Source: Caulobacterales bacterium (lineage in GTDB: Bacteria; Pseudomonadota; Alphaproteobacteria; Caulobacterales; Caulobacteraceae). Taken from it: a DNA stretch of 44,363 bases. Shown in pieces: positions 1-44,363 of the stretch. Under the pieces are notes generated by a model. It was not told where the DNA came from. It worked only from the letters and a program-made list of their open reading frames with translations, and made no database searches. The number at the start of each line of letters is the position of its first letter. The first letter of the stretch is position 1. The DNA is taken from assembly GCA_947474395.1 (NCBI GenBank), contig CANJID010000032.1, forward strand, positions 1 to 44,363, given 5' to 3'. Position numbers and translations under genes: made by a program.

Positions 1-475
1 GATCGACCTCCAGGGCGCGCTCCTCGGCGCTGTGGCCGCACAGTTCGCATCGGAAGGCGGCGCGCTTCAGCACGTCGTACTTCAGGGTGCCGGGGATGTA
101 GCCGCTCGAAACGCGTCGGTGGGCCCACGGGTCGGCGCGGCGCCCCAGGTAGTCGTCGATCTTGGCCAGACAGAGGGCGATAGCGGCATGGCGCTCAGAG
201 GCTGACAGCTGATCAAAGCCCGCGAGCGCATAGGCGCCCTTTTCCGCCTCAACGATGCCGCGTCGCCGCAGGACATCTCCCGGCATCCGCTTGGTGATGG
301 CCTCATAGTAGGAGAGCTGGGCCTCGTCCTTGGCCAGCAGCGCCGCCGCGATCTGTTCGACGGTGGCGCGGCCCCCGTGCTCCAAGAGGGTCTGGATCAT
401 CACTGGCTGGTAGATGTGCGACATGCGCATCTCTGAGGAGATGAACTGCCGCAGGCGCTCAAAAGCTGCGCTCAC
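1..475 (-). CDS. HNH endonuclease-like protein (C-terminus outside window)
   Basis: The gene runs off the left edge; about 158 N-terminal residues are visible. An N-terminal helical part (around residues 1-75, with the segment SHIYQPVMIQTLLEHGG) is followed near residues 141-158 by FRCELCGHSAEERALEVD. This looks like the first half of an HNH nuclease: a CxxC zinc knuckle leading to the D of a DH pair whose His would be the next residue. I chose the GTG at 475 because GGGGAGG lies 4 nt upstream. An in-frame ATG at 502 has no ribosome-binding site and sits almost on top of a TATAAT box. The gene is divergent from the defence operon starting at 689, so it may be a nuclease belonging to the same island. 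The full product cannot be judged without its C-terminus; moderate confidence in the HNH call. Confidence 0.6.
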   Translation of the reverse strand, partial: MSAAFERLRQFISSEMRMSHIYQPVMIQTLLEHGGRATVEQIAAALLAKDEAQLSYYEAITKRMPGDVLRRRGIVEAEKGAYALAGFDQLSASERHAAIALCLAKIDDYLGRRADPWAHRRVSSGYIPGTLKYDVLKRAAFRCELCGHSAEERALEVD

Positions 476-504
476 ATCGCCTCCCCGTGGATCGCCCGCC
501 ATTG

Positions 505-510
505 ATTATA
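505..510 (-). promoter_or_regulatory. Possible -10 box (TATAAT) for the HNH gene
   Basis: A perfect TATAAT reads on the minus strand, placing a start of transcription near 498, about 20 nt upstream of the GTG at 475. No good TTGACA-like -35 is seen at 16-18 bp spacing, so this is suggestive only. It argues against the ATG at 502 as the translation start. Confidence 0.35.
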
Positions 511-626
511 CTCGTTTGCAAAGCATAGTGCGCGCAGGTCGGCGGCGATAAACTCGGCTAAGCGATGGCCCAGACGAGGCCCCGCTTCCCCTTCAGCCGA
601 AGCCGAACGCAGAGCCGCTTAGCCCC

Positions 627-650
627 GTCCACTTATTTGGGGGAGGATCA
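627..650. repeat. Left copy of bipartite direct repeat flanking the defence operon
   Basis: GTCCACT, seven variable bases, then GGGAGGATCA. The same two blocks at the same spacing recur at 13937-13960, just after the last gene of the operon. This copy lies 39 bp upstream of the methyltransferase start. It could be an attachment or target-site remnant, or the end of an insertion-sequence relic. The rest of 511-688 holds no gene and no promoter I can defend. Confidence 0.5.
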
Positions 651-688
651 CCTGGTCAAATCACAGGCTCCTTGGTAGCAGGGGTTCC

Positions 689-1657
689 ATGAAACTCCGG
701 ACGGTCGACCTCTTCTGCGGTGGTGGTGGCAGCAGCTGGGGTGCGCTCGCCGCTGGCGCGGAAATTGTTTGCGGCGTGGATGCCTGGGAACTGGCTACCC
801 AGGTTTACGAGCACAATTTCGGGCTGGGGTCGTCACGCAACCTACGCATGACCGACGATACCAGGGCAGACGCTTTGGGTGTCATAGGCGAAATCGACCT
901 ACTGCTGGCTTCACCAGAGTGCACGAACCATACCTGCGCACGAGGAAGTCGGCCTCGGGATGAGGCCAGCAAACAGACCGCAAACTACGTACTGAACTTT
1001 GCAAGGGACCTAGCCCCGCGGTGGATTGTCGTCGAAAATGTCGTCCAGATGAAGCGCTGGTCCGGCTATTCGGAACTCTACTCCGGACTTGAAACCCTTG
1101 GATACAATCTCACCCCACAGGATTTGAATGCCGCCGATTTCGGCGTTCCACAGAGTCGCCGCCGACACTTCATACTTTGTGACAGGGTCAGGAAGCCATT
1201 GACTGTCAGGGCCACGCACACAGCACACCGCTCAGCAGGTTCAATACTTGATCCGGCGGGAACGTGGAGGTCGCGCCCGCTTCATCGGCATGGAAGAGCC
1301 ATTGGAACCATCGCGCGAGCTGAGCGCGGTATCGAAGCCCTTGGCCGAGGCCAGCCATTCCTCATCGTATACTATGGGTCTGACGGCTCAGGCGGCTGGC
1401 AGAGGCTGGACAAGCCGCTGCGCACATTGACTACGCTTGATCGTTTCGGGCTCGTGACATGGGAGGGCGATATCCCGATGCTGCGGATGCTACAGCCTCC
1501 AGAGCTGTTGCGCGCCATGGGATTTACTGACGAGTACGAGCTTCTTGGCTGTCGCCGCGAGCGGATCAAGCTGCTTGGCAACGGAGTCACGCCTCCAGTG
1601 ATGGCCAGCATCGTCAGGACGCTCACCGGCGCTTGCGAGGCCGCTGAAGCGGCGTGA
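689..1657 (+). CDS. drmMII-like: DNA cytosine-5 methyltransferase (DISARM-type)
   Basis: A 322-aa C5 cytosine methyltransferase that would transfer a methyl group from SAM to cytosine in host DNA. Motif I is DLFCGGGGSSWG (residues 7-18). The catalytic loop is SPECTN with nucleophile Cys78, a PEC variant of the usual PC motif. Motif VI is ENV (116-118) and motif VIII is QSRRR (155-159). The C-terminal SAM-closing motif LLGNGVTPPV is near residue 296. AGGGG lies 4 nt before the ATG. It is the first gene of the defence operon, 54 bp upstream of a Vsr endonuclease. In class 2 DISARM a C5 methylase of this type marks host DNA. The recognition sequence cannot be read from the protein, and the DISARM assignment rests on the downstream genes. 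Confidence 0.85.
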   Translation: MKLRTVDLFCGGGGSSWGALAAGAEIVCGVDAWELATQVYEHNFGLGSSRNLRMTDDTRADALGVIGEIDLLLASPECTNHTCARGSRPRDEASKQTANYVLNFARDLAPRWIVVENVVQMKRWSGYSELYSGLETLGYNLTPQDLNAADFGVPQSRRRHFILCDRVRKPLTVRATHTAHRSAGSILDPAGTWRSRPLHRHGRAIGTIARAERGIEALGRGQPFLIVYYGSDGSGGWQRLDKPLRTLTTLDRFGLVTWEGDIPMLRMLQPPELLRAMGFTDEYELLGCRRERIKLLGNGVTPPVMASIVRTLTGACEAAEAA

Positions 1658-1711
1658 TGCCGAATGCAATAGGGGTCGGTCTCCGCAGCTTCATCTGGCT
1701 AATGTGCGGCT

Positions 1712-2149
1712 ATGGCAGATACCGTGACACCGGAACGGCGCTCCCGGATGATGGCGTCCATCAAAGGACGCAACACCCGCCCGGAGCTGGTGATCCGCCG
1801 CGGCCTACATGCGAAGGGCTTCAGATACCGCCTTGACGGTGCCGGACTGCTAGGTCGTCCTGATCTCGTCCTCCCAATGCGCCGCGCAGTAATTTTCGTC
1901 CACGGCTGCTTTTGGCACCGACACGAAGGGTGCCGGCTCGCGAGCTTTCCGGCGACTAGGCCCGAATTCTGGCAACGCAAGTTCAGCGGTAACGTCGAAC
2001 GGGACATCCGAGCCCAGGAAGCCCTCCGCGCTTCTGATTGGCGTGTCGCCACGGTTTGGGAGTGTTCGACTCGCCGCGACAGTGAACAAGTGTTGGCGCG
2101 TCTCGCGGACTGGCTGAGCAGAGAAGCACCCTTGATCGTTATTCCTTGA
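1712..2149 (+). CDS. vsr: Very short patch repair (Vsr) mismatch endonuclease
   Basis: A 145-aa protein of normal Vsr length. It nicks DNA at T:G mismatches left by deamination of 5-methylcytosine, starting very short patch repair. Visible family landmarks are the N-terminal RSRMMASIKGRNTRPE stretch, GRPDLVLP with catalytic Asp51, the zinc/active-site segment HGCFWHRHEGC (64-74), FWQRKF, and WRVATVWEC near 110-118. It follows the C5 methyltransferase on the same strand, the classic Dcm/Vsr arrangement, so it likely protects the genome from the mutagenic effect of its neighbour. It could alternatively act as a nuclease effector, since Vsr-fold enzymes appear in several defence loci. No clear ribosome-binding site precedes the ATG. 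Confidence 0.92.
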   Translation: MADTVTPERRSRMMASIKGRNTRPELVIRRGLHAKGFRYRLDGAGLLGRPDLVLPMRRAVIFVHGCFWHRHEGCRLASFPATRPEFWQRKFSGNVERDIRAQEALRASDWRVATVWECSTRRDSEQVLARLADWLSREAPLIVIP

Positions 2150-2241
2150 AAATCAATAACAACGTTCCGACTATTGTGACTGCAACCACAATTGGGGTTG
2201 ACCGCTGCCTTGGCCCCACCTCTCCTGACAACTGTTGGGAG

Positions 2242-2258
2242 ACTTCCGGTGCGGAAGT
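2242..2258 (+). promoter_or_regulatory. Hairpin between vsr and the DrmE-like gene
   Basis: A perfect inverted repeat, ACTTCCG and CGGAAGT around a GTG loop, lies 18 bp before the next ATG. No T-run follows, so it is not a typical terminator. It is the only sizeable gap (126 bp) in the downstream part of the operon and may mark a separate regulatory point or processing site. Confidence 0.3.
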
Positions 2259-2275
2259 TGGGGGATGCGTTCTAG

Positions 2276-4888
2276 ATGCCGGAGGGCGTGACATCTGGGC
2301 CAGCTCCGGCGGGTCTTTGCATTGGCTTGATCGGCGGGCGGACGGTCCCGATTCCGGCTTGGATCGACCTACTCAAAGACGCCGCAATCGCAGCGGCGGG
2401 AACACCGGTCGCAATTGTACTGCCTGACACGGCCCTCGCTGCAGAAGCGACCGCACTATTGTGTGCCCGTGACATGGCGGCTCGATATGCTCGTGCGCCG
2501 ACCGAAGTGCTGGCGGGCCTTCCAACGGGGCACCGCGTCAGGGTGCTTCCCGACGAGGGCGTCTACGAGTTCTGCGGTCCCGGCGACGGCGGCTACTGGC
2601 TGCAACTCCTCGACGTAAGGAACGTCCGCACAGATGGTCGTCTGTGGCTTCCGCCGCGAGACGCAAAGCGTCTTGAACCCACACGGCGGAAACGCCCACT
2701 TGGGCGTGCCGACCGGCAACATTGGTCGCCGCTCACGCCAACCATCTGGGATCACTTCGCCAGCTCCGCACTTAACGGCAACGCCGCGCTCACGCGTCTT
2801 TCCGTTGTGCTCATTGGGGCCCGAAATGACTTCGAAGCCGCGCTCGACACTCTGGGATTTGGGGGCACGCGTGGAGAACCCGGCATGGGGGTGTCGGACG
2901 GCCTTCCTTGGGGCCGGGTCGATGAGGATGGGGAGGTGGAGCTCCTGCATCCTGCGGGGGCCGCAGGGGAGCCCTTGATCGCCGTGGCAAGGGACCACAT
3001 CAGCGCTCGCCGCCTTGCCGCCCGGTATCCCCAAGGCTCGCTACTCTTCATCTCGACACGAGCGGACGATGCACTGAACGACCGGACCAGCGTTGAACAT
3101 CTGGCGGATCGCCATGCCTGCCTCGTTCTCGCGCCGGGGCGGCTTCGCGAGGGCTTTGCGCGTCGCAGGGAACATGGCTGGTCAGTCACCGATCTCGGCG
3201 GTTCGGATATCCTCGATGCGGAGCCGACGGGGGTCCGTGCCCTCGATCGCATCCCCGCCGCCTCAGCATGGATGCGCCGATCCCATTCGACGCTCTCTCA
3301 GCCGAGTAGTGACCTTGCCGAGGCGTTCCGGCTGCTGGACCTCTTCGGCCGGCACGCCGGAGAGCACATCGAGGAAGACGACGATGTGGACGAGACCGCG
3401 CGGCTTCTGAGGCAGGCATTCTTCGAAGCTTCCGATTGGCTTGCAGCCCCGGACGCCGAAGACCTCGACGAACTGACTGGGGCGCATCGGGAAATCCATT
3501 CCCTGGCTCCTCGTGTGAAATCCGTCGCAGGCGAAAAGGCGGCGGACGCTGCCATGAGCATGATGGCGGCGCTTGAGAGGTTCGCCGGAGCAGCGAGCGA
3601 CAAGGCAATGACCCCGAAGGGCGAATGCGTCCTGCGGCTTGCCGACAAGGCGCAGGCCGGTCCCACGTTCAGGCAGGTGATTGTCACAGGCCATCGGCGG
3701 ACTTCCAGCGACGTGAGCGCATTCCTGGATGCGGTCGGCGCGCCAATGCGTTGCGTGACCCCGACCGAGCTTGCTGGCATTCCGGACGTCCAGCGCATCA
3801 ATGTGCTCTCGGTGATGCGCCGGGATGCATTCATGCGGCTGGTCGATCCCTGGGCCGCACCTGATGTGATGTTCCTGGGATACCAGCACGAAGTGGATAT
3901 CTATCTGCAGAGGCTGGCCGGGCGTCAGCGGCTCATCGATCGACTTAGGCCGGATGAAGCGATGGTCTGGCGTATCCCGGGGCTCGCGGGCCTGAAGATG
4001 GCGGCCGGCGAACAGCAGAACGCACCCGAACCGCCCGTGAACGAGCCCACGGCCCCTCTGCCCCGACGCCGTCCACAGCCCGCCAGTACTGGAGAACTGA
4101 CCAAACCGGCGCGCTACTGCCGGTTCGCCGGCCGCTCCTGGATGGCAATCACGGACGACCACACGATCGCTCGCCTGCAGCTAAACCGCGAACAGAAGAC
4201 GCAGGTTGTCACAGCGCCCGCTCGCGATCTTCTGGTCGGAGACCTGATCCTGGTGCGTGAAGGCGGGGAACAGGACATCGTGCGTGAGATGGCCGAGCAG
4301 CTTGCCGGCCCTGCGGACTACGCCCGACTGCGGCACGATTCGAGCTTCTGGAGGCGCCGCCTGCGGGCTTCAGGAAAGTCACCAGCGCAACTGCGTGATC
4401 TCCTCGCAGAAGAGGGACTCGATCGCGGACTTCAGACCCTCCGCTACTGGATGGCGGACGTCGGACCGATAGGCCCCCATGAACCTGAAGCCTCCCTGCC
4501 GCTGATTGCCGCTGCACTCTGTGAAAATCCGGAAAGCGCCGAATGGAAGTCGTGCCTTTCAGCCATTCACGAAGTGCGGAAACATCACGTGACTGCAGGC
4601 TTCAGGCTCACCGAAGTCCTGATGAAAGAATGCGGCGAGACGATACTCGAACATTCCGAAAATGAGACGCCCTTCGAACTCGCCATGGGAACCGTTTGGC
4701 TACTAGAAATTGAGCAGGTCAATAGCGAGCAGCGCCCCTGGCCTAGTTCACAAGTGAACAGGATACACTGGGAATCCGACTCCTGGCGGCGTCGCCTGCT
4801 CCGGGCCGCCATGCCGAAGGACTACAGGGATGCATCGGCGTTGCTGAAAGAGCTGATGCCCGGGCTCACCAGCGAGGAAGAACGCTGA
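2276..4888 (+). CDS. drmE-like: DrmE-like DISARM protein
   Basis: An 870-aa protein with no catalytic motif I can point to. Its length, its place before DrmA and DrmB type genes, and its C-terminal part (about residues 612-870) resemble the class 2 DISARM protein DrmE. That part starts FAGRSWMAI, includes VGDLILVREGGEQDIV, then a WRRRL repeat-like helical section. The N-terminal half (VAIVLPDTALAAEA, LTRLSVVLIGARNDFEAAL, LLFISTRADDALNDR) has alternating hydrophobic strands that could be a degenerate helicase-like fold; this is inference. The stop overlaps the next ATG (ATGA at 4885-4888 region), indicating translational coupling. The start is uncertain because no strong ribosome-binding site precedes it. 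The assignment is from memory of the family and neighbourhood, not from an alignment. Confidence 0.55.
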   Translation: MPEGVTSGPAPAGLCIGLIGGRTVPIPAWIDLLKDAAIAAAGTPVAIVLPDTALAAEATALLCARDMAARYARAPTEVLAGLPTGHRVRVLPDEGVYEFCGPGDGGYWLQLLDVRNVRTDGRLWLPPRDAKRLEPTRRKRPLGRADRQHWSPLTPTIWDHFASSALNGNAALTRLSVVLIGARNDFEAALDTLGFGGTRGEPGMGVSDGLPWGRVDEDGEVELLHPAGAAGEPLIAVARDHISARRLAARYPQGSLLFISTRADDALNDRTSVEHLADRHACLVLAPGRLREGFARRREHGWSVTDLGGSDILDAEPTGVRALDRIPAASAWMRRSHSTLSQPSSDLAEAFRLLDLFGRHAGEHIEEDDDVDETARLLRQAFFEASDWLAAPDAEDLDELTGAHREIHSLAPRVKSVAGEKAADAAMSMMAALERFAGAASDKAMTPKGECVLRLADKAQAGPTFRQVIVTGHRRTSSDVSAFLDAVGAPMRCVTPTELAGIPDVQRINVLSVMRRDAFMRLVDPWAAPDVMFLGYQHEVDIYLQRLAGRQRLIDRLRPDEAMVWRIPGLAGLKMAAGEQQNAPEPPVNEPTAPLPRRRPQPASTGELTKPARYCRFAGRSWMAITDDHTIARLQLNREQKTQVVTAPARDLLVGDLILVREGGEQDIVREMAEQLAGPADYARLRHDSSFWRRRLRASGKSPAQLRDLLAEEGLDRGLQTLRYWMADVGPIGPHEPEASLPLIAAALCENPESAEWKSCLSAIHEVRKHHVTAGFRLTEVLMKECGETILEHSENETPFELAMGTVWLLEIEQVNSEQRPWPSSQVNRIHWESDSWRRRLLRAAMPKDYRDASALLKELMPGLTSEEER

Positions 4889-6597
4889 TGGCGCGAATGA
4901 TCCCAGATCGAGTCGATCCTGCCTCGCCTTCATCGGAGGCAAGGGTATTCGAGCTCCTGCGGGATGACCCCGCGACCCGCAGCTGGACCGTCTACCATTC
5001 CCTGGGCCTGTCGAGCGCCTACACCGGAGCATATGGTGAGATCGACTTCGTCGCCATGATCCCCGGTCAGGGACTGCTCTGCATTGAGGTAAAAGGGGGG
5101 CGGGTCGAGTGCCGTCAGGGCGTCTGGACCACTACGAACCGCTCTGGCGGGACGAGTGCTTACCGAAGAAGTCCTTTCCTCCAAGCCCGCGAGGGGATGT
5201 TCAAACTGGTCGCGGCAATTCGTGACCGTTTTCGTGCTCATTCACCTGAGGCCCTGTGTCCGACGGGATGGGCAGTGATTTTCACCGACGCCTTAGCGCC
5301 GCCGTCGTCGCCTGAATTTCGGCGCGAAGAACTGATTGACGTCAACGATCTGCAACGAGGCCCTTGCGCCCTCCTGCAGGCCTCTCCGTCACTTGCGGCG
5401 GCCGTGAAAAGCTTCGGCGAGCCGAGCGCCTCCACGCTCGCGACCCTGGCAGGATTCCTTCGCCCGGACTTCGACCGCGTTGCGACATTGGCCACAACAA
5501 TGTGGGACGCCGAACGTCGCTTCATCGGGCTCACAGAGGACCAGTACGACGTCCTCGACCACGTGGCGGGCAATGACGCCGTGCTAGTTACGGGAGGCGC
5601 CGGGACCGGCAAGACAATGCTTGCACTGGAGCTGGCACGCAGGCTTGCTTCGGAAGGACGTCGCGTGTTGCTCGCCTGCTTCAACCGCGAACTTGGACTT
5701 TGGCTTGAGACGCGCGCAAAGGAGACACCTTCGGGAAACATCACGGCGGGCCCCCTCCACCGCCTGCTTCGGCCGAGGATAGAAACTGCGGGCCTTTTGG
5801 CGGAGGCGCAGGTGCCGATCTTCGACACGGCTTGGTACGAGGCAGGCGCTCTCGCCGTATCCGCGTCGGATGAGCGCTTCGACAGCATCATCATCGACGA
5901 GGTGCAGGACTTCCCAGCAGGGCCACTGCTCGATCTCCTGGAAACTTGGCAACGCCAGCCTGTTGCACCCCCCGGCATCTGCCTCTTCGGGGATTTCTCC
6001 CGTCAGGCGCTTTATGGCCCAGCGGAGGAAGCCCGTGCGCTGCTCCGCCAGCGACTCCACCCGGCCCTGTTCCAGCTTCGCCGCAATTGCCGGAACACAC
6101 GGAGGATCGCGGCCGAGACGGCCGCACTCACAGGCACCTTCGACGTAAAGGTCTCCGACGAGCAGCCAGGAGGCCCGTCAGTGGAGCGGATCTTCTTCGA
6201 CATACCCGCGCATCAACAGCGGGCCCTCGACCGGGCGCTTCAGACGCTGCGCGCCGAGGGATTCAACGGAACCGACATCGTAATCCTTGGTCCGCGCCGA
6301 ACGGAGGGCTCGGTAGTGGCCGGGCTCAGCTCATGCGGCGGCTATCGCATCGTCGAACGCGACGAGCGCCATCGCACCGCCGGTGTGATCTATTCGACCA
6401 TCCAGGCCTTCAAAGGCCTGGAGAGCCCGGCAGTCGTCCTCGTCGACCTTGAGCCGCGGCCTGATCATGACACTGATGCCCTGCTCTACGTGGGGATGAC
6501 ACGAGCAAGGACGCGACTGATCATGATCCTTCCAGAAAATTGCAGGGCAGAGATCGCTCGTCGCGAACGCGAAAACCTAACCGCGGCCCTGTCGTGA
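4888..6597 (+). CDS. NERD nuclease-superfamily 1 helicase fusion
   Basis: A 569-aa fusion. The N-terminal NERD (nuclease-related) domain has GEIDFVAM (E51, D53) and LLCIEVKGG (E67, K69), the acidic-plus-lysine pattern of restriction-endonuclease-like folds. An SF1/UvrD-type ATPase follows: Walker A VTGGAGTGKT (about 235-244), Walker B IIIDEVQDF (about 335-343), the motif TIQAFKGLE (about 503-511) and YVGMTRAR (about 533-540). It could unwind and cut DNA, probably invading phage DNA, in the cytoplasm. Its ATG overlaps the preceding stop as ATGA, and the next gene starts at or just after its own stop. NERD helicases are not part of the described minimal DISARM sets, so this gene is one reason to regard the locus as a variant. 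Confidence 0.85.
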   Translation: MARMIPDRVDPASPSSEARVFELLRDDPATRSWTVYHSLGLSSAYTGAYGEIDFVAMIPGQGLLCIEVKGGRVECRQGVWTTTNRSGGTSAYRRSPFLQAREGMFKLVAAIRDRFRAHSPEALCPTGWAVIFTDALAPPSSPEFRREELIDVNDLQRGPCALLQASPSLAAAVKSFGEPSASTLATLAGFLRPDFDRVATLATTMWDAERRFIGLTEDQYDVLDHVAGNDAVLVTGGAGTGKTMLALELARRLASEGRRVLLACFNRELGLWLETRAKETPSGNITAGPLHRLLRPRIETAGLLAEAQVPIFDTAWYEAGALAVSASDERFDSIIIDEVQDFPAGPLLDLLETWQRQPVAPPGICLFGDFSRQALYGPAEEARALLRQRLHPALFQLRRNCRNTRRIAAETAALTGTFDVKVSDEQPGGPSVERIFFDIPAHQQRALDRALQTLRAEGFNGTDIVILGPRRTEGSVVAGLSSCGGYRIVERDERHRTAGVIYSTIQAFKGLESPAVVLVDLEPRPDHDTDALLYVGMTRARTRLIMILPENCRAEIARRERENLTAALS

Positions 6598-6602
6598 GTG
6601 GC

Positions 6603-9600
6603 ATGCCCGACGCCCTCGCTGTCCGCGAGCACATGATCGATAGCCTCCGGCGCGAACTCGTGGGGCCCGACCCAGGCCGGCCAGCCGTTCAGTGGGGTGG
6701 GCCCCATTCTCTCCTGAATGGCGAGGAAATCCTGCGACCGCAGGACCGGCCGAAGATGCGCTATGGCGCAGGCATCCTTTTCCCGAACGGCATGACCTAC
6801 TCCGGCCTCATCGACGAGACCGCTGACCGGCCGGAGTCGGAGACTGAAGAAGAGCCGGATGCCGACGATAGCGGTCGGGACGAGGGCAGCGACGACAAGG
6901 AGGGCGAAGCTGATGAAGAGGTCCCTGTCCTTAACTCGTTCGTTCCCAGCAGCATGGGCATCAGCTTCCTGGCCGACCTGAATGAGAGGCTCACCGTTGA
7001 GGCGAGCTGGGCCACCTATGCGGCCGGTCCGCTCGATGGGTGGATTGGCGCCCGTGAGGTCCAGGACGACCTGTGGTTCAGAACGCCTCACAGCCAGCCC
7101 TTACCCATCGACAGGGGGCCGACCGCGGCTTTGCGGCAATGGACGGAGGAGCTACTGGACGGTGCCGGGCCAGCACTCTCCATCGTGGATCGTCCGTGGA
7201 ATGACGGTCTTCGGCTGATAACCGTGACGCTTGTGAATCGCCGCGCCGCACGCGGCGCTGACGACAGCAACTGCTTCTTCCAGTGCGGCCTGAGGATCCG
7301 GCCCGAGGGCGCCAGCAGAATCTGTCCCTATCCGTCGCGGCCCGACAACGACCTCGACGAAGAGGAGCGCTCTCTCAAGCTGCTCTATCGCCATTGTCCG
7401 ACCTACGCCGTAGGCCATGGCTGCGCCGCCGACTGGACCACTGATGACGATGGCGCGGTCGCCAATGTGAGGACCGAGTCGCTACCAGTCTTTACTCAGC
7501 ATCCGATCCTTCCGCGAAATACCCTTGAGGGCGTGAACCTATCGATGCTCGGCCTTTCGCAGGCTGATGACGAAGCGATCCTCAACTCATGCCGCCGCCT
7601 AGCAGAACGCTATGGCGACTGGATACGCGACCAGCGCGAGGCCGCGATTCAAGCGCACCTGTCCGTCGAGCTACGGGCAACCGCCGACATCCACCTTCGT
7701 CGTTGCGAAGAGAGCCTCAAGAGAATGCTCGCGGGCGTCGACGTGCTCGACACCGACCCGGATGCCATGACCGCATTCCGCTGGATGAACCTCGCAATGG
7801 TTCAGCAGCGGAGCCACTACGGTCTGTCCGCTGACAAGGAGAAGCGACGCGCCTGGGTACAGACACCGGATGGCCAGGCTCCTGAGCGGCCGTTTGTCAG
7901 CCCTGAGTACCCGGCGAGCGTCGCCTGGCGCCCCTTCCAGCTCGCTTTCATTCTGATGAATCTGCGCGGAATGGCCGACGACGGTCCTGAAGGACGCCGG
8001 GAGCGGGACCTGGTGGACGTCATCTGGTTTCCCACCGGCGGCGGCAAGACCGAAGCCTATCTCGGACTTGCCAGCTGGCTCATGCTGTTCCGCAGGCTGA
8101 GCAACCCCCTGAACGGCGGCGTCAGCGTCCTCATGCGCTACACGCTGCGCCTCCTGACGGCACAGCAGTTCCAGCGAGCGGCTTCGCTCATTTGCGCACT
8201 TGAGCTGATGCGCCGCGAGCGCCCCAAACGCCTGGGTGAGGAACCCTTCACCATCGGTCTGTGGCTCGGGTCGAGCGTGACGCCCAACACCGACGAGGAC
8301 GCCGTCCAGAAGCTTTCGGAACTCGACAACGGCGACGGCCAGAATCCTTTCGTGGTGCTGTCCTGTCCCTGGTGCGGGGTGGAAATGGGACGCCGGGAAG
8401 TCGGGCACTCATCGCGGGTGATCGGATACCACCGGGTGCGCGATCCTCGTGCGTCGGTGGCCCTGGTCTGCGAGGATCCCAACTGTCCCTTCCATGGCGG
8501 CGAACTGCCACTTGAAGTCGTCGATGCCCGAATCTATCGCCGGCCGCCCACAATGGTGATCGGCACGGTCGACAAGTTCGCGATGCTTGCGTGGACGCCA
8601 GAGGCGCGGAAGCTTTTCGGAATCGATGCGGGTAACTCCGGTCCACCCGATCTGATCATCCAGGACGAGCTGCACCTCATTTCCGGGCCGCTGGGGTCGA
8701 TGGTCGGTCACTACGAGACCTTGATCGACGAGCTCTGTAGCCGTGAGACGCCCAACGGTCGGATAGGGCCCAAGATCGTCGCTTCCACGGCCACGATCGC
8801 GAGGGCGGACGAGCAGGTCCATGCGCTCTATGGGCGTGAAGCTCGGCTCTTTCCTGCGCAGGCGCTCCGGGCCGGTGATTCATTCTTCGCTGAGGAACGG
8901 CCGGACATTCCTGGCAGGACATATGTCGGCGTCCTGGCCTCCGGCCTTTCATCCCATGTCGTGGCCCAGATCCGGACCACAGCCGCCCTGCTTCAGGCAC
9001 CAGCTACGCTCAAGGGGGAAGCGAGACCGTCGGCACTGGACCCCTACTGGTCTCTGGTCGCCTATTTCAACAGTCTGCGGGAGCTTGGCCGTGCATCGAC
9101 TCTCATCCAGGCTGACATCCGGGAATACCTGAACTGGATATGGCAGCGGTCCGGGATCAGTGAGACGCGCACGGAGACGATCGACCGTCGACGTTTTATC
9201 AATCAGCCCGTGGAACTCACCAGCCGGGTGCCCAGTGGTGAAATCCCGGAGGTCCTGGAGCGCCTGTTCACCGGGCTGCCAGACGCCGGAACGGTGGACG
9301 TGTGCTTCGCCACCAACATGATCCAGGTGGGCCTCGACGTCCCTAGACTGAGCTTGATGATGATCGTCGGTCAGCCGAAGGGGGCATCGGAATACATCCA
9401 GGCTTCGAGTCGCGTGGGACGTGACATCAGCAAGCCGGGCCTGGTCGTCACCAACTACAACCCCTTCAAGCCACGTGACCGTTCGCACTTCGAGACCTTC
9501 CGGCAGTACCATGAGGCGATCTATCGCTATGTCGAGCCGACCAGCGTCACACCGTTCTCCCTTCCCGTGTCGGAACGCGCGATCCACGCCCTGGCCATCG

Positions 9601-9962
9601 CCCTGATCCGTTGCTTCGAACCTAGTTTGCGTGACCGGCCCGGCGTCGGGCCGTCGGCCGAATTGCAGCGGAAGATTGGTGAAATCATCAGCCGCCGAGT
9701 CGTGCGCGTGGCGGAAGAGGAGCTCGGCCGCACAACCGCTGTCCTTGAACGGTTCTTCGCGGACTGGGCCCGAAAACAGCCAGAGCGATACGGCGACTTC
9801 GCACCGATACCCCAGGAGACCCGCCCCCTCATGATCCCGGCCGGACGCATATGGAGTGATGGGGAGGATCCGATCCCCCGTCCGACTCCGTCATCGATGC
9901 GCAGCGTTGATGCCGAGAGCGAGGCGCGCCTCGTCAATGCCATCACAAACGAAGGATCTTGA
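6603..9962 (+). CDS. drmA-like: DrmA-type DISARM helicase
   Basis: An SF2 helicase of about 1119 aa. Walker A is FPTGGGKTE (about 476-484), the DExH box is DELH in IIQDELHLISGPLGSMVGHYE (about 688), motif III is STATIARA, and motifs V/VI read NMIQVGLDVPRL and YIQASSRVGRD (about 905-941). A cysteine-rich insert between the first two motifs (SCPWCG and CEDPNCPFHG, about 587-632) probably binds zinc. These are DrmA features: in DISARM, DrmA with DrmB forms the core that loads onto incoming DNA. I chose the ATG at 6603; a GTG at 6594 would overlap the previous stop as GTGA and is equally possible. An acidic low-complexity stretch (ESETEEEPDADDSGRDEGSD) lies near residues 78-97. Confidence 0.82.
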   Translation: MPDALAVREHMIDSLRRELVGPDPGRPAVQWGGPHSLLNGEEILRPQDRPKMRYGAGILFPNGMTYSGLIDETADRPESETEEEPDADDSGRDEGSDDKEGEADEEVPVLNSFVPSSMGISFLADLNERLTVEASWATYAAGPLDGWIGAREVQDDLWFRTPHSQPLPIDRGPTAALRQWTEELLDGAGPALSIVDRPWNDGLRLITVTLVNRRAARGADDSNCFFQCGLRIRPEGASRICPYPSRPDNDLDEEERSLKLLYRHCPTYAVGHGCAADWTTDDDGAVANVRTESLPVFTQHPILPRNTLEGVNLSMLGLSQADDEAILNSCRRLAERYGDWIRDQREAAIQAHLSVELRATADIHLRRCEESLKRMLAGVDVLDTDPDAMTAFRWMNLAMVQQRSHYGLSADKEKRRAWVQTPDGQAPERPFVSPEYPASVAWRPFQLAFILMNLRGMADDGPEGRRERDLVDVIWFPTGGGKTEAYLGLASWLMLFRRLSNPLNGGVSVLMRYTLRLLTAQQFQRAASLICALELMRRERPKRLGEEPFTIGLWLGSSVTPNTDEDAVQKLSELDNGDGQNPFVVLSCPWCGVEMGRREVGHSSRVIGYHRVRDPRASVALVCEDPNCPFHGGELPLEVVDARIYRRPPTMVIGTVDKFAMLAWTPEARKLFGIDAGNSGPPDLIIQDELHLISGPLGSMVGHYETLIDELCSRETPNGRIGPKIVASTATIARADEQVHALYGREARLFPAQALRAGDSFFAEERPDIPGRTYVGVLASGLSSHVVAQIRTTAALLQAPATLKGEARPSALDPYWSLVAYFNSLRELGRASTLIQADIREYLNWIWQRSGISETRTETIDRRRFINQPVELTSRVPSGEIPEVLERLFTGLPDAGTVDVCFATNMIQVGLDVPRLSLMMIVGQPKGASEYIQASSRVGRDISKPGLVVTNYNPFKPRDRSHFETFRQYHEAIYRYVEPTSVTPFSLPVSERAIHALAIALIRCFEPSLRDRPGVGPSAELQRKIGEIISRRVVRVAEEELGRTTAVLERFFADWARKQPERYGDFAPIPQETRPLMIPAGRIWSDGEDPIPRPTPSSMRSVDAESEARLVNAITNEGS

Positions 9963-9964
9963 GC

Positions 9965-11836
9965 ATGGCCCGCCCTAGCCGCGGCCGCAGAACCGGTCCC
10001 GCCCTGAGAACGGCGAAGCCACGGCCCCTGCGCCGTTCGCAGCTCATCAGCCCCTTCGGCGTCGGCGCGATCAGCGACTTTCGCGGCGATGAGGCGCTGA
10101 TGTGCGCCGGCCTCGACGACTGGTTCGCGCGTGAAAGCGACATTCCGCCCCATCTCCGCCTAGAAGAGGCGCGGCTTCAAAGACGCCTGGGCAAGGCATT
10201 CTTCGTGCGCCCTCCTGAACATGAAGGCCAGGATCAGCGCCGCAGGAAGATACCGTTCGTCCGCTTCCCCCGGTGGCACTACTGTCCGCAGTGCTTCCGG
10301 ATGAAGCAGGCGACCTATTTCCAGGATCAACCGTACTGCGATCCCTGTAAGACCGGACGGCGGCGACGGATGATCCCGGTTAGAATCGTCGCCGTCTGCA
10401 AGCACGGCCATATCGAGGACTTTCCCTACCGCCTATGGATCGGCTGCACCTGTGCGGACGACGACAGCGCGCGGCTTCTCTTCAAGGCCGGCCGCAGCTC
10501 GGCGGGCCTCGCCGGGATCCACATCTCTTGCGAGTCGTGCGGCAGAAGCAGGTCCCTGGCGGGCGCAATGAGCCCGCAGACACTCTCCACCGCCGGGGCG
10601 ACCTGCGCTGGTGGTCGCCCCTGGTTCGGCGAAGAACAGACCAGTTGTGGGCGCATGCTTCAGGGCGTCCAGCGAGGTGGCTCCAACGTCTACTTCCCAG
10701 TCGTCGTGAGTTCGATCTTCGTACCTGACGAGCAGACCGGCCGCGACGACCGCATCATGGCGCTCCTTGAGGACCCGCTGATCTGGGACCAGCTGGTGTC
10801 GTCTGCAGAGGCGGGTCTAATCGACCGCGGTCGGTGTGAGCTGATCGCGTTGCTGAAGGTTGTTGATGCAGACCGCCTTTACGAACTGGCGCAGGCGAAA
10901 TTCTCGGACTCCACACCGCCGGATACGGCGCCGGCTTCGGAAGAGGATTTCCGACGCCAGGAGTACACCCTGCTATGCCAGTCTCTTACGGACCCACAAG
11001 CCGAACTCGTCAGCGACTGGGTCCCAGGGGACCTGTACGGCCAGCTGGGCGCCTTCATTAGCGGGGTGGGGCTGGTCAGGAAACTGAGGGAGACCCGTGT
11101 CCTCTGCGGCTTCTCGAGGCTTGAGCCTCTTTCGGATCCCGAAGATGACGATGTCCAGCCGATCGCACGTTCGCAGGACGTCCGCTGGCTACCAGGGATC
11201 GATGTCCATGGAGAAGGCGTCTTCATCGACTTTGATCATGATCGCCTGTCCGCCTGGGCAGACAGCAGCGCGGTGCGCCGCAGACTGGAACCGGCGCTCG
11301 CTCGTTTCGAGTCAATTCGCGAAGGGCGCGACCAGCCACCTTCAGGGGCACATCCGCGCCTTCTCTTCCTCCACTCCTTTGCCCACGCGCTAATCAAGGA
11401 GCTCACGTTCAGCTGCGGATATGGCTCCTCCTCACTGCGTGAGCGGCTTTATGTCGATATCGCCAATCCGGCCGCGCCCATGTCCGGCGTTCTCGTCTAC
11501 ACGGCGTCGGGCGATGCCGACGGCACCCTGGGCGGGCTGGTAGCGCAGGGAACACCGGATAGGCTGCCCCGCATCATCGCCGAGGCACTGCGTCGCGCCA
11601 CCTGGTGCTCGAACGATCCTGTTTGCATGGAGAGCGGGGGACGTCCGGCCGACGCAGGCAACCTCGCAGCATGCCACAGCTGCGCGCTCGTTCCGGAGAC
11701 CAGCTGTGAGCAGGGAAACCGATTACTCGATCGAGCGACGCTCGTTGGAACGGTCACGAACCCGGGGTTAGGGTTCCTCTCTGACCTTATCCCGGGGCGC
11801 GGAACAGCCGTTCAGGATGAGGAGCTAGTCCTTTGA
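9965..11836 (+). CDS. drmB-like: DrmB-type DUF1998 protein
   Basis: A protein of about 623 aa matching DrmB/DUF1998 proteins, partners of the DrmA helicase. The N-terminal part has zinc-finger pairs (CPQC near 108 and CDPC near 125), then CKHGHIEDFPYRLW and CESCG. The C-terminal DUF1998 region carries LLFLHSFAHALIKELTFSCGY (about 460-480), VYTASGDADGTLGGL and a final cysteine cluster (WCSNDPVC, CHSC, C). The ATG at 9965 has GAAGG 9 nt upstream; a TTG at 9959 overlapping the helicase stop is the alternative. The gene directly follows drmA and overlaps the AIPR gene. DrmB is reported to act with DrmA on DNA; the details here are inferred from family membership. Confidence 0.82.
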   Translation: MARPSRGRRTGPALRTAKPRPLRRSQLISPFGVGAISDFRGDEALMCAGLDDWFARESDIPPHLRLEEARLQRRLGKAFFVRPPEHEGQDQRRRKIPFVRFPRWHYCPQCFRMKQATYFQDQPYCDPCKTGRRRRMIPVRIVAVCKHGHIEDFPYRLWIGCTCADDDSARLLFKAGRSSAGLAGIHISCESCGRSRSLAGAMSPQTLSTAGATCAGGRPWFGEEQTSCGRMLQGVQRGGSNVYFPVVVSSIFVPDEQTGRDDRIMALLEDPLIWDQLVSSAEAGLIDRGRCELIALLKVVDADRLYELAQAKFSDSTPPDTAPASEEDFRRQEYTLLCQSLTDPQAELVSDWVPGDLYGQLGAFISGVGLVRKLRETRVLCGFSRLEPLSDPEDDDVQPIARSQDVRWLPGIDVHGEGVFIDFDHDRLSAWADSSAVRRRLEPALARFESIREGRDQPPSGAHPRLLFLHSFAHALIKELTFSCGYGSSSLRERLYVDIANPAAPMSGVLVYTASGDADGTLGGLVAQGTPDRLPRIIAEALRRATWCSNDPVCMESGGRPADAGNLAACHSCALVPETSCEQGNRLLDRATLVGTVTNPGLGFLSDLIPGRGTAVQDEELVL

Positions 11837-13887
11837 GCGACGCCCAGCTCGAATTCCTCCGCGGACTGCACGAGGATGCCGCGGATGCGCCTGAAGACGG
11901 TGGCGGCGCTGCGGAAGCATTCACCCGCCAGGTGCTGGAGCGCCTTGCGGATGCCGGCTACGTCGAGAACCCGATACCGCTATGGGCTCAGGGCAACTTC
12001 GGGCCAGCCCGCTTCCGGATCAGCGGCTACGCGATGGACGAGGAGCAGGAGCGGCTGATCCTCTTCACGACGCTCTATGGTGGAGAGCCGGGCCTGCGGA
12101 CACTGGGACTCGATGAGGTCAGGACCGCCGTCGAACGGGCGGTCCGGCTGTTCCTCGAGTGCGCCCGCGGACGCGCAGATCGTATCGAGCCGGCCGACAG
12201 CGAAGCTGCCGATCTCGCCCGCACCCTTGGAGAAATCCATCACCGGATCAGTTTCCTTCGGGTGATCGTGCTGTCCGACTACCAGATGCAGCAGCGCCGG
12301 ATCGACGCCGCCGAACTTGAGGGCACGAGGGTCTCGGCCGACCTCCTAGGTCTTGAGCGGCTGCAGCGAATCCTGGGTGACGGCCTGACCCGAGAGGATA
12401 TCGTGGTCGACCTCGTGGCCATCTCTGGTGAACCGCTGGCAGCCCTTTCGGTTGAGGCGGAAGGAGCCGGGTATGAGACTTGGCTTGCGGCGATCCCGGG
12501 TGAAGTGCTCGCGCGGGCCTATGAGGACTACGGCGGCCGCCTTCTGGAACTGAACGTTCGCGCCTTCCTGGGGGTCCGCGGCCGGAAATCCGTCAACGCG
12601 GGACTACTGGCTACACTCGAGTCCCGGCCTGCCGACTTCCTGGCCTTCAACAACGGCATCGTTGCAACGGTCGACGACATCGAGTGGGAAGACCGGAGCG
12701 GGGTCGCAATGATCCGTAAGCTGACGGGTCTGCAGATCGTCAACGGCGGTCAGACCACTGCATCGATACACCGGGCCTCACGCGCCCTTCACATTGACCT
12801 CGGCCCGGTTCGGGTGCCGGCCAAGATCATCCGGGTACCGCGTGATGACCTCTCCCGAATGGTCACCGACATCTCCCGCTCCGCCAACATCCAGAACACG
12901 GTGCAGCCAGCCGACTTCTCGGCCAACGATCCGTTCCATGTCCGCGTCGAGGAGCTGGCCAACAACGAGTGGCGGCCCGACGGTGTCACGCGGTGGTTCT
13001 ATGAACGCGCGCGCGGCAGCTATGGAGCGCTCGAAGCGAAGGCCGGTCTAAAGGCCGCCGACCGGAAACGGATCGCGTGGGAGACCCCCAAGGAACTCCG
13101 GTTCTCGAAGACCGACTTGGCGAAATACCTGAACGCCTGGGAAGGCTTCCCCCACCAAGTCAGCGGCGGCGCTCAGAAGAACTTCCAGCTGTTCATGCAA
13201 CGGCTGAAGGACAATCGTCGCGATCCGCCTGACGAAGCCTGGTACCACCGGTTCATCGCGCTCGCGCTCCTCTTCCGGAGCACCCAGAAGATCGTGCGCG
13301 AGGAGAAATTCAGCGCCTATCAGGCCAACATCGTCGCCTACACCGTTGCGGGACTGTCCTGGATCACCGCCGGCCGCATCGACTTCGAGCTGATCTGGCG
13401 CAATCAGTCGATAAGTCCCGAACTCGTGACCCTGATCCGGACCTGGTCCCACGAGATTGATAAGTTGCTGCGCGAGACCGCCGGCACAAAAATGCCAACG
13501 GAGTGGGCCAAGCGCACGGAAGCGTGGGAACAGATACGCGAGCGGCTTCCCGCGCTATCCGATCCCCTGCCGCCGGAGCTTGCCGGCACGACTGGCAGCG
13601 ATACCGCACGCCCGACAGCCTCGGCGGATGGGCTGAACGCCGCCGACCTTCAGATGATCAACCAGTGCCGCGCCATCAGCGCCGAAGGATACATCGAGAT
13701 CATCGGGTGGGGCCGTCGCAGCGGCTTGCAGAAGTGGCAGACGGACATCCTTACCACCGTCATGGGCTACGCCGCATCGGACTGGGAGCGGAGCCCCTCA
13801 GCTAAACAGGCGCGTTGGGTCATGGATGCGAAGGTACGGTTCAGCGAGGCGGCCGGGTCGCCAGAAATGGCGGACGCCGATGACTAA
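11833..13887 (+). CDS. AIPR family (abortive infection phage resistance) protein
   Basis: A 684-aa AIPR-family protein. The family signature is visible from about residue 235 to 330: ELNVRAFLGVRGRKSVNAGL, ADFLAFNNGIVATVD and LQIVNGGQTTASIHRA, followed by a long helical region. AIPR proteins were first found in abortive phage resistance and recur in defence islands beside methylases, Vsr and helicases; their biochemical activity is not settled. The start is a TTG at 11833 overlapping the DrmB stop (TTGA). It is supported by GAGGAG 7 nt upstream and by the lack of another start for 60 codons. It closes the operon, and downstream sequence carries no further plus-strand gene. In this position it may be the toxic effector of the system, which is inference. 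Confidence 0.85.
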   Translation: MSDAQLEFLRGLHEDAADAPEDGGGAAEAFTRQVLERLADAGYVENPIPLWAQGNFGPARFRISGYAMDEEQERLILFTTLYGGEPGLRTLGLDEVRTAVERAVRLFLECARGRADRIEPADSEAADLARTLGEIHHRISFLRVIVLSDYQMQQRRIDAAELEGTRVSADLLGLERLQRILGDGLTREDIVVDLVAISGEPLAALSVEAEGAGYETWLAAIPGEVLARAYEDYGGRLLELNVRAFLGVRGRKSVNAGLLATLESRPADFLAFNNGIVATVDDIEWEDRSGVAMIRKLTGLQIVNGGQTTASIHRASRALHIDLGPVRVPAKIIRVPRDDLSRMVTDISRSANIQNTVQPADFSANDPFHVRVEELANNEWRPDGVTRWFYERARGSYGALEAKAGLKAADRKRIAWETPKELRFSKTDLAKYLNAWEGFPHQVSGGAQKNFQLFMQRLKDNRRDPPDEAWYHRFIALALLFRSTQKIVREEKFSAYQANIVAYTVAGLSWITAGRIDFELIWRNQSISPELVTLIRTWSHEIDKLLRETAGTKMPTEWAKRTEAWEQIRERLPALSDPLPPELAGTTGSDTARPTASADGLNAADLQMINQCRAISAEGYIEIIGWGRRSGLQKWQTDILTTVMGYAASDWERSPSAKQARWVMDAKVRFSEAAGSPEMADADD

Positions 13888-14167
13888 CGACGTTCCGTCC
13901 GACACTCCCCTCCAGCTCGGAAAAGCTAGCATGGGTGTCCACTGAAACGAGGGAGGATCAGGGGAAAATAATGCGCGTTAGACCTTCGGAGAGTTGAAGC
14001 CGACCGAGTGAGCTTAGCGGGCTTGCGCAAAACGCTCAGGCGTATCGCCATCATGGCATCCGCCCTTAGGATTGTTACTCCCGCATGCTCGCGTTATGGG
14101 GTCGGGGCCCGGCAACCCAATAAATTGCCGACACCACAGGCGGCCATAGCCGGCGGCGGATAGGGCA
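13888..14167. other. Intergenic stretch after the defence operon
   Basis: No gene of credible length is seen. The stretch holds the right copy of the flanking repeat (13937-13960), then a GGGG plus ATG with only eight codons before a stop. It looks like degraded mobile-element sequence but I cannot name a family. No clear intrinsic terminator for the operon is present. Confidence 0.4.
13937..13960. repeat. Right copy of bipartite direct repeat flanking the defence operon
   Basis: GTCCACT, seven variable bases, GGGAGGATCA, identical in both blocks and in spacing to 627-650 and in the same orientation. It begins 50 bp after the AIPR stop codon, so the two copies bracket exactly the seven-gene operon. 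Confidence 0.5.
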
Positions 14168-14524
14168 TTACGACCTATTATTTATGTCCGACTTCGTGAG
14201 TTTCCGTGCAGCCCAGTAGGCGGCGTTCGCTGCACGTGTCCGCGCCCAGCCTTCGGTTGTCTTAGGTCCAGTGGACATACCGCCGTGGTTCCGGCACCTG
14301 CCATTAGCCAGCCCCAGCGCCTTGCAGGGGGTGCCCTTTCGCGTCTGGGCCCCGCAGGTGCGGCGGACCGGCTCTGACCGCTGCTGGAGCTTCAGGCGGG
14401 CGAGAAGGCCCTCCAAGGACGTAGCAGGCGGCTTGGCCTTAGGGCGGCCGGCACGGCGGGCTTCTGCGGCCAGCATGGTGACCTTGCGGCGGTGTAGAGG
14501 GCGGTCGGGGTCCTTACCATCCAT
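14168..14524 (-). CDS. HGGxSTG-motif small protein
   Basis: A 118-aa basic protein. It carries two CxxxTRKGTPCKA/C-type cysteines and the motif CRNHGGMSTGPKTTEG (about residues 78-93), which marks the HGGxSTG domain family often found in phages and phage-like islands of Proteobacteria. The function of that family is unknown to me; the Cys/His spacing suggests a small zinc-binding, nucleic-acid-associated protein. An in-frame ATG at 14476 with AAGG upstream is an alternative start. It is downstream of the primase gene on the same strand and closes the satellite-like element, so it probably belongs to that element rather than to the defence operon. Confidence 0.65.
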   Translation of the reverse strand: MDGKDPDRPLHRRKVTMLAAEARRAGRPKAKPPATSLEGLLARLKLQQRSEPVRRTCGAQTRKGTPCKALGLANGRCRNHGGMSTGPKTTEGWARTRAANAAYWAARKLTKSDINNRS

Positions 14525-14652
14525 GTTTGATAGCCCCAGTAATCAAGGGCTTTTGGTCGAACAACATGTCGGTGACGCAGGTGACGGACATTCCGTAAAC
14601 TCCTCTCACGCGCACGCGTTGGAGCGATAAAGTGAAACCTGCGTCACCTGCG

Positions 14653-16914
14653 TCACCCGAAGTCATCATCGCCACCTGCGGATGACCGTTTGGCGGGGAG
14701 GCGAAGCTGAATTCCGGACCAGAACCGACCAGTTTTGTTGCGTTCAGACCGAAAGCCGGAACGCTTCAAACGTTCACCAAAGGCGTTCTGATGGCCGGGT
14801 TGTTCACCTGCCCTTGCGGTGTAATCGCGCCAGCTTCCGTACAGCTTGGTAGCGAAAGCCCACTTGTGTGAGTTAGCGGGCTCGGCGTCACACTCGTCGT
14901 CAAGCCACTGCTGGAAGAGGTCCTGATCGTCGAAATAGGTGGTGGTTGCCTGCGTCACTACCGACGGCCTAACCAACCCATTAGCCTGCCAGTCTAAACC
15001 ACCGTCGATCATCCAGCGCAGTATGCCCGGTCCCTCCAATCGAAGTTGCCGTTCCAAATCTGGGTCAGGCTTAGCGGGCTTATTATTGAACGGGACGATG
15101 TTAATCCGGCGGCGAAGGGCTTCGTCCGCCGTCGTGATGCGGGGCTGGTGGTTTCCGACGGCAAACAGCTTGAAGGTCGGGTCAAACTCGAAGAAATCCT
15201 GCCGCATAAACCGTGCACGGATACGGTCGCCGCCAGTTAGGGCCTTGATCCGCGCCTCTGCCCATGCGCGGCCCGCTTCTGTCTCCGAAGCCGTTACAAA
15301 TCTAGCACCCTTGAGCATGGCCAGTTCGGTAGGGTGCCGGTCAAATTGCGATGCGGCCAAGGTCTCCATCGGTATTGTGATGGCGTAGTCGCCCATTATC
15401 CAAGAGACGACATTCACTAGAACTGACTTACCATTCCCGCCGCCGCCGATACCATACAGCAGGGCGTGTTCGGAAACGTCGCCGGTCAGGCTGTAGCCAA
15501 GGAACTGCTGAACGAAGCGGATGAGTTCCACGTCGCCGCCGAAGGTTTCGGATAGGAACAAATGCCACCGCGGGCAATCTGCGGTATCTGCGGGGGCGAC
15601 GCCGAAGGACTTGGTCAGGCGGTGGTCGGGATCAGGAGCCATAAGCTGTCCCGTATGCAGATCGATGGCGCATCCCGCTGCCCCCGCAAGGTAATGGTCT
15701 GTGTCCCAGTACTCCGCCGTCACCGCTAGCCTTGGGTCACTGCGGGCGGCCCGTTCTATGCCGGTGACGGTTGCCATCTTGCCCAGCACCTTTTGAGCAC
15801 CTACGGGCGCTGCTGCTGAGGCCTCCCGACAAAGCTCCCGACACGCATAAACGACTTGGCCAGTCTCATCCTTGCGCCAAATACCGCCGTCGTACCGGAA
15901 CCATGCGGCGGCGTGGTGGTCGTATCGCACAAGGTCAGCATTCCGGTCGGCCAAGACGCTTGCGAGCCCATCCTCCGTGGTCGGCAACAGCCCAGCCGCA
16001 TCATCATTCGCCGCGACCGCGCCGCTCGCAGGCCGTGGCTTTTGCAGGCCAGCGCTTAGGCCGGATTCGATAGTTTTAAGGACAGCAGTCTTATCGTCTT
16101 CGGCGGCCAGTCCGCAGGCAAGAGCCGCCCCTAGCAGGCCCTGCCGGGCGGCGGCATCCGTTAGCTGTTTGATGGCAATCAGTTGCGCCATCCGGAAGGC
16201 TGCGCGATTCAGGGTGTCGTTGCGTGTACCCGGCACCGCTGCCGCCAGCCGTGAGCACTCGTCCCTCAGGGCCCTGAGCCCATAGGCCGTTGAACCGTCA
16301 CCGGCTCGGTCCTTGGGGATTTCGTTGAAGGGCTTGGGAACAAGCCCACAAGCCCCCAGCGCCGCCGCCAGAACGTCCGGTGGCGCATCTACGACAGGAA
16401 ATAGGCCGGGCGGGTTTTCCCACGTGTAGCGACGGCCATCTGCCAGCCGTGAGCCGCGCATAATCAGGTAACCGCCTTCGCCGCGAACGTCGATGTCGGG
16501 GCCGATTTTGCCCGCCGAGTTTCGGACCAGCGTGTCGGGGCTGTATTTGTAGAGGATGTGATAACCGCCGGTAGCGGTGCGCGTAATGGCCGTCTTGCCA
16601 ATCTCATCGAGTTTCCAGCCGCGCTCTCCAAGTGTCTGCAAACCTTGTTTGCCGTCGGCTACGTCGACGTCTACCGCCCAGATGCCAGACGGTTCGCCGG
16701 TCGGCATGCCCACCATCGCGTTAGGGTGCTGAGCCCACCAGCGGTCAATCTGGGCCGGGTCGCGGGATGCGTCCTTGAATCCGTGTGTTGTTAGCGGTCG
16801 TTTGTCAGGTCCGCATGGGAATACGGGGCCAAGATCGCGGGCGATCTGGTGGGCCGCTTCGCGGGGAGTTGGCTCATCGTCCCTTGCTAGCGACGCGTGA
16901 AAATTAGGGTCCAT
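14653..16914 (-). CDS. Phage/plasmid primase-helicase (prim-pol plus D5/P4-like ATPase)
   Basis: A 753-aa replication protein. The N-terminus is a bifunctional primase/polymerase domain: GIWAVDVDVADG with metal ligands near D82 and D84, GGYHILYKY with the following His, and IDVRGEGGYLIMRGS. The centre and C-terminus form a D5/P4-type helicase with Walker A GGGGNGKSVLVN (about 488-499), a DUF5906-like ATPase region and a C-terminal winged-helix-like end (ALLYGIG to LKRSGFRSERN). The start at 16914 is chosen because AAGGAG lies 6 nt upstream; a longer reading frame has no such site. It would prime and unwind DNA for autonomous replication of the satellite element. There are no capsid, terminase or lysis genes nearby. 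Confidence 0.85.
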   Translation of the reverse strand: MDPNFHASLARDDEPTPREAAHQIARDLGPVFPCGPDKRPLTTHGFKDASRDPAQIDRWWAQHPNAMVGMPTGEPSGIWAVDVDVADGKQGLQTLGERGWKLDEIGKTAITRTATGGYHILYKYSPDTLVRNSAGKIGPDIDVRGEGGYLIMRGSRLADGRRYTWENPPGLFPVVDAPPDVLAAALGACGLVPKPFNEIPKDRAGDGSTAYGLRALRDECSRLAAAVPGTRNDTLNRAAFRMAQLIAIKQLTDAAARQGLLGAALACGLAAEDDKTAVLKTIESGLSAGLQKPRPASGAVAANDDAAGLLPTTEDGLASVLADRNADLVRYDHHAAAWFRYDGGIWRKDETGQVVYACRELCREASAAAPVGAQKVLGKMATVTGIERAARSDPRLAVTAEYWDTDHYLAGAAGCAIDLHTGQLMAPDPDHRLTKSFGVAPADTADCPRWHLFLSETFGGDVELIRFVQQFLGYSLTGDVSEHALLYGIGGGGNGKSVLVNVVSWIMGDYAITIPMETLAASQFDRHPTELAMLKGARFVTASETEAGRAWAEARIKALTGGDRIRARFMRQDFFEFDPTFKLFAVGNHQPRITTADEALRRRINIVPFNNKPAKPDPDLERQLRLEGPGILRWMIDGGLDWQANGLVRPSVVTQATTTYFDDQDLFQQWLDDECDAEPANSHKWAFATKLYGSWRDYTARAGEQPGHQNAFGERLKRSGFRSERNKTGRFWSGIQLRLPAKRSSAGGDDDFG

Positions 16915-17031
16915 TGTGGTCTCCTTGGTGGGGAGAACTGCCCTTGCGAAAAACGACAAAAATGCTTAAAGTTCAATTGCTTGCACGCCATCTAACCGCT
17001 GCATCGGGCCGTCCCTGCGGGGGCGGCTCGA

Positions 17032-17241
17032 TTATTTTGCGGGTTGCGCCTGATTGGCTGCGTGCATGCCTTCGTTGGCGCACCGCGTCAGGAAAGACTG
17101 CAGTTCTTCGGTGAAGATCAGGCGGCGGCCGCCGACCTTGAAGGCCTTAAGCCGACCGGTCTGGATTTCTTCGTAGATCGTGCTGCGCGACAGGCCAGTC
17201 GCGACCACCGCTTCGGGGATTTGATAGGAAAGTTTACTCAT
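17032..17241 (-). CDS. Small helix-turn-helix excisionase/AlpA-like protein
   Basis: A 69-aa DNA-binding protein with a MerR/excisionase-type helix-turn-helix. IPEAVVATGLSRSTIYEEIQTGRLKAFKVGGRRLIF covers about residues 8-43, including the wing residues KVGGRR that follow the recognition helix. Such proteins in P4-like satellites act as excision directionality factors or as activators of the integrase promoter. It sits between the integrase side and the primase gene on the same strand, 117 bp upstream of the primase start. A role in switching between integration and replication is likely but inferred from position. Confidence 0.75.
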   Translation of the reverse strand: MSKLSYQIPEAVVATGLSRSTIYEEIQTGRLKAFKVGGRRLIFTEELQSFLTRCANEGMHAANQAQPAK

Positions 17242-17351
17242 CGGGATTTCTCCAGTCCGCTGCGTTGGTGCAGCTTTCCGTGAATATCCGCGTGGACACT
17301 CTGGGTATCTGACAGCAGGCGATGCGATTGCGCGACCTGATGTCCGAGACT

Positions 17352-18209
17352 TTATGTGGGAATTGGGAACAGCCCCCTGCGGCCAGATTTTATCATTGTA
17401 ACATACTGTCTTATTGCTCTTTCGGAGCCCCCGCGTTCTGTACCGTGTGAAACCTCAAGGGCTAATTCGCATATCTGAGCGAAAAGCGTGGATTGATCGT
17501 AACTTACATGATGTAAATAATCGTGCCGGTGTTCTTCGAATATTACGAATCCGCCTTTGGAAGAGATCAATATATTCTTATCGTTCGACTTATCTAAAAT
17601 GAAACCTTGTTTTAGGGCTGAATCGATGGCTCGAACCCAGTGTGGAGTGGTTACAAAGCGCGCCTGTTGCTCCTTCGCGAATTCGGCCGTGATCATCTCA
17701 GCCTTCTCCCGCGCTGTACTGAGCAGCGCCCGCAGCGCTTTTAAATCCACGCCCTGTTCTAATCCGGTGGCGTTGGGATCGGGTTCGTCAAAAGAACTTT
17801 GTGACGCCTCCATCTGCATAGCCACCATCAGTCGGGGAGAGTCGTGAATCGGGGAGTTGTGATAATCGAAAATTGCCTTTTGAGTGCTCGCCGACAGTTC
17901 CGTGTCATCGTCTGGACCTAGGTCTTTAGGAAAGGACTCTTCAATCGTTTCTAGGTTGTCTTGGGCATCAATCAGGCGACCCAATTGGCGTTCCGCGGCC
18001 CTCAGCGCTGTCACCAAGGCCTTGGCTTCGGAAACTTTGTCCGATTTTTTAGGTGGCCTACGCCCCTGCATCGGCAAGCCGACCGCCTGTTCTAGTTCGA
18101 TAAGTTGTTTATCGCTGACCCCTAGGCTTCGTTGCAGATAATCAATTCTTGCTTTCGTCCAGCCCGGCCCTGCGTTGTCGACAAGTTCGCCCTTAGACTT
18201 TTGCGGCAT
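17352..18209 (-). CDS. Unknown cargo protein of the integrase element
   Basis: A 285-aa protein I do not recognise. Its 5' end overlaps the 3' end of the integrase gene by about 17 bp, so it is probably cotranscribed with it. The N-terminal 75 residues (KSKGELVDN, LQRSLGVSDKQLIELEQAVGL, RRPPKKSDK) look helical and basic. The middle is acidic and helical. The C-terminal third (TTPHWVRAIDSALKQGFIL, ISSKGGFVIFEEHRHDYLHH) mixes strands and histidines. The coding sequence is noticeably more AT-rich at its 3' end than its neighbours, consistent with transferred cargo. Genes in this place in phage satellites are often accessory or defence functions, but there is no motif to support one here. A start at 18233 is possible. 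Confidence 0.6.
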   Translation of the reverse strand: MPQKSKGELVDNAGPGWTKARIDYLQRSLGVSDKQLIELEQAVGLPMQGRRPPKKSDKVSEAKALVTALRAAERQLGRLIDAQDNLETIEESFPKDLGPDDDTELSASTQKAIFDYHNSPIHDSPRLMVAMQMEASQSSFDEPDPNATGLEQGVDLKALRALLSTAREKAEMITAEFAKEQQARFVTTPHWVRAIDSALKQGFILDKSNDKNILISSKGGFVIFEEHRHDYLHHVSYDQSTLFAQICELALEVSHGTERGGSERAIRQYVTMIKSGRRGLFPIPT

Positions 18210-19434
18210 CTTCTGCCCCCATTTTCGGCTCAATAAACGCCGCCCACGCTTCCATCAACGGACGCCGCTTGGCTAGGCTATCCCCCCGGCGATATGCTCG
18301 TTCAGTGGCATCCCCGACCAAGTGTGCCAATGCCATCTCGGCTAAATTGCTCGGGAACGGCGACACTTCCCCGGCCCAATCTCGGAAGCTCGACCTGAAC
18401 CCGTGGATAGTTCCGTCAACTTCCATGCGCCTCAGCAGCATTGCGAGTGCCATTGATGACAGCGGTCCGCCCTGCTGGCCTGGAAAAACGGGGAGCTTCG
18501 CAATTGCGACATTCCCCGCGTCTGAGCCGTGAAGCGTTCTGACAAATTTCAGGATTTCAACGGCTCGTGGAACCAACGGCACGCGATGTTGTTCTGCTGC
18601 CTTCATGCGCTCAGCGGGCAAGGTCCAAACCGCTGCCGTCATGTCGATCTCTTGCCAAGTGGCCCCCAGAACCTCTCCAGAGCGCGCAGCGGTCAGGATC
18701 AGGAACTCCAGTGCCAAGGCGGCGATAGCTTCGCGCTGATGCAACGCGGCAACGAACTTGGCGACCTCATCAAACGGCAGTGCCTTATGGTGGCCGCGCT
18801 GCAGCTTCTGGCGCTGAGGCAGGAGGTGTTTCAGATGGCCGTGCCAGCGCGCCGGATTTTCACCTTGTCTGTGTCCGGCGGCCTTAGCGGCGTCTAGCAC
18901 GCGCTCGATACGCCCCCTTAGTCGGGCGGCCGTCTCTGGCCGCTTTAGCCAAATGCGATCAAGAACCGCCTTAACATCGGCGGTGGTAATCTGGTCAACT
19001 GGCAGACTGCGCAAGGGTTCAGCGTAGACGTTTAGGGTCATCCTCCATTGATTTCGGTGCTTTTCATTGCGCCACTGGGGGGAAAGGGATGTGACGTATT
19101 CATCTGCTATCTTGCCAAATGTCTGCAGCGGCACCGGTTCTGCTGGCACGGGCTCCACCGGCACGGCGTTCCGAACCGAGATGGGGTCGCCCCCAGCCTT
19201 TATGACTTCGCGAGCCTTATCGGCCTTGCCGCGTGCGTCTGCGAGCGACACGCCACCCTTGGCGGCTGAGCCCAGCCCCATCTCGCGTCGCCTGCCGTCC
19301 CGCTTCCACAGAAAGAGCCACCGCGAACGCCCTTGCTCGTCGCGGTCGAGATAAAGGCCACCGCCGTCAGAGTGACGGCCCACGCCGAGCGCTTCCACCT
19401 GCTTGGCTTTCAATTTGTGCAGTGTCCGCGCCAT
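18193..19434 (-). CDS. int: P4-type tyrosine integrase
   Basis: A 413-aa tyrosine recombinase. The N-terminal DUF4102-type arm-binding domain is recognised by GGLYLDRDEQGRSRWLFLW and REMGLG; a core-binding domain follows at about residues 103-210. The catalytic domain shows the full set: Arg251 (TAARSGEVLG), His344 and Arg347 (HGFR), His371 (LAHLVG) and nucleophile Tyr381 (ERAYRRGD). It should cut and join attachment sites to integrate the element 14168-19434. The ATG at 19434 has GGGAGG upstream; an in-frame start at 19467 is less likely. No tRNA gene is visible beside it, so the attachment site is not identified. It is the right-hand gene of the element and reads inward. Confidence 0.92.
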   Translation of the reverse strand: MARTLHKLKAKQVEALGVGRHSDGGGLYLDRDEQGRSRWLFLWKRDGRRREMGLGSAAKGGVSLADARGKADKAREVIKAGGDPISVRNAVPVEPVPAEPVPLQTFGKIADEYVTSLSPQWRNEKHRNQWRMTLNVYAEPLRSLPVDQITTADVKAVLDRIWLKRPETAARLRGRIERVLDAAKAAGHRQGENPARWHGHLKHLLPQRQKLQRGHHKALPFDEVAKFVAALHQREAIAALALEFLILTAARSGEVLGATWQEIDMTAAVWTLPAERMKAAEQHRVPLVPRAVEILKFVRTLHGSDAGNVAIAKLPVFPGQQGGPLSSMALAMLLRRMEVDGTIHGFRSSFRDWAGEVSPFPSNLAEMALAHLVGDATERAYRRGDSLAKRRPLMEAWAAFIEPKMGAEDAAKV

Positions 19435-19447
19435 CTTGCCCCCTCCC

Positions 19448-19469
19448 GGCCCCACCTTTGGCCCCACCT
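19448..19469. repeat. Tandem 10-bp repeat at the integrase start
   Basis: GGCCCCACCT occurs twice, at 19448-19457 and 19460-19469, directly upstream of the integrase ATG. It may be an arm-type recombinase or regulator binding site, or simply repetitive coding drift. Confidence 0.3.
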
Positions 19470-19579
19470 AATGAACCGGATATTAGTGGACGCGTGCGGA
19501 CAGTGGAAGACATTCTGTCTATTATTTCCTGTAATTTATGGGGTATTTAGAGTTTGTAGGTATCCGCTCGGACTGTAGT

Positions 19580-19602
19580 TTGGCGGACACCCCGTCCGCC
19601 AA
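19580..19602. terminator. Perfect hairpin in the gap between integrase and recombinase
   Basis: Arms TTGGCGGAC and GTCCGCCAA pair perfectly over a 5-nt loop. No T-run follows on either strand. It lies in the 562-bp gene-free stretch 19435-19996. It could be a factor-assisted terminator for the recombinase transcript coming from the right, or a protein-binding site near the integrase promoter. Confidence 0.35.
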
Positions 19603-19886
19603 CCACCCCCGTAACTGCGCTCCAGAATCCCCGAAATCAGCCAATTAGCGGAGATTCCGAAGAAATTCGGGCCCGAACCGCCGTGCGCGCGACTGGTTTC
19701 TCGCCCCAAATCCCTCAAATGCGTGCAATTCGCCGCCCTGTCTCCAGCGCAACGCGCCGCAGTCGAGTTTCCCTGTTATCGCGAAATTATTGCGTCGCCG
19801 GCTGATCCAAGTCGGCCCGCCGATCGCCAATACCCGAGGCGCGCCAGGGATTTAGATGCGCGCAGATCCGCGGCGCCCCGTTTCAA

Positions 19887-19986
19887 AACAGGGAATTCAG
19901 CGGCGGAAGAACAGGGAATTTTTCGTCCCGGAACAGGGACCGTTTCAATCCGAAACAGCGATCAATTTGAGACGTAACAGGGGACC
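19887..19986. repeat. Iteron-like array, five AACAG-headed units at 22-bp period
   Basis: AACAG starts at 19887, 19910, 19932, 19954 and 19976, a spacing of 23, 22, 22 and 22 bp. Four units continue as AACAGGGA or AACAGGGG; the fourth is AACAGCGA. A period of two helical turns puts every unit on the same face of the DNA, as expected for cooperative protein binding. The array ends 11 bp from the recombinase stop codon. It may be a recombinase or attachment region; otherwise the stretch 19603-19886 holds nothing I can identify. Confidence 0.55.
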
Positions 19987-19996
19987 GAGGTCCCCG

Positions 19997-21619
19997 TCAG
20001 GCGATCTCAGCGAAACCGAACGCCACCCTCTGAGCTGGCCAGGTCGTCGGTATTTGGGCGTTGATCAAGCGCTGAAGGGTGAGGTCGCGCGGCTGCCGAC
20101 CCTGCAGAATTTGTTTCTGGATATCGGGGGCAAGAAAGGCGAGGCGGCAGAGCTTTCGTTCATAGGCGCTGGTCGGTGAACTCGCCTCGTGTCCATCTTC
20201 CAGCCTCCCGTCCGGCCGCCAACCCATTTCCGCGACGATCCGGTGTGCTTGTTGAAGCCCCTTGATGAGAGTGGGATCGCGCCGTGCACGCAGCGCCGCG
20301 GCAGATCCACCGGGGCCTTCGATCAGGGTTCGGCCGCCCCTCAGTTTGCAGCGGATCGGGAGCGTCGCCCAGGCGAGGCCTGACTCGCGATCGTCGATTT
20401 CCGTGTCGGCGAGCGCCCGGCGCGGGGTCTTGGCCCGAATGAACGCGATCCTGATTGCGTCCGACTCAAGGTGAACCCGCTGCACGTATCCGATCAGATC
20501 ACCTAGCCGCGCGCCGTCGGCGCCGATCCGGCGATTGAGTTCCTGTTCAAGTATCTCCTCGACCTCGGCCGCTGCGACCCGGCGGATGGCGTTCGGGTCC
20601 GGACGCACCGCCCTGCCCTGCATCAGTGGCGCCGAGACGTAGTAGCGGTAAATCTTGTCCTCACCCTTGTGGGTGAAGCTCGGGGACATCGGATCGCCGT
20701 CGGCGTCGAACAGCCTACCCTTCAGCGGCATGGTCGCCGACCGGAGCGGCCGCTCGCGATGGACGCGGGCGCTTCGGACTAGCCCCGCCTGCACCGCGTC
20801 GAACAGGGCGCGATCGACGATCGGTGGGTGATTTCCGGGATGGGCGGTTCCCTTATGGACGATCTCGCCGAGATAAATACGGTTTCGCAGGAGGTGGTAG
20901 AGCGCCCCCCGTGAGAACCGGCAGCCGCCCCGGACAGAACCACGCCGGCTCTCGACCCGCTTCGAACGGACCCCTTCCGCATCCAGCACGGCGACGAGAC
21001 GATGCACCGACCCAAGCTCGAGATAGGTCCGGAATATCCGCTCAACGACGTCGGCCTCGACGCGATTGACGACGAGGGCGCGCGTCAGAGGGTCGGTCGG
21101 GACGTCGTAGCCGAGGGGCAGGTTCCCGCCCATCCACATCCCGCGCGCCTTGGAGGCGGCGATCTTGTCCCGGATGCGCTCGCCGGTGACCTCCCGCTCG
21201 AACTGGGCGAACGAGAGCAGGACGTTCAGGGTCAGACGTCCCATCGACGTCGTGGTGTTGAACGCCTGAGTGACCGAGACGAACGAGGCGCCCGCCGCGT
21301 CCAACCGCTCAACGATCTTGGCGAAGTCGGCAAGGGAACGGGTCAGACGGTCGACCTTGTAGACCACCACGATGTCGATGCGCCCGGCGTCCACCTCTTC
21401 CAGGAGCTTGGCGAGACCCGGCCGGTTTATGTTTCCGCCTGAGAAACCGCCATCGTCATAGATCGTCGGAAGTATGCGCCAGCCTTCGCCGACCTGGCTC
21501 TTCACGTAAGCCTCGCAGGCTTCGCGCTGGGCATGCAGGCTGTTGAACGCCTGATCGAGCCCCTCCTCCGAGCTCTTGCGCGTGTAGATCGCGCACCGGA
21601 CCACTTTGCGCTCGCTCAT
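19997..21619 (-). CDS. Large serine recombinase
   Basis: A 540-aa site-specific recombinase of the resolvase/invertase superfamily. The catalytic domain starts CAIYTRKSSEEG with nucleophile Ser16, followed by Arg91 and Arg94 in YKVDRLTRS and by SFAQFEREVTGERIRDKI (about 175-192). The Recombinase domain (LGYDVPTDPLTRALVVN, RNRIYLGEIVHKGTAHPG) spans about 200-330, and a C-terminal helical extension follows. It would cut DNA by a 2-bp staggered serine mechanism to move its host element. Its start overlaps the DUF2924 gene by 4 bp (ATGA), a pairing seen often in alphaproteobacteria. The canonical Cys-rich zinc ribbon is not evident, so this belongs to the shorter alphaproteobacterial type. Confidence 0.88.
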   Translation of the reverse strand: MSERKVVRCAIYTRKSSEEGLDQAFNSLHAQREACEAYVKSQVGEGWRILPTIYDDGGFSGGNINRPGLAKLLEEVDAGRIDIVVVYKVDRLTRSLADFAKIVERLDAAGASFVSVTQAFNTTTSMGRLTLNVLLSFAQFEREVTGERIRDKIAASKARGMWMGGNLPLGYDVPTDPLTRALVVNRVEADVVERIFRTYLELGSVHRLVAVLDAEGVRSKRVESRRGSVRGGCRFSRGALYHLLRNRIYLGEIVHKGTAHPGNHPPIVDRALFDAVQAGLVRSARVHRERPLRSATMPLKGRLFDADGDPMSPSFTHKGEDKIYRYYVSAPLMQGRAVRPDPNAIRRVAAAEVEEILEQELNRRIGADGARLGDLIGYVQRVHLESDAIRIAFIRAKTPRRALADTEIDDRESGLAWATLPIRCKLRGGRTLIEGPGGSAAALRARRDPTLIKGLQQAHRIVAEMGWRPDGRLEDGHEASSPTSAYERKLCRLAFLAPDIQKQILQGRQPRDLTLQRLINAQIPTTWPAQRVAFGFAEIA

Positions 21620-22017
21620 GCCGCAACCTTCTGGGATCGGAGACCAAAGAAGCGGGGACCGTTCCAGCGCACGCCGGTGATCTTGCGCGCGATCTCGGAC
21701 AGACTTCCGTAGCGGTCGCCCCGGTGCAGGAACCCGCCGTCCGGCAGGACGACCACCTCATACGGAGCGCCCTGCCACTCACGCACCAGGCGCGCGCCCG
21801 GAACGGGCTCGAGGCCGCTGCGGGCTCCGAGGGGCCGCCGAAGCGCGAGGCGCGCATCACGGTCCAGCCCGCCTTCGACCTCGATTTGCATTCGCCAAGC
21901 CAGCATCAGGCTTAGAAGCTCAGGCGAGCGCAGGACCGGCGGCGCACCATAGCGCTCGCGCCAGATCGCGCGGAGCGCCTCAAGGCCCAGGCCATCAAGA
22001 TTGGCAGGCGCGGCCAT
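21616..22017 (-). CDS. DUF2924 protein, recombinase partner
   Basis: A 133-aa protein of the DUF2924 type, with LEALRAIWRERYGAPPVLRSPELL near residues 11-34. It also has the C-terminal half GARLVREWQGAPYEVVVLPDGGFLHRGDRYGSLSEIARKITGVRWNGPRFFGL (about 78-128), the usual signature of the family. Its function is not established. It is nearly always found just upstream of this kind of serine recombinase, and here the two genes overlap by 4 bp, so it probably assists recombination or DNA binding. Its own start overlaps the stop of a tiny upstream reading frame by 1 bp (TGATG), adding a third coupled frame to the operon. Confidence 0.8.
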   Translation of the reverse strand: MAAPANLDGLGLEALRAIWRERYGAPPVLRSPELLSLMLAWRMQIEVEGGLDRDARLALRRPLGARSGLEPVPGARLVREWQGAPYEVVVLPDGGFLHRGDRYGSLSEIARKITGVRWNGPRFFGLRSQKVAA

Positions 22018-22112
22018 CAGGCGTCAGCCGTTGCGGCCGCTTCACCTGTACCCGCGCGCAAAGGTCCGCGCGCTGGCGCCAGCTTGGGTGAGGTTCGATC
22101 TTTGCGGGTCAT
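22017..22112 (-). CDS. Possible 31-aa leader gene of the recombinase operon
   Basis: A short frame starting MTRKDRTSPKLAPARGPL and ending GEAAATADA. GAGGG lies 7 nt before its ATG, the best ribosome-binding site in this operon, and its stop is joined to the DUF2924 start as TGATG. It may be a genuine small protein, a translational coupling leader, or the remnant of the extra small gene often found at this place. It has no recognisable domain. Confidence 0.4.
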   Translation of the reverse strand: MTRKDRTSPKLAPARGPLRAGTGEAAATADA

Positions 22113-22127
22113 GCCCAATCCCTCAGA

Positions 22128-22139
22128 TCAGGGCCCTGA
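22128..22139. promoter_or_regulatory. 12-bp palindrome upstream of the recombinase operon
   Basis: TCAGGGCCCTGA is a perfect palindrome 16 bp upstream of the small leader frame. A second inverted repeat (GCCCGG and CCGGGC, 22165-22181) follows. Either could be an operator; nothing else is recognisable in 22113-22360. Confidence 0.3.
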
Positions 22140-22368
22140 AAAATCTGCCCCTGCACTGAGGAAAGCCCGGACCGGCCGGGCGCTCTGAACCTGGACCTCG
22201 CTCCAACCGCAGCGTTCGTCCAGTCCAAAATCAAAAAAATCGGCGTCCATCGCCTAAGCCGATGCCCTATCGCGGCCCAAGGGCGGGGCTGCGTTCCTAC
22301 CGACGCCCGAAATCACTCGTCGAAGCCGAGAGCGGCCAGAGGAATTTTTCGGATTGCCGCACAACCTG

Positions 22369-22397
22369 TTGCTTGTATTATGTTTTCTTGATATTTT
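22369..22397 (+). promoter_or_regulatory. Candidate promoter of the ParB-methyltransferase gene
   Basis: TTGCTT (22369-22374), a 17-bp spacer and TATTTT (22392-22397) lie in a conspicuously AT-rich patch. The predicted transcription start is about 18 nt before the ATG at 22423. This supports that ATG over the frame's earlier one at 22354. Confidence 0.4.
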
Positions 22398-22422
22398 TGA
22401 CCGACTCACGCAGCCTCCATGT

Positions 22423-23748
22423 ATGGAACGAGCCGCCCCCCACATCATAGAGATGCGTCCGACGCGGTCGTTGCGGCCGTCTTCGGCCAACGCGCGCCGT
22501 CATCCGCGCAAACAGCTGAAACAGATCGCCCAGAGCATTGAACGGTTTGGGTTCACCAACCCCGTGCTGATTGACGACGACGATCGGATTCTGGCCGGCC
22601 ATGGCCGGGTCGAGGCGGCCAAGCTGCTCGGTATGAAGACGGTCCCCACCCTCAAGCTTTCGCACCTCAGCGAGGTCGAGCGGCGCGCCTATATGCTCGC
22701 CGACAACAAGCTCGCCCTGAACGCCGATTGGGACCAAGAGGTCCTGGCCAATGAGCTGCAGGGGCTCATCGATGTCGATTTCGACGTCCCTCTGACGGGC
22801 TTTTCCCTGGCTGAGATTGACTTCAGCCTGGACTCGGCCAGGGAGGCTGATCCGAAACGGCCGTCTGTAGGCGCCGATCAAATCCCTGAAATGCGCAAGG
22901 AAGCGGTCAGCCGAAAGGGCGACCTCTGGCTCCTCGGCCCCCACCGACTTCTTTGCGGCGACTCGCGGGACCCCGGCTGCTTCGAGCGCCTTCTCGACGG
23001 GGAGCGGGCCGATCTCATCTTCACCGATCCGCCCTACAACGTCCGCATCGACCGCTATGCGACAGGCAAGGGCCAGTATCGCCACCGCGAGTTCTCCATG
23101 GGCGTTGGCGAGATGTCGTCGGTGGCCTTCACCCAGTTCCTGACTCAGAGCCTTTCCAACCACGCCGCCTGCGCCCGTGACGGCGCGATCGCCTTTGTCG
23201 CCATGGACTGGCGGCACATGGGCGAGCTCCTGGCGGCCGGCCGGGCGGCGTTCAGTGAGTTCAAGAACCTCTGCGTCTGGAACAAGACCAACGCCGGGAT
23301 GGGGAGCTTCTATCGGTCGAAGCACGAGCTGATGTTCGTGTTCAAGGTCGGGACCGCCCCCCACACCAACAACTTTGGCCTCGGCGCCGACGGGCGTCAC
23401 CGCGCCAATGTCTGGGACTACGCCGGCGTCTCCGGCGGCGGCGCGGCCCGGGACGAAGCCTTGGCCATGCACCCAACGGTCAAGCCGGTCGCTCTGGTCG
23501 CCGACGCAATCCGGGACTGTTCGAAACGCGGAGACATCATCCTCGATGGCTTCGGCGGATCGGGCGCCACCTTGATCGCCGCTGAGCTTTGCGGTCGGGT
23601 CGCCAGGGTGATCGAGATCGACCCGCTCTACGTCGACACCATCGTGCGCCGGTTCGAACAGTTCACGGGCAAGGCGGCGACCCTCGCCAAGACCGGCGAG
23701 ACGTTCGAGGCCGTCGAGGACGATCGGCAGTGGGATGACATTGCGTGA
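22423..23748 (+). CDS. ParB/sulfiredoxin-like nuclease domain fused to DNA adenine/N4-cytosine methyltransferase
   Basis: A 441-aa two-domain protein. The N-terminal ParB/Srx-like domain has NPVLIDDDDRILAGHGRVEAAKLLG (about 46-70) and ADNKLALNADWD. The C-terminal methyltransferase has catalytic DPPYNV (about 203-208), a variable target-recognition region, and the SAM-binding motif DGFGGSGATLIAAE (about 374-387). With the catalytic motif first, it is a beta-class amino-methyltransferase. There is no matching restriction gene, so it is an orphan, as in many alphaproteobacterial phages. The start is uncertain (22423 or 22453). The stop overlaps the DUF5681 start as GTGA. Its modified base and recognition site cannot be predicted. 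Confidence 0.85.
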   Translation: MERAAPHIIEMRPTRSLRPSSANARRHPRKQLKQIAQSIERFGFTNPVLIDDDDRILAGHGRVEAAKLLGMKTVPTLKLSHLSEVERRAYMLADNKLALNADWDQEVLANELQGLIDVDFDVPLTGFSLAEIDFSLDSAREADPKRPSVGADQIPEMRKEAVSRKGDLWLLGPHRLLCGDSRDPGCFERLLDGERADLIFTDPPYNVRIDRYATGKGQYRHREFSMGVGEMSSVAFTQFLTQSLSNHAACARDGAIAFVAMDWRHMGELLAAGRAAFSEFKNLCVWNKTNAGMGSFYRSKHELMFVFKVGTAPHTNNFGLGADGRHRANVWDYAGVSGGGAARDEALAMHPTVKPVALVADAIRDCSKRGDIILDGFGGSGATLIAAELCGRVARVIEIDPLYVDTIVRRFEQFTGKAATLAKTGETFEAVEDDRQWDDIA

Positions 23749-24605
23749 GCCAGCCCGATGAAGACGGCGACGAGAACGAGCGTGTCGGCTATGGGCGGCC
23801 GCCCAAAAAGAACCAGTTCCAGAAGGGGATATCGGGTAATCCGCGGGGCCGGCCTCGCACGCGCATGAAACCGCGGCCGGTCCTGACTCTGGGGCGCATC
23901 GGCCCTGAGATCATCCTCAACGAATCCACACGCACGGTGCAGGTACGCGAGAATGGCAAGGTCGAGGAGATGCCGCTCCTCCAGGCGATCATACGCGGAG
24001 TGCACATCAGCGCCCTCAAAGGCAACCTGCGGGCCGCTACCGTCGCGGTTCAATTAGCCAAGGTCGCCGAGGAGACCATGGATCGGCAATGGTCGGAAAA
24101 GATCGACGAAGTCATCGAGAACCAGCACCGGTGGGACCAGTCGCTCCGGCTCGCCCAGGCTGCGGGCCAATCCCTTCCAGAGCCGGTCCCGCATCCCTAC
24201 GATTTCGGCCTCGACCACAGTACCATGAGCATCGTCTGCAATGGGCCGGGCAGTGACGCCGAGAAAGCGCACTGGGATAAGATGGTCGAGCGGCGCAACG
24301 ATTTCGTGGGGGAGATCGAGGACATCCTCGCTTACCCGGGCTCGGCGGGCCTGGGCCCCCTAGAGAACGCTCTGTGTTCGATGGTGGCGCAAATCGATCG
24401 GATCGACGGTCTATTCCCGGACGAGCGCACCCGCCGGCAACCAGATTTCAACCTCGCACGCTGGCGCGCCGAGGGCGGCATGCGGACGAAGTCTTTGAAC
24501 GAAATCAAAAGGCCTTGGGATCCGAAATACTGGGCTCAGGTCAAAGCGCGTCGGTCACCCAAAGGTGAAGGTGAACGGCGCGCCATCCAGCGTGCCGTCG
24601 CCTAA
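23745..24605 (+). CDS. DUF5681 domain protein
   Basis: A 286-aa protein starting with GTG overlapped by the stop of the methyltransferase gene. Residues 17-37 read GRPPKKNQFQKGISGNPRGR, the DUF5681 signature, which is rich in Gly, Arg and Pro. A helical region (MPLLQAIIRGVHISALKGNLRAA, about 75-97) follows. These proteins are common next to ParB-type methyltransferases and phage terminase genes in alphaproteobacterial prophages. No enzymatic role is established. The 3' end overlaps the convergent lipoprotein gene by 51 bp, which is probably where the mobile module meets the resident chromosome. Confidence 0.75.
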   Translation: MSQPDEDGDENERVGYGRPPKKNQFQKGISGNPRGRPRTRMKPRPVLTLGRIGPEIILNESTRTVQVRENGKVEEMPLLQAIIRGVHISALKGNLRAATVAVQLAKVAEETMDRQWSEKIDEVIENQHRWDQSLRLAQAAGQSLPEPVPHPYDFGLDHSTMSIVCNGPGSDAEKAHWDKMVERRNDFVGEIEDILAYPGSAGLGPLENALCSMVAQIDRIDGLFPDERTRRQPDFNLARWRAEGGMRTKSLNEIKRPWDPKYWAQVKARRSPKGEGERRAIQRAVA

Positions 24606-24902
24606 CCCTCGCTGGCCGGTCGAAACAAAAGTGAACTTGCCCGTCCTGCCATCGGTGCAGATGAGCGTGCCCGATCCTTGCCGGCCCGTGATGTAGACGA
24701 ACCGCCCAGTGCACCGTGCGCCAGTGGCCAACGTCAAATCGAGCTCACCGGCGCCATCCATGTGGCCGGTCGCCGTACCGACGAGGGCTTCGTTAGTGCT
24801 CTGAAGCTGGCCCGTGACCGGCAGGGTCAGAGTGCAGGCCGAAAGGGCGACGGCGACCGCGGCGAGCGCCCAGGTGCGGAGGGACATTAGGTTTTTTCCC
24901 AT
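24555..24902 (-). CDS. Small predicted lipoprotein
   Basis: A 115-aa protein starting MGKNLMSLRTWALAAVAVALSAC, with a lipobox LSAC ending at Cys23, so it is likely lipid-anchored in the periplasm or outer membrane. The mature part is a compact, Gly/Thr-rich beta-type sequence (ATGHMDGAGELDLTLATG, ITGRQGSGTLICTDGRTG, GQRGLGDGTLDGAPFTFTFG) that looks like a complete small beta domain. A second in-frame ATG at 24887 is an alternative start. It ends a minus-strand gene series that starts with the TonB-dependent receptor, 23 bp after the DUF6152 gene. Its 3' end overlaps the plus-strand DUF5681 gene. No function assigned. Confidence 0.65.
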   Translation of the reverse strand: MGKNLMSLRTWALAAVAVALSACTLTLPVTGQLQSTNEALVGTATGHMDGAGELDLTLATGARCTGRFVYITGRQGSGTLICTDGRTGKFTFVSTGQRGLGDGTLDGAPFTFTFG

Positions 24903-24925
24903 TTGGAGCGGCGCGCCGTACCGCC

Positions 24926-25348
24926 CTACCTCGGCGCCTCGACGACGGAGGCCGGAGCGCGGCCGGGCAGCTGACGGATGGTCTTGCCGTCGGGCATGGT
25001 CGCGCTGACCATGAAGCCGCCCTTGCGGCCGTCCTTGAGGGGGTAGTAGCCCACCTTGACCTTGTCGCCGGGCTTGAGGCTGTGCTTGTCCCAGCCCGAG
25101 CGGCCCAGGTAGTTGGGGCTCATCCCCTCCAGCCCGTAGCGGTCCGTGCCGCCCTTGCCGTTTGGCACCTGGAACCAGGTCCAGACATGAGGGTTCGTCC
25201 ACTCGAACTGCTCGACCGTGCCCGTCAGGGTCGACTCCTCGCCCCACTTGAACATGGCGGTCGAGTGGTGAGCTGCGGCCGAGCCCGCGGCGGCGAGCAC
25301 CGCGGCAGCGGCGGCGAAGGCGATCGTCCTCAAGGCGTTCGTTTTCAT
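24926..25348 (-). CDS. DUF6152 exported protein, copy B
   Basis: A 140-aa protein with a Sec signal peptide (about residues 1-26, ending AAGSAAA) followed by HHSTAMFKWGEESTLTGTVEQFEWTNPHVWTWF, the DUF6152 hallmark. Further conserved pieces are EGMSPNYLGRSGWDKHSLKPGDKVKVGYYPLKDGRKGG. It is a periplasmic beta-rich domain whose N-terminal His-His could bind metal after signal removal; that is inference. Its ATG is one base after the stop of the 285-aa gene, forming a tight pair. A paralogue (26217-26648) is paired the same way with a paralogue of the 285-aa protein. Confidence 0.82.
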   Translation of the reverse strand: MKTNALRTIAFAAAAAVLAAAGSAAAHHSTAMFKWGEESTLTGTVEQFEWTNPHVWTWFQVPNGKGGTDRYGLEGMSPNYLGRSGWDKHSLKPGDKVKVGYYPLKDGRKGGFMVSATMPDGKTIRQLPGRAPASVVEAPR

Positions 25349-25349
25349 G

Positions 25350-26207
25350 TCACTTACCCTTGGCTTTGCTGGTGCTGCTGCGCTTAGCCGGCGCGGCCTT
25401 AGCCTTCGGCGCCGGCGTGGCGGGCTCGTCGAGCTTCATGAACGGGCGGCCGAACTCGTCCGCGCCGTCGTGGTTGTTCTCGTGGCACTCGTATTCCTTG
25501 AGGTCCCATTCGCGGTGCCGGACGTAGTTCGTGGTCTGGGTCCAGGGCTTGGCCAGCACCTCCGGGTCGGTGATGATGGTCTGGATCTGCAGGTTTTCCG
25601 GTCCGGCCAGACGGATGCGCTCCTCGATCTTCAGCTTGTCGGAGTGGCCGATCCCCTGGGCGATGGTGGCTTCCTTCACCAGGCCGATCGTGGTGGCGAC
25701 CAGGGTGTCGCCCTCCCAGTGGGCCACGCTGTAGCCCTGGAAGGTGAGGTCCGGGTCTTCCGGCAGCGGGCGGCCGTCAAGGAAGAACCGGCGCATCATG
25801 TGGTCGGTCTCGATCGCCACCGTCACCTTGCCGGGGGTGAACAGGAACTCGATCGGATAGGGCAGGCGCATGCTTCCCGGCGGCGAGACCTGGACGCAGT
25901 TGGCGGCCGCCGTCTGGGTGTTCTCGCCCTTGGCCTGGGCCGCCTTGAAGGCCTCCAGCTTGGCCGCGTAGGGCGGGGTAAGCACCGCCTCCTCGGGCCG
26001 GGCGCGCCCGCCGCCCCCGCCGGGCATCCACACCCCGCCCCAATCGGGCAGCTTGGCGATGGATTCCCAGCTGTTGCCGGGGGCGTCGGATTTGTAGGGC
26101 GCCGGCATCGGCGCCGCAGGCGCCGCCGCCTGGGCGGCCGGGGACAGGGCGGCAGTCGCGAGGACCGCGGCGCTCAACAGTACGGAAAGACGAAGGCGTT
26201 CGGTCAT
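25350..26207 (-). CDS. Exported protein paired with DUF6152, copy B
   Basis: A 285-aa protein with a Sec signal peptide (about 1-28). The mature part begins PYKSDAPGNSWESIAKLPDWGGVW and contains LPYPIEFLFTPGKVTVAIETDHMMRRFFLDGR, then HWEGDTLVATTIGL, IGHSDKLKIEERIRL and HREWDLKEYECHENN. These conserved blocks mark a family, widespread in soil alphaproteobacteria and acidobacteria, that is usually left as hypothetical. It is clearly paralogous to the gene at 26687-27550. The C-terminus is a low-complexity Ala/Lys tail (about 258-285). Located in the periplasm with the DUF6152 partner; role unknown, perhaps binding or processing a substrate taken up by the upstream receptor. Confidence 0.75.
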   Translation of the reverse strand: MTERLRLSVLLSAAVLATAALSPAAQAAAPAAPMPAPYKSDAPGNSWESIAKLPDWGGVWMPGGGGGRARPEEAVLTPPYAAKLEAFKAAQAKGENTQTAAANCVQVSPPGSMRLPYPIEFLFTPGKVTVAIETDHMMRRFFLDGRPLPEDPDLTFQGYSVAHWEGDTLVATTIGLVKEATIAQGIGHSDKLKIEERIRLAGPENLQIQTIITDPEVLAKPWTQTTNYVRHREWDLKEYECHENNHDGADEFGRPFMKLDEPATPAPKAKAAPAKRSSTSKAKGK

Positions 26208-26216
26208 GAGCGGTTC

Positions 26217-26648
26217 CTAGCGGGCCTCTGCGGGCGTAGCCGGACGGGCGGCCACGCCGATCCCCGACTGGGTGACCGTGCGGCCGTCGGCAAGCACCAT
26301 GCTTGAGAACATCCCCCCGGGAGAGCCATCCTTCAAGGGTGAGATGATCAGGGTGATCTTGTCGCCCGGCTGGACCGTCCGTTTGCTCCAACCGCGCCGC
26401 CCCAGGAAGTTGGGGCTCTGCCCCTCCGCCGCCCAGACCACCGGCTTGCCGTCCTTGTCGGGGACCGCGACCCAGATGAACGAATGAGGGTTCGTCCAAT
26501 CAAATTTAGTCACTGTTCCGACCAGGGTGGTCTTCTTGGTCAGATCGAACATGGCGAAGGAGTGGTGCGCCAATGCCGAGCCGGCGCTGACGAGCAACGC
26601 CACGATAGCGATCCCTGCCAGCCTGGTCCTTGTGGTCCGAAGTCTCAT
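26217..26648 (-). CDS. DUF6152 exported protein, copy A
   Basis: A 143-aa DUF6152 protein with a signal peptide (about 1-27, ending GSALA) and mature start HHSFAMFDLTKKTTLVGTVTKFDWTNPHSFIWV. It also has EGQSPNFLGRRGWSKRTVQPGDKITLIISPLKDGSPGG. The ATG at 26648 is preceded by GGAG 8 nt upstream; a GTG nine bases earlier is possible. It lies between the two copies of the larger exported protein and is the paralogue of 24926-25348, with the same HHS mature N-terminus. Cotranscription with the receptor gene upstream is likely because all spacings are short. Confidence 0.82.
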   Translation of the reverse strand: MRLRTTRTRLAGIAIVALLVSAGSALAHHSFAMFDLTKKTTLVGTVTKFDWTNPHSFIWVAVPDKDGKPVVWAAEGQSPNFLGRRGWSKRTVQPGDKITLIISPLKDGSPGGMFSSMVLADGRTVTQSGIGVAARPATPAEAR

Positions 26649-26686
26649 CGCTTTCACTCCAATGCTTTGCAGCGCGGACGGACGGC

Positions 26687-27550
26687 CTAGTTCTTGAGGG
26701 AAATGCCGGCCTTGCCGTCGGTGACGGAGTTCCGGTTGTTCTGCTCGCAGATGTATTCGGACGTGGTCCAGTCGCGGTGGCGCAGATAGGTCCGGGTGGT
26801 CACGAAGGGCGCGGTGAGCGCTTCCGGATCGGTGACCGTGGTCTGGATCTCCAGCACGTCCGGGGCCGCCAAGCGCATTCGCTCGACCACATGCATCTTG
26901 TCGCTGTGGCGGACGCCGGCGGCGAGGGTGGTGTCGGGGCTGAAGCCCACCGAATCGACCACCAGCACCCCGTTGTCCCACTTGCCGGTCGAATAGCCGT
27001 GCCAGGTGAGGTCCGGGTCGGCCGGGGCCGTGCGCCCGTCAGTGTAGATGTGGCGCACCTGGGTGTAGGCCTCGATGACGATGGTCACCTTGCCCGGGGT
27101 CAGCATGAACTCGATCGGATAGGGCTGGGTCATGATGCCGGGCGTGCCGGGGGGCACGCAATTGGCGGTCTCGTCGTCCTGGATGTCTCCCCTGGCCTGA
27201 GCCGCGCGGTAAGCGGCGAGCTGGGCCGCATAGGGCGCCGTCAGTTGCGGCTGGGGGGCCGGGGGGCGGCGCGGCGCCGCTCCGGCGGCGGCGGGGGGCG
27301 CCCCCGGAGCAGCGCCGCCCGCCGGCGTCCCGGCGGGTCGGGCGGCCAGGGTTCCGGGAGGGCCCGGACTGACCGTGCCCACCTCCCACACCCCGTTGAA
27401 ATCCGGAAGTTGGGCCAGGGCCGCCCAGTCGGCGGTCTTGTAGGGGCCCATGACGCGTCCGATCTGCTGCGCCGTCGCCGGCGCCGCCGATGCGCATACG
27501 AGCAGGGCGGCGGCCAGGCGCGCCCTGGATCGGAAAACCACTAAACTCAT
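26687..27550 (-). CDS. Exported protein paired with DUF6152, copy A
   Basis: A 287-aa protein with a signal peptide (about 1-28, ending ATAQ). GGAG lies 6 nt before the ATG at 27550. It shares with the 25350-26207 protein the blocks LPDFNGVWEVG, QPYPIEFMLTPGKVTIVIEAYTQVRHIYTDGR, GVRHSDKMHVVERMRLA and HRDWTTSEYICEQNN. A Pro/Ala/Gly-rich linker (about residues 65-95) is specific to this copy. The WEGDTL motif of the sister copy is here KWDNGVLVVDSVGF. The function is unknown; the gene directly follows the TonB-dependent receptor, separated by a strong hairpin, so a role in periplasmic handling of the receptor's ligand is a reasonable guess. Confidence 0.75.
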   Translation of the reverse strand: MSLVVFRSRARLAAALLVCASAAPATAQQIGRVMGPYKTADWAALAQLPDFNGVWEVGTVSPGPPGTLAARPAGTPAGGAAPGAPPAAAGAAPRRPPAPQPQLTAPYAAQLAAYRAAQARGDIQDDETANCVPPGTPGIMTQPYPIEFMLTPGKVTIVIEAYTQVRHIYTDGRTAPADPDLTWHGYSTGKWDNGVLVVDSVGFSPDTTLAAGVRHSDKMHVVERMRLAAPDVLEIQTTVTDPEALTAPFVTTRTYLRHRDWTTSEYICEQNNRNSVTDGKAGISLKN

Positions 27551-27576
27551 GATCGTCTCCACCTGTGTTCTTGGGC

Positions 27577-27604
27577 GGCGCGCCGGGAACATCCCCGGCG
27601 CGCC
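27577..27604 (-). terminator. Strong hairpin after the TonB receptor gene
   Basis: An 11-bp perfect stem (GGCGCGCCGGG and CCCGGCGCGCC) with a 6-nt loop starts 7 nt after the receptor stop codon and ends 27 nt before the next start. No U-tract follows, so it may attenuate rather than end transcription, or stabilise the receptor mRNA 3' end. Confidence 0.5.
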
Positions 27605-27610
27605 TGAGCG

Positions 27611-30600
27611 CTAGTGCTCGAACCGGACCCCGACCCGGAAGGATCGCCCGATCACATCGAACAGGGTGGCGTTGGTCACGAACGAGAAGGTCGGCGAGAA
27701 CGGCGGGTCGCTGGCGAACACGTTGTTGACCTGCCCGAACACCTCGACCTTGTTGCCGAGGAAGTTCTTGAACTTGTAGCGGGCCCCCATGTTCACATAG
27801 GTCGCTGAATCCACTCCATTCCTGGCGATGGTCGAGGTGTAGAGCGGGCTCGACGGGTTGGCGACGATCGAGGCGTACCGGCTGTCGTCAGGCCCGATGT
27901 AGGTGACGTTGTACTCGCCCTTGGGGATGTGCCGGATCTGGGCGGTCAGGCTGAGCGGCCCGTTGACCCAGTTGAAGGTGGTGTTGAGCTGGTAGCGGGG
28001 GACGTCGCCGGTGCCTCCGGCCGTCTGGCCCTGCCCTCCGGTCTGGCCGGACCGGTTGATCGTGCCGGTGGTCGTCGTCGTGGAAAGCTTGTCCGCGTAG
28101 TTGGCGATCACCCGGACGCTGAGATCGCCCGGGACCGGCGCGTACCAGTCCGACAGGCGCTTGCGGTAGGACACCTCGAGGTCGACGCCCGCCTGCTCGA
28201 TCAGGGCGACATTGGCGGAGCCGGTGAAGATGTAGGTGATCGGCCCGCTCTTGCCGCCGTTCAGACGGTTGCAGAACACCTGGTCGCCAGCATAGCAGAA
28301 ATCGATCACGTCCTGGGCGGCGATGCTCCGGATCGCGTCCTTCAGCTTGATGTCATAGTAGTCGATCGAGGCCCTGAAGCCCCGCGCGAACTCCCACTTG
28401 GGCTGGAAGACGAGACCGAAGGTGATCGACTTGGCCCGTTCCGGCGTGAGCGGCACCGGAACGCGGGCGTTGATGGCGCCGCCGCCCTGGGTGGTGATGT
28501 TGGTGTCCTGCTGGCCCGAGAAGCGGTTGATGAAGCCGGCGGCGTTGACCGCCGTGGCGCCGGGCAGGAACAACTCGGAGGTGTTGGGCGCGCGGATGTC
28601 CTGCGACCGGGTTCCGCGGAAGCGCAGCCAGTCGACGATGTTCCAGTCGACCCCGACCTTCCAGCTGGTGGTCCAGCCGCTGAAGTTGTCGTGGGTCTTG
28701 CGCACCGCCCCGTCGAAATCGAACGATTTGGCGAGGAAGACGTCCTTCAGGAGCGGGATGTTGGCCTCGAAATAGCCCTCGCCCACCTTCTGCTTGCCGA
28801 TGAACGGCAGGCCATACTGCTGGGTCCAGTAGTTCCCCGCGATCGAGAAGGGATCGGCGTCATGGTCGATCTTGAGCATCCGGCCTTCGAAGCCTGCGGC
28901 GATGGCGATCGGCCCCGCCCAGGTGTGGAAAAGATTGCGGCGGATGTTCAGATTGACCGACGTCAGGGTGCTGATGTTGCGCGAGCGGGCGGTGCCAAAG
29001 ATGTAGTTCTTCGCCGCCGGGTCGAAGTTGTTGGTCCCGAACAGGTTCAGCGGCACGCAACCCGCCGCCGCCGCGCGCGTGGCGGCGTTGGCGCTGAGGG
29101 TGTCGCGGCAGACGATCCCGCCGGCGCCCGGGGTGATCACCGTCTCGTTGTCGATCACCGCGTCCACCGCCCGGGTCCAGTTGGGCTGGATGCGGTTCTG
29201 GGAGAGCTGATCGTTGCTGCGGTTGCGGCTGTAGCTGAGCCCGGAGTCCCAGTTCCAGCCGAAGAAGTCCTGGCCCTTGAGCGCGAAGGCTATGCGCCCC
29301 GTGCGGCTGAGGGTGTGGCCGGTCTCGTAGCCGAAGTCCTTGGAGAAGCGGTTCAGGTTGAACACCACCGCGGAGCTGGCGGGGTTGTAGAGGGACGAGG
29401 CGCCGCTCCGCTGCAGGTAGGGGTTGTCGGCCCGGATCTGCATCGAGCCGAAGGCGCCGGTGGTGGAGGTCGAGGCCCCGCCGGTGTTCTGCGGCGGAAT
29501 GGTGGTGGTCGAGCCTTCGGTGTGGCCGAGGCTGAAGTCGACGCCGAAGTTGATCTTGTCAGTGATGTCGTAGTCGAAGTGGGTGTAGACGGTCGCCCGC
29601 CGCGACGGCACCCGGATCAGGGCGTACTGGTTGCCGTAGTAGCCGTCGCCGCCGATCGCCGCCGAGCTGTTGCGCGGCGAGCCGTAATTGTGCTGTCGCA
29701 GCGACCCGTCCGGCTGGAACTCGAAGCCGCGCAGCGCCCCCGTGGTGATCAGGCCCCCGTAGCTGGCGACGTCCGAATAGACGTGCTGAGCCTGGTTCAT
29801 ATAGGGCAGGCCCGGAACGTAGGTTCCGCTGACGGTCGAGGGCGGATTGTAGAGCCCCGGCACGACCGAGTTGACGGTGGTGGCGTAGGCGTTGGTGAAC
29901 AGGGCGCCTTCGGAGTTGGCGCAATAGGCGCGGGTGTAGCAGTTGCCCACGCCCTTGGAGTCCGAGATCTCGGTCCCGATGACGAAGTGGCCCTTGTCAT
30001 TCAGGAGTTTGGTGCCGGCGGCGAAGGAGAAGGTCCACTCCTGGCCGTCGCCCCGCTCGGTCCGGCCGTAGTTGAGCGATCCGCGGTAGCCCTGCAGCCG
30101 CTTGGCCAGGATGATGTTGACCACCCCGCCGACGGCGTCCGAGCCGTACTGGGCCGACGCGCCGCCCGAGGCGACCTCGGTGCGGTCGATCATGATCGAA
30201 GGGATCATGTTCAGGTCGACCGCCTGGGTCTGGTAGAAGGTGTTGGGATTGCCGACGAAGCGCTGGCCGTCGACCAGCACCAGGGTGCGGCTCGCGCCAA
30301 GACCGCGCAGGTCCGCCTCGGTCGCGCCGATGTTGAAGTTGGACGGGCCCTGGGTGGCCGCGGTGGTGGTGCCCCGAAACTGCGGCAGGTCGTTCAGGAG
30401 GTCGCCGACGTTGGTGATCGACAGCTCCTGTAGCCGATCCTGACCCAGGACCGTCACCGGCGTCGGCGCGGTAAAGGTCGACCGGCCAACCCGAGAGCCG
30501 GTGACGACCACCTCGTCGGCCGCCGCTTCGCCGGCAGGCGGAGGCGCCGCCTGGGCGTGGACCTGTTGCGCGGCGAACACCGCCGCAAGGGACGTCGAGA

Positions 30601-30628
30601 CGCACAAAAGCTGTCGTGAATTTCGCAT
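27611..30628 (-). CDS. TonB-dependent outer-membrane receptor
   Basis: A 1005-aa outer-membrane receptor that would import a ligand using TonB energy. The signal peptide spans about residues 1-25 (ending QVHA). The TonB-box region DEVVVTGSRV is at about 39-48. The plug domain contains TPVTVLGQDRLQELSITNVGDLLNDLPQF, LRGLGASRTLVLVDGQRF and IDRTEVASGGASAQYGSDAVGGVVNIIL (about 55-180). A long beta-barrel ends VIGRSFRVGVRFEH, with an aromatic residue near the C-terminus. GGGGAGGG lies 7 nt before the ATG at 30628, so the longer upstream frame is not used. The ligand is unknown; the paired periplasmic proteins downstream and catabolic enzymes around it suggest an organic compound rather than iron. 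Confidence 0.92.
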   Translation of the reverse strand: MRNSRQLLCVSTSLAAVFAAQQVHAQAAPPPAGEAAADEVVVTGSRVGRSTFTAPTPVTVLGQDRLQELSITNVGDLLNDLPQFRGTTTAATQGPSNFNIGATEADLRGLGASRTLVLVDGQRFVGNPNTFYQTQAVDLNMIPSIMIDRTEVASGGASAQYGSDAVGGVVNIILAKRLQGYRGSLNYGRTERGDGQEWTFSFAAGTKLLNDKGHFVIGTEISDSKGVGNCYTRAYCANSEGALFTNAYATTVNSVVPGLYNPPSTVSGTYVPGLPYMNQAQHVYSDVASYGGLITTGALRGFEFQPDGSLRQHNYGSPRNSSAAIGGDGYYGNQYALIRVPSRRATVYTHFDYDITDKINFGVDFSLGHTEGSTTTIPPQNTGGASTSTTGAFGSMQIRADNPYLQRSGASSLYNPASSAVVFNLNRFSKDFGYETGHTLSRTGRIAFALKGQDFFGWNWDSGLSYSRNRSNDQLSQNRIQPNWTRAVDAVIDNETVITPGAGGIVCRDTLSANAATRAAAAGCVPLNLFGTNNFDPAAKNYIFGTARSRNISTLTSVNLNIRRNLFHTWAGPIAIAAGFEGRMLKIDHDADPFSIAGNYWTQQYGLPFIGKQKVGEGYFEANIPLLKDVFLAKSFDFDGAVRKTHDNFSGWTTSWKVGVDWNIVDWLRFRGTRSQDIRAPNTSELFLPGATAVNAAGFINRFSGQQDTNITTQGGGAINARVPVPLTPERAKSITFGLVFQPKWEFARGFRASIDYYDIKLKDAIRSIAAQDVIDFCYAGDQVFCNRLNGGKSGPITYIFTGSANVALIEQAGVDLEVSYRKRLSDWYAPVPGDLSVRVIANYADKLSTTTTTGTINRSGQTGGQGQTAGGTGDVPRYQLNTTFNWVNGPLSLTAQIRHIPKGEYNVTYIGPDDSRYASIVANPSSPLYTSTIARNGVDSATYVNMGARYKFKNFLGNKVEVFGQVNNVFASDPPFSPTFSFVTNATLFDVIGRSFRVGVRFEH

Positions 30629-30816
30629 GTAGACACCCTCCCCTAGATCTTTTTTTGGATTTCGCCGGCTCGCCTTTGCGGCGGGCCTTACGCATCGATT
30701 TTCGACCGACTTGGCCTTCTCCCTCGCAGTCTTGGGTTCCCAGCGAACCGATCGGCGCAGGCCTCCCGTCGGGCGACGCGAAGCCGCGCGCCCCTGCACG
30801 CCCAACCCCAGCGGGA

Positions 30817-30836
30817 CTGATCATGAAATTGATCAG
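30817..30836. promoter_or_regulatory. Palindromic operator candidate in the receptor promoter
   Basis: Arms CTGATCA and TGATCAG, separated by 6 bp, form a perfect 20-bp dyad. It falls at the predicted transcription start of the receptor promoter, a typical repressor position, in an AT-rich part of the 443-bp divergent intergenic region 30629-31071. The remaining leader (30629-30816) shows no gene. Confidence 0.45.
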
Positions 30837-30841
30837 ATTAA

Positions 30842-30870
30842 GAAGCTATTCAGACATGTTCAATGCGGTC
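30842..30870 (-). promoter_or_regulatory. Candidate promoter of the TonB receptor gene
   Basis: On the minus strand TTGACC (30865-30870) is followed after 17 bp by ATAGCT (30842-30847). The -35 is a good match and the -10 is weak. Transcription would start near 30835, inside the dyad at 30817-30836, leaving a leader of about 200 nt. Confidence 0.35.
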
Positions 30871-31071
30871 AAGATAGTTGGTAGTCGACTCTCTAACATA
30901 CTGTTTCTACTACTTTTTTCGCATATACAAACGGAGAGGCCCGCACACCCTCCGGTTATTATTGCTCGCATCAATCTTGCGCCGCCCCTCGCGACTGCGC
31001 CGCGTCGGAAACGTGCGTCCGCGAGCCCTGCTTGAGCGGACGCGTCGGCGCTCAGCGATTAGGGAACGTGC

Positions 31072-31635
31072 ATGGCCGACGACGGACAGGATCGCCTGCA
31101 GCGGCGCGGATTCCTGAAGGGCGCCGCCCTCGGCGGATTGGCGGCGGCGGCGGCGCCGCTCGCTTCCCAGGCGCAGGAGACCGCCAGGCCGGCGGCGGAG
31201 GGGCCCCGCAATCCCGGACCGACCCCCAGGAACGTCGAATCCACCGCGCGCAACGAGGCCGCCGGCTACGGCAGCTGCGGCGGCGACTACATGGTCGATG
31301 TGATGCGTAGCCTGGGGATCGAATACTTCGCGGCCACGCCGGGCAACACCTTCATGGGCCTGCACGAGTCGGTCGTGAACTACGGCATGACGACGTCGCC
31401 GAACCTGCGGTTCGTGACCACCATGCATGAGGAAGCCTCGGTGGCGATGGCCGACGGCTACGCCAAGATCGAGGGCAAGCCGATGGCCTGCGCCTTCCAC
31501 GCCACCGTGGGCCTGCAGCACGCCTCCATGGCCATCTACAACGCCTACTGCGACCGCGTGCCCGTATTCATGCTGACGGGCGCCGGCCTGGAGGCGGACA
31601 AGCGCTCGAGCTCGGTGGAATGGATTCACACCGCC
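31072..31635 (+). pseudogene. Truncated Tat-exported thiamine-diphosphate enzyme
   Basis: The first about 188 residues of a thiamine-diphosphate-dependent enzyme. It has a twin-arginine signal (QRRGFLKGAALGG, residues 10-22). The N-terminal PYR domain includes LGIEYFAATPGNTFMGLHESVVNYG and FVTTMHEEASVAMADGYAKIEGKPMACAFHATVGLQHASMAIYNA, where Glu120 or Glu121 would activate the cofactor. The family continues for roughly 350-400 more residues including the diphosphate-binding domain, but here homology stops after SSSVEWIHTA. The frame then runs into an out-of-frame reading of a DCC-family gene to a stop at 31989. It is therefore almost certainly non-functional as an enzyme. It is divergent from the TonB receptor, so it probably once shared its regulation. 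Confidence 0.75.
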
Positions 31636-31994
31636 ACCTCTGCTCGGGCTTCGTCCAGTGGGTCATCCGGCACGACGGTGAGGGCCGGTTCCGGTTCACA
31701 TCCGCCCAGGGTCCCCTCGGTCAGGCGCTCTATCGGGACCTGGGCCTCGATCCGGTCCGGTTCGAGACCAACCTGCTGGTGGTCGGCGACGTGGCCTACG
31801 GCAAGCTCGCGGCGATCCTGGAGGTCGCCGTGCGACTGGGCGGGATCTGGCGCGCGGCGGCCTTGCTCCGGTGGCTGCCCGCAGCCCTCGGCGACTGGGC
31901 CTACGACCGGATCGCCCGCAACAGGTACGCCCTGTTCGGCAGGCGCGAGACCTGCTGGCTGCCGGCGCCGGACGTGGCCGACCGGGTGATCTAG
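31636..31994 (+). pseudogene. N-terminally truncated DCC-family (DUF393) thiol-disulfide oxidoreductase
   Basis: Read in a different frame from the preceding fragment, residues HLCSGFVQWVIRHDGEGRFRFTSAQG to RIARNRYALFGRRETCWLPAPDVADRVI match the DCC family from just inside its N-terminus to its end. The expected start, an FDGVC segment with the first cysteine of the CxxC active site, is missing; only the second Cys (in LCSGF) remains. An ATG at 31620 allows a 124-aa product but includes no native N-terminus. DCC genes are commonly found next to HTTM membrane proteins, as here: the HTTM gene is convergent and the two TAG stops share a CTAG. Confidence 0.7.
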
Positions 31995-32671
31995 AACAGC
32001 CGCCCCTGCAGCCAGAGGATGGCGGGATACACGGCCAGCCATGTCCAGAAGAACCTGTTGAGGCCGAACAGGAACGCGTTCGCGAGGTGGAACGCCGCGG
32101 CCACCGTCAATCCCACCACGAGGGAAGGTTGCGAGACCAGCGTCAGCGGGAAGGCGATCTCGAACAGCATGACCGCCCAGGACATCGCCAGCATGACCGC
32201 GGGCCGCTCGGCCCAGCTGCGCAGGCGTTCGCTCACGGGATAGGCGGAAAAGGCGAACACCTGGCGGAGCGCCCTCCCGCTGCGCCAGTCCGGGTTCCGG
32301 ATCTTCACCCACCCCGAGATGACGTAGGACAGCATCAGCTGCATCCCGAGGTATCCGAAGGCGATCTCGCGCCCCTTCCCCGCCGGCAGGCAGTGGGAGA
32401 TCGTCAGGCACCAGAGGGCCAGGAGGCCCATGCGGTCGCTGCCGCCGTTGTAGGGGCCCTGGAACCGCCGGAGCGTCACCAGTGAAAGCAAGGCCATGCC
32501 CACCAGGGGCCAGGGCGAGCCGGCGCCCAGGATGAGCAGCAGGCACAGGGCCGTCCGCGCCAGGAACAGCGCCCGTTCGTCCCTGAAGCGGCGCAGGTGC
32601 TCGGCGCCCTGCTGGATGAAGGCCAGGGCCAGCAGCACCTCCGTCAGGCGTATGGCGGCTTCCAGCGTCAT
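31991..32671 (-). CDS. HTTM (gamma-carboxylase-like) membrane protein
   Basis: A 226-aa integral membrane protein with about six hydrophobic segments, for example ALFLARTALCLLLILGAG, WPLVGMALLSLVTL, MQLMLSYVISGWVKI, VMLAMSWAVMLFEIAFPLTLV and NRFFWTWLAVYPAIL. SGWVKIRNPDWRSGRALRQVF and FHLANAFLFGLNRFFW match the HTTM family, bacterial relatives of vitamin-K-dependent gamma-carboxylase; whether the bacterial proteins carboxylate anything is unknown. It is shorter than some family members and lacks a soluble C-terminal domain. Its start overlaps the stop of the 145-aa gene as ATGA. Confidence 0.72.
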   Translation of the reverse strand: MTLEAAIRLTEVLLALAFIQQGAEHLRRFRDERALFLARTALCLLLILGAGSPWPLVGMALLSLVTLRRFQGPYNGGSDRMGLLALWCLTISHCLPAGKGREIAFGYLGMQLMLSYVISGWVKIRNPDWRSGRALRQVFAFSAYPVSERLRSWAERPAVMLAMSWAVMLFEIAFPLTLVSQPSLVVGLTVAAAFHLANAFLFGLNRFFWTWLAVYPAILWLQGRLF

Positions 32672-33105
32672 CGGAGGGGAATGGCAGCGAGGCTGCGCGG
32701 CTCGGCGAGGAAGGCGACGTCCCTGTTGATCGCCCCCTCGTCCTCGCTGACGAGGACGATCCGGAAGCTCAGCCAGTCCCCGCCCGCCCCCCGGCGTTCG
32801 GCGAGGTCGGCGGCGATCCGTCGGAAGATCTCGTCCTGGCTATGGGCCGTCGGCTCGGCCAGCAGCCGCTCCGCGCAACTGACGACGAACAGCGCCTCGT
32901 TCCACCGCGCGTTCCAGAGCAGCCGCCCAAGCATGGCGGGCAAGGACACGCGCTCGGGGCGGGGCCGGAACTCTCGCCAATCGCGGGCGGTCTCGCCAGG
33001 CGAGCGCAGCTGCGCGTATTCGATGCGCGGCGAGTCCGCGATGACCTCGAAGAAGTTCCAGGACGGGATCAGCGCCGGGGCCAGCAGCTTGAGCGTTTGA
33101 AGCAT
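32668..33105 (-). CDS. Small protein encoded with the HTTM gene
   Basis: A 145-aa protein I recognise only by association: such proteins are often encoded beside HTTM and DCC genes. It has an amphipathic N-terminus (LKLLAPALIPSWNFFEVIADSPRIEY), a conserved-looking WREFRPRPERVSLPAMLGRLLWNARWNEALFVVSCAERLL centre and ends in a beta-strand segment (WLSFRIVLVSEDEG). It lacks a signal peptide and clear membrane spans. It is the first gene of a two-gene operon with translational coupling to the HTTM gene. Confidence 0.6.
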   Translation of the reverse strand: MLQTLKLLAPALIPSWNFFEVIADSPRIEYAQLRSPGETARDWREFRPRPERVSLPAMLGRLLWNARWNEALFVVSCAERLLAEPTAHSQDEIFRRIAADLAERRGAGGDWLSFRIVLVSEDEGAINRDVAFLAEPRSLAAIPLR

Positions 33106-33191
33106 GAGCGCGAATCCCAGGGGCTGGAGTCGCGGACTATGTGGCGATTTTCTCTAGTGCGCCCCCGGCTTTGGAGACAAGTTCGCGCGCC

Positions 33192-33767
33192 ATGTCCGAC
33201 GACGCCCCGCAGTGCACGCCCGATTACCTTTACCGCTTGAGCCTATGCGGCTGCAGGACCCATGCGCCTTTGGCCGACCAGTGGACTACGGGCTATTCGC
33301 AAGGAGAGCTCGATGACGCCCAGGCCCGCTACGACCTCGTCTTCCCCCCGGATCTGATCGCGCTCTACCGCGAGCGGCGGCCGGTCCGGGGAATCCACTG
33401 GACCCTGGACGACGCCGCCATCGGCCGGGCGCTCAAATGGCCGCTGGAAGGCCTGTGGTTCGACGTCCAGCACAACTTCCTCTGGCGCAGCGAATGGGGC
33501 GCAAAGCCCGCCGCGCCGGCCGACCAGCTCGCCATCCTGCAAGATGTCGTCGCCGCGGCGCCGAAGCTGATCCCTATCCTGGGCCATCGCTACATCCCGC
33601 AGGAGCCGGGGGAAGCCGGAAACCCCGTCTTCTCGGTCTATGGCTCGGAGGTCACCCACTATGGATCCGACCTGGTGAACTACTTCGACCGGGAGTTCAT
33701 CGGCGCGACTGCGATACCCCTCGGCGGACCGATCAAAAACATCCGATTCTGGTCAGGCTTCACCTAG
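33192..33767 (+). CDS. SMI1/KNR4 family protein
   Basis: A 191-aa cytoplasmic protein. The segment SQGELDDAQARYDLVFPPDLIALYRERRPVRG (about 40-71) and the following GLWFDVQHNFLWRSEWG are the SMI1/KNR4 fold signature, and IPILGHRYIPQEPGEAGNPVFSVYGSEVTHYG is the usual second half. In bacteria such domains are frequent as immunity proteins against contact-delivered toxins, but single copies also occur outside toxin loci. No toxin gene lies next to it here. I chose the ATG at 33192 rather than the frame's earlier start because family similarity begins only after it. It may be a monocistronic gene. Confidence 0.7.
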   Translation: MSDDAPQCTPDYLYRLSLCGCRTHAPLADQWTTGYSQGELDDAQARYDLVFPPDLIALYRERRPVRGIHWTLDDAAIGRALKWPLEGLWFDVQHNFLWRSEWGAKPAAPADQLAILQDVVAAAPKLIPILGHRYIPQEPGEAGNPVFSVYGSEVTHYGSDLVNYFDREFIGATAIPLGGPIKNIRFWSGFT

Positions 33768-33893
33768 GCGCCCCCCCTGCCCTAGGGTTGCTGAGCACTG
33801 TTAAAGTGGGTCGTCAAACGGCGCGCGGACCGCTATCCTCGCGTCCAATCCCCGGCGAGCGTAAATCAGCCAGGATGGCGTAGGGAATCGATT

Positions 33894-36410
33894 TTGAGCC
33901 GCAAACTGACCATTGCCCTGGCGATGCTGCCGGCGCTGCTCACCACCACGGCCTGGGGCCTGGCCGCGGCCGCATCCGACAAGCCGCCAATCGACAGGCC
34001 GCCGGTCGTCAAGACCCAGGCGCAGCTTGCACCCACTCCCGCCCTCGCGGGCTGGGACGTGATCGATAAGTACTGCGTGGCCTGCCACAACGACGGCGCG
34101 AAGATCGGCAACATCGCCTTCGACACCATGGACAGGGCGGCGCCTGGCGAGCACGCCAAGGTGCTGGAGGAGGCGATCCGCCGGCTGCGCGGCCACTTCA
34201 TGCCGCCCTCGGGCATGCCCCAGCCGAGCGAGACGGACCGCCAGGCGCTGATCGCCTGGCTGGAAAAGCAGCTCGACCTCGCGGCCGCCGCCAAGACCGA
34301 CGCCGGCTCGACGCCGCTGCACCGGCTGAACCGCCGCGAATACGCCAATTCGGTTCACGACCTGATCGGTCTGGATGTCGATCCCGCCGTCTGGCTGCCA
34401 CAGGATCCACTGAAGGACGGCTTCGACACCGACGCCGCCTCCCTCCAGGTCACGCCGAACTTCCTCGACCAGGCCGTGGGCGCCGCGCGCTCGCTGGCGG
34501 TCCAGGCCGTGGGCGACCCCAAGGCGCCGCCGATCGACACGACCTACGGCAACGTCGCCAACATGATCATCTCGCTGCCCCCGCGCGCTGCGGCCGGCGC
34601 CGGCAACCAGCAGAAATACAAGGACGGCATGCCGTTCGGCACGCGCGGCGGCATGATCGTCGAGCACGTGTTCCCCGCCGATGGCGAGTATGTGCTGACC
34701 ATCGGCGACATGGCCCTCGCCCGCGAGGTCCCGCGACTGGAATTCGAGAACACCGTGGTCGCGCTGCTCGACGGCAAGGAGTTCTACCGGACCGTCGTCG
34801 GCGGCGAGGAGGACCACAAGGCCATCGACCAGAAGCTCGACGACGCCGTTTTCCAGGTCAACAAGCGCCTGCGCGACATCCACTTCCAGGCCACGGCCGG
34901 CCAGCACAAGGTCGCCGTGACCTTCCTGCGCCGCAGCTACGCGGAGAGCGATGAGCGGGTGCGCCCGAACACCATCGACGGCGGCCAGGCGCGGGTGAAC
35001 GCCGTACACGCCCTGCAGATCAAGGGCCCGGTGAAGGTGACCGGCCTCAGCGCCTCGCAGAGCCGCCAGAAGATCTTCATCTGCACGCCCGCGAGCGCCG
35101 GCGAGGAAGCGCCCTGCGCCCGGAAGATCGTCGAGAACCTGGCCGAACGCGCCTTCCGCCGGCCGGTGACGGACGCCGACCTTCGCCCGGTGATGGCCTT
35201 CTACGACCGCCAACGCCGCACGGGAGGCTCCTTCGACGAGGGCGTGCGCGATGCGCTGTCGGCGATCCTCGCCAGCCCGCACTTCCTCTATCGCGCCGAG
35301 GCGGCGACCAACCGCGTCCGCGAACTGACCGATCTCGAACTCGCCTCGCGCCTGTCCTTCTTCCTGTGGAGCAGCATACCGGACGAGGAACTGCTCAGGC
35401 TGGCGGAGAAGAACGAGCTCAGCAAACCGGGCGCGGTCGAGGCCCAGGTGCACAGGATGCTCCGCGACCCGCGGGCGAAGTCGCTCACGACGGGCTTCGC
35501 CTTCCAGTGGCTGAACGTCGCCAAGATGGACACCATCGTTCCCGCGCAGGCGCTCTTCAGCTACGCGAGCGGCGTCTATGACCCCCGTCCGGCCTTCCGC
35601 ACCGAGCTGGAGCTGTTCGTGGACAGCATCCTGCGTTCGGACCGCAGCGTTGTGGACCTGCTGACCGCGGACCACACCTACATCAACGAGCAGCTCGCGC
35701 TCCTCTACGGCATGGAGGACGTCAAGGGCGGCGGCTTCCGCAAGGTCATCCTGAAGGACCCCAAGCGCCATGGCCTCCTGGGCAAGGGCGCGGTGCTGAC
35801 GCTGACCGCGAACCCCAACCGCACGGCTCCGGTGCTGCGCGGCGCATGGATCCTGGAGCGCATTCTCGGCACGCCCCCGGCCAATCCGCCGCTGAACATT
35901 CCGGCCCTCAGCGACACCGTGGCGGCCAAGCCCACGACGGTCCGCGAGCGTGTGGAGATGCACCGCGCCAATCCGTCCTGCTCGATGTGCCATGCGGTGA
36001 TGGAGCCGATCGGCTTCGCCCTCGAGAATTTCGACACCGTCGGCCAGTTCCGCACCATCGACCCGCAGTCGCACGTGCCGATCGACACCGCGGCCGTGAT
36101 GCCGGACGGCACCAAGCTCAGCGGCCCCGAGGACCTGGTGAAGGTGCTCGCCAGCCACGGCCAGCAGTTCGCTCAGACGATCACCGAGAAGCTGATGGCC
36201 TACGCGGTCGGCCGGTCCATCGATTACCAGGACATGCCGACCGTGCGCCGCATCGCCCGCGACGCCGCGGCCAGCAACTACACCTTTGAATCCCTCGTGC
36301 TGGGCGTGGTGAAGAGCGACGCCTTCCGCAAACAGGCGCCGCCGCCGGCGCCCTCGCAACCGCCGCCTGTCACCACGCAGGCCCGTAACGACGTAAAGAC
36401 GGGAGGCTGA
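33894..36410 (+). CDS. Exported c-heme DUF1587/DUF1592/DUF1588/DUF1585 protein
   Basis: An 838-aa periplasmic protein starting at TTG, because no in-frame ATG fits. Signal peptide about 1-27. A c-type heme site CVACH (61-65) begins the cytochrome-like part, with axial-type Met in RGHFMPPSGMP. DUF1587 covers about 142-200 (LHRLNRREYANSVHDLIGLDV). A central beta domain and DUF1595 (RKIVENLAERAFRRPV, near 405) follow. DUF1592 (LASRLSFFLWSSIPDEELL, near 483), DUF1588 (LTANPNRTAPVLRGAWIL; CSMCHAVMEPIGFALENFD) and DUF1585 (TITEKLMAYAVGRSIDYQD) complete it. The second CSMCH (about 697-701) may bind another heme. It is always paired with DUF1552 proteins, as here (7-bp gap). Redox role likely, substrate unknown. 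Confidence 0.88.
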   Translation: MSRKLTIALAMLPALLTTTAWGLAAAASDKPPIDRPPVVKTQAQLAPTPALAGWDVIDKYCVACHNDGAKIGNIAFDTMDRAAPGEHAKVLEEAIRRLRGHFMPPSGMPQPSETDRQALIAWLEKQLDLAAAAKTDAGSTPLHRLNRREYANSVHDLIGLDVDPAVWLPQDPLKDGFDTDAASLQVTPNFLDQAVGAARSLAVQAVGDPKAPPIDTTYGNVANMIISLPPRAAAGAGNQQKYKDGMPFGTRGGMIVEHVFPADGEYVLTIGDMALAREVPRLEFENTVVALLDGKEFYRTVVGGEEDHKAIDQKLDDAVFQVNKRLRDIHFQATAGQHKVAVTFLRRSYAESDERVRPNTIDGGQARVNAVHALQIKGPVKVTGLSASQSRQKIFICTPASAGEEAPCARKIVENLAERAFRRPVTDADLRPVMAFYDRQRRTGGSFDEGVRDALSAILASPHFLYRAEAATNRVRELTDLELASRLSFFLWSSIPDEELLRLAEKNELSKPGAVEAQVHRMLRDPRAKSLTTGFAFQWLNVAKMDTIVPAQALFSYASGVYDPRPAFRTELELFVDSILRSDRSVVDLLTADHTYINEQLALLYGMEDVKGGGFRKVILKDPKRHGLLGKGAVLTLTANPNRTAPVLRGAWILERILGTPPANPPLNIPALSDTVAAKPTTVRERVEMHRANPSCSMCHAVMEPIGFALENFDTVGQFRTIDPQSHVPIDTAAVMPDGTKLSGPEDLVKVLASHGQQFAQTITEKLMAYAVGRSIDYQDMPTVRRIARDAAASNYTFESLVLGVVKSDAFRKQAPPPAPSQPPPVTTQARNDVKTGG

Positions 36411-36416
36411 AGCTCC

Positions 36417-37691
36417 ATGTTCCTGACCAGGAAGCACTTGTCGCGGCGGATGGTCCTGAGAGGCGCCGGCGTCTCGGTCGCGCTGCCCTTGCTCGACGCC
36501 ATGATCCCCGCGGCCACCGCGCACGCCCAGACCGCCGCCGCGATCAAGCCGCGGCTGGCCTACGTCTATTTCCCGCACGGCGCGGTGCAGAAGTTCTGGA
36601 CCCCCGAAGGGACGGGACGGGACTTCAAGTTCTCGCGCATCCTGAAGCCCCTCGAAGAGGTGCGCGACTACGTGACGGTGGTCACCAACCTGCGCAACAA
36701 GCCGGGCGAAAGTTCGGACCCGCACGGCATCATCGAGGCCACCTGGCTCACCTGCCAGAATCCGCAGGTTCCAAGGGTAGGCGCCGACGCCGGCGTCTCG
36801 ATCGACCAGCTCGCGGCGCGCCAGATGGGCAAGGACACGCCCCTGTCCTCCATCGAGCTTTGCGGCGAGCCCGGCGGCGCCATTTCATACAACACGCCCG
36901 GCGTTGGCCTGCCGCTCGAGGGCAACCCGCGCAAGGTGTTCACGACCATGTTCGGCCCGGGCGATTCCAACGCCGAGCGCAAGGGGCTGCTGGAATCGAC
37001 GGGCAGCCTGCTCGACTACGTGCGCGACGCCAGCCAGAGCCTGTCGAGCACCCTCGGAGCGTCCGACCGCGTGCTCGTCAGCGACTTCCTCGACTCGGTG
37101 CGCGAGGTCGAGAGCCGTACGCAGAAGCTGATGGCCAAGGCCGATTCACTCGGCCAACTGCCGAACACGCCCCTGGGCGCCCCGGACGACTTCACCGAAA
37201 TGCTCGACATCCAGTTCGAGATGATCGCGCTCGCCTTCCAGACCAATCAGACGCGGGTCGCGACCATGCGCATGATCAAGGAAGCGAGCATGCGCACCTT
37301 CCCGAACGTCAATGTCGACGAGGCCTTCCACCCGCTCTCGCACCACGGCGAGGATCCGGACAAGCAGGAACGACTGGCGCGCGTGCAGGCCTACCAGGTC
37401 GAACGGTTCGCCCACTTCGGCAAGCGCCTCGCATCCATGAAGGAAGCGGGCGGAAGCGTGCTCGACAACGCCATCATCCTGTACGGAAGCAACATGGCGA
37501 ACAGCGACCTGCACAACAACAACCCGCTGCCGCAGCTCCTGATCGGCAAGGGCGGCGGCATCAAGGGCGGCCAGCACCTGGCGATGCCGAAGGATACGCC
37601 GCACGCCAACCTTCTCCTGACCATGGCGCAGCGCGCGGGCGTCAAGATTGAGAAGTTCGGCGATTCCAGCGGACCGATCTCGGAGGCCTGA
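36417..37691 (+). CDS. Tat-exported DUF1552 protein
   Basis: A 424-aa protein with a twin-arginine signal (LSRRMVLRGAGVSVALPLLDAM, about 8-29). The mature part shows the DUF1552 pattern RLAYVYFPHGAVQKFWTPEG, LEEVRDYVTVVTNL, DPHGIIEATWLTC, GVSIDQLAARQMG and LDIQFEMIALAFQTNQTRVATMRM. Near the C-terminus NAIILYGSNMANSDLHNNNPLPQLLIGKGGG matches. It resembles the sulfatase-like DUF1501 proteins in arrangement but its chemistry is not known. It folds in the cytoplasm before export, which suggests a bound cofactor or metal. Its partner is the c-heme protein just upstream, and the ankyrin protein starts 1 nt after its stop. Confidence 0.88.
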   Translation: MFLTRKHLSRRMVLRGAGVSVALPLLDAMIPAATAHAQTAAAIKPRLAYVYFPHGAVQKFWTPEGTGRDFKFSRILKPLEEVRDYVTVVTNLRNKPGESSDPHGIIEATWLTCQNPQVPRVGADAGVSIDQLAARQMGKDTPLSSIELCGEPGGAISYNTPGVGLPLEGNPRKVFTTMFGPGDSNAERKGLLESTGSLLDYVRDASQSLSSTLGASDRVLVSDFLDSVREVESRTQKLMAKADSLGQLPNTPLGAPDDFTEMLDIQFEMIALAFQTNQTRVATMRMIKEASMRTFPNVNVDEAFHPLSHHGEDPDKQERLARVQAYQVERFAHFGKRLASMKEAGGSVLDNAIILYGSNMANSDLHNNNPLPQLLIGKGGGIKGGQHLAMPKDTPHANLLLTMAQRAGVKIEKFGDSSGPISEA

Positions 37692-37692
37692 C

Positions 37693-39294
37693 ATGCGCTG
37701 GAAGGCGACGCACATCGCGCTCGCGGCAGCGGCGCTTGTCTGCTGCGGCGCCATCGGCGGCGTTGCGAGCGCGGCCGCGACGGCGGCGGCGACGACCCCG
37801 GACACCACGCCTGATGGGGGCACGCCCCTCATGCAGGCGGCGTTCGAAGGCGACGTCGCCGGGGCGCAGCGACTGCTGAAGGCAGGCGCGGACGTCAACG
37901 CCATGAACCTCTATGGCGTCGACGCGATGCTGCTCGCCGCGGAGGCGTCGAACACGCCGCTGATCCAGGTGCTTCTGAAGGCCGGCGCGAAGGCGACTTC
38001 CGCCAACCTGGACGGCGAAACGGCGCTGCACCTCGTCGCCCGTGCGGGCAATGTCGAGGCCGCGAAGCTGCTGCTGCGGGCCGGCGCCAAGGTCGACGCG
38101 CGCGAGAAGTTCGGCGGCCAGACGCCCTTGATGTGGGCCGCCGCGCGGCGCCACGGGCCCATGGTCGACCTGCTCGTCTCGAAGGGCGCAGACGTCAACG
38201 CCCGCTCCCTCGTCCGCGACTACCAGCGCGTCGCGACGGCCGAGAGCCGCGCCAAGTTTCTCGATCGCGGCGGCCTGACCCCGCTGATGTACGCCGCCCG
38301 CGAGAACTGCCGCGCCTGCGTCGATATCCTGCTGAAGCACAAGGCCGACATCGCCCTGCCCGATCCGGCCGACGTCCCGCCGCTGTCGATCGCGCTGATG
38401 AACGGCAACTGGGACGTCGCGAAACGGCTCATCGAAGCCGGCGCCGACGTCAATCAATGGGACATCTTCGGCCAGTCCCCGCTGCACGTCGCGGTGGGCA
38501 ATATGAACAGCCGCGGCAACAACAATCCGCTCGACATGGATGCGCAGAACCAGGCGACCGGCCGCGACATCGTGAAGATGCTGGTCGAGCTCGGGGCCAA
38601 TCCCAATCAGCAGCTGGTCTACCGGGCTCCCGGCCGCGACGCCGGCGTCGGCCGCGGGCTCACCCCGTTCCTGGAGGCCTGCGCCAACGGCGACATCGAG
38701 ATCGTGAAGCTCCTCCTGGCGCACGGCGCGAACCCGAAGCTGGCGACTGCCGACGGCCAGAGCCCGATCATCCTGGCGGTCGGATCGCGCGCGGGGGGCA
38801 CCGCCAACCCGGGCGCGCGGAGCGCCACGGCCGATGCGGTCCCGGCCGAGCGCGCGGGCGCAGGCGCCGGTGAAGCCGCCGCACCGCGCGAGAACCCGAC
38901 CGTCACCTTGATCAAGCTGCTGGCTGACGCCGGGGCGGATGTTCAGGTCGTCGCCAAGCGGCACTTCCTGCAGCGCACGCGCGGCGGCTCGGCGCTGCAC
39001 TATGCCGTCCGCACCGGGAGCAAGGACGTGATGGCCGCGCTCGTGGCGCTGCACATCGACATCAACGCGAAGGACGAGGACGGCCTGACCGCGCTCGACT
39101 ACGCCATGGGCCGCGGCTACGTGCCGTTCCTGCAGCTGGCCCAGGCCCCGCGCAAGGATCTCGCCGATCCGCTGCGCCAGTGGGGCGCCAACGTGGAGCT
39201 TGCGAAAATACCGGATTGGGCCCCGCAGGGCCCTCCCCTCGGCACGGCCGTCTACGACGCCGTCCTCTGGCCGGTGGAACCGGTAGGATCGTAA
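37693..39294 (+). CDS. Exported ankyrin-repeat protein
   Basis: A 533-aa protein with a signal peptide (about 1-28, ending SAAATAAA). At least nine ankyrin repeats follow, for example GGTPLMQAAFEGDVAGAQRLLKAGADVN, GETALHLVARAGNVEAAKLLLRAGAKVD and GQSPLHVAVGNMNSRG. GLTPFLEACANGDIEIVKLLLAHGANP and DGLTALDYAMGRG are further examples. A low-complexity Ala/Gly loop (about residues 365-397) interrupts the series. The ATG one base after the DUF1552 stop is chosen because the signal peptide begins there. It likely acts as a periplasmic scaffold or inhibitor for the DUF1592/DUF1552 pair; such ankyrin partners recur in these clusters. Stop and next start overlap (TAATG). Confidence 0.85.
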   Translation: MRWKATHIALAAAALVCCGAIGGVASAAATAAATTPDTTPDGGTPLMQAAFEGDVAGAQRLLKAGADVNAMNLYGVDAMLLAAEASNTPLIQVLLKAGAKATSANLDGETALHLVARAGNVEAAKLLLRAGAKVDAREKFGGQTPLMWAAARRHGPMVDLLVSKGADVNARSLVRDYQRVATAESRAKFLDRGGLTPLMYAARENCRACVDILLKHKADIALPDPADVPPLSIALMNGNWDVAKRLIEAGADVNQWDIFGQSPLHVAVGNMNSRGNNNPLDMDAQNQATGRDIVKMLVELGANPNQQLVYRAPGRDAGVGRGLTPFLEACANGDIEIVKLLLAHGANPKLATADGQSPIILAVGSRAGGTANPGARSATADAVPAERAGAGAGEAAAPRENPTVTLIKLLADAGADVQVVAKRHFLQRTRGGSALHYAVRTGSKDVMAALVALHIDINAKDEDGLTALDYAMGRGYVPFLQLAQAPRKDLADPLRQWGANVELAKIPDWAPQGPPLGTAVYDAVLWPVEPVGS

Positions 39295-40220
39295 TGCTCA
39301 TCAATCGCCGTTTCCTCCTGCGCACCGGTGCGCCGGCGCTTGCCGCCGCTTCGCTGCTTCCCGCCCCCGTCTTCGCGGCTGAGCAGAAGAAGGCCGGCGC
39401 CCGCGACATCACGGTCAGGGATGTCAACGGCCTGGCGGTTTTCGGCGGCGCGGGGTGCAATGTCGTCGCCCTGCCGGGGCCCGAGGGCGCGCTGCTCGTC
39501 GATGGTGGGCGCGCCGTCAACGCCGCCGTGCTGCTCAAGGCCGTGTCCGGCGCCCTGAAGACCAAACGCGTCCACACCCTGATCAACACCCACTGGCATC
39601 CCGAGCAGGTCGGCTGCAACGAAGCGGTGGGCAAGGACGGCGGCGTGATCGTCGCCCACGAGGTCACGCGCCTGTATCTCGGCCGCGACAGTCATTCGGC
39701 GCTCTACGAAGGCGTCATCAAGGCCGTGCCGCCCAAGGCGCGTCCGACGAAGACCACCTTCAATACCGGCTCGCTCGAGTTCGCGGGCGAGACGGTCGAG
39801 TATCGCTACCTGCCGGCGGCGCATACCAATGGCGATCTCTTCGTCCACTTCCCGAAGCACAATGTCATCGCCGCCGGCGGGCCGGTGTCCGCGGTGCGCT
39901 GGCCGGTGATGGACTATCTCAACGGCGCCTTCATGCACGGCTTCGTGCGCAGTTACGAAATCCTCGCCGCGGTCGTGAAACCCGACACCATCGTCGTCCC
40001 CGCGGACGGTCCGACGCTGACAGGCGCGGACATCGTCCGGCAAAAGGACATGTACGAGGCGCTGTTCAAGCAACTGTTCGCCCACTTCAACAAGGGCTTC
40101 GGCCCGAAGGACGTGGTCGAGGCGCGGCCACTGAAGGACTACGAGGCGCAGTTCGGCGATCCGGCGCAATTCCTCGAAGCCGCCTATCGCAGCATACAGC
40201 TCGCCACCATTCCGTACTGA
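39294..40220 (+). CDS. Exported metallo-beta-lactamase-fold protein with altered metal motif
   Basis: A 308-aa protein whose ATG overlaps the ankyrin stop by one base. Its N-terminus (NRRFLLRTGAPALAAASLL, about 4-22) looks like a Tat or Sec signal. The fold is recognisable from VVALPGPEGALLVDGG (about 57-72), the strand LINTHWHPEQVGCN (about 97-109), LPAAHTNGDLFVHFPKHNVIAAGG and PDTIVVPADGP. In active members the metal motif is HxHxDH; here it is His100, His102, Glu104, Gln105, and the later GD-type ligand region reads AGGPVSA. So either one metal is lost or the enzyme uses another set of ligands. It may be a non-hydrolytic relative serving the preceding periplasmic cluster. Confidence 0.78.
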   Translation: MLINRRFLLRTGAPALAAASLLPAPVFAAEQKKAGARDITVRDVNGLAVFGGAGCNVVALPGPEGALLVDGGRAVNAAVLLKAVSGALKTKRVHTLINTHWHPEQVGCNEAVGKDGGVIVAHEVTRLYLGRDSHSALYEGVIKAVPPKARPTKTTFNTGSLEFAGETVEYRYLPAAHTNGDLFVHFPKHNVIAAGGPVSAVRWPVMDYLNGAFMHGFVRSYEILAAVVKPDTIVVPADGPTLTGADIVRQKDMYEALFKQLFAHFNKGFGPKDVVEARPLKDYEAQFGDPAQFLEAAYRSIQLATIPY

Positions 40221-40347
40221 CGCCTGCGCCCCCTGGGGCTAACGTCTTGCGCCTCCACCTCGAAATACTTGCGGCGGAACGGATCGCGGGGCTAGCCTGC
40301 GAGACCGCCCCAGCGACGGCGATGAGAAAGCCCCAGGGAGGCGAGCC

Positions 40348-40785
40348 ATGACCGGTACGCGTCGCGATGTCCTCAAGACCGGCGTAGCCGCCGGCGTCGG
40401 CTGGGCGCTGGCGGGCGGGGCCCACGCCGCGGACCCCGTCATCGGCATGATCTTCCCGCCGGCGAACTACCCGACGCCGCCCGAGGCCAAGCTGCTCTAT
40501 CCAGCCGGGGTAAGCTTCCTCGCCAAGGGGGTGGGCCTGCCCGGAGGGCTTACCGAAGCCGGCTACGACGAGGCTCAGCCGCGGGTGTACGCCGCCGCCA
40601 TGGAACTCAAGGCCCAGGGCGCGCAGGGCATATCGGTGATGGGCACCTCCCTGACCTTCTATCGCGGCGCGGCCTTCGAACACGAGATCAAGCAGAAGAT
40701 CACCCGCGACACCGGGCTGCCCTGCACCACCATGAGCTCAGGGATAATGGCGTTTTCGCCCCCTTTCCGCCGGATATCAGGCTAA
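40348..40785 (+). pseudogene. Truncated arylmalonate decarboxylase/Asp-Glu racemase-like protein
   Basis: A 145-aa product with a Tat-like signal (RRDVLKTGVAAGVGWA, about 6-20) and a strong ribosome-binding site (GGGAGG 7 nt upstream). From IGMIFPPANY (32) through LLYPAGVSFLAKGVGL and GISVMGTSLTFYRGAAF (94-110) to TGLPCTTMS (122-130) it matches arylmalonate decarboxylase-type enzymes, including the oxyanion-loop GTS. Known members are about 240 aa and end with the half carrying the catalytic cysteine (Cys188 in the Bordetella enzyme). Here similarity stops after TTMS and an unrelated 15-residue tail precedes the stop, so the protein lacks its catalytic cysteine and is probably inactive. Confidence 0.65.
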
Positions 40786-40984
40786 TTGACGAACACGAGC
40801 TTGGCTACGGAGCGTCGGATCGCGGGATCGGCGGCGTTTGAACGTAAGGATTCTTTATGAAGGAGCCGCCGGGCTCGGCCACGTGTCGCCGCCATGGGGT
40901 CAAGCCGGTTCTCTTTGCCGCGTTTTCGGTGCAGCTTGCGCGCCGACAAAAGAAAAAAGTTTCCCTGGGGGGAGTGAGAGCACG
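40786..40984. other. Non-coding or remnant stretch upstream of the 449-aa gene
   Basis: No gene is supported. The sequence after the truncated decarboxylase does not continue that family in any frame I could recognise, and looks like a rearranged junction, possibly the leftover of a mobile element. The last part contains GGGGGGAG, the ribosome-binding site of the next gene. Confidence 0.35.
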
Positions 40985-42334
40985 ATGAACTTCCGAACTT
41001 CATTGGCCTGCGTCGCCGCGGTTGCGGTGGCCGCCCTATGCCTGTCCGCCCCGACCTGGGCCCAGGCGCCTGCCGCCGGAGCCCAGCAGAACCAGGGCGG
41101 CCTGAACCGCGGCCCGCCCCCGCCGCCGACCGGGCCGCCTCCGGGCATGCAGCCCCTGGCCGTCGACATGTTCACCACCAAGAACTTCTACAAGGACCAG
41201 AAGCTCTGGTCCGACCCGCGCTACTACCGCTGCAACGCCCCGCGCCAGATGATCGACTTCATGTGGGAAAGCGGGCGCATGGGCGCCAATCCGCCGACGT
41301 CGGCCTACTGGGGCGACTGCAGCGTGGACTATGTCCCGCGCTCGGCGATGGTCAGCCCCTACCCCTACAAGACCGCCAAGGAGCACTATGAGGCCCTCAT
41401 GGCGGCCGCGAAGGCAAAGGGCGGGCCGACCCACTACACCAAGGCGACGACCCCTGACTGGGACGGCTTCTACAACCGGGACGGCCAGGCGGGCGACGCC
41501 CCGGGCAAGGCGTCTCCTGATCGGGCGTTCGCCGGACCTCCCCCGGCCAACGGGCAAGCCAGGCCCATCCGCGGCGAGCGCTGGCTGTGGGGCGGGGTCA
41601 ACCAGATTCCGACCATCCTGTCGCTGCTGACCCCCGAGTACCAGAAGCGCTACATCCAGGTGGCCTACCACGAGCTGGTCAACAACTCGAAGCAGTGGCC
41701 CGCCTCCTTCTGCTATCCGGAAGGCTTCATGCGCTGGTGGGCCCAGCCCTCGCGGGGCGACCAGTTCGAGCTGACCATGACGCCCTACAAGGCGCAGTTC
41801 ATCTCGGGCATCGCCGACAACTTCCTGCGCGAGTTCCTGGACGGCAAGAGCCACGTCCAGAAGGTGCCGCAGTGGTACGGGGAGACGGTGTCCTTCTGGG
41901 ACGGCGAGACCCTCGTCGGCTGGACCGCCAACGTCCAGGGCTGGACTCAGCACACCGGCTTCGAGTTCTCCAACAAGCTGGAAGCGGTGGAGACCTTCAC
42001 CCCGGTCAAGGACGCGACGGGCAAGGTGATCGCCCTCGAGAACGACGTGATCTTCTACGATCCCGACGCCTTCGTGCAGCCGATCCACATCCACGACCGC
42101 TTCCTGCGGCGGGCCACGCCTGACGATCCGAACGCCCGCTACACCTTCATCGAGTGCCTCTCCAACGTCCGTAACGTCAACGGCCGTCCGATCCAGCTGA
42201 AGAAGGGCGATCCTGAGTTCGTCGACTACTACGGCCGCCCCTGGGCCCAGATCTGGGAAGAGTACTTCGAGAAGGGCTGGGACAAGCCTTCGTCCGAAGT
42301 GGCGCCGCAGGACGTCCTCGACCTGTTCAAGTAG
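40985..42334 (+). CDS. Exported 449-aa protein of unknown function
   Basis: A protein with a Sec signal peptide (about 1-27, ending TWAQA), then a Pro/Gly-rich linker ([13 protein letters not shown]). The mature domain is rich in Trp and Tyr: [73 protein letters not shown] later block, [41 protein letters not shown], followed by [18 protein letters not shown], is built like the WEGDTLV region of the two paired exported proteins at 25-27 kb, so it may be a distant member of the same broad family. It lies upstream of a membrane cytochrome gene on the same strand. Conserved cysteines suggest disulfides in the periplasm. Function not assigned. Confidence 0.72.
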
Positions 42335-42395
42335 TTGCGAGACCGGCGCGGCTCCATCCGGGGCCGCGCCGGAGACTCGCTAAGTGAGGGCGCCG

Positions 42396-42980
42396 ATGAG
42401 CAACCAGAATTCGGGTTTGGTCGCGGTGTGGGTGGCGGGCGGCCTGCTCGTCGCTGTGGGGGCCTACACGATGATACCGCCGCCGAAGGCTACGGCGCCG
42501 GTTCAGACCATCAAGGACATCATGGATTCGACGGTCGATCCGGCCGGCGACTTCCTGTTCGAGTCCATCCAGGACATCGCCGACGACAAGGGCGTGCGCC
42601 GCAAGCAGCCGACGACCGACGCCGACTGGGCCGCGGTCCGCAAGCGGTTGATGGACCTCTATGACGCGCCCACGGCGCTGACCGCTCCAGGCCGCAAGGC
42701 CGCCGGGCCGGACGACCGCTCGGCCGCCCCGGGGGTCGAGAACGAGCCCTGGGAGACGCAAGTGCTGCTCGACAGCCAGCACCCGATCCTGGTGCAGAAG
42801 GCCGAGGCCCTGAAGCAGGCGGCGGCGCTTGGGCTGAAGGCCGCGGACGCCCGCGACGTGGACGGCCTGTTCAAGGCCATCGTCACCATCGATCACGCCT
42901 GCGAGAGCTGCCACCTGCACTTCTGGTACCCGCGCGACAAGCGGGCCCAGGCGGCGGCGCGCGAGGAAGGCGTCGAGTAG
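42396..42980 (+). CDS. Membrane-anchored c-type cytochrome, C-terminal heme
   Basis: A 194-aa protein with one N-terminal membrane anchor (VAVWVAGGLLVAVGAYTMI, about 9-27) and a helical periplasmic domain. The single heme-binding motif CESCH is at 169-173, close to the C-terminus. This resembles class II (cytochrome c' type) proteins more than class I, where the motif is N-terminal. GAGGG lies 6 nt before the ATG at 42396; a GTG at 42384 is an alternative. It follows the 449-aa exported protein by 61 bp and is convergent with two DUF6644-type membrane proteins (7-bp gap), all plausibly part of one electron-transfer unit. Confidence 0.78.
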   Translation: MSNQNSGLVAVWVAGGLLVAVGAYTMIPPPKATAPVQTIKDIMDSTVDPAGDFLFESIQDIADDKGVRRKQPTTDADWAAVRKRLMDLYDAPTALTAPGRKAAGPDDRSAAPGVENEPWETQVLLDSQHPILVQKAEALKQAAALGLKAADARDVDGLFKAIVTIDHACESCHLHFWYPRDKRAQAAAREEGVE

Positions 42981-42987
42981 CCGACGC

Positions 42988-43593
42988 CTATTTCGCCGGA
43001 GCTGCCGGAGCGGCGGGCGGCGCATCCGCCGCGGCGCCGCTGACCAGGGCGTCGAAGTCGATATCCGACGTCGCGGCCGGGGCTTCCTTGGCCTGCTGGC
43101 CGGTGGTGGTGAAGCCGATCAGCCGTCCCATGAAGATGATGCTGACCCACAGGCAAAGGGACAGGATCGCCGCGACCTTGCCGATGGGCGGGGCGGTGGG
43201 CGCCTCGCTCCACTGGTGGATCGTCTTGCCGGCGGTGAACTGGAACACCAGCATGTTGAGGCCGGCGAGGGCCAGCAGAACCAGCTTGATGCGGAAGAAG
43301 GTGTTGACCGAATAGACCTGGGCGTTGGTGGTGAACATCAGCGCGCCCGTCACCGCCGCGATGGCGAAGCCGATCCAGGTCCATTTCAGCAGGTCGGTCG
43401 CCATCTTGGCGAAGCCGCGGCCGCGCGAGGCGACGCCGAGGGCCCGAAGGTCGATCACCACTATGGTGCCGAACACCAGGGCCAGGCCAATGACGTGGAC
43501 GGCCTCCAGCATGGGGAACAGGAACAGCGAGTTGCGGATGCCGGTGGCGAGGCTGGTCGCCTCGAGTGACTTGAACAGGGCTGTCAGGTCCAT
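42988..43593 (-). CDS. DUF6644-type membrane protein, copy B
   Basis: A 201-aa integral membrane protein with about four spans: LFLFPMLEAVHVIGLALVFGTIVVI (22-47), WTWIGFAIAAVTGALMF (72-88), FFRIKLVLLALAGLNMLVFQF (99-119) and AAILSLCLWVSIIFMGRLIGF (139-159). It has an Ala/Pro-rich C-terminal tail. EAVHVIG carries a histidine in the first span that is also present in the neighbour (QSVHIVG), a possible heme ligand by analogy with di-heme membrane proteins; this is inference. It follows the sister gene by 3 bp and is probably translated as a pair with it. DUF6644 assignment is from pattern memory. Confidence 0.7.
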   Translation of the reverse strand: MDLTALFKSLEATSLATGIRNSLFLFPMLEAVHVIGLALVFGTIVVIDLRALGVASRGRGFAKMATDLLKWTWIGFAIAAVTGALMFTTNAQVYSVNTFFRIKLVLLALAGLNMLVFQFTAGKTIHQWSEAPTAPPIGKVAAILSLCLWVSIIFMGRLIGFTTTGQQAKEAPAATSDIDFDALVSGAAADAPPAAPAAPAK

Positions 43594-43596
43594 CCC

Positions 43597-44118
43597 CTAA
43601 GCCTTCGTTGCGGGCGAGAGCGCGCCCCAGATGTGGTCATAGGCGATCAGTCGGCCCAGGAAGATGATGCAGACCAGCATCGCCAGCGCCACGACCGCGA
43701 TCAGCTTGGTGGATCCGTGATGCACCCGGGTCTGCTCCCAGGTGTCTTCCTTCTTGCGCAGGTCCGCCTGGAACGCGGTGGCGATCACCGCGATTCCCGC
43801 CACCAGGGCCATCTTCAGCCAGAACGAGAAGGTCACCAGCTCGCGGACCGGCTCGCCCACCACCAGCAGCCCGCCGGTCGCCAGGAGCAGCCACAGGGCG
43901 CCCGTCACCCAGGGACCGAACCGGTCGTGGGTCTGGCGCAGGGTCTGGTCCATCCCGGCCCAGCCGAAGATGCGCAGGGTCAGCATGAAGATCGACCCGA
44001 CGACCAGGCCGATGCCGACGATGTGCACCGACTGGATGGTGGGGATCGCCCACTTCTCGTTCGTCTGGATGAAGACGCTTGGAGCTGTCGTCGACAGCCA
44101 CACGGCGAATTTGTTCAA
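43597..44118 (-). CDS. DUF6644-type membrane protein, copy A
   Basis: A membrane protein of about 173 aa. Spans are IPTIQSVHIVGIGLVVGSIFMLTLRIFG, WVTGALWLLLATGGLLVV, FSFWLKMALVAGIAVIATAF and TKLIAVVALAMLVCIIFLGRLIAY. It is clearly related to the downstream gene through the VHxxG histidine and the C-terminal IIF-GRLI motif. I chose the TTG at 44118 because GGAAGG lies 5 nt upstream; the frame's earlier GTG at 44157 lies in a hairpin and has no ribosome-binding site. The two genes are likely to form a heteromeric membrane complex, probably redox-related given the neighbouring cytochrome. Confidence 0.68.
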   Translation of the reverse strand: MNKFAVWLSTTAPSVFIQTNEKWAIPTIQSVHIVGIGLVVGSIFMLTLRIFGWAGMDQTLRQTHDRFGPWVTGALWLLLATGGLLVVGEPVRELVTFSFWLKMALVAGIAVIATAFQADLRKKEDTWEQTRVHHGSTKLIAVVALAMLVCIIFLGRLIAYDHIWGALSPATKA

Positions 44119-44157
44119 GTCGACCTTCCCCCACACTCGGTTGGGACCAAGGCGCAC

Positions 44158-44182
44158 AGCGATGCGGCGCTACCGCATCGCT
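44158..44182 (-). terminator. Terminator-like hairpin after the partial right-edge gene
   Basis: A perfect 10-bp stem (AGCGATGCGG and CCGCATCGCT) with a 5-nt loop, about 31 nt after the stop codon of the gene at 44214 and 40 nt before the TTG start of the next. No U-run follows, so termination would be factor-assisted or partial. Confidence 0.45.
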
Positions 44183-44213
44183 ATACGTTGTCGGTCCGTC
44201 CGATCCCTCTACT

Positions 44214-44363
44214 TTAGAACGCGTTCCCGCCAAGGAGCTCGCGGCCGGCCACCGTATCGCAGGTCTTGCCGGCGGCGGGCGGGGTCTTCGGGGGGCATTT
44301 GGCGATCGCGCCGATGCGCGAGCCGAAATTGGTGCCGTCCCGCAGCGGGTTGACCTTCACGGA
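44214..44363 (-). CDS. C-terminal fragment of an unidentified protein (start outside window)
   Basis: The last 49 codons of a minus-strand gene are visible, ending KCPPKTPPAAGKTCDTVAGRELLGGNAF then TAA. In-frame upstream residues are VNPLRDGTNFGSRIGAI. The pair of cysteines around a Pro/Ala stretch suggests an exported protein. It is too short to name a family. It lies upstream of the two DUF6644 genes on the same strand. Confidence 0.5.
   Translation of the reverse strand, partial: SVKVNPLRDGTNFGSRIGAIAKCPPKTPPAAGKTCDTVAGRELLGGNAF

Follow-up and report, generated by a model that had tools for sequence, protein, structure and literature searches.

A phased direct-repeat array in the probable attachment region of a tRNA-targeting serine-recombinase island from a Caulobacterales bacterium

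In a 44,363-nucleotide stretch of DNA from a Caulobacterales bacterium (contig CANJID010000032.1, analysed over its whole length and called the window below) a serine recombinase gene is followed by five direct repeats, which, as judged by comparison with related loci, very probably belong to the attachment region of an island that this recombinase inserts at tRNA genes. The array is not the crossover site; the crossover is at the tRNA end. We consider the chances about even that the array is a putative binding platform on which accessory proteins form a nucleoprotein complex controlling recombination. An attachment or control region had been suggested in the initial annotation of the sequence, and this fits, since the array lies in a non-coding strip between the recombinase gene and a tRNA-Ser junction and recurs in relatives.

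The array and its surroundings in the window

The features to which the text refers are the following (coordinates of the window, strand, description, basis).

18193..19467, minus strand: tyrosine integrase of a second island, lying against the same tRNA-Ser fragment (ORF, Pfam)
19579..19602, no strand: palindrome TTTGGCGGA-CACCCCG-TCCGCCAA (sequence)
19588..19601, plus strand: 14-nt fragment of a tRNA-Ser 3' end, CACCCCGTCCGCCA (sequence)
19602..19996, no strand: terminal non-coding strip of 395 bp, from the recombinase stop to the tRNA-Ser fragment (sequence)
19767..19777, minus strand: single inverted copy of the motif, AACAGGGAAAC (sequence, alignment with relatives)
19887..19986, plus strand: five direct repeats with AACAGGGAATT-like heads, period 22-23 bp (sequence)
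19997..21619, minus strand: serine recombinase, 540 aa, Resolvase PF00239 and Recombinase PF07508 (ORF, Pfam)
21616..22017, minus strand: 133-aa partner protein of the recombinase (DUF2924), predicted to be RAMA-like in its C-terminal half (Pfam, model)
22354..23748, plus strand: ParB_N-like domain (under the Pfam cut-off) and N6/N4 DNA methyltransferase (Pfam)
23745..24605, plus strand: DUF5681 protein (Pfam), with relatives that in some islands adjoin the gene of a terminase large subunit

On the plus strand AACAG starts at 19887, 19910, 19932, 19954 and 19976, which gives five units, the first step being 23 bp and the other three 22 bp each. The 11-mers of units 1 to 5 are, in this order, AACAGGGAATT, AACAGGGAATT, AACAGGGACCG, AACAGCGATCA and AACAGGGGACC, the fourth unit having diverged from AACAGGG, and conservation is limited to the unit heads. 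The last 11-mer ends at 19986 and is separated by 10 bases from the recombinase stop codon (19997-19999). The array described in the initial annotation is real and its span, 19887-19997, was given rightly; the five steps and the distance of 11 bp to the stop codon have to be corrected to five units with four steps and 10 bases after the last 11-mer.

AACAG is the sole 5-mer in the window that forms a five-copy chain at any period between 15 and 30 bp. No 5-mer did so in 100 dinucleotide shuffles of the window, and in 2000 shuffles of 19469-20000 there was no chain of even three AACAG copies. In the whole genome there are two exact copies of the 11-mer AACAGGGAATT, both of them in this array. 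A simple tandem repeat was rejected since Tandem Repeats Finder, run on the window, did not call the array, and an RNA feature was rejected on the results of Rfam, which at E<=1 gave for window positions 17000-25000 one weak, truncated match at the edge of the stretch only and at gathering score nothing for 14 array loci.

The recombinase (PF00239 with E 1.8e-38, PF07508 with E 5.7e-15) has the domains of a large serine integrase. Its start overlaps the end of the DUF2924 gene by four bases, and the N6_N4 methyltransferase gene, which accompanies the array in relatives, is divergent from these two genes. To the right of the DUF5681 gene, in a host-like region, two short ORFs of the HHSxAMF... 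type at 24926-25348 and 26217-26981 look similar by eye, an apparent duplication.

On the other side of the array the 395-bp strip contains the inverted copy at 19767-19777, taken as the remnant of a second cluster that reads CCCTGT..CCCTGTTAnCAGGGAA in relatives, and beside the tRNA end what would be a half-site of the recombinase. ARAGORN found no tRNA in the window; CACCCCGTCCGCCA is identical to the last 14 nt of a tRNA-Ser of which a full-length copy is present at G000:C10:70267. The palindrome at 19579-19602 would fit as a core site for the tyrosine-integrase island next to it, which may have displaced the remainder of the tRNA-Ser. Islands of both types, with a serine and with a tyrosine recombinase, appear stacked at one tRNA-Ser (window 19579-19602; G000:C10:70267-70292). 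Near the tyrosine integrase there are an AIPR (abortive infection) gene at 11833-13887 and a Prim-Pol/D5 helicase gene at 14653-16959.

Recurrence, helical phasing and the junction with tRNA

Outside the array, the double AACAGGGA motif is found in the window's genome at C21:2684, just past the end of a recombinase paralogue (C21:2723-4324) with 60% identity to the recombinase of the window. The pair AACAGGGA-N12-16-AACAGGGA is present in 33 of 385 genomes of the class, the window's own among the 33, and the reversed pattern had no match in those genomes.

Homologous recombinase loci were collected from the window's recombinase family (28), from named genome loci (77) and from a viral collection (54), recombinases without a complete C-terminus or without 200 bp of flank being dropped; the resulting 159 loci include two pairs of duplicate flanks, L071/L207 with the array and L074/L210 without it. 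Counted as at least three units of the looser form CCTG[TAC][TA] no more than 260 bp past the recombinase stop, the array was present on the recombinase side of 34 loci and missing from this side of 125, and the controls (50 dinucleotide shuffles of the flanks, the reversed pattern, the inside of the recombinase gene) all gave 0. The initial annotation had named absence of the repeats from homologous loci as an observation that would speak against it; they are there, in a subset of the loci. A DUF2924 match was obtained at 156 of the 159.

Read from the recombinase outward, the common layout is direct units every 21-23 bp, a spacer, the CCCTGT..CCCTGTTAnCAGGGAA cluster, a conserved GAGA-containing stretch and, in many loci, the 3' end of a tRNA; the alignment excluded ten flanks in which inspection showed no motif. 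At some loci the motif is altered consistently within the locus: CGCTGTT in L085 and L086, CCCATAT in L081 and, lacking the usual third base, AACAGG/CCTGTT in L069-L071. A separate family of element ends abuts tRNA-Ser(gga), with GTTAG/CTAAC copies near the tRNA end (L176, L180, L181, L183, L185, L187-L190, L195, L196), and its member L188 partially matches the recombinase.

The distances between copies are mostly about 11, 21-22, 42-43, 98-99, 109, 120 and 131 bp, in arrays on the recombinase side and in those at the far ends of islands (see below) alike, and the distances from the last unit to the cluster (n=42) are mostly near 77, 98, 109, 120 and 131 bp. In these 42 cases (20 of 155 recombinase-side flanks and 22 of 29 far-end arrays) the phasing of array to cluster amounts to R = 0.82 at a period of 11.1 bp, which was reached in 0 of 5000 uniform draws; since the arrays share ancestry, the test is not one on independent samples. 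With this proviso there is a strong indication that array and cluster, some 100 bp apart, share one helical phase, and the comparison of loci bears out the phasing of the copies, initially read from the period in the window alone.

Within 520 bp a tRNA was detected at 70 of the 159 loci, in 69 of the 70 cases on the opposite strand and with its 3' end toward the recombinase. Where both array and tRNA are present (n=25, one locus counted twice), the tRNA is tRNA-Ser in 24 cases and the distance 344-451 bp, the equivalent in the window being the 395 bp to the 14-nt fragment; at the 45 loci with a tRNA and without the array the median distance between recombinase and tRNA is 243 bp. In two relatives, G488 and G493, the element ends share 130 of 135 positions as far as the tRNA and sit on different genes, tRNA-Ser(gga) and tRNA-Ser(tga), past which 86 of 300 positions agree, as in unrelated sequence; the piece from G493 is a 135-bp contig end, and its recombinase is on another contig. 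From the tRNA-facing loci and the near-identical ends on two tRNA-Ser genes this family of serine recombinases appears to insert at tRNA 3' ends. In the relatives the end abuts the 3' end of the tRNA and moves with the element; the window retains 14 nt of the tRNA.

Direct repeats of the tyrosine type at the tRNA were rejected, as in six related elements no tRNA fragment of at least 15 bp was repeated in the neighbouring 57-64 kb. From 27 tRNA-Ser flanks, 7 of which are in recombinase elements and 1 of which is a single base, 19 readable ones that are not beside a full-length recombinase were left, and none of these has two or more motif copies; L161, among the 19, retains the conserved GGAGACGGG stretch. 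According to a 2014 paper, serine integrases were not known to insert at tRNA genes (PMC4383910), and no report of serine integrases in tRNA genes was found in the accessible parts of the open-licence literature (including PMC12884075, PMC4383910 and PMC11476347). The putative element ends found here speak against the statement of 2014 for this recombinase family.

Far ends and anatomy of the islands

Some arrays are without an adjacent recombinase and look like the far ends of islands. In four genomes seven of them lie 23-48 kb from a recombinase (G154: 36 and 33 kb; G206: 23 and 25 kb; G066: 48 and 38 kb; G197: 47 kb), all in the expected inverted orientation, the pairing of array and recombinase resting on distance and orientation only. 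With recombinases at these distances in seven cases the interpretation as unrelated orphans was dropped, and a strict tie of the array to the 3' end of the recombinase gene, as first described, is not supported, the same array appearing at the opposite end in other islands. Outward from the far-end array follow the cluster, a GAGA..GTTCG..GACTGC-like arm (six of the seven; in the exception, G154#2, its GGTTCG form is missing) and a short stretch of the CCA type that resembles a tRNA 3' end. A methyltransferase gene was found beside three of the seven (both in G154, one in G206) among the pieces searched.

The scheme has its irregular cases. In 11 of the 29 array genomes searched there was no recombinase match at 1e-60, so that for some arrays a visible partner is missing; beside the two paired recombinases of G066 no tRNA was found; in G206 (C2) the tRNA is 1.3 kb away; and the arrays of G283 and G304 misfit in orientation or place. 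The tmRNA 3' end was rejected as the flank of far-end arrays, the alpha tmRNA (19 of 20 genomes) being in each case either on a different contig, which in a fragmented assembly does not prove distance, or no less than 240 kb from the arrays.

Tandem elements in G197 have the inverted arms GGTTCGCGGGAGA and TCTCCGCCGAACC around ATGGTGG. A score search for far ends of the tRNA-Ser type in 1.03 Mb upstream of recombinases gave two full matches and one of 19/20, the best score in shuffled sequence being 17. One of the matches delimits in G508 an element of 4,807 bp with TGGCGGTGC on both sides, whose ORFs encode only DUF5681, methyltransferase, DUF2924 and recombinase; the search for an empty site with its left flank matched a repeated gene and no empty site. 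A short core with inverted arms is seen in these relatives, G197 and G508, and the window shows the recombinase-side end only. For the far end of the window's element the best score was 16/20, at several unrelated places and none by DUF5681. The element looks like a remnant, with the cluster down to one copy and the tyrosine-integrase island on the tRNA side.

Islands of other make-up were also seen. In L080 and L231 a far-end pattern lies upstream of the recombinase stop codon at a distance of about 2.2 kb, which points to two-gene elements. The genes of an island at G154:C1:1490239-1528568 (L095, L140, L141, L390), which has array and methyltransferase at one end and the recombinase at the opposite one, include those for oxidoreductase, DctM transporter and LysR. 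In the islands of L073, L075, L087 and L088 a terminase large subunit gene lies beside the methyltransferase gene, and in L073, L075 and L087 also DUF5681.

Possible functions of the array and known systems

We propose that the serine recombinase inserts the mobile island at the 3' end of tRNA-Ser with the array in its attachment region, and that an element-encoded protein, for which DUF2924 is the first candidate, would occupy the copies by cooperative binding along one face of the DNA. Through looping of the spacer the bound protein would reach the cluster and the neighbouring recombinase site, and the looped complex would help to determine when the recombinase is active or whether it integrates or excises. 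What sequence comparison contributes to the platform reading is the terminal position of the array, its recurrence, its helical phase and, from one pair of relatives, an element end exactly at the tRNA 3' end. Serine integrases are not known to need an accessory array, which counts against a platform.

A structure model of DUF2924 (pLDDT 89, pTM 0.55) had for residues 70-133 as its three best VIA entries the RAMA domains of MPND and CcrM (7ydw, 7ydt, 6pbd), with Z 6.2-6.4 over 61-63 residues and 4.2 for the next row, all below the caution level of Z 8. Pfam RAMA was matched by 20 of 61 DUF2924 members at E<=1 (best 1e-4). Foldseek with the model gave E values above 0.1 and nothing under E 0.001, and the DUF2924 profile had no match at E<=1 among PDB sequences. 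From the model and the profile matches DUF2924 may resemble the RAMA DNA-binding domain. The RAMA domain of MPND is described as contacting the DNA backbone with no base specificity and as unaffected by 6mA in the assays (PMC9963953). Contacts of this kind lack base specificity, so that RAMA alone would not explain a sequence-specific array.

In 93 loci with enough flank the array goes with a methyltransferase gene within 4.5 kb (23 of 25 loci with the array, 14 of 68 without; Fisher 3e-10, uncorrected for relatedness) and with tRNA-Ser (18 of 19 and 8 of 31, respectively). On a quick tree of the recombinases the presence of the array changes at least 14 times, and a phylogeny-corrected pair test of array and methyltransferase gave about 3.5 versus 0.2, too few pairs for a verdict. 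Since the presence of the array follows the methyltransferase gene, its binder may belong to the methyltransferase module. An elaboration that we regard as doubtful is that DUF2924, as a RAMA-type protein, reads a phase-locked platform marked by the element's own methyltransferase, whose methylation would set the direction or timing of movement.

Two other roles of the array can be considered, both unlikely. Array and cluster could be the leftover of a phage ancestor, a cos- or pac-like packaging signal of a small terminase, for which the repeats and the palindromic cluster would serve as recognition and cutting sites. The order cluster, array, genes and terminase resembles the layout of lambda cos, and the methyltransferase that goes with the array adjoins, with DUF5681, a terminase large subunit gene in the four loci named above (assigned by clustering, with a family search on L073 and L075). 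However, it is the distance from the array to the tRNA end that is narrow (344-451 bp), not that to the methyltransferase or terminase gene; in island G154#1 the 10 of 25 ORFs of at least 110 aa that were scanned belong to methyltransferase, DUF5681, transposase, metabolic, transport or regulatory families and include no packaging gene, and there is no terminase among the window proteins searched by the array. The same steadier distance to the attachment end speaks against the array being an operator, bound by a repressor or activator of the methyltransferase operon or the recombinase operon, a reading to which the phased copies and the far-end arrays L091 and L096, about 400 bp from the start of the methyltransferase ORF, would be well suited. 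Arrays of the window type follow the recombinase operon on its downstream side and, at loci where a methyltransferase gene was found, are 2.3-4.4 kb from that gene and hence not close to a shared promoter.

A row of direct repeats of about 22 bp is a classic layout of replication iterons, and iteron is the term used in the initial annotation. That they serve the replication of an excised circular form is very improbable: the nine window proteins around the array, examined as ORFs and by Pfam, include no replication initiator, the Prim-Pol/D5 gene belongs to the other island, and the four ORFs of the 4.8-kb element of G508 are without an initiator. The word is not supported in this sense. It is very unlikely, too, that the repeats are arm-type sites of the neighbouring tyrosine integrase (18193-19467). 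This gene is 420 bp from the array, and the arms of tyrosine integrases often are direct repeats; in array-bearing relatives, however, recombinase, array and intact tRNA form a single strip of less than 460 bp, in which a further gene as large as this would have no room, and the six elements compared showed no repeat of at least 15 bp between the tRNA end and the neighbouring DNA.

On the platform reading, targeting of a tRNA end together with a large phased array beside the site suggests a branch of serine integrases under accessory control. Serine integrases are valued for working alone at short sites; if the methylation proposal were true as well, there would be a methylation-gated recombinase that uses an accessory array, in contrast to the known serine integrases, which are self-sufficient. 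The elements described, including the 4.8-kb element with four genes, are a ready set for testing accessory control.

The recombinase has a homologue in Wolbachia phage WO (98% of the length, 33% identity); the sr1WO member WORiC is reported to insert in a magnesium chelatase gene (PMC9203015). To RAMA proteins (the C-terminus of CcrM, MPND) DUF2924 is tentatively linked by the fold match of residues 70-133 and weak sequence matches; it differs by an additional helical part at the N-terminus and by its place next to a recombinase. The islands resemble those of tyrosine integrases that target tRNA in the insertion at the tRNA 3' end and in the repeats beside the core, but have a serine recombinase and, instead of a long tRNA fragment, a shared core of about 6-11 bp, which would explain why finders based on tRNA fragments possibly miss them. 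With the islands and prophages of large serine integrases (TP901-1 and phiC31 were among the PDB matches) they have in common the Resolvase and Recombinase domains and, in the relatives, a short core with inverted arms, whereas the tRNA 3' end as target, the DUF2924 partner and, in part of the family, the phased array set them apart.
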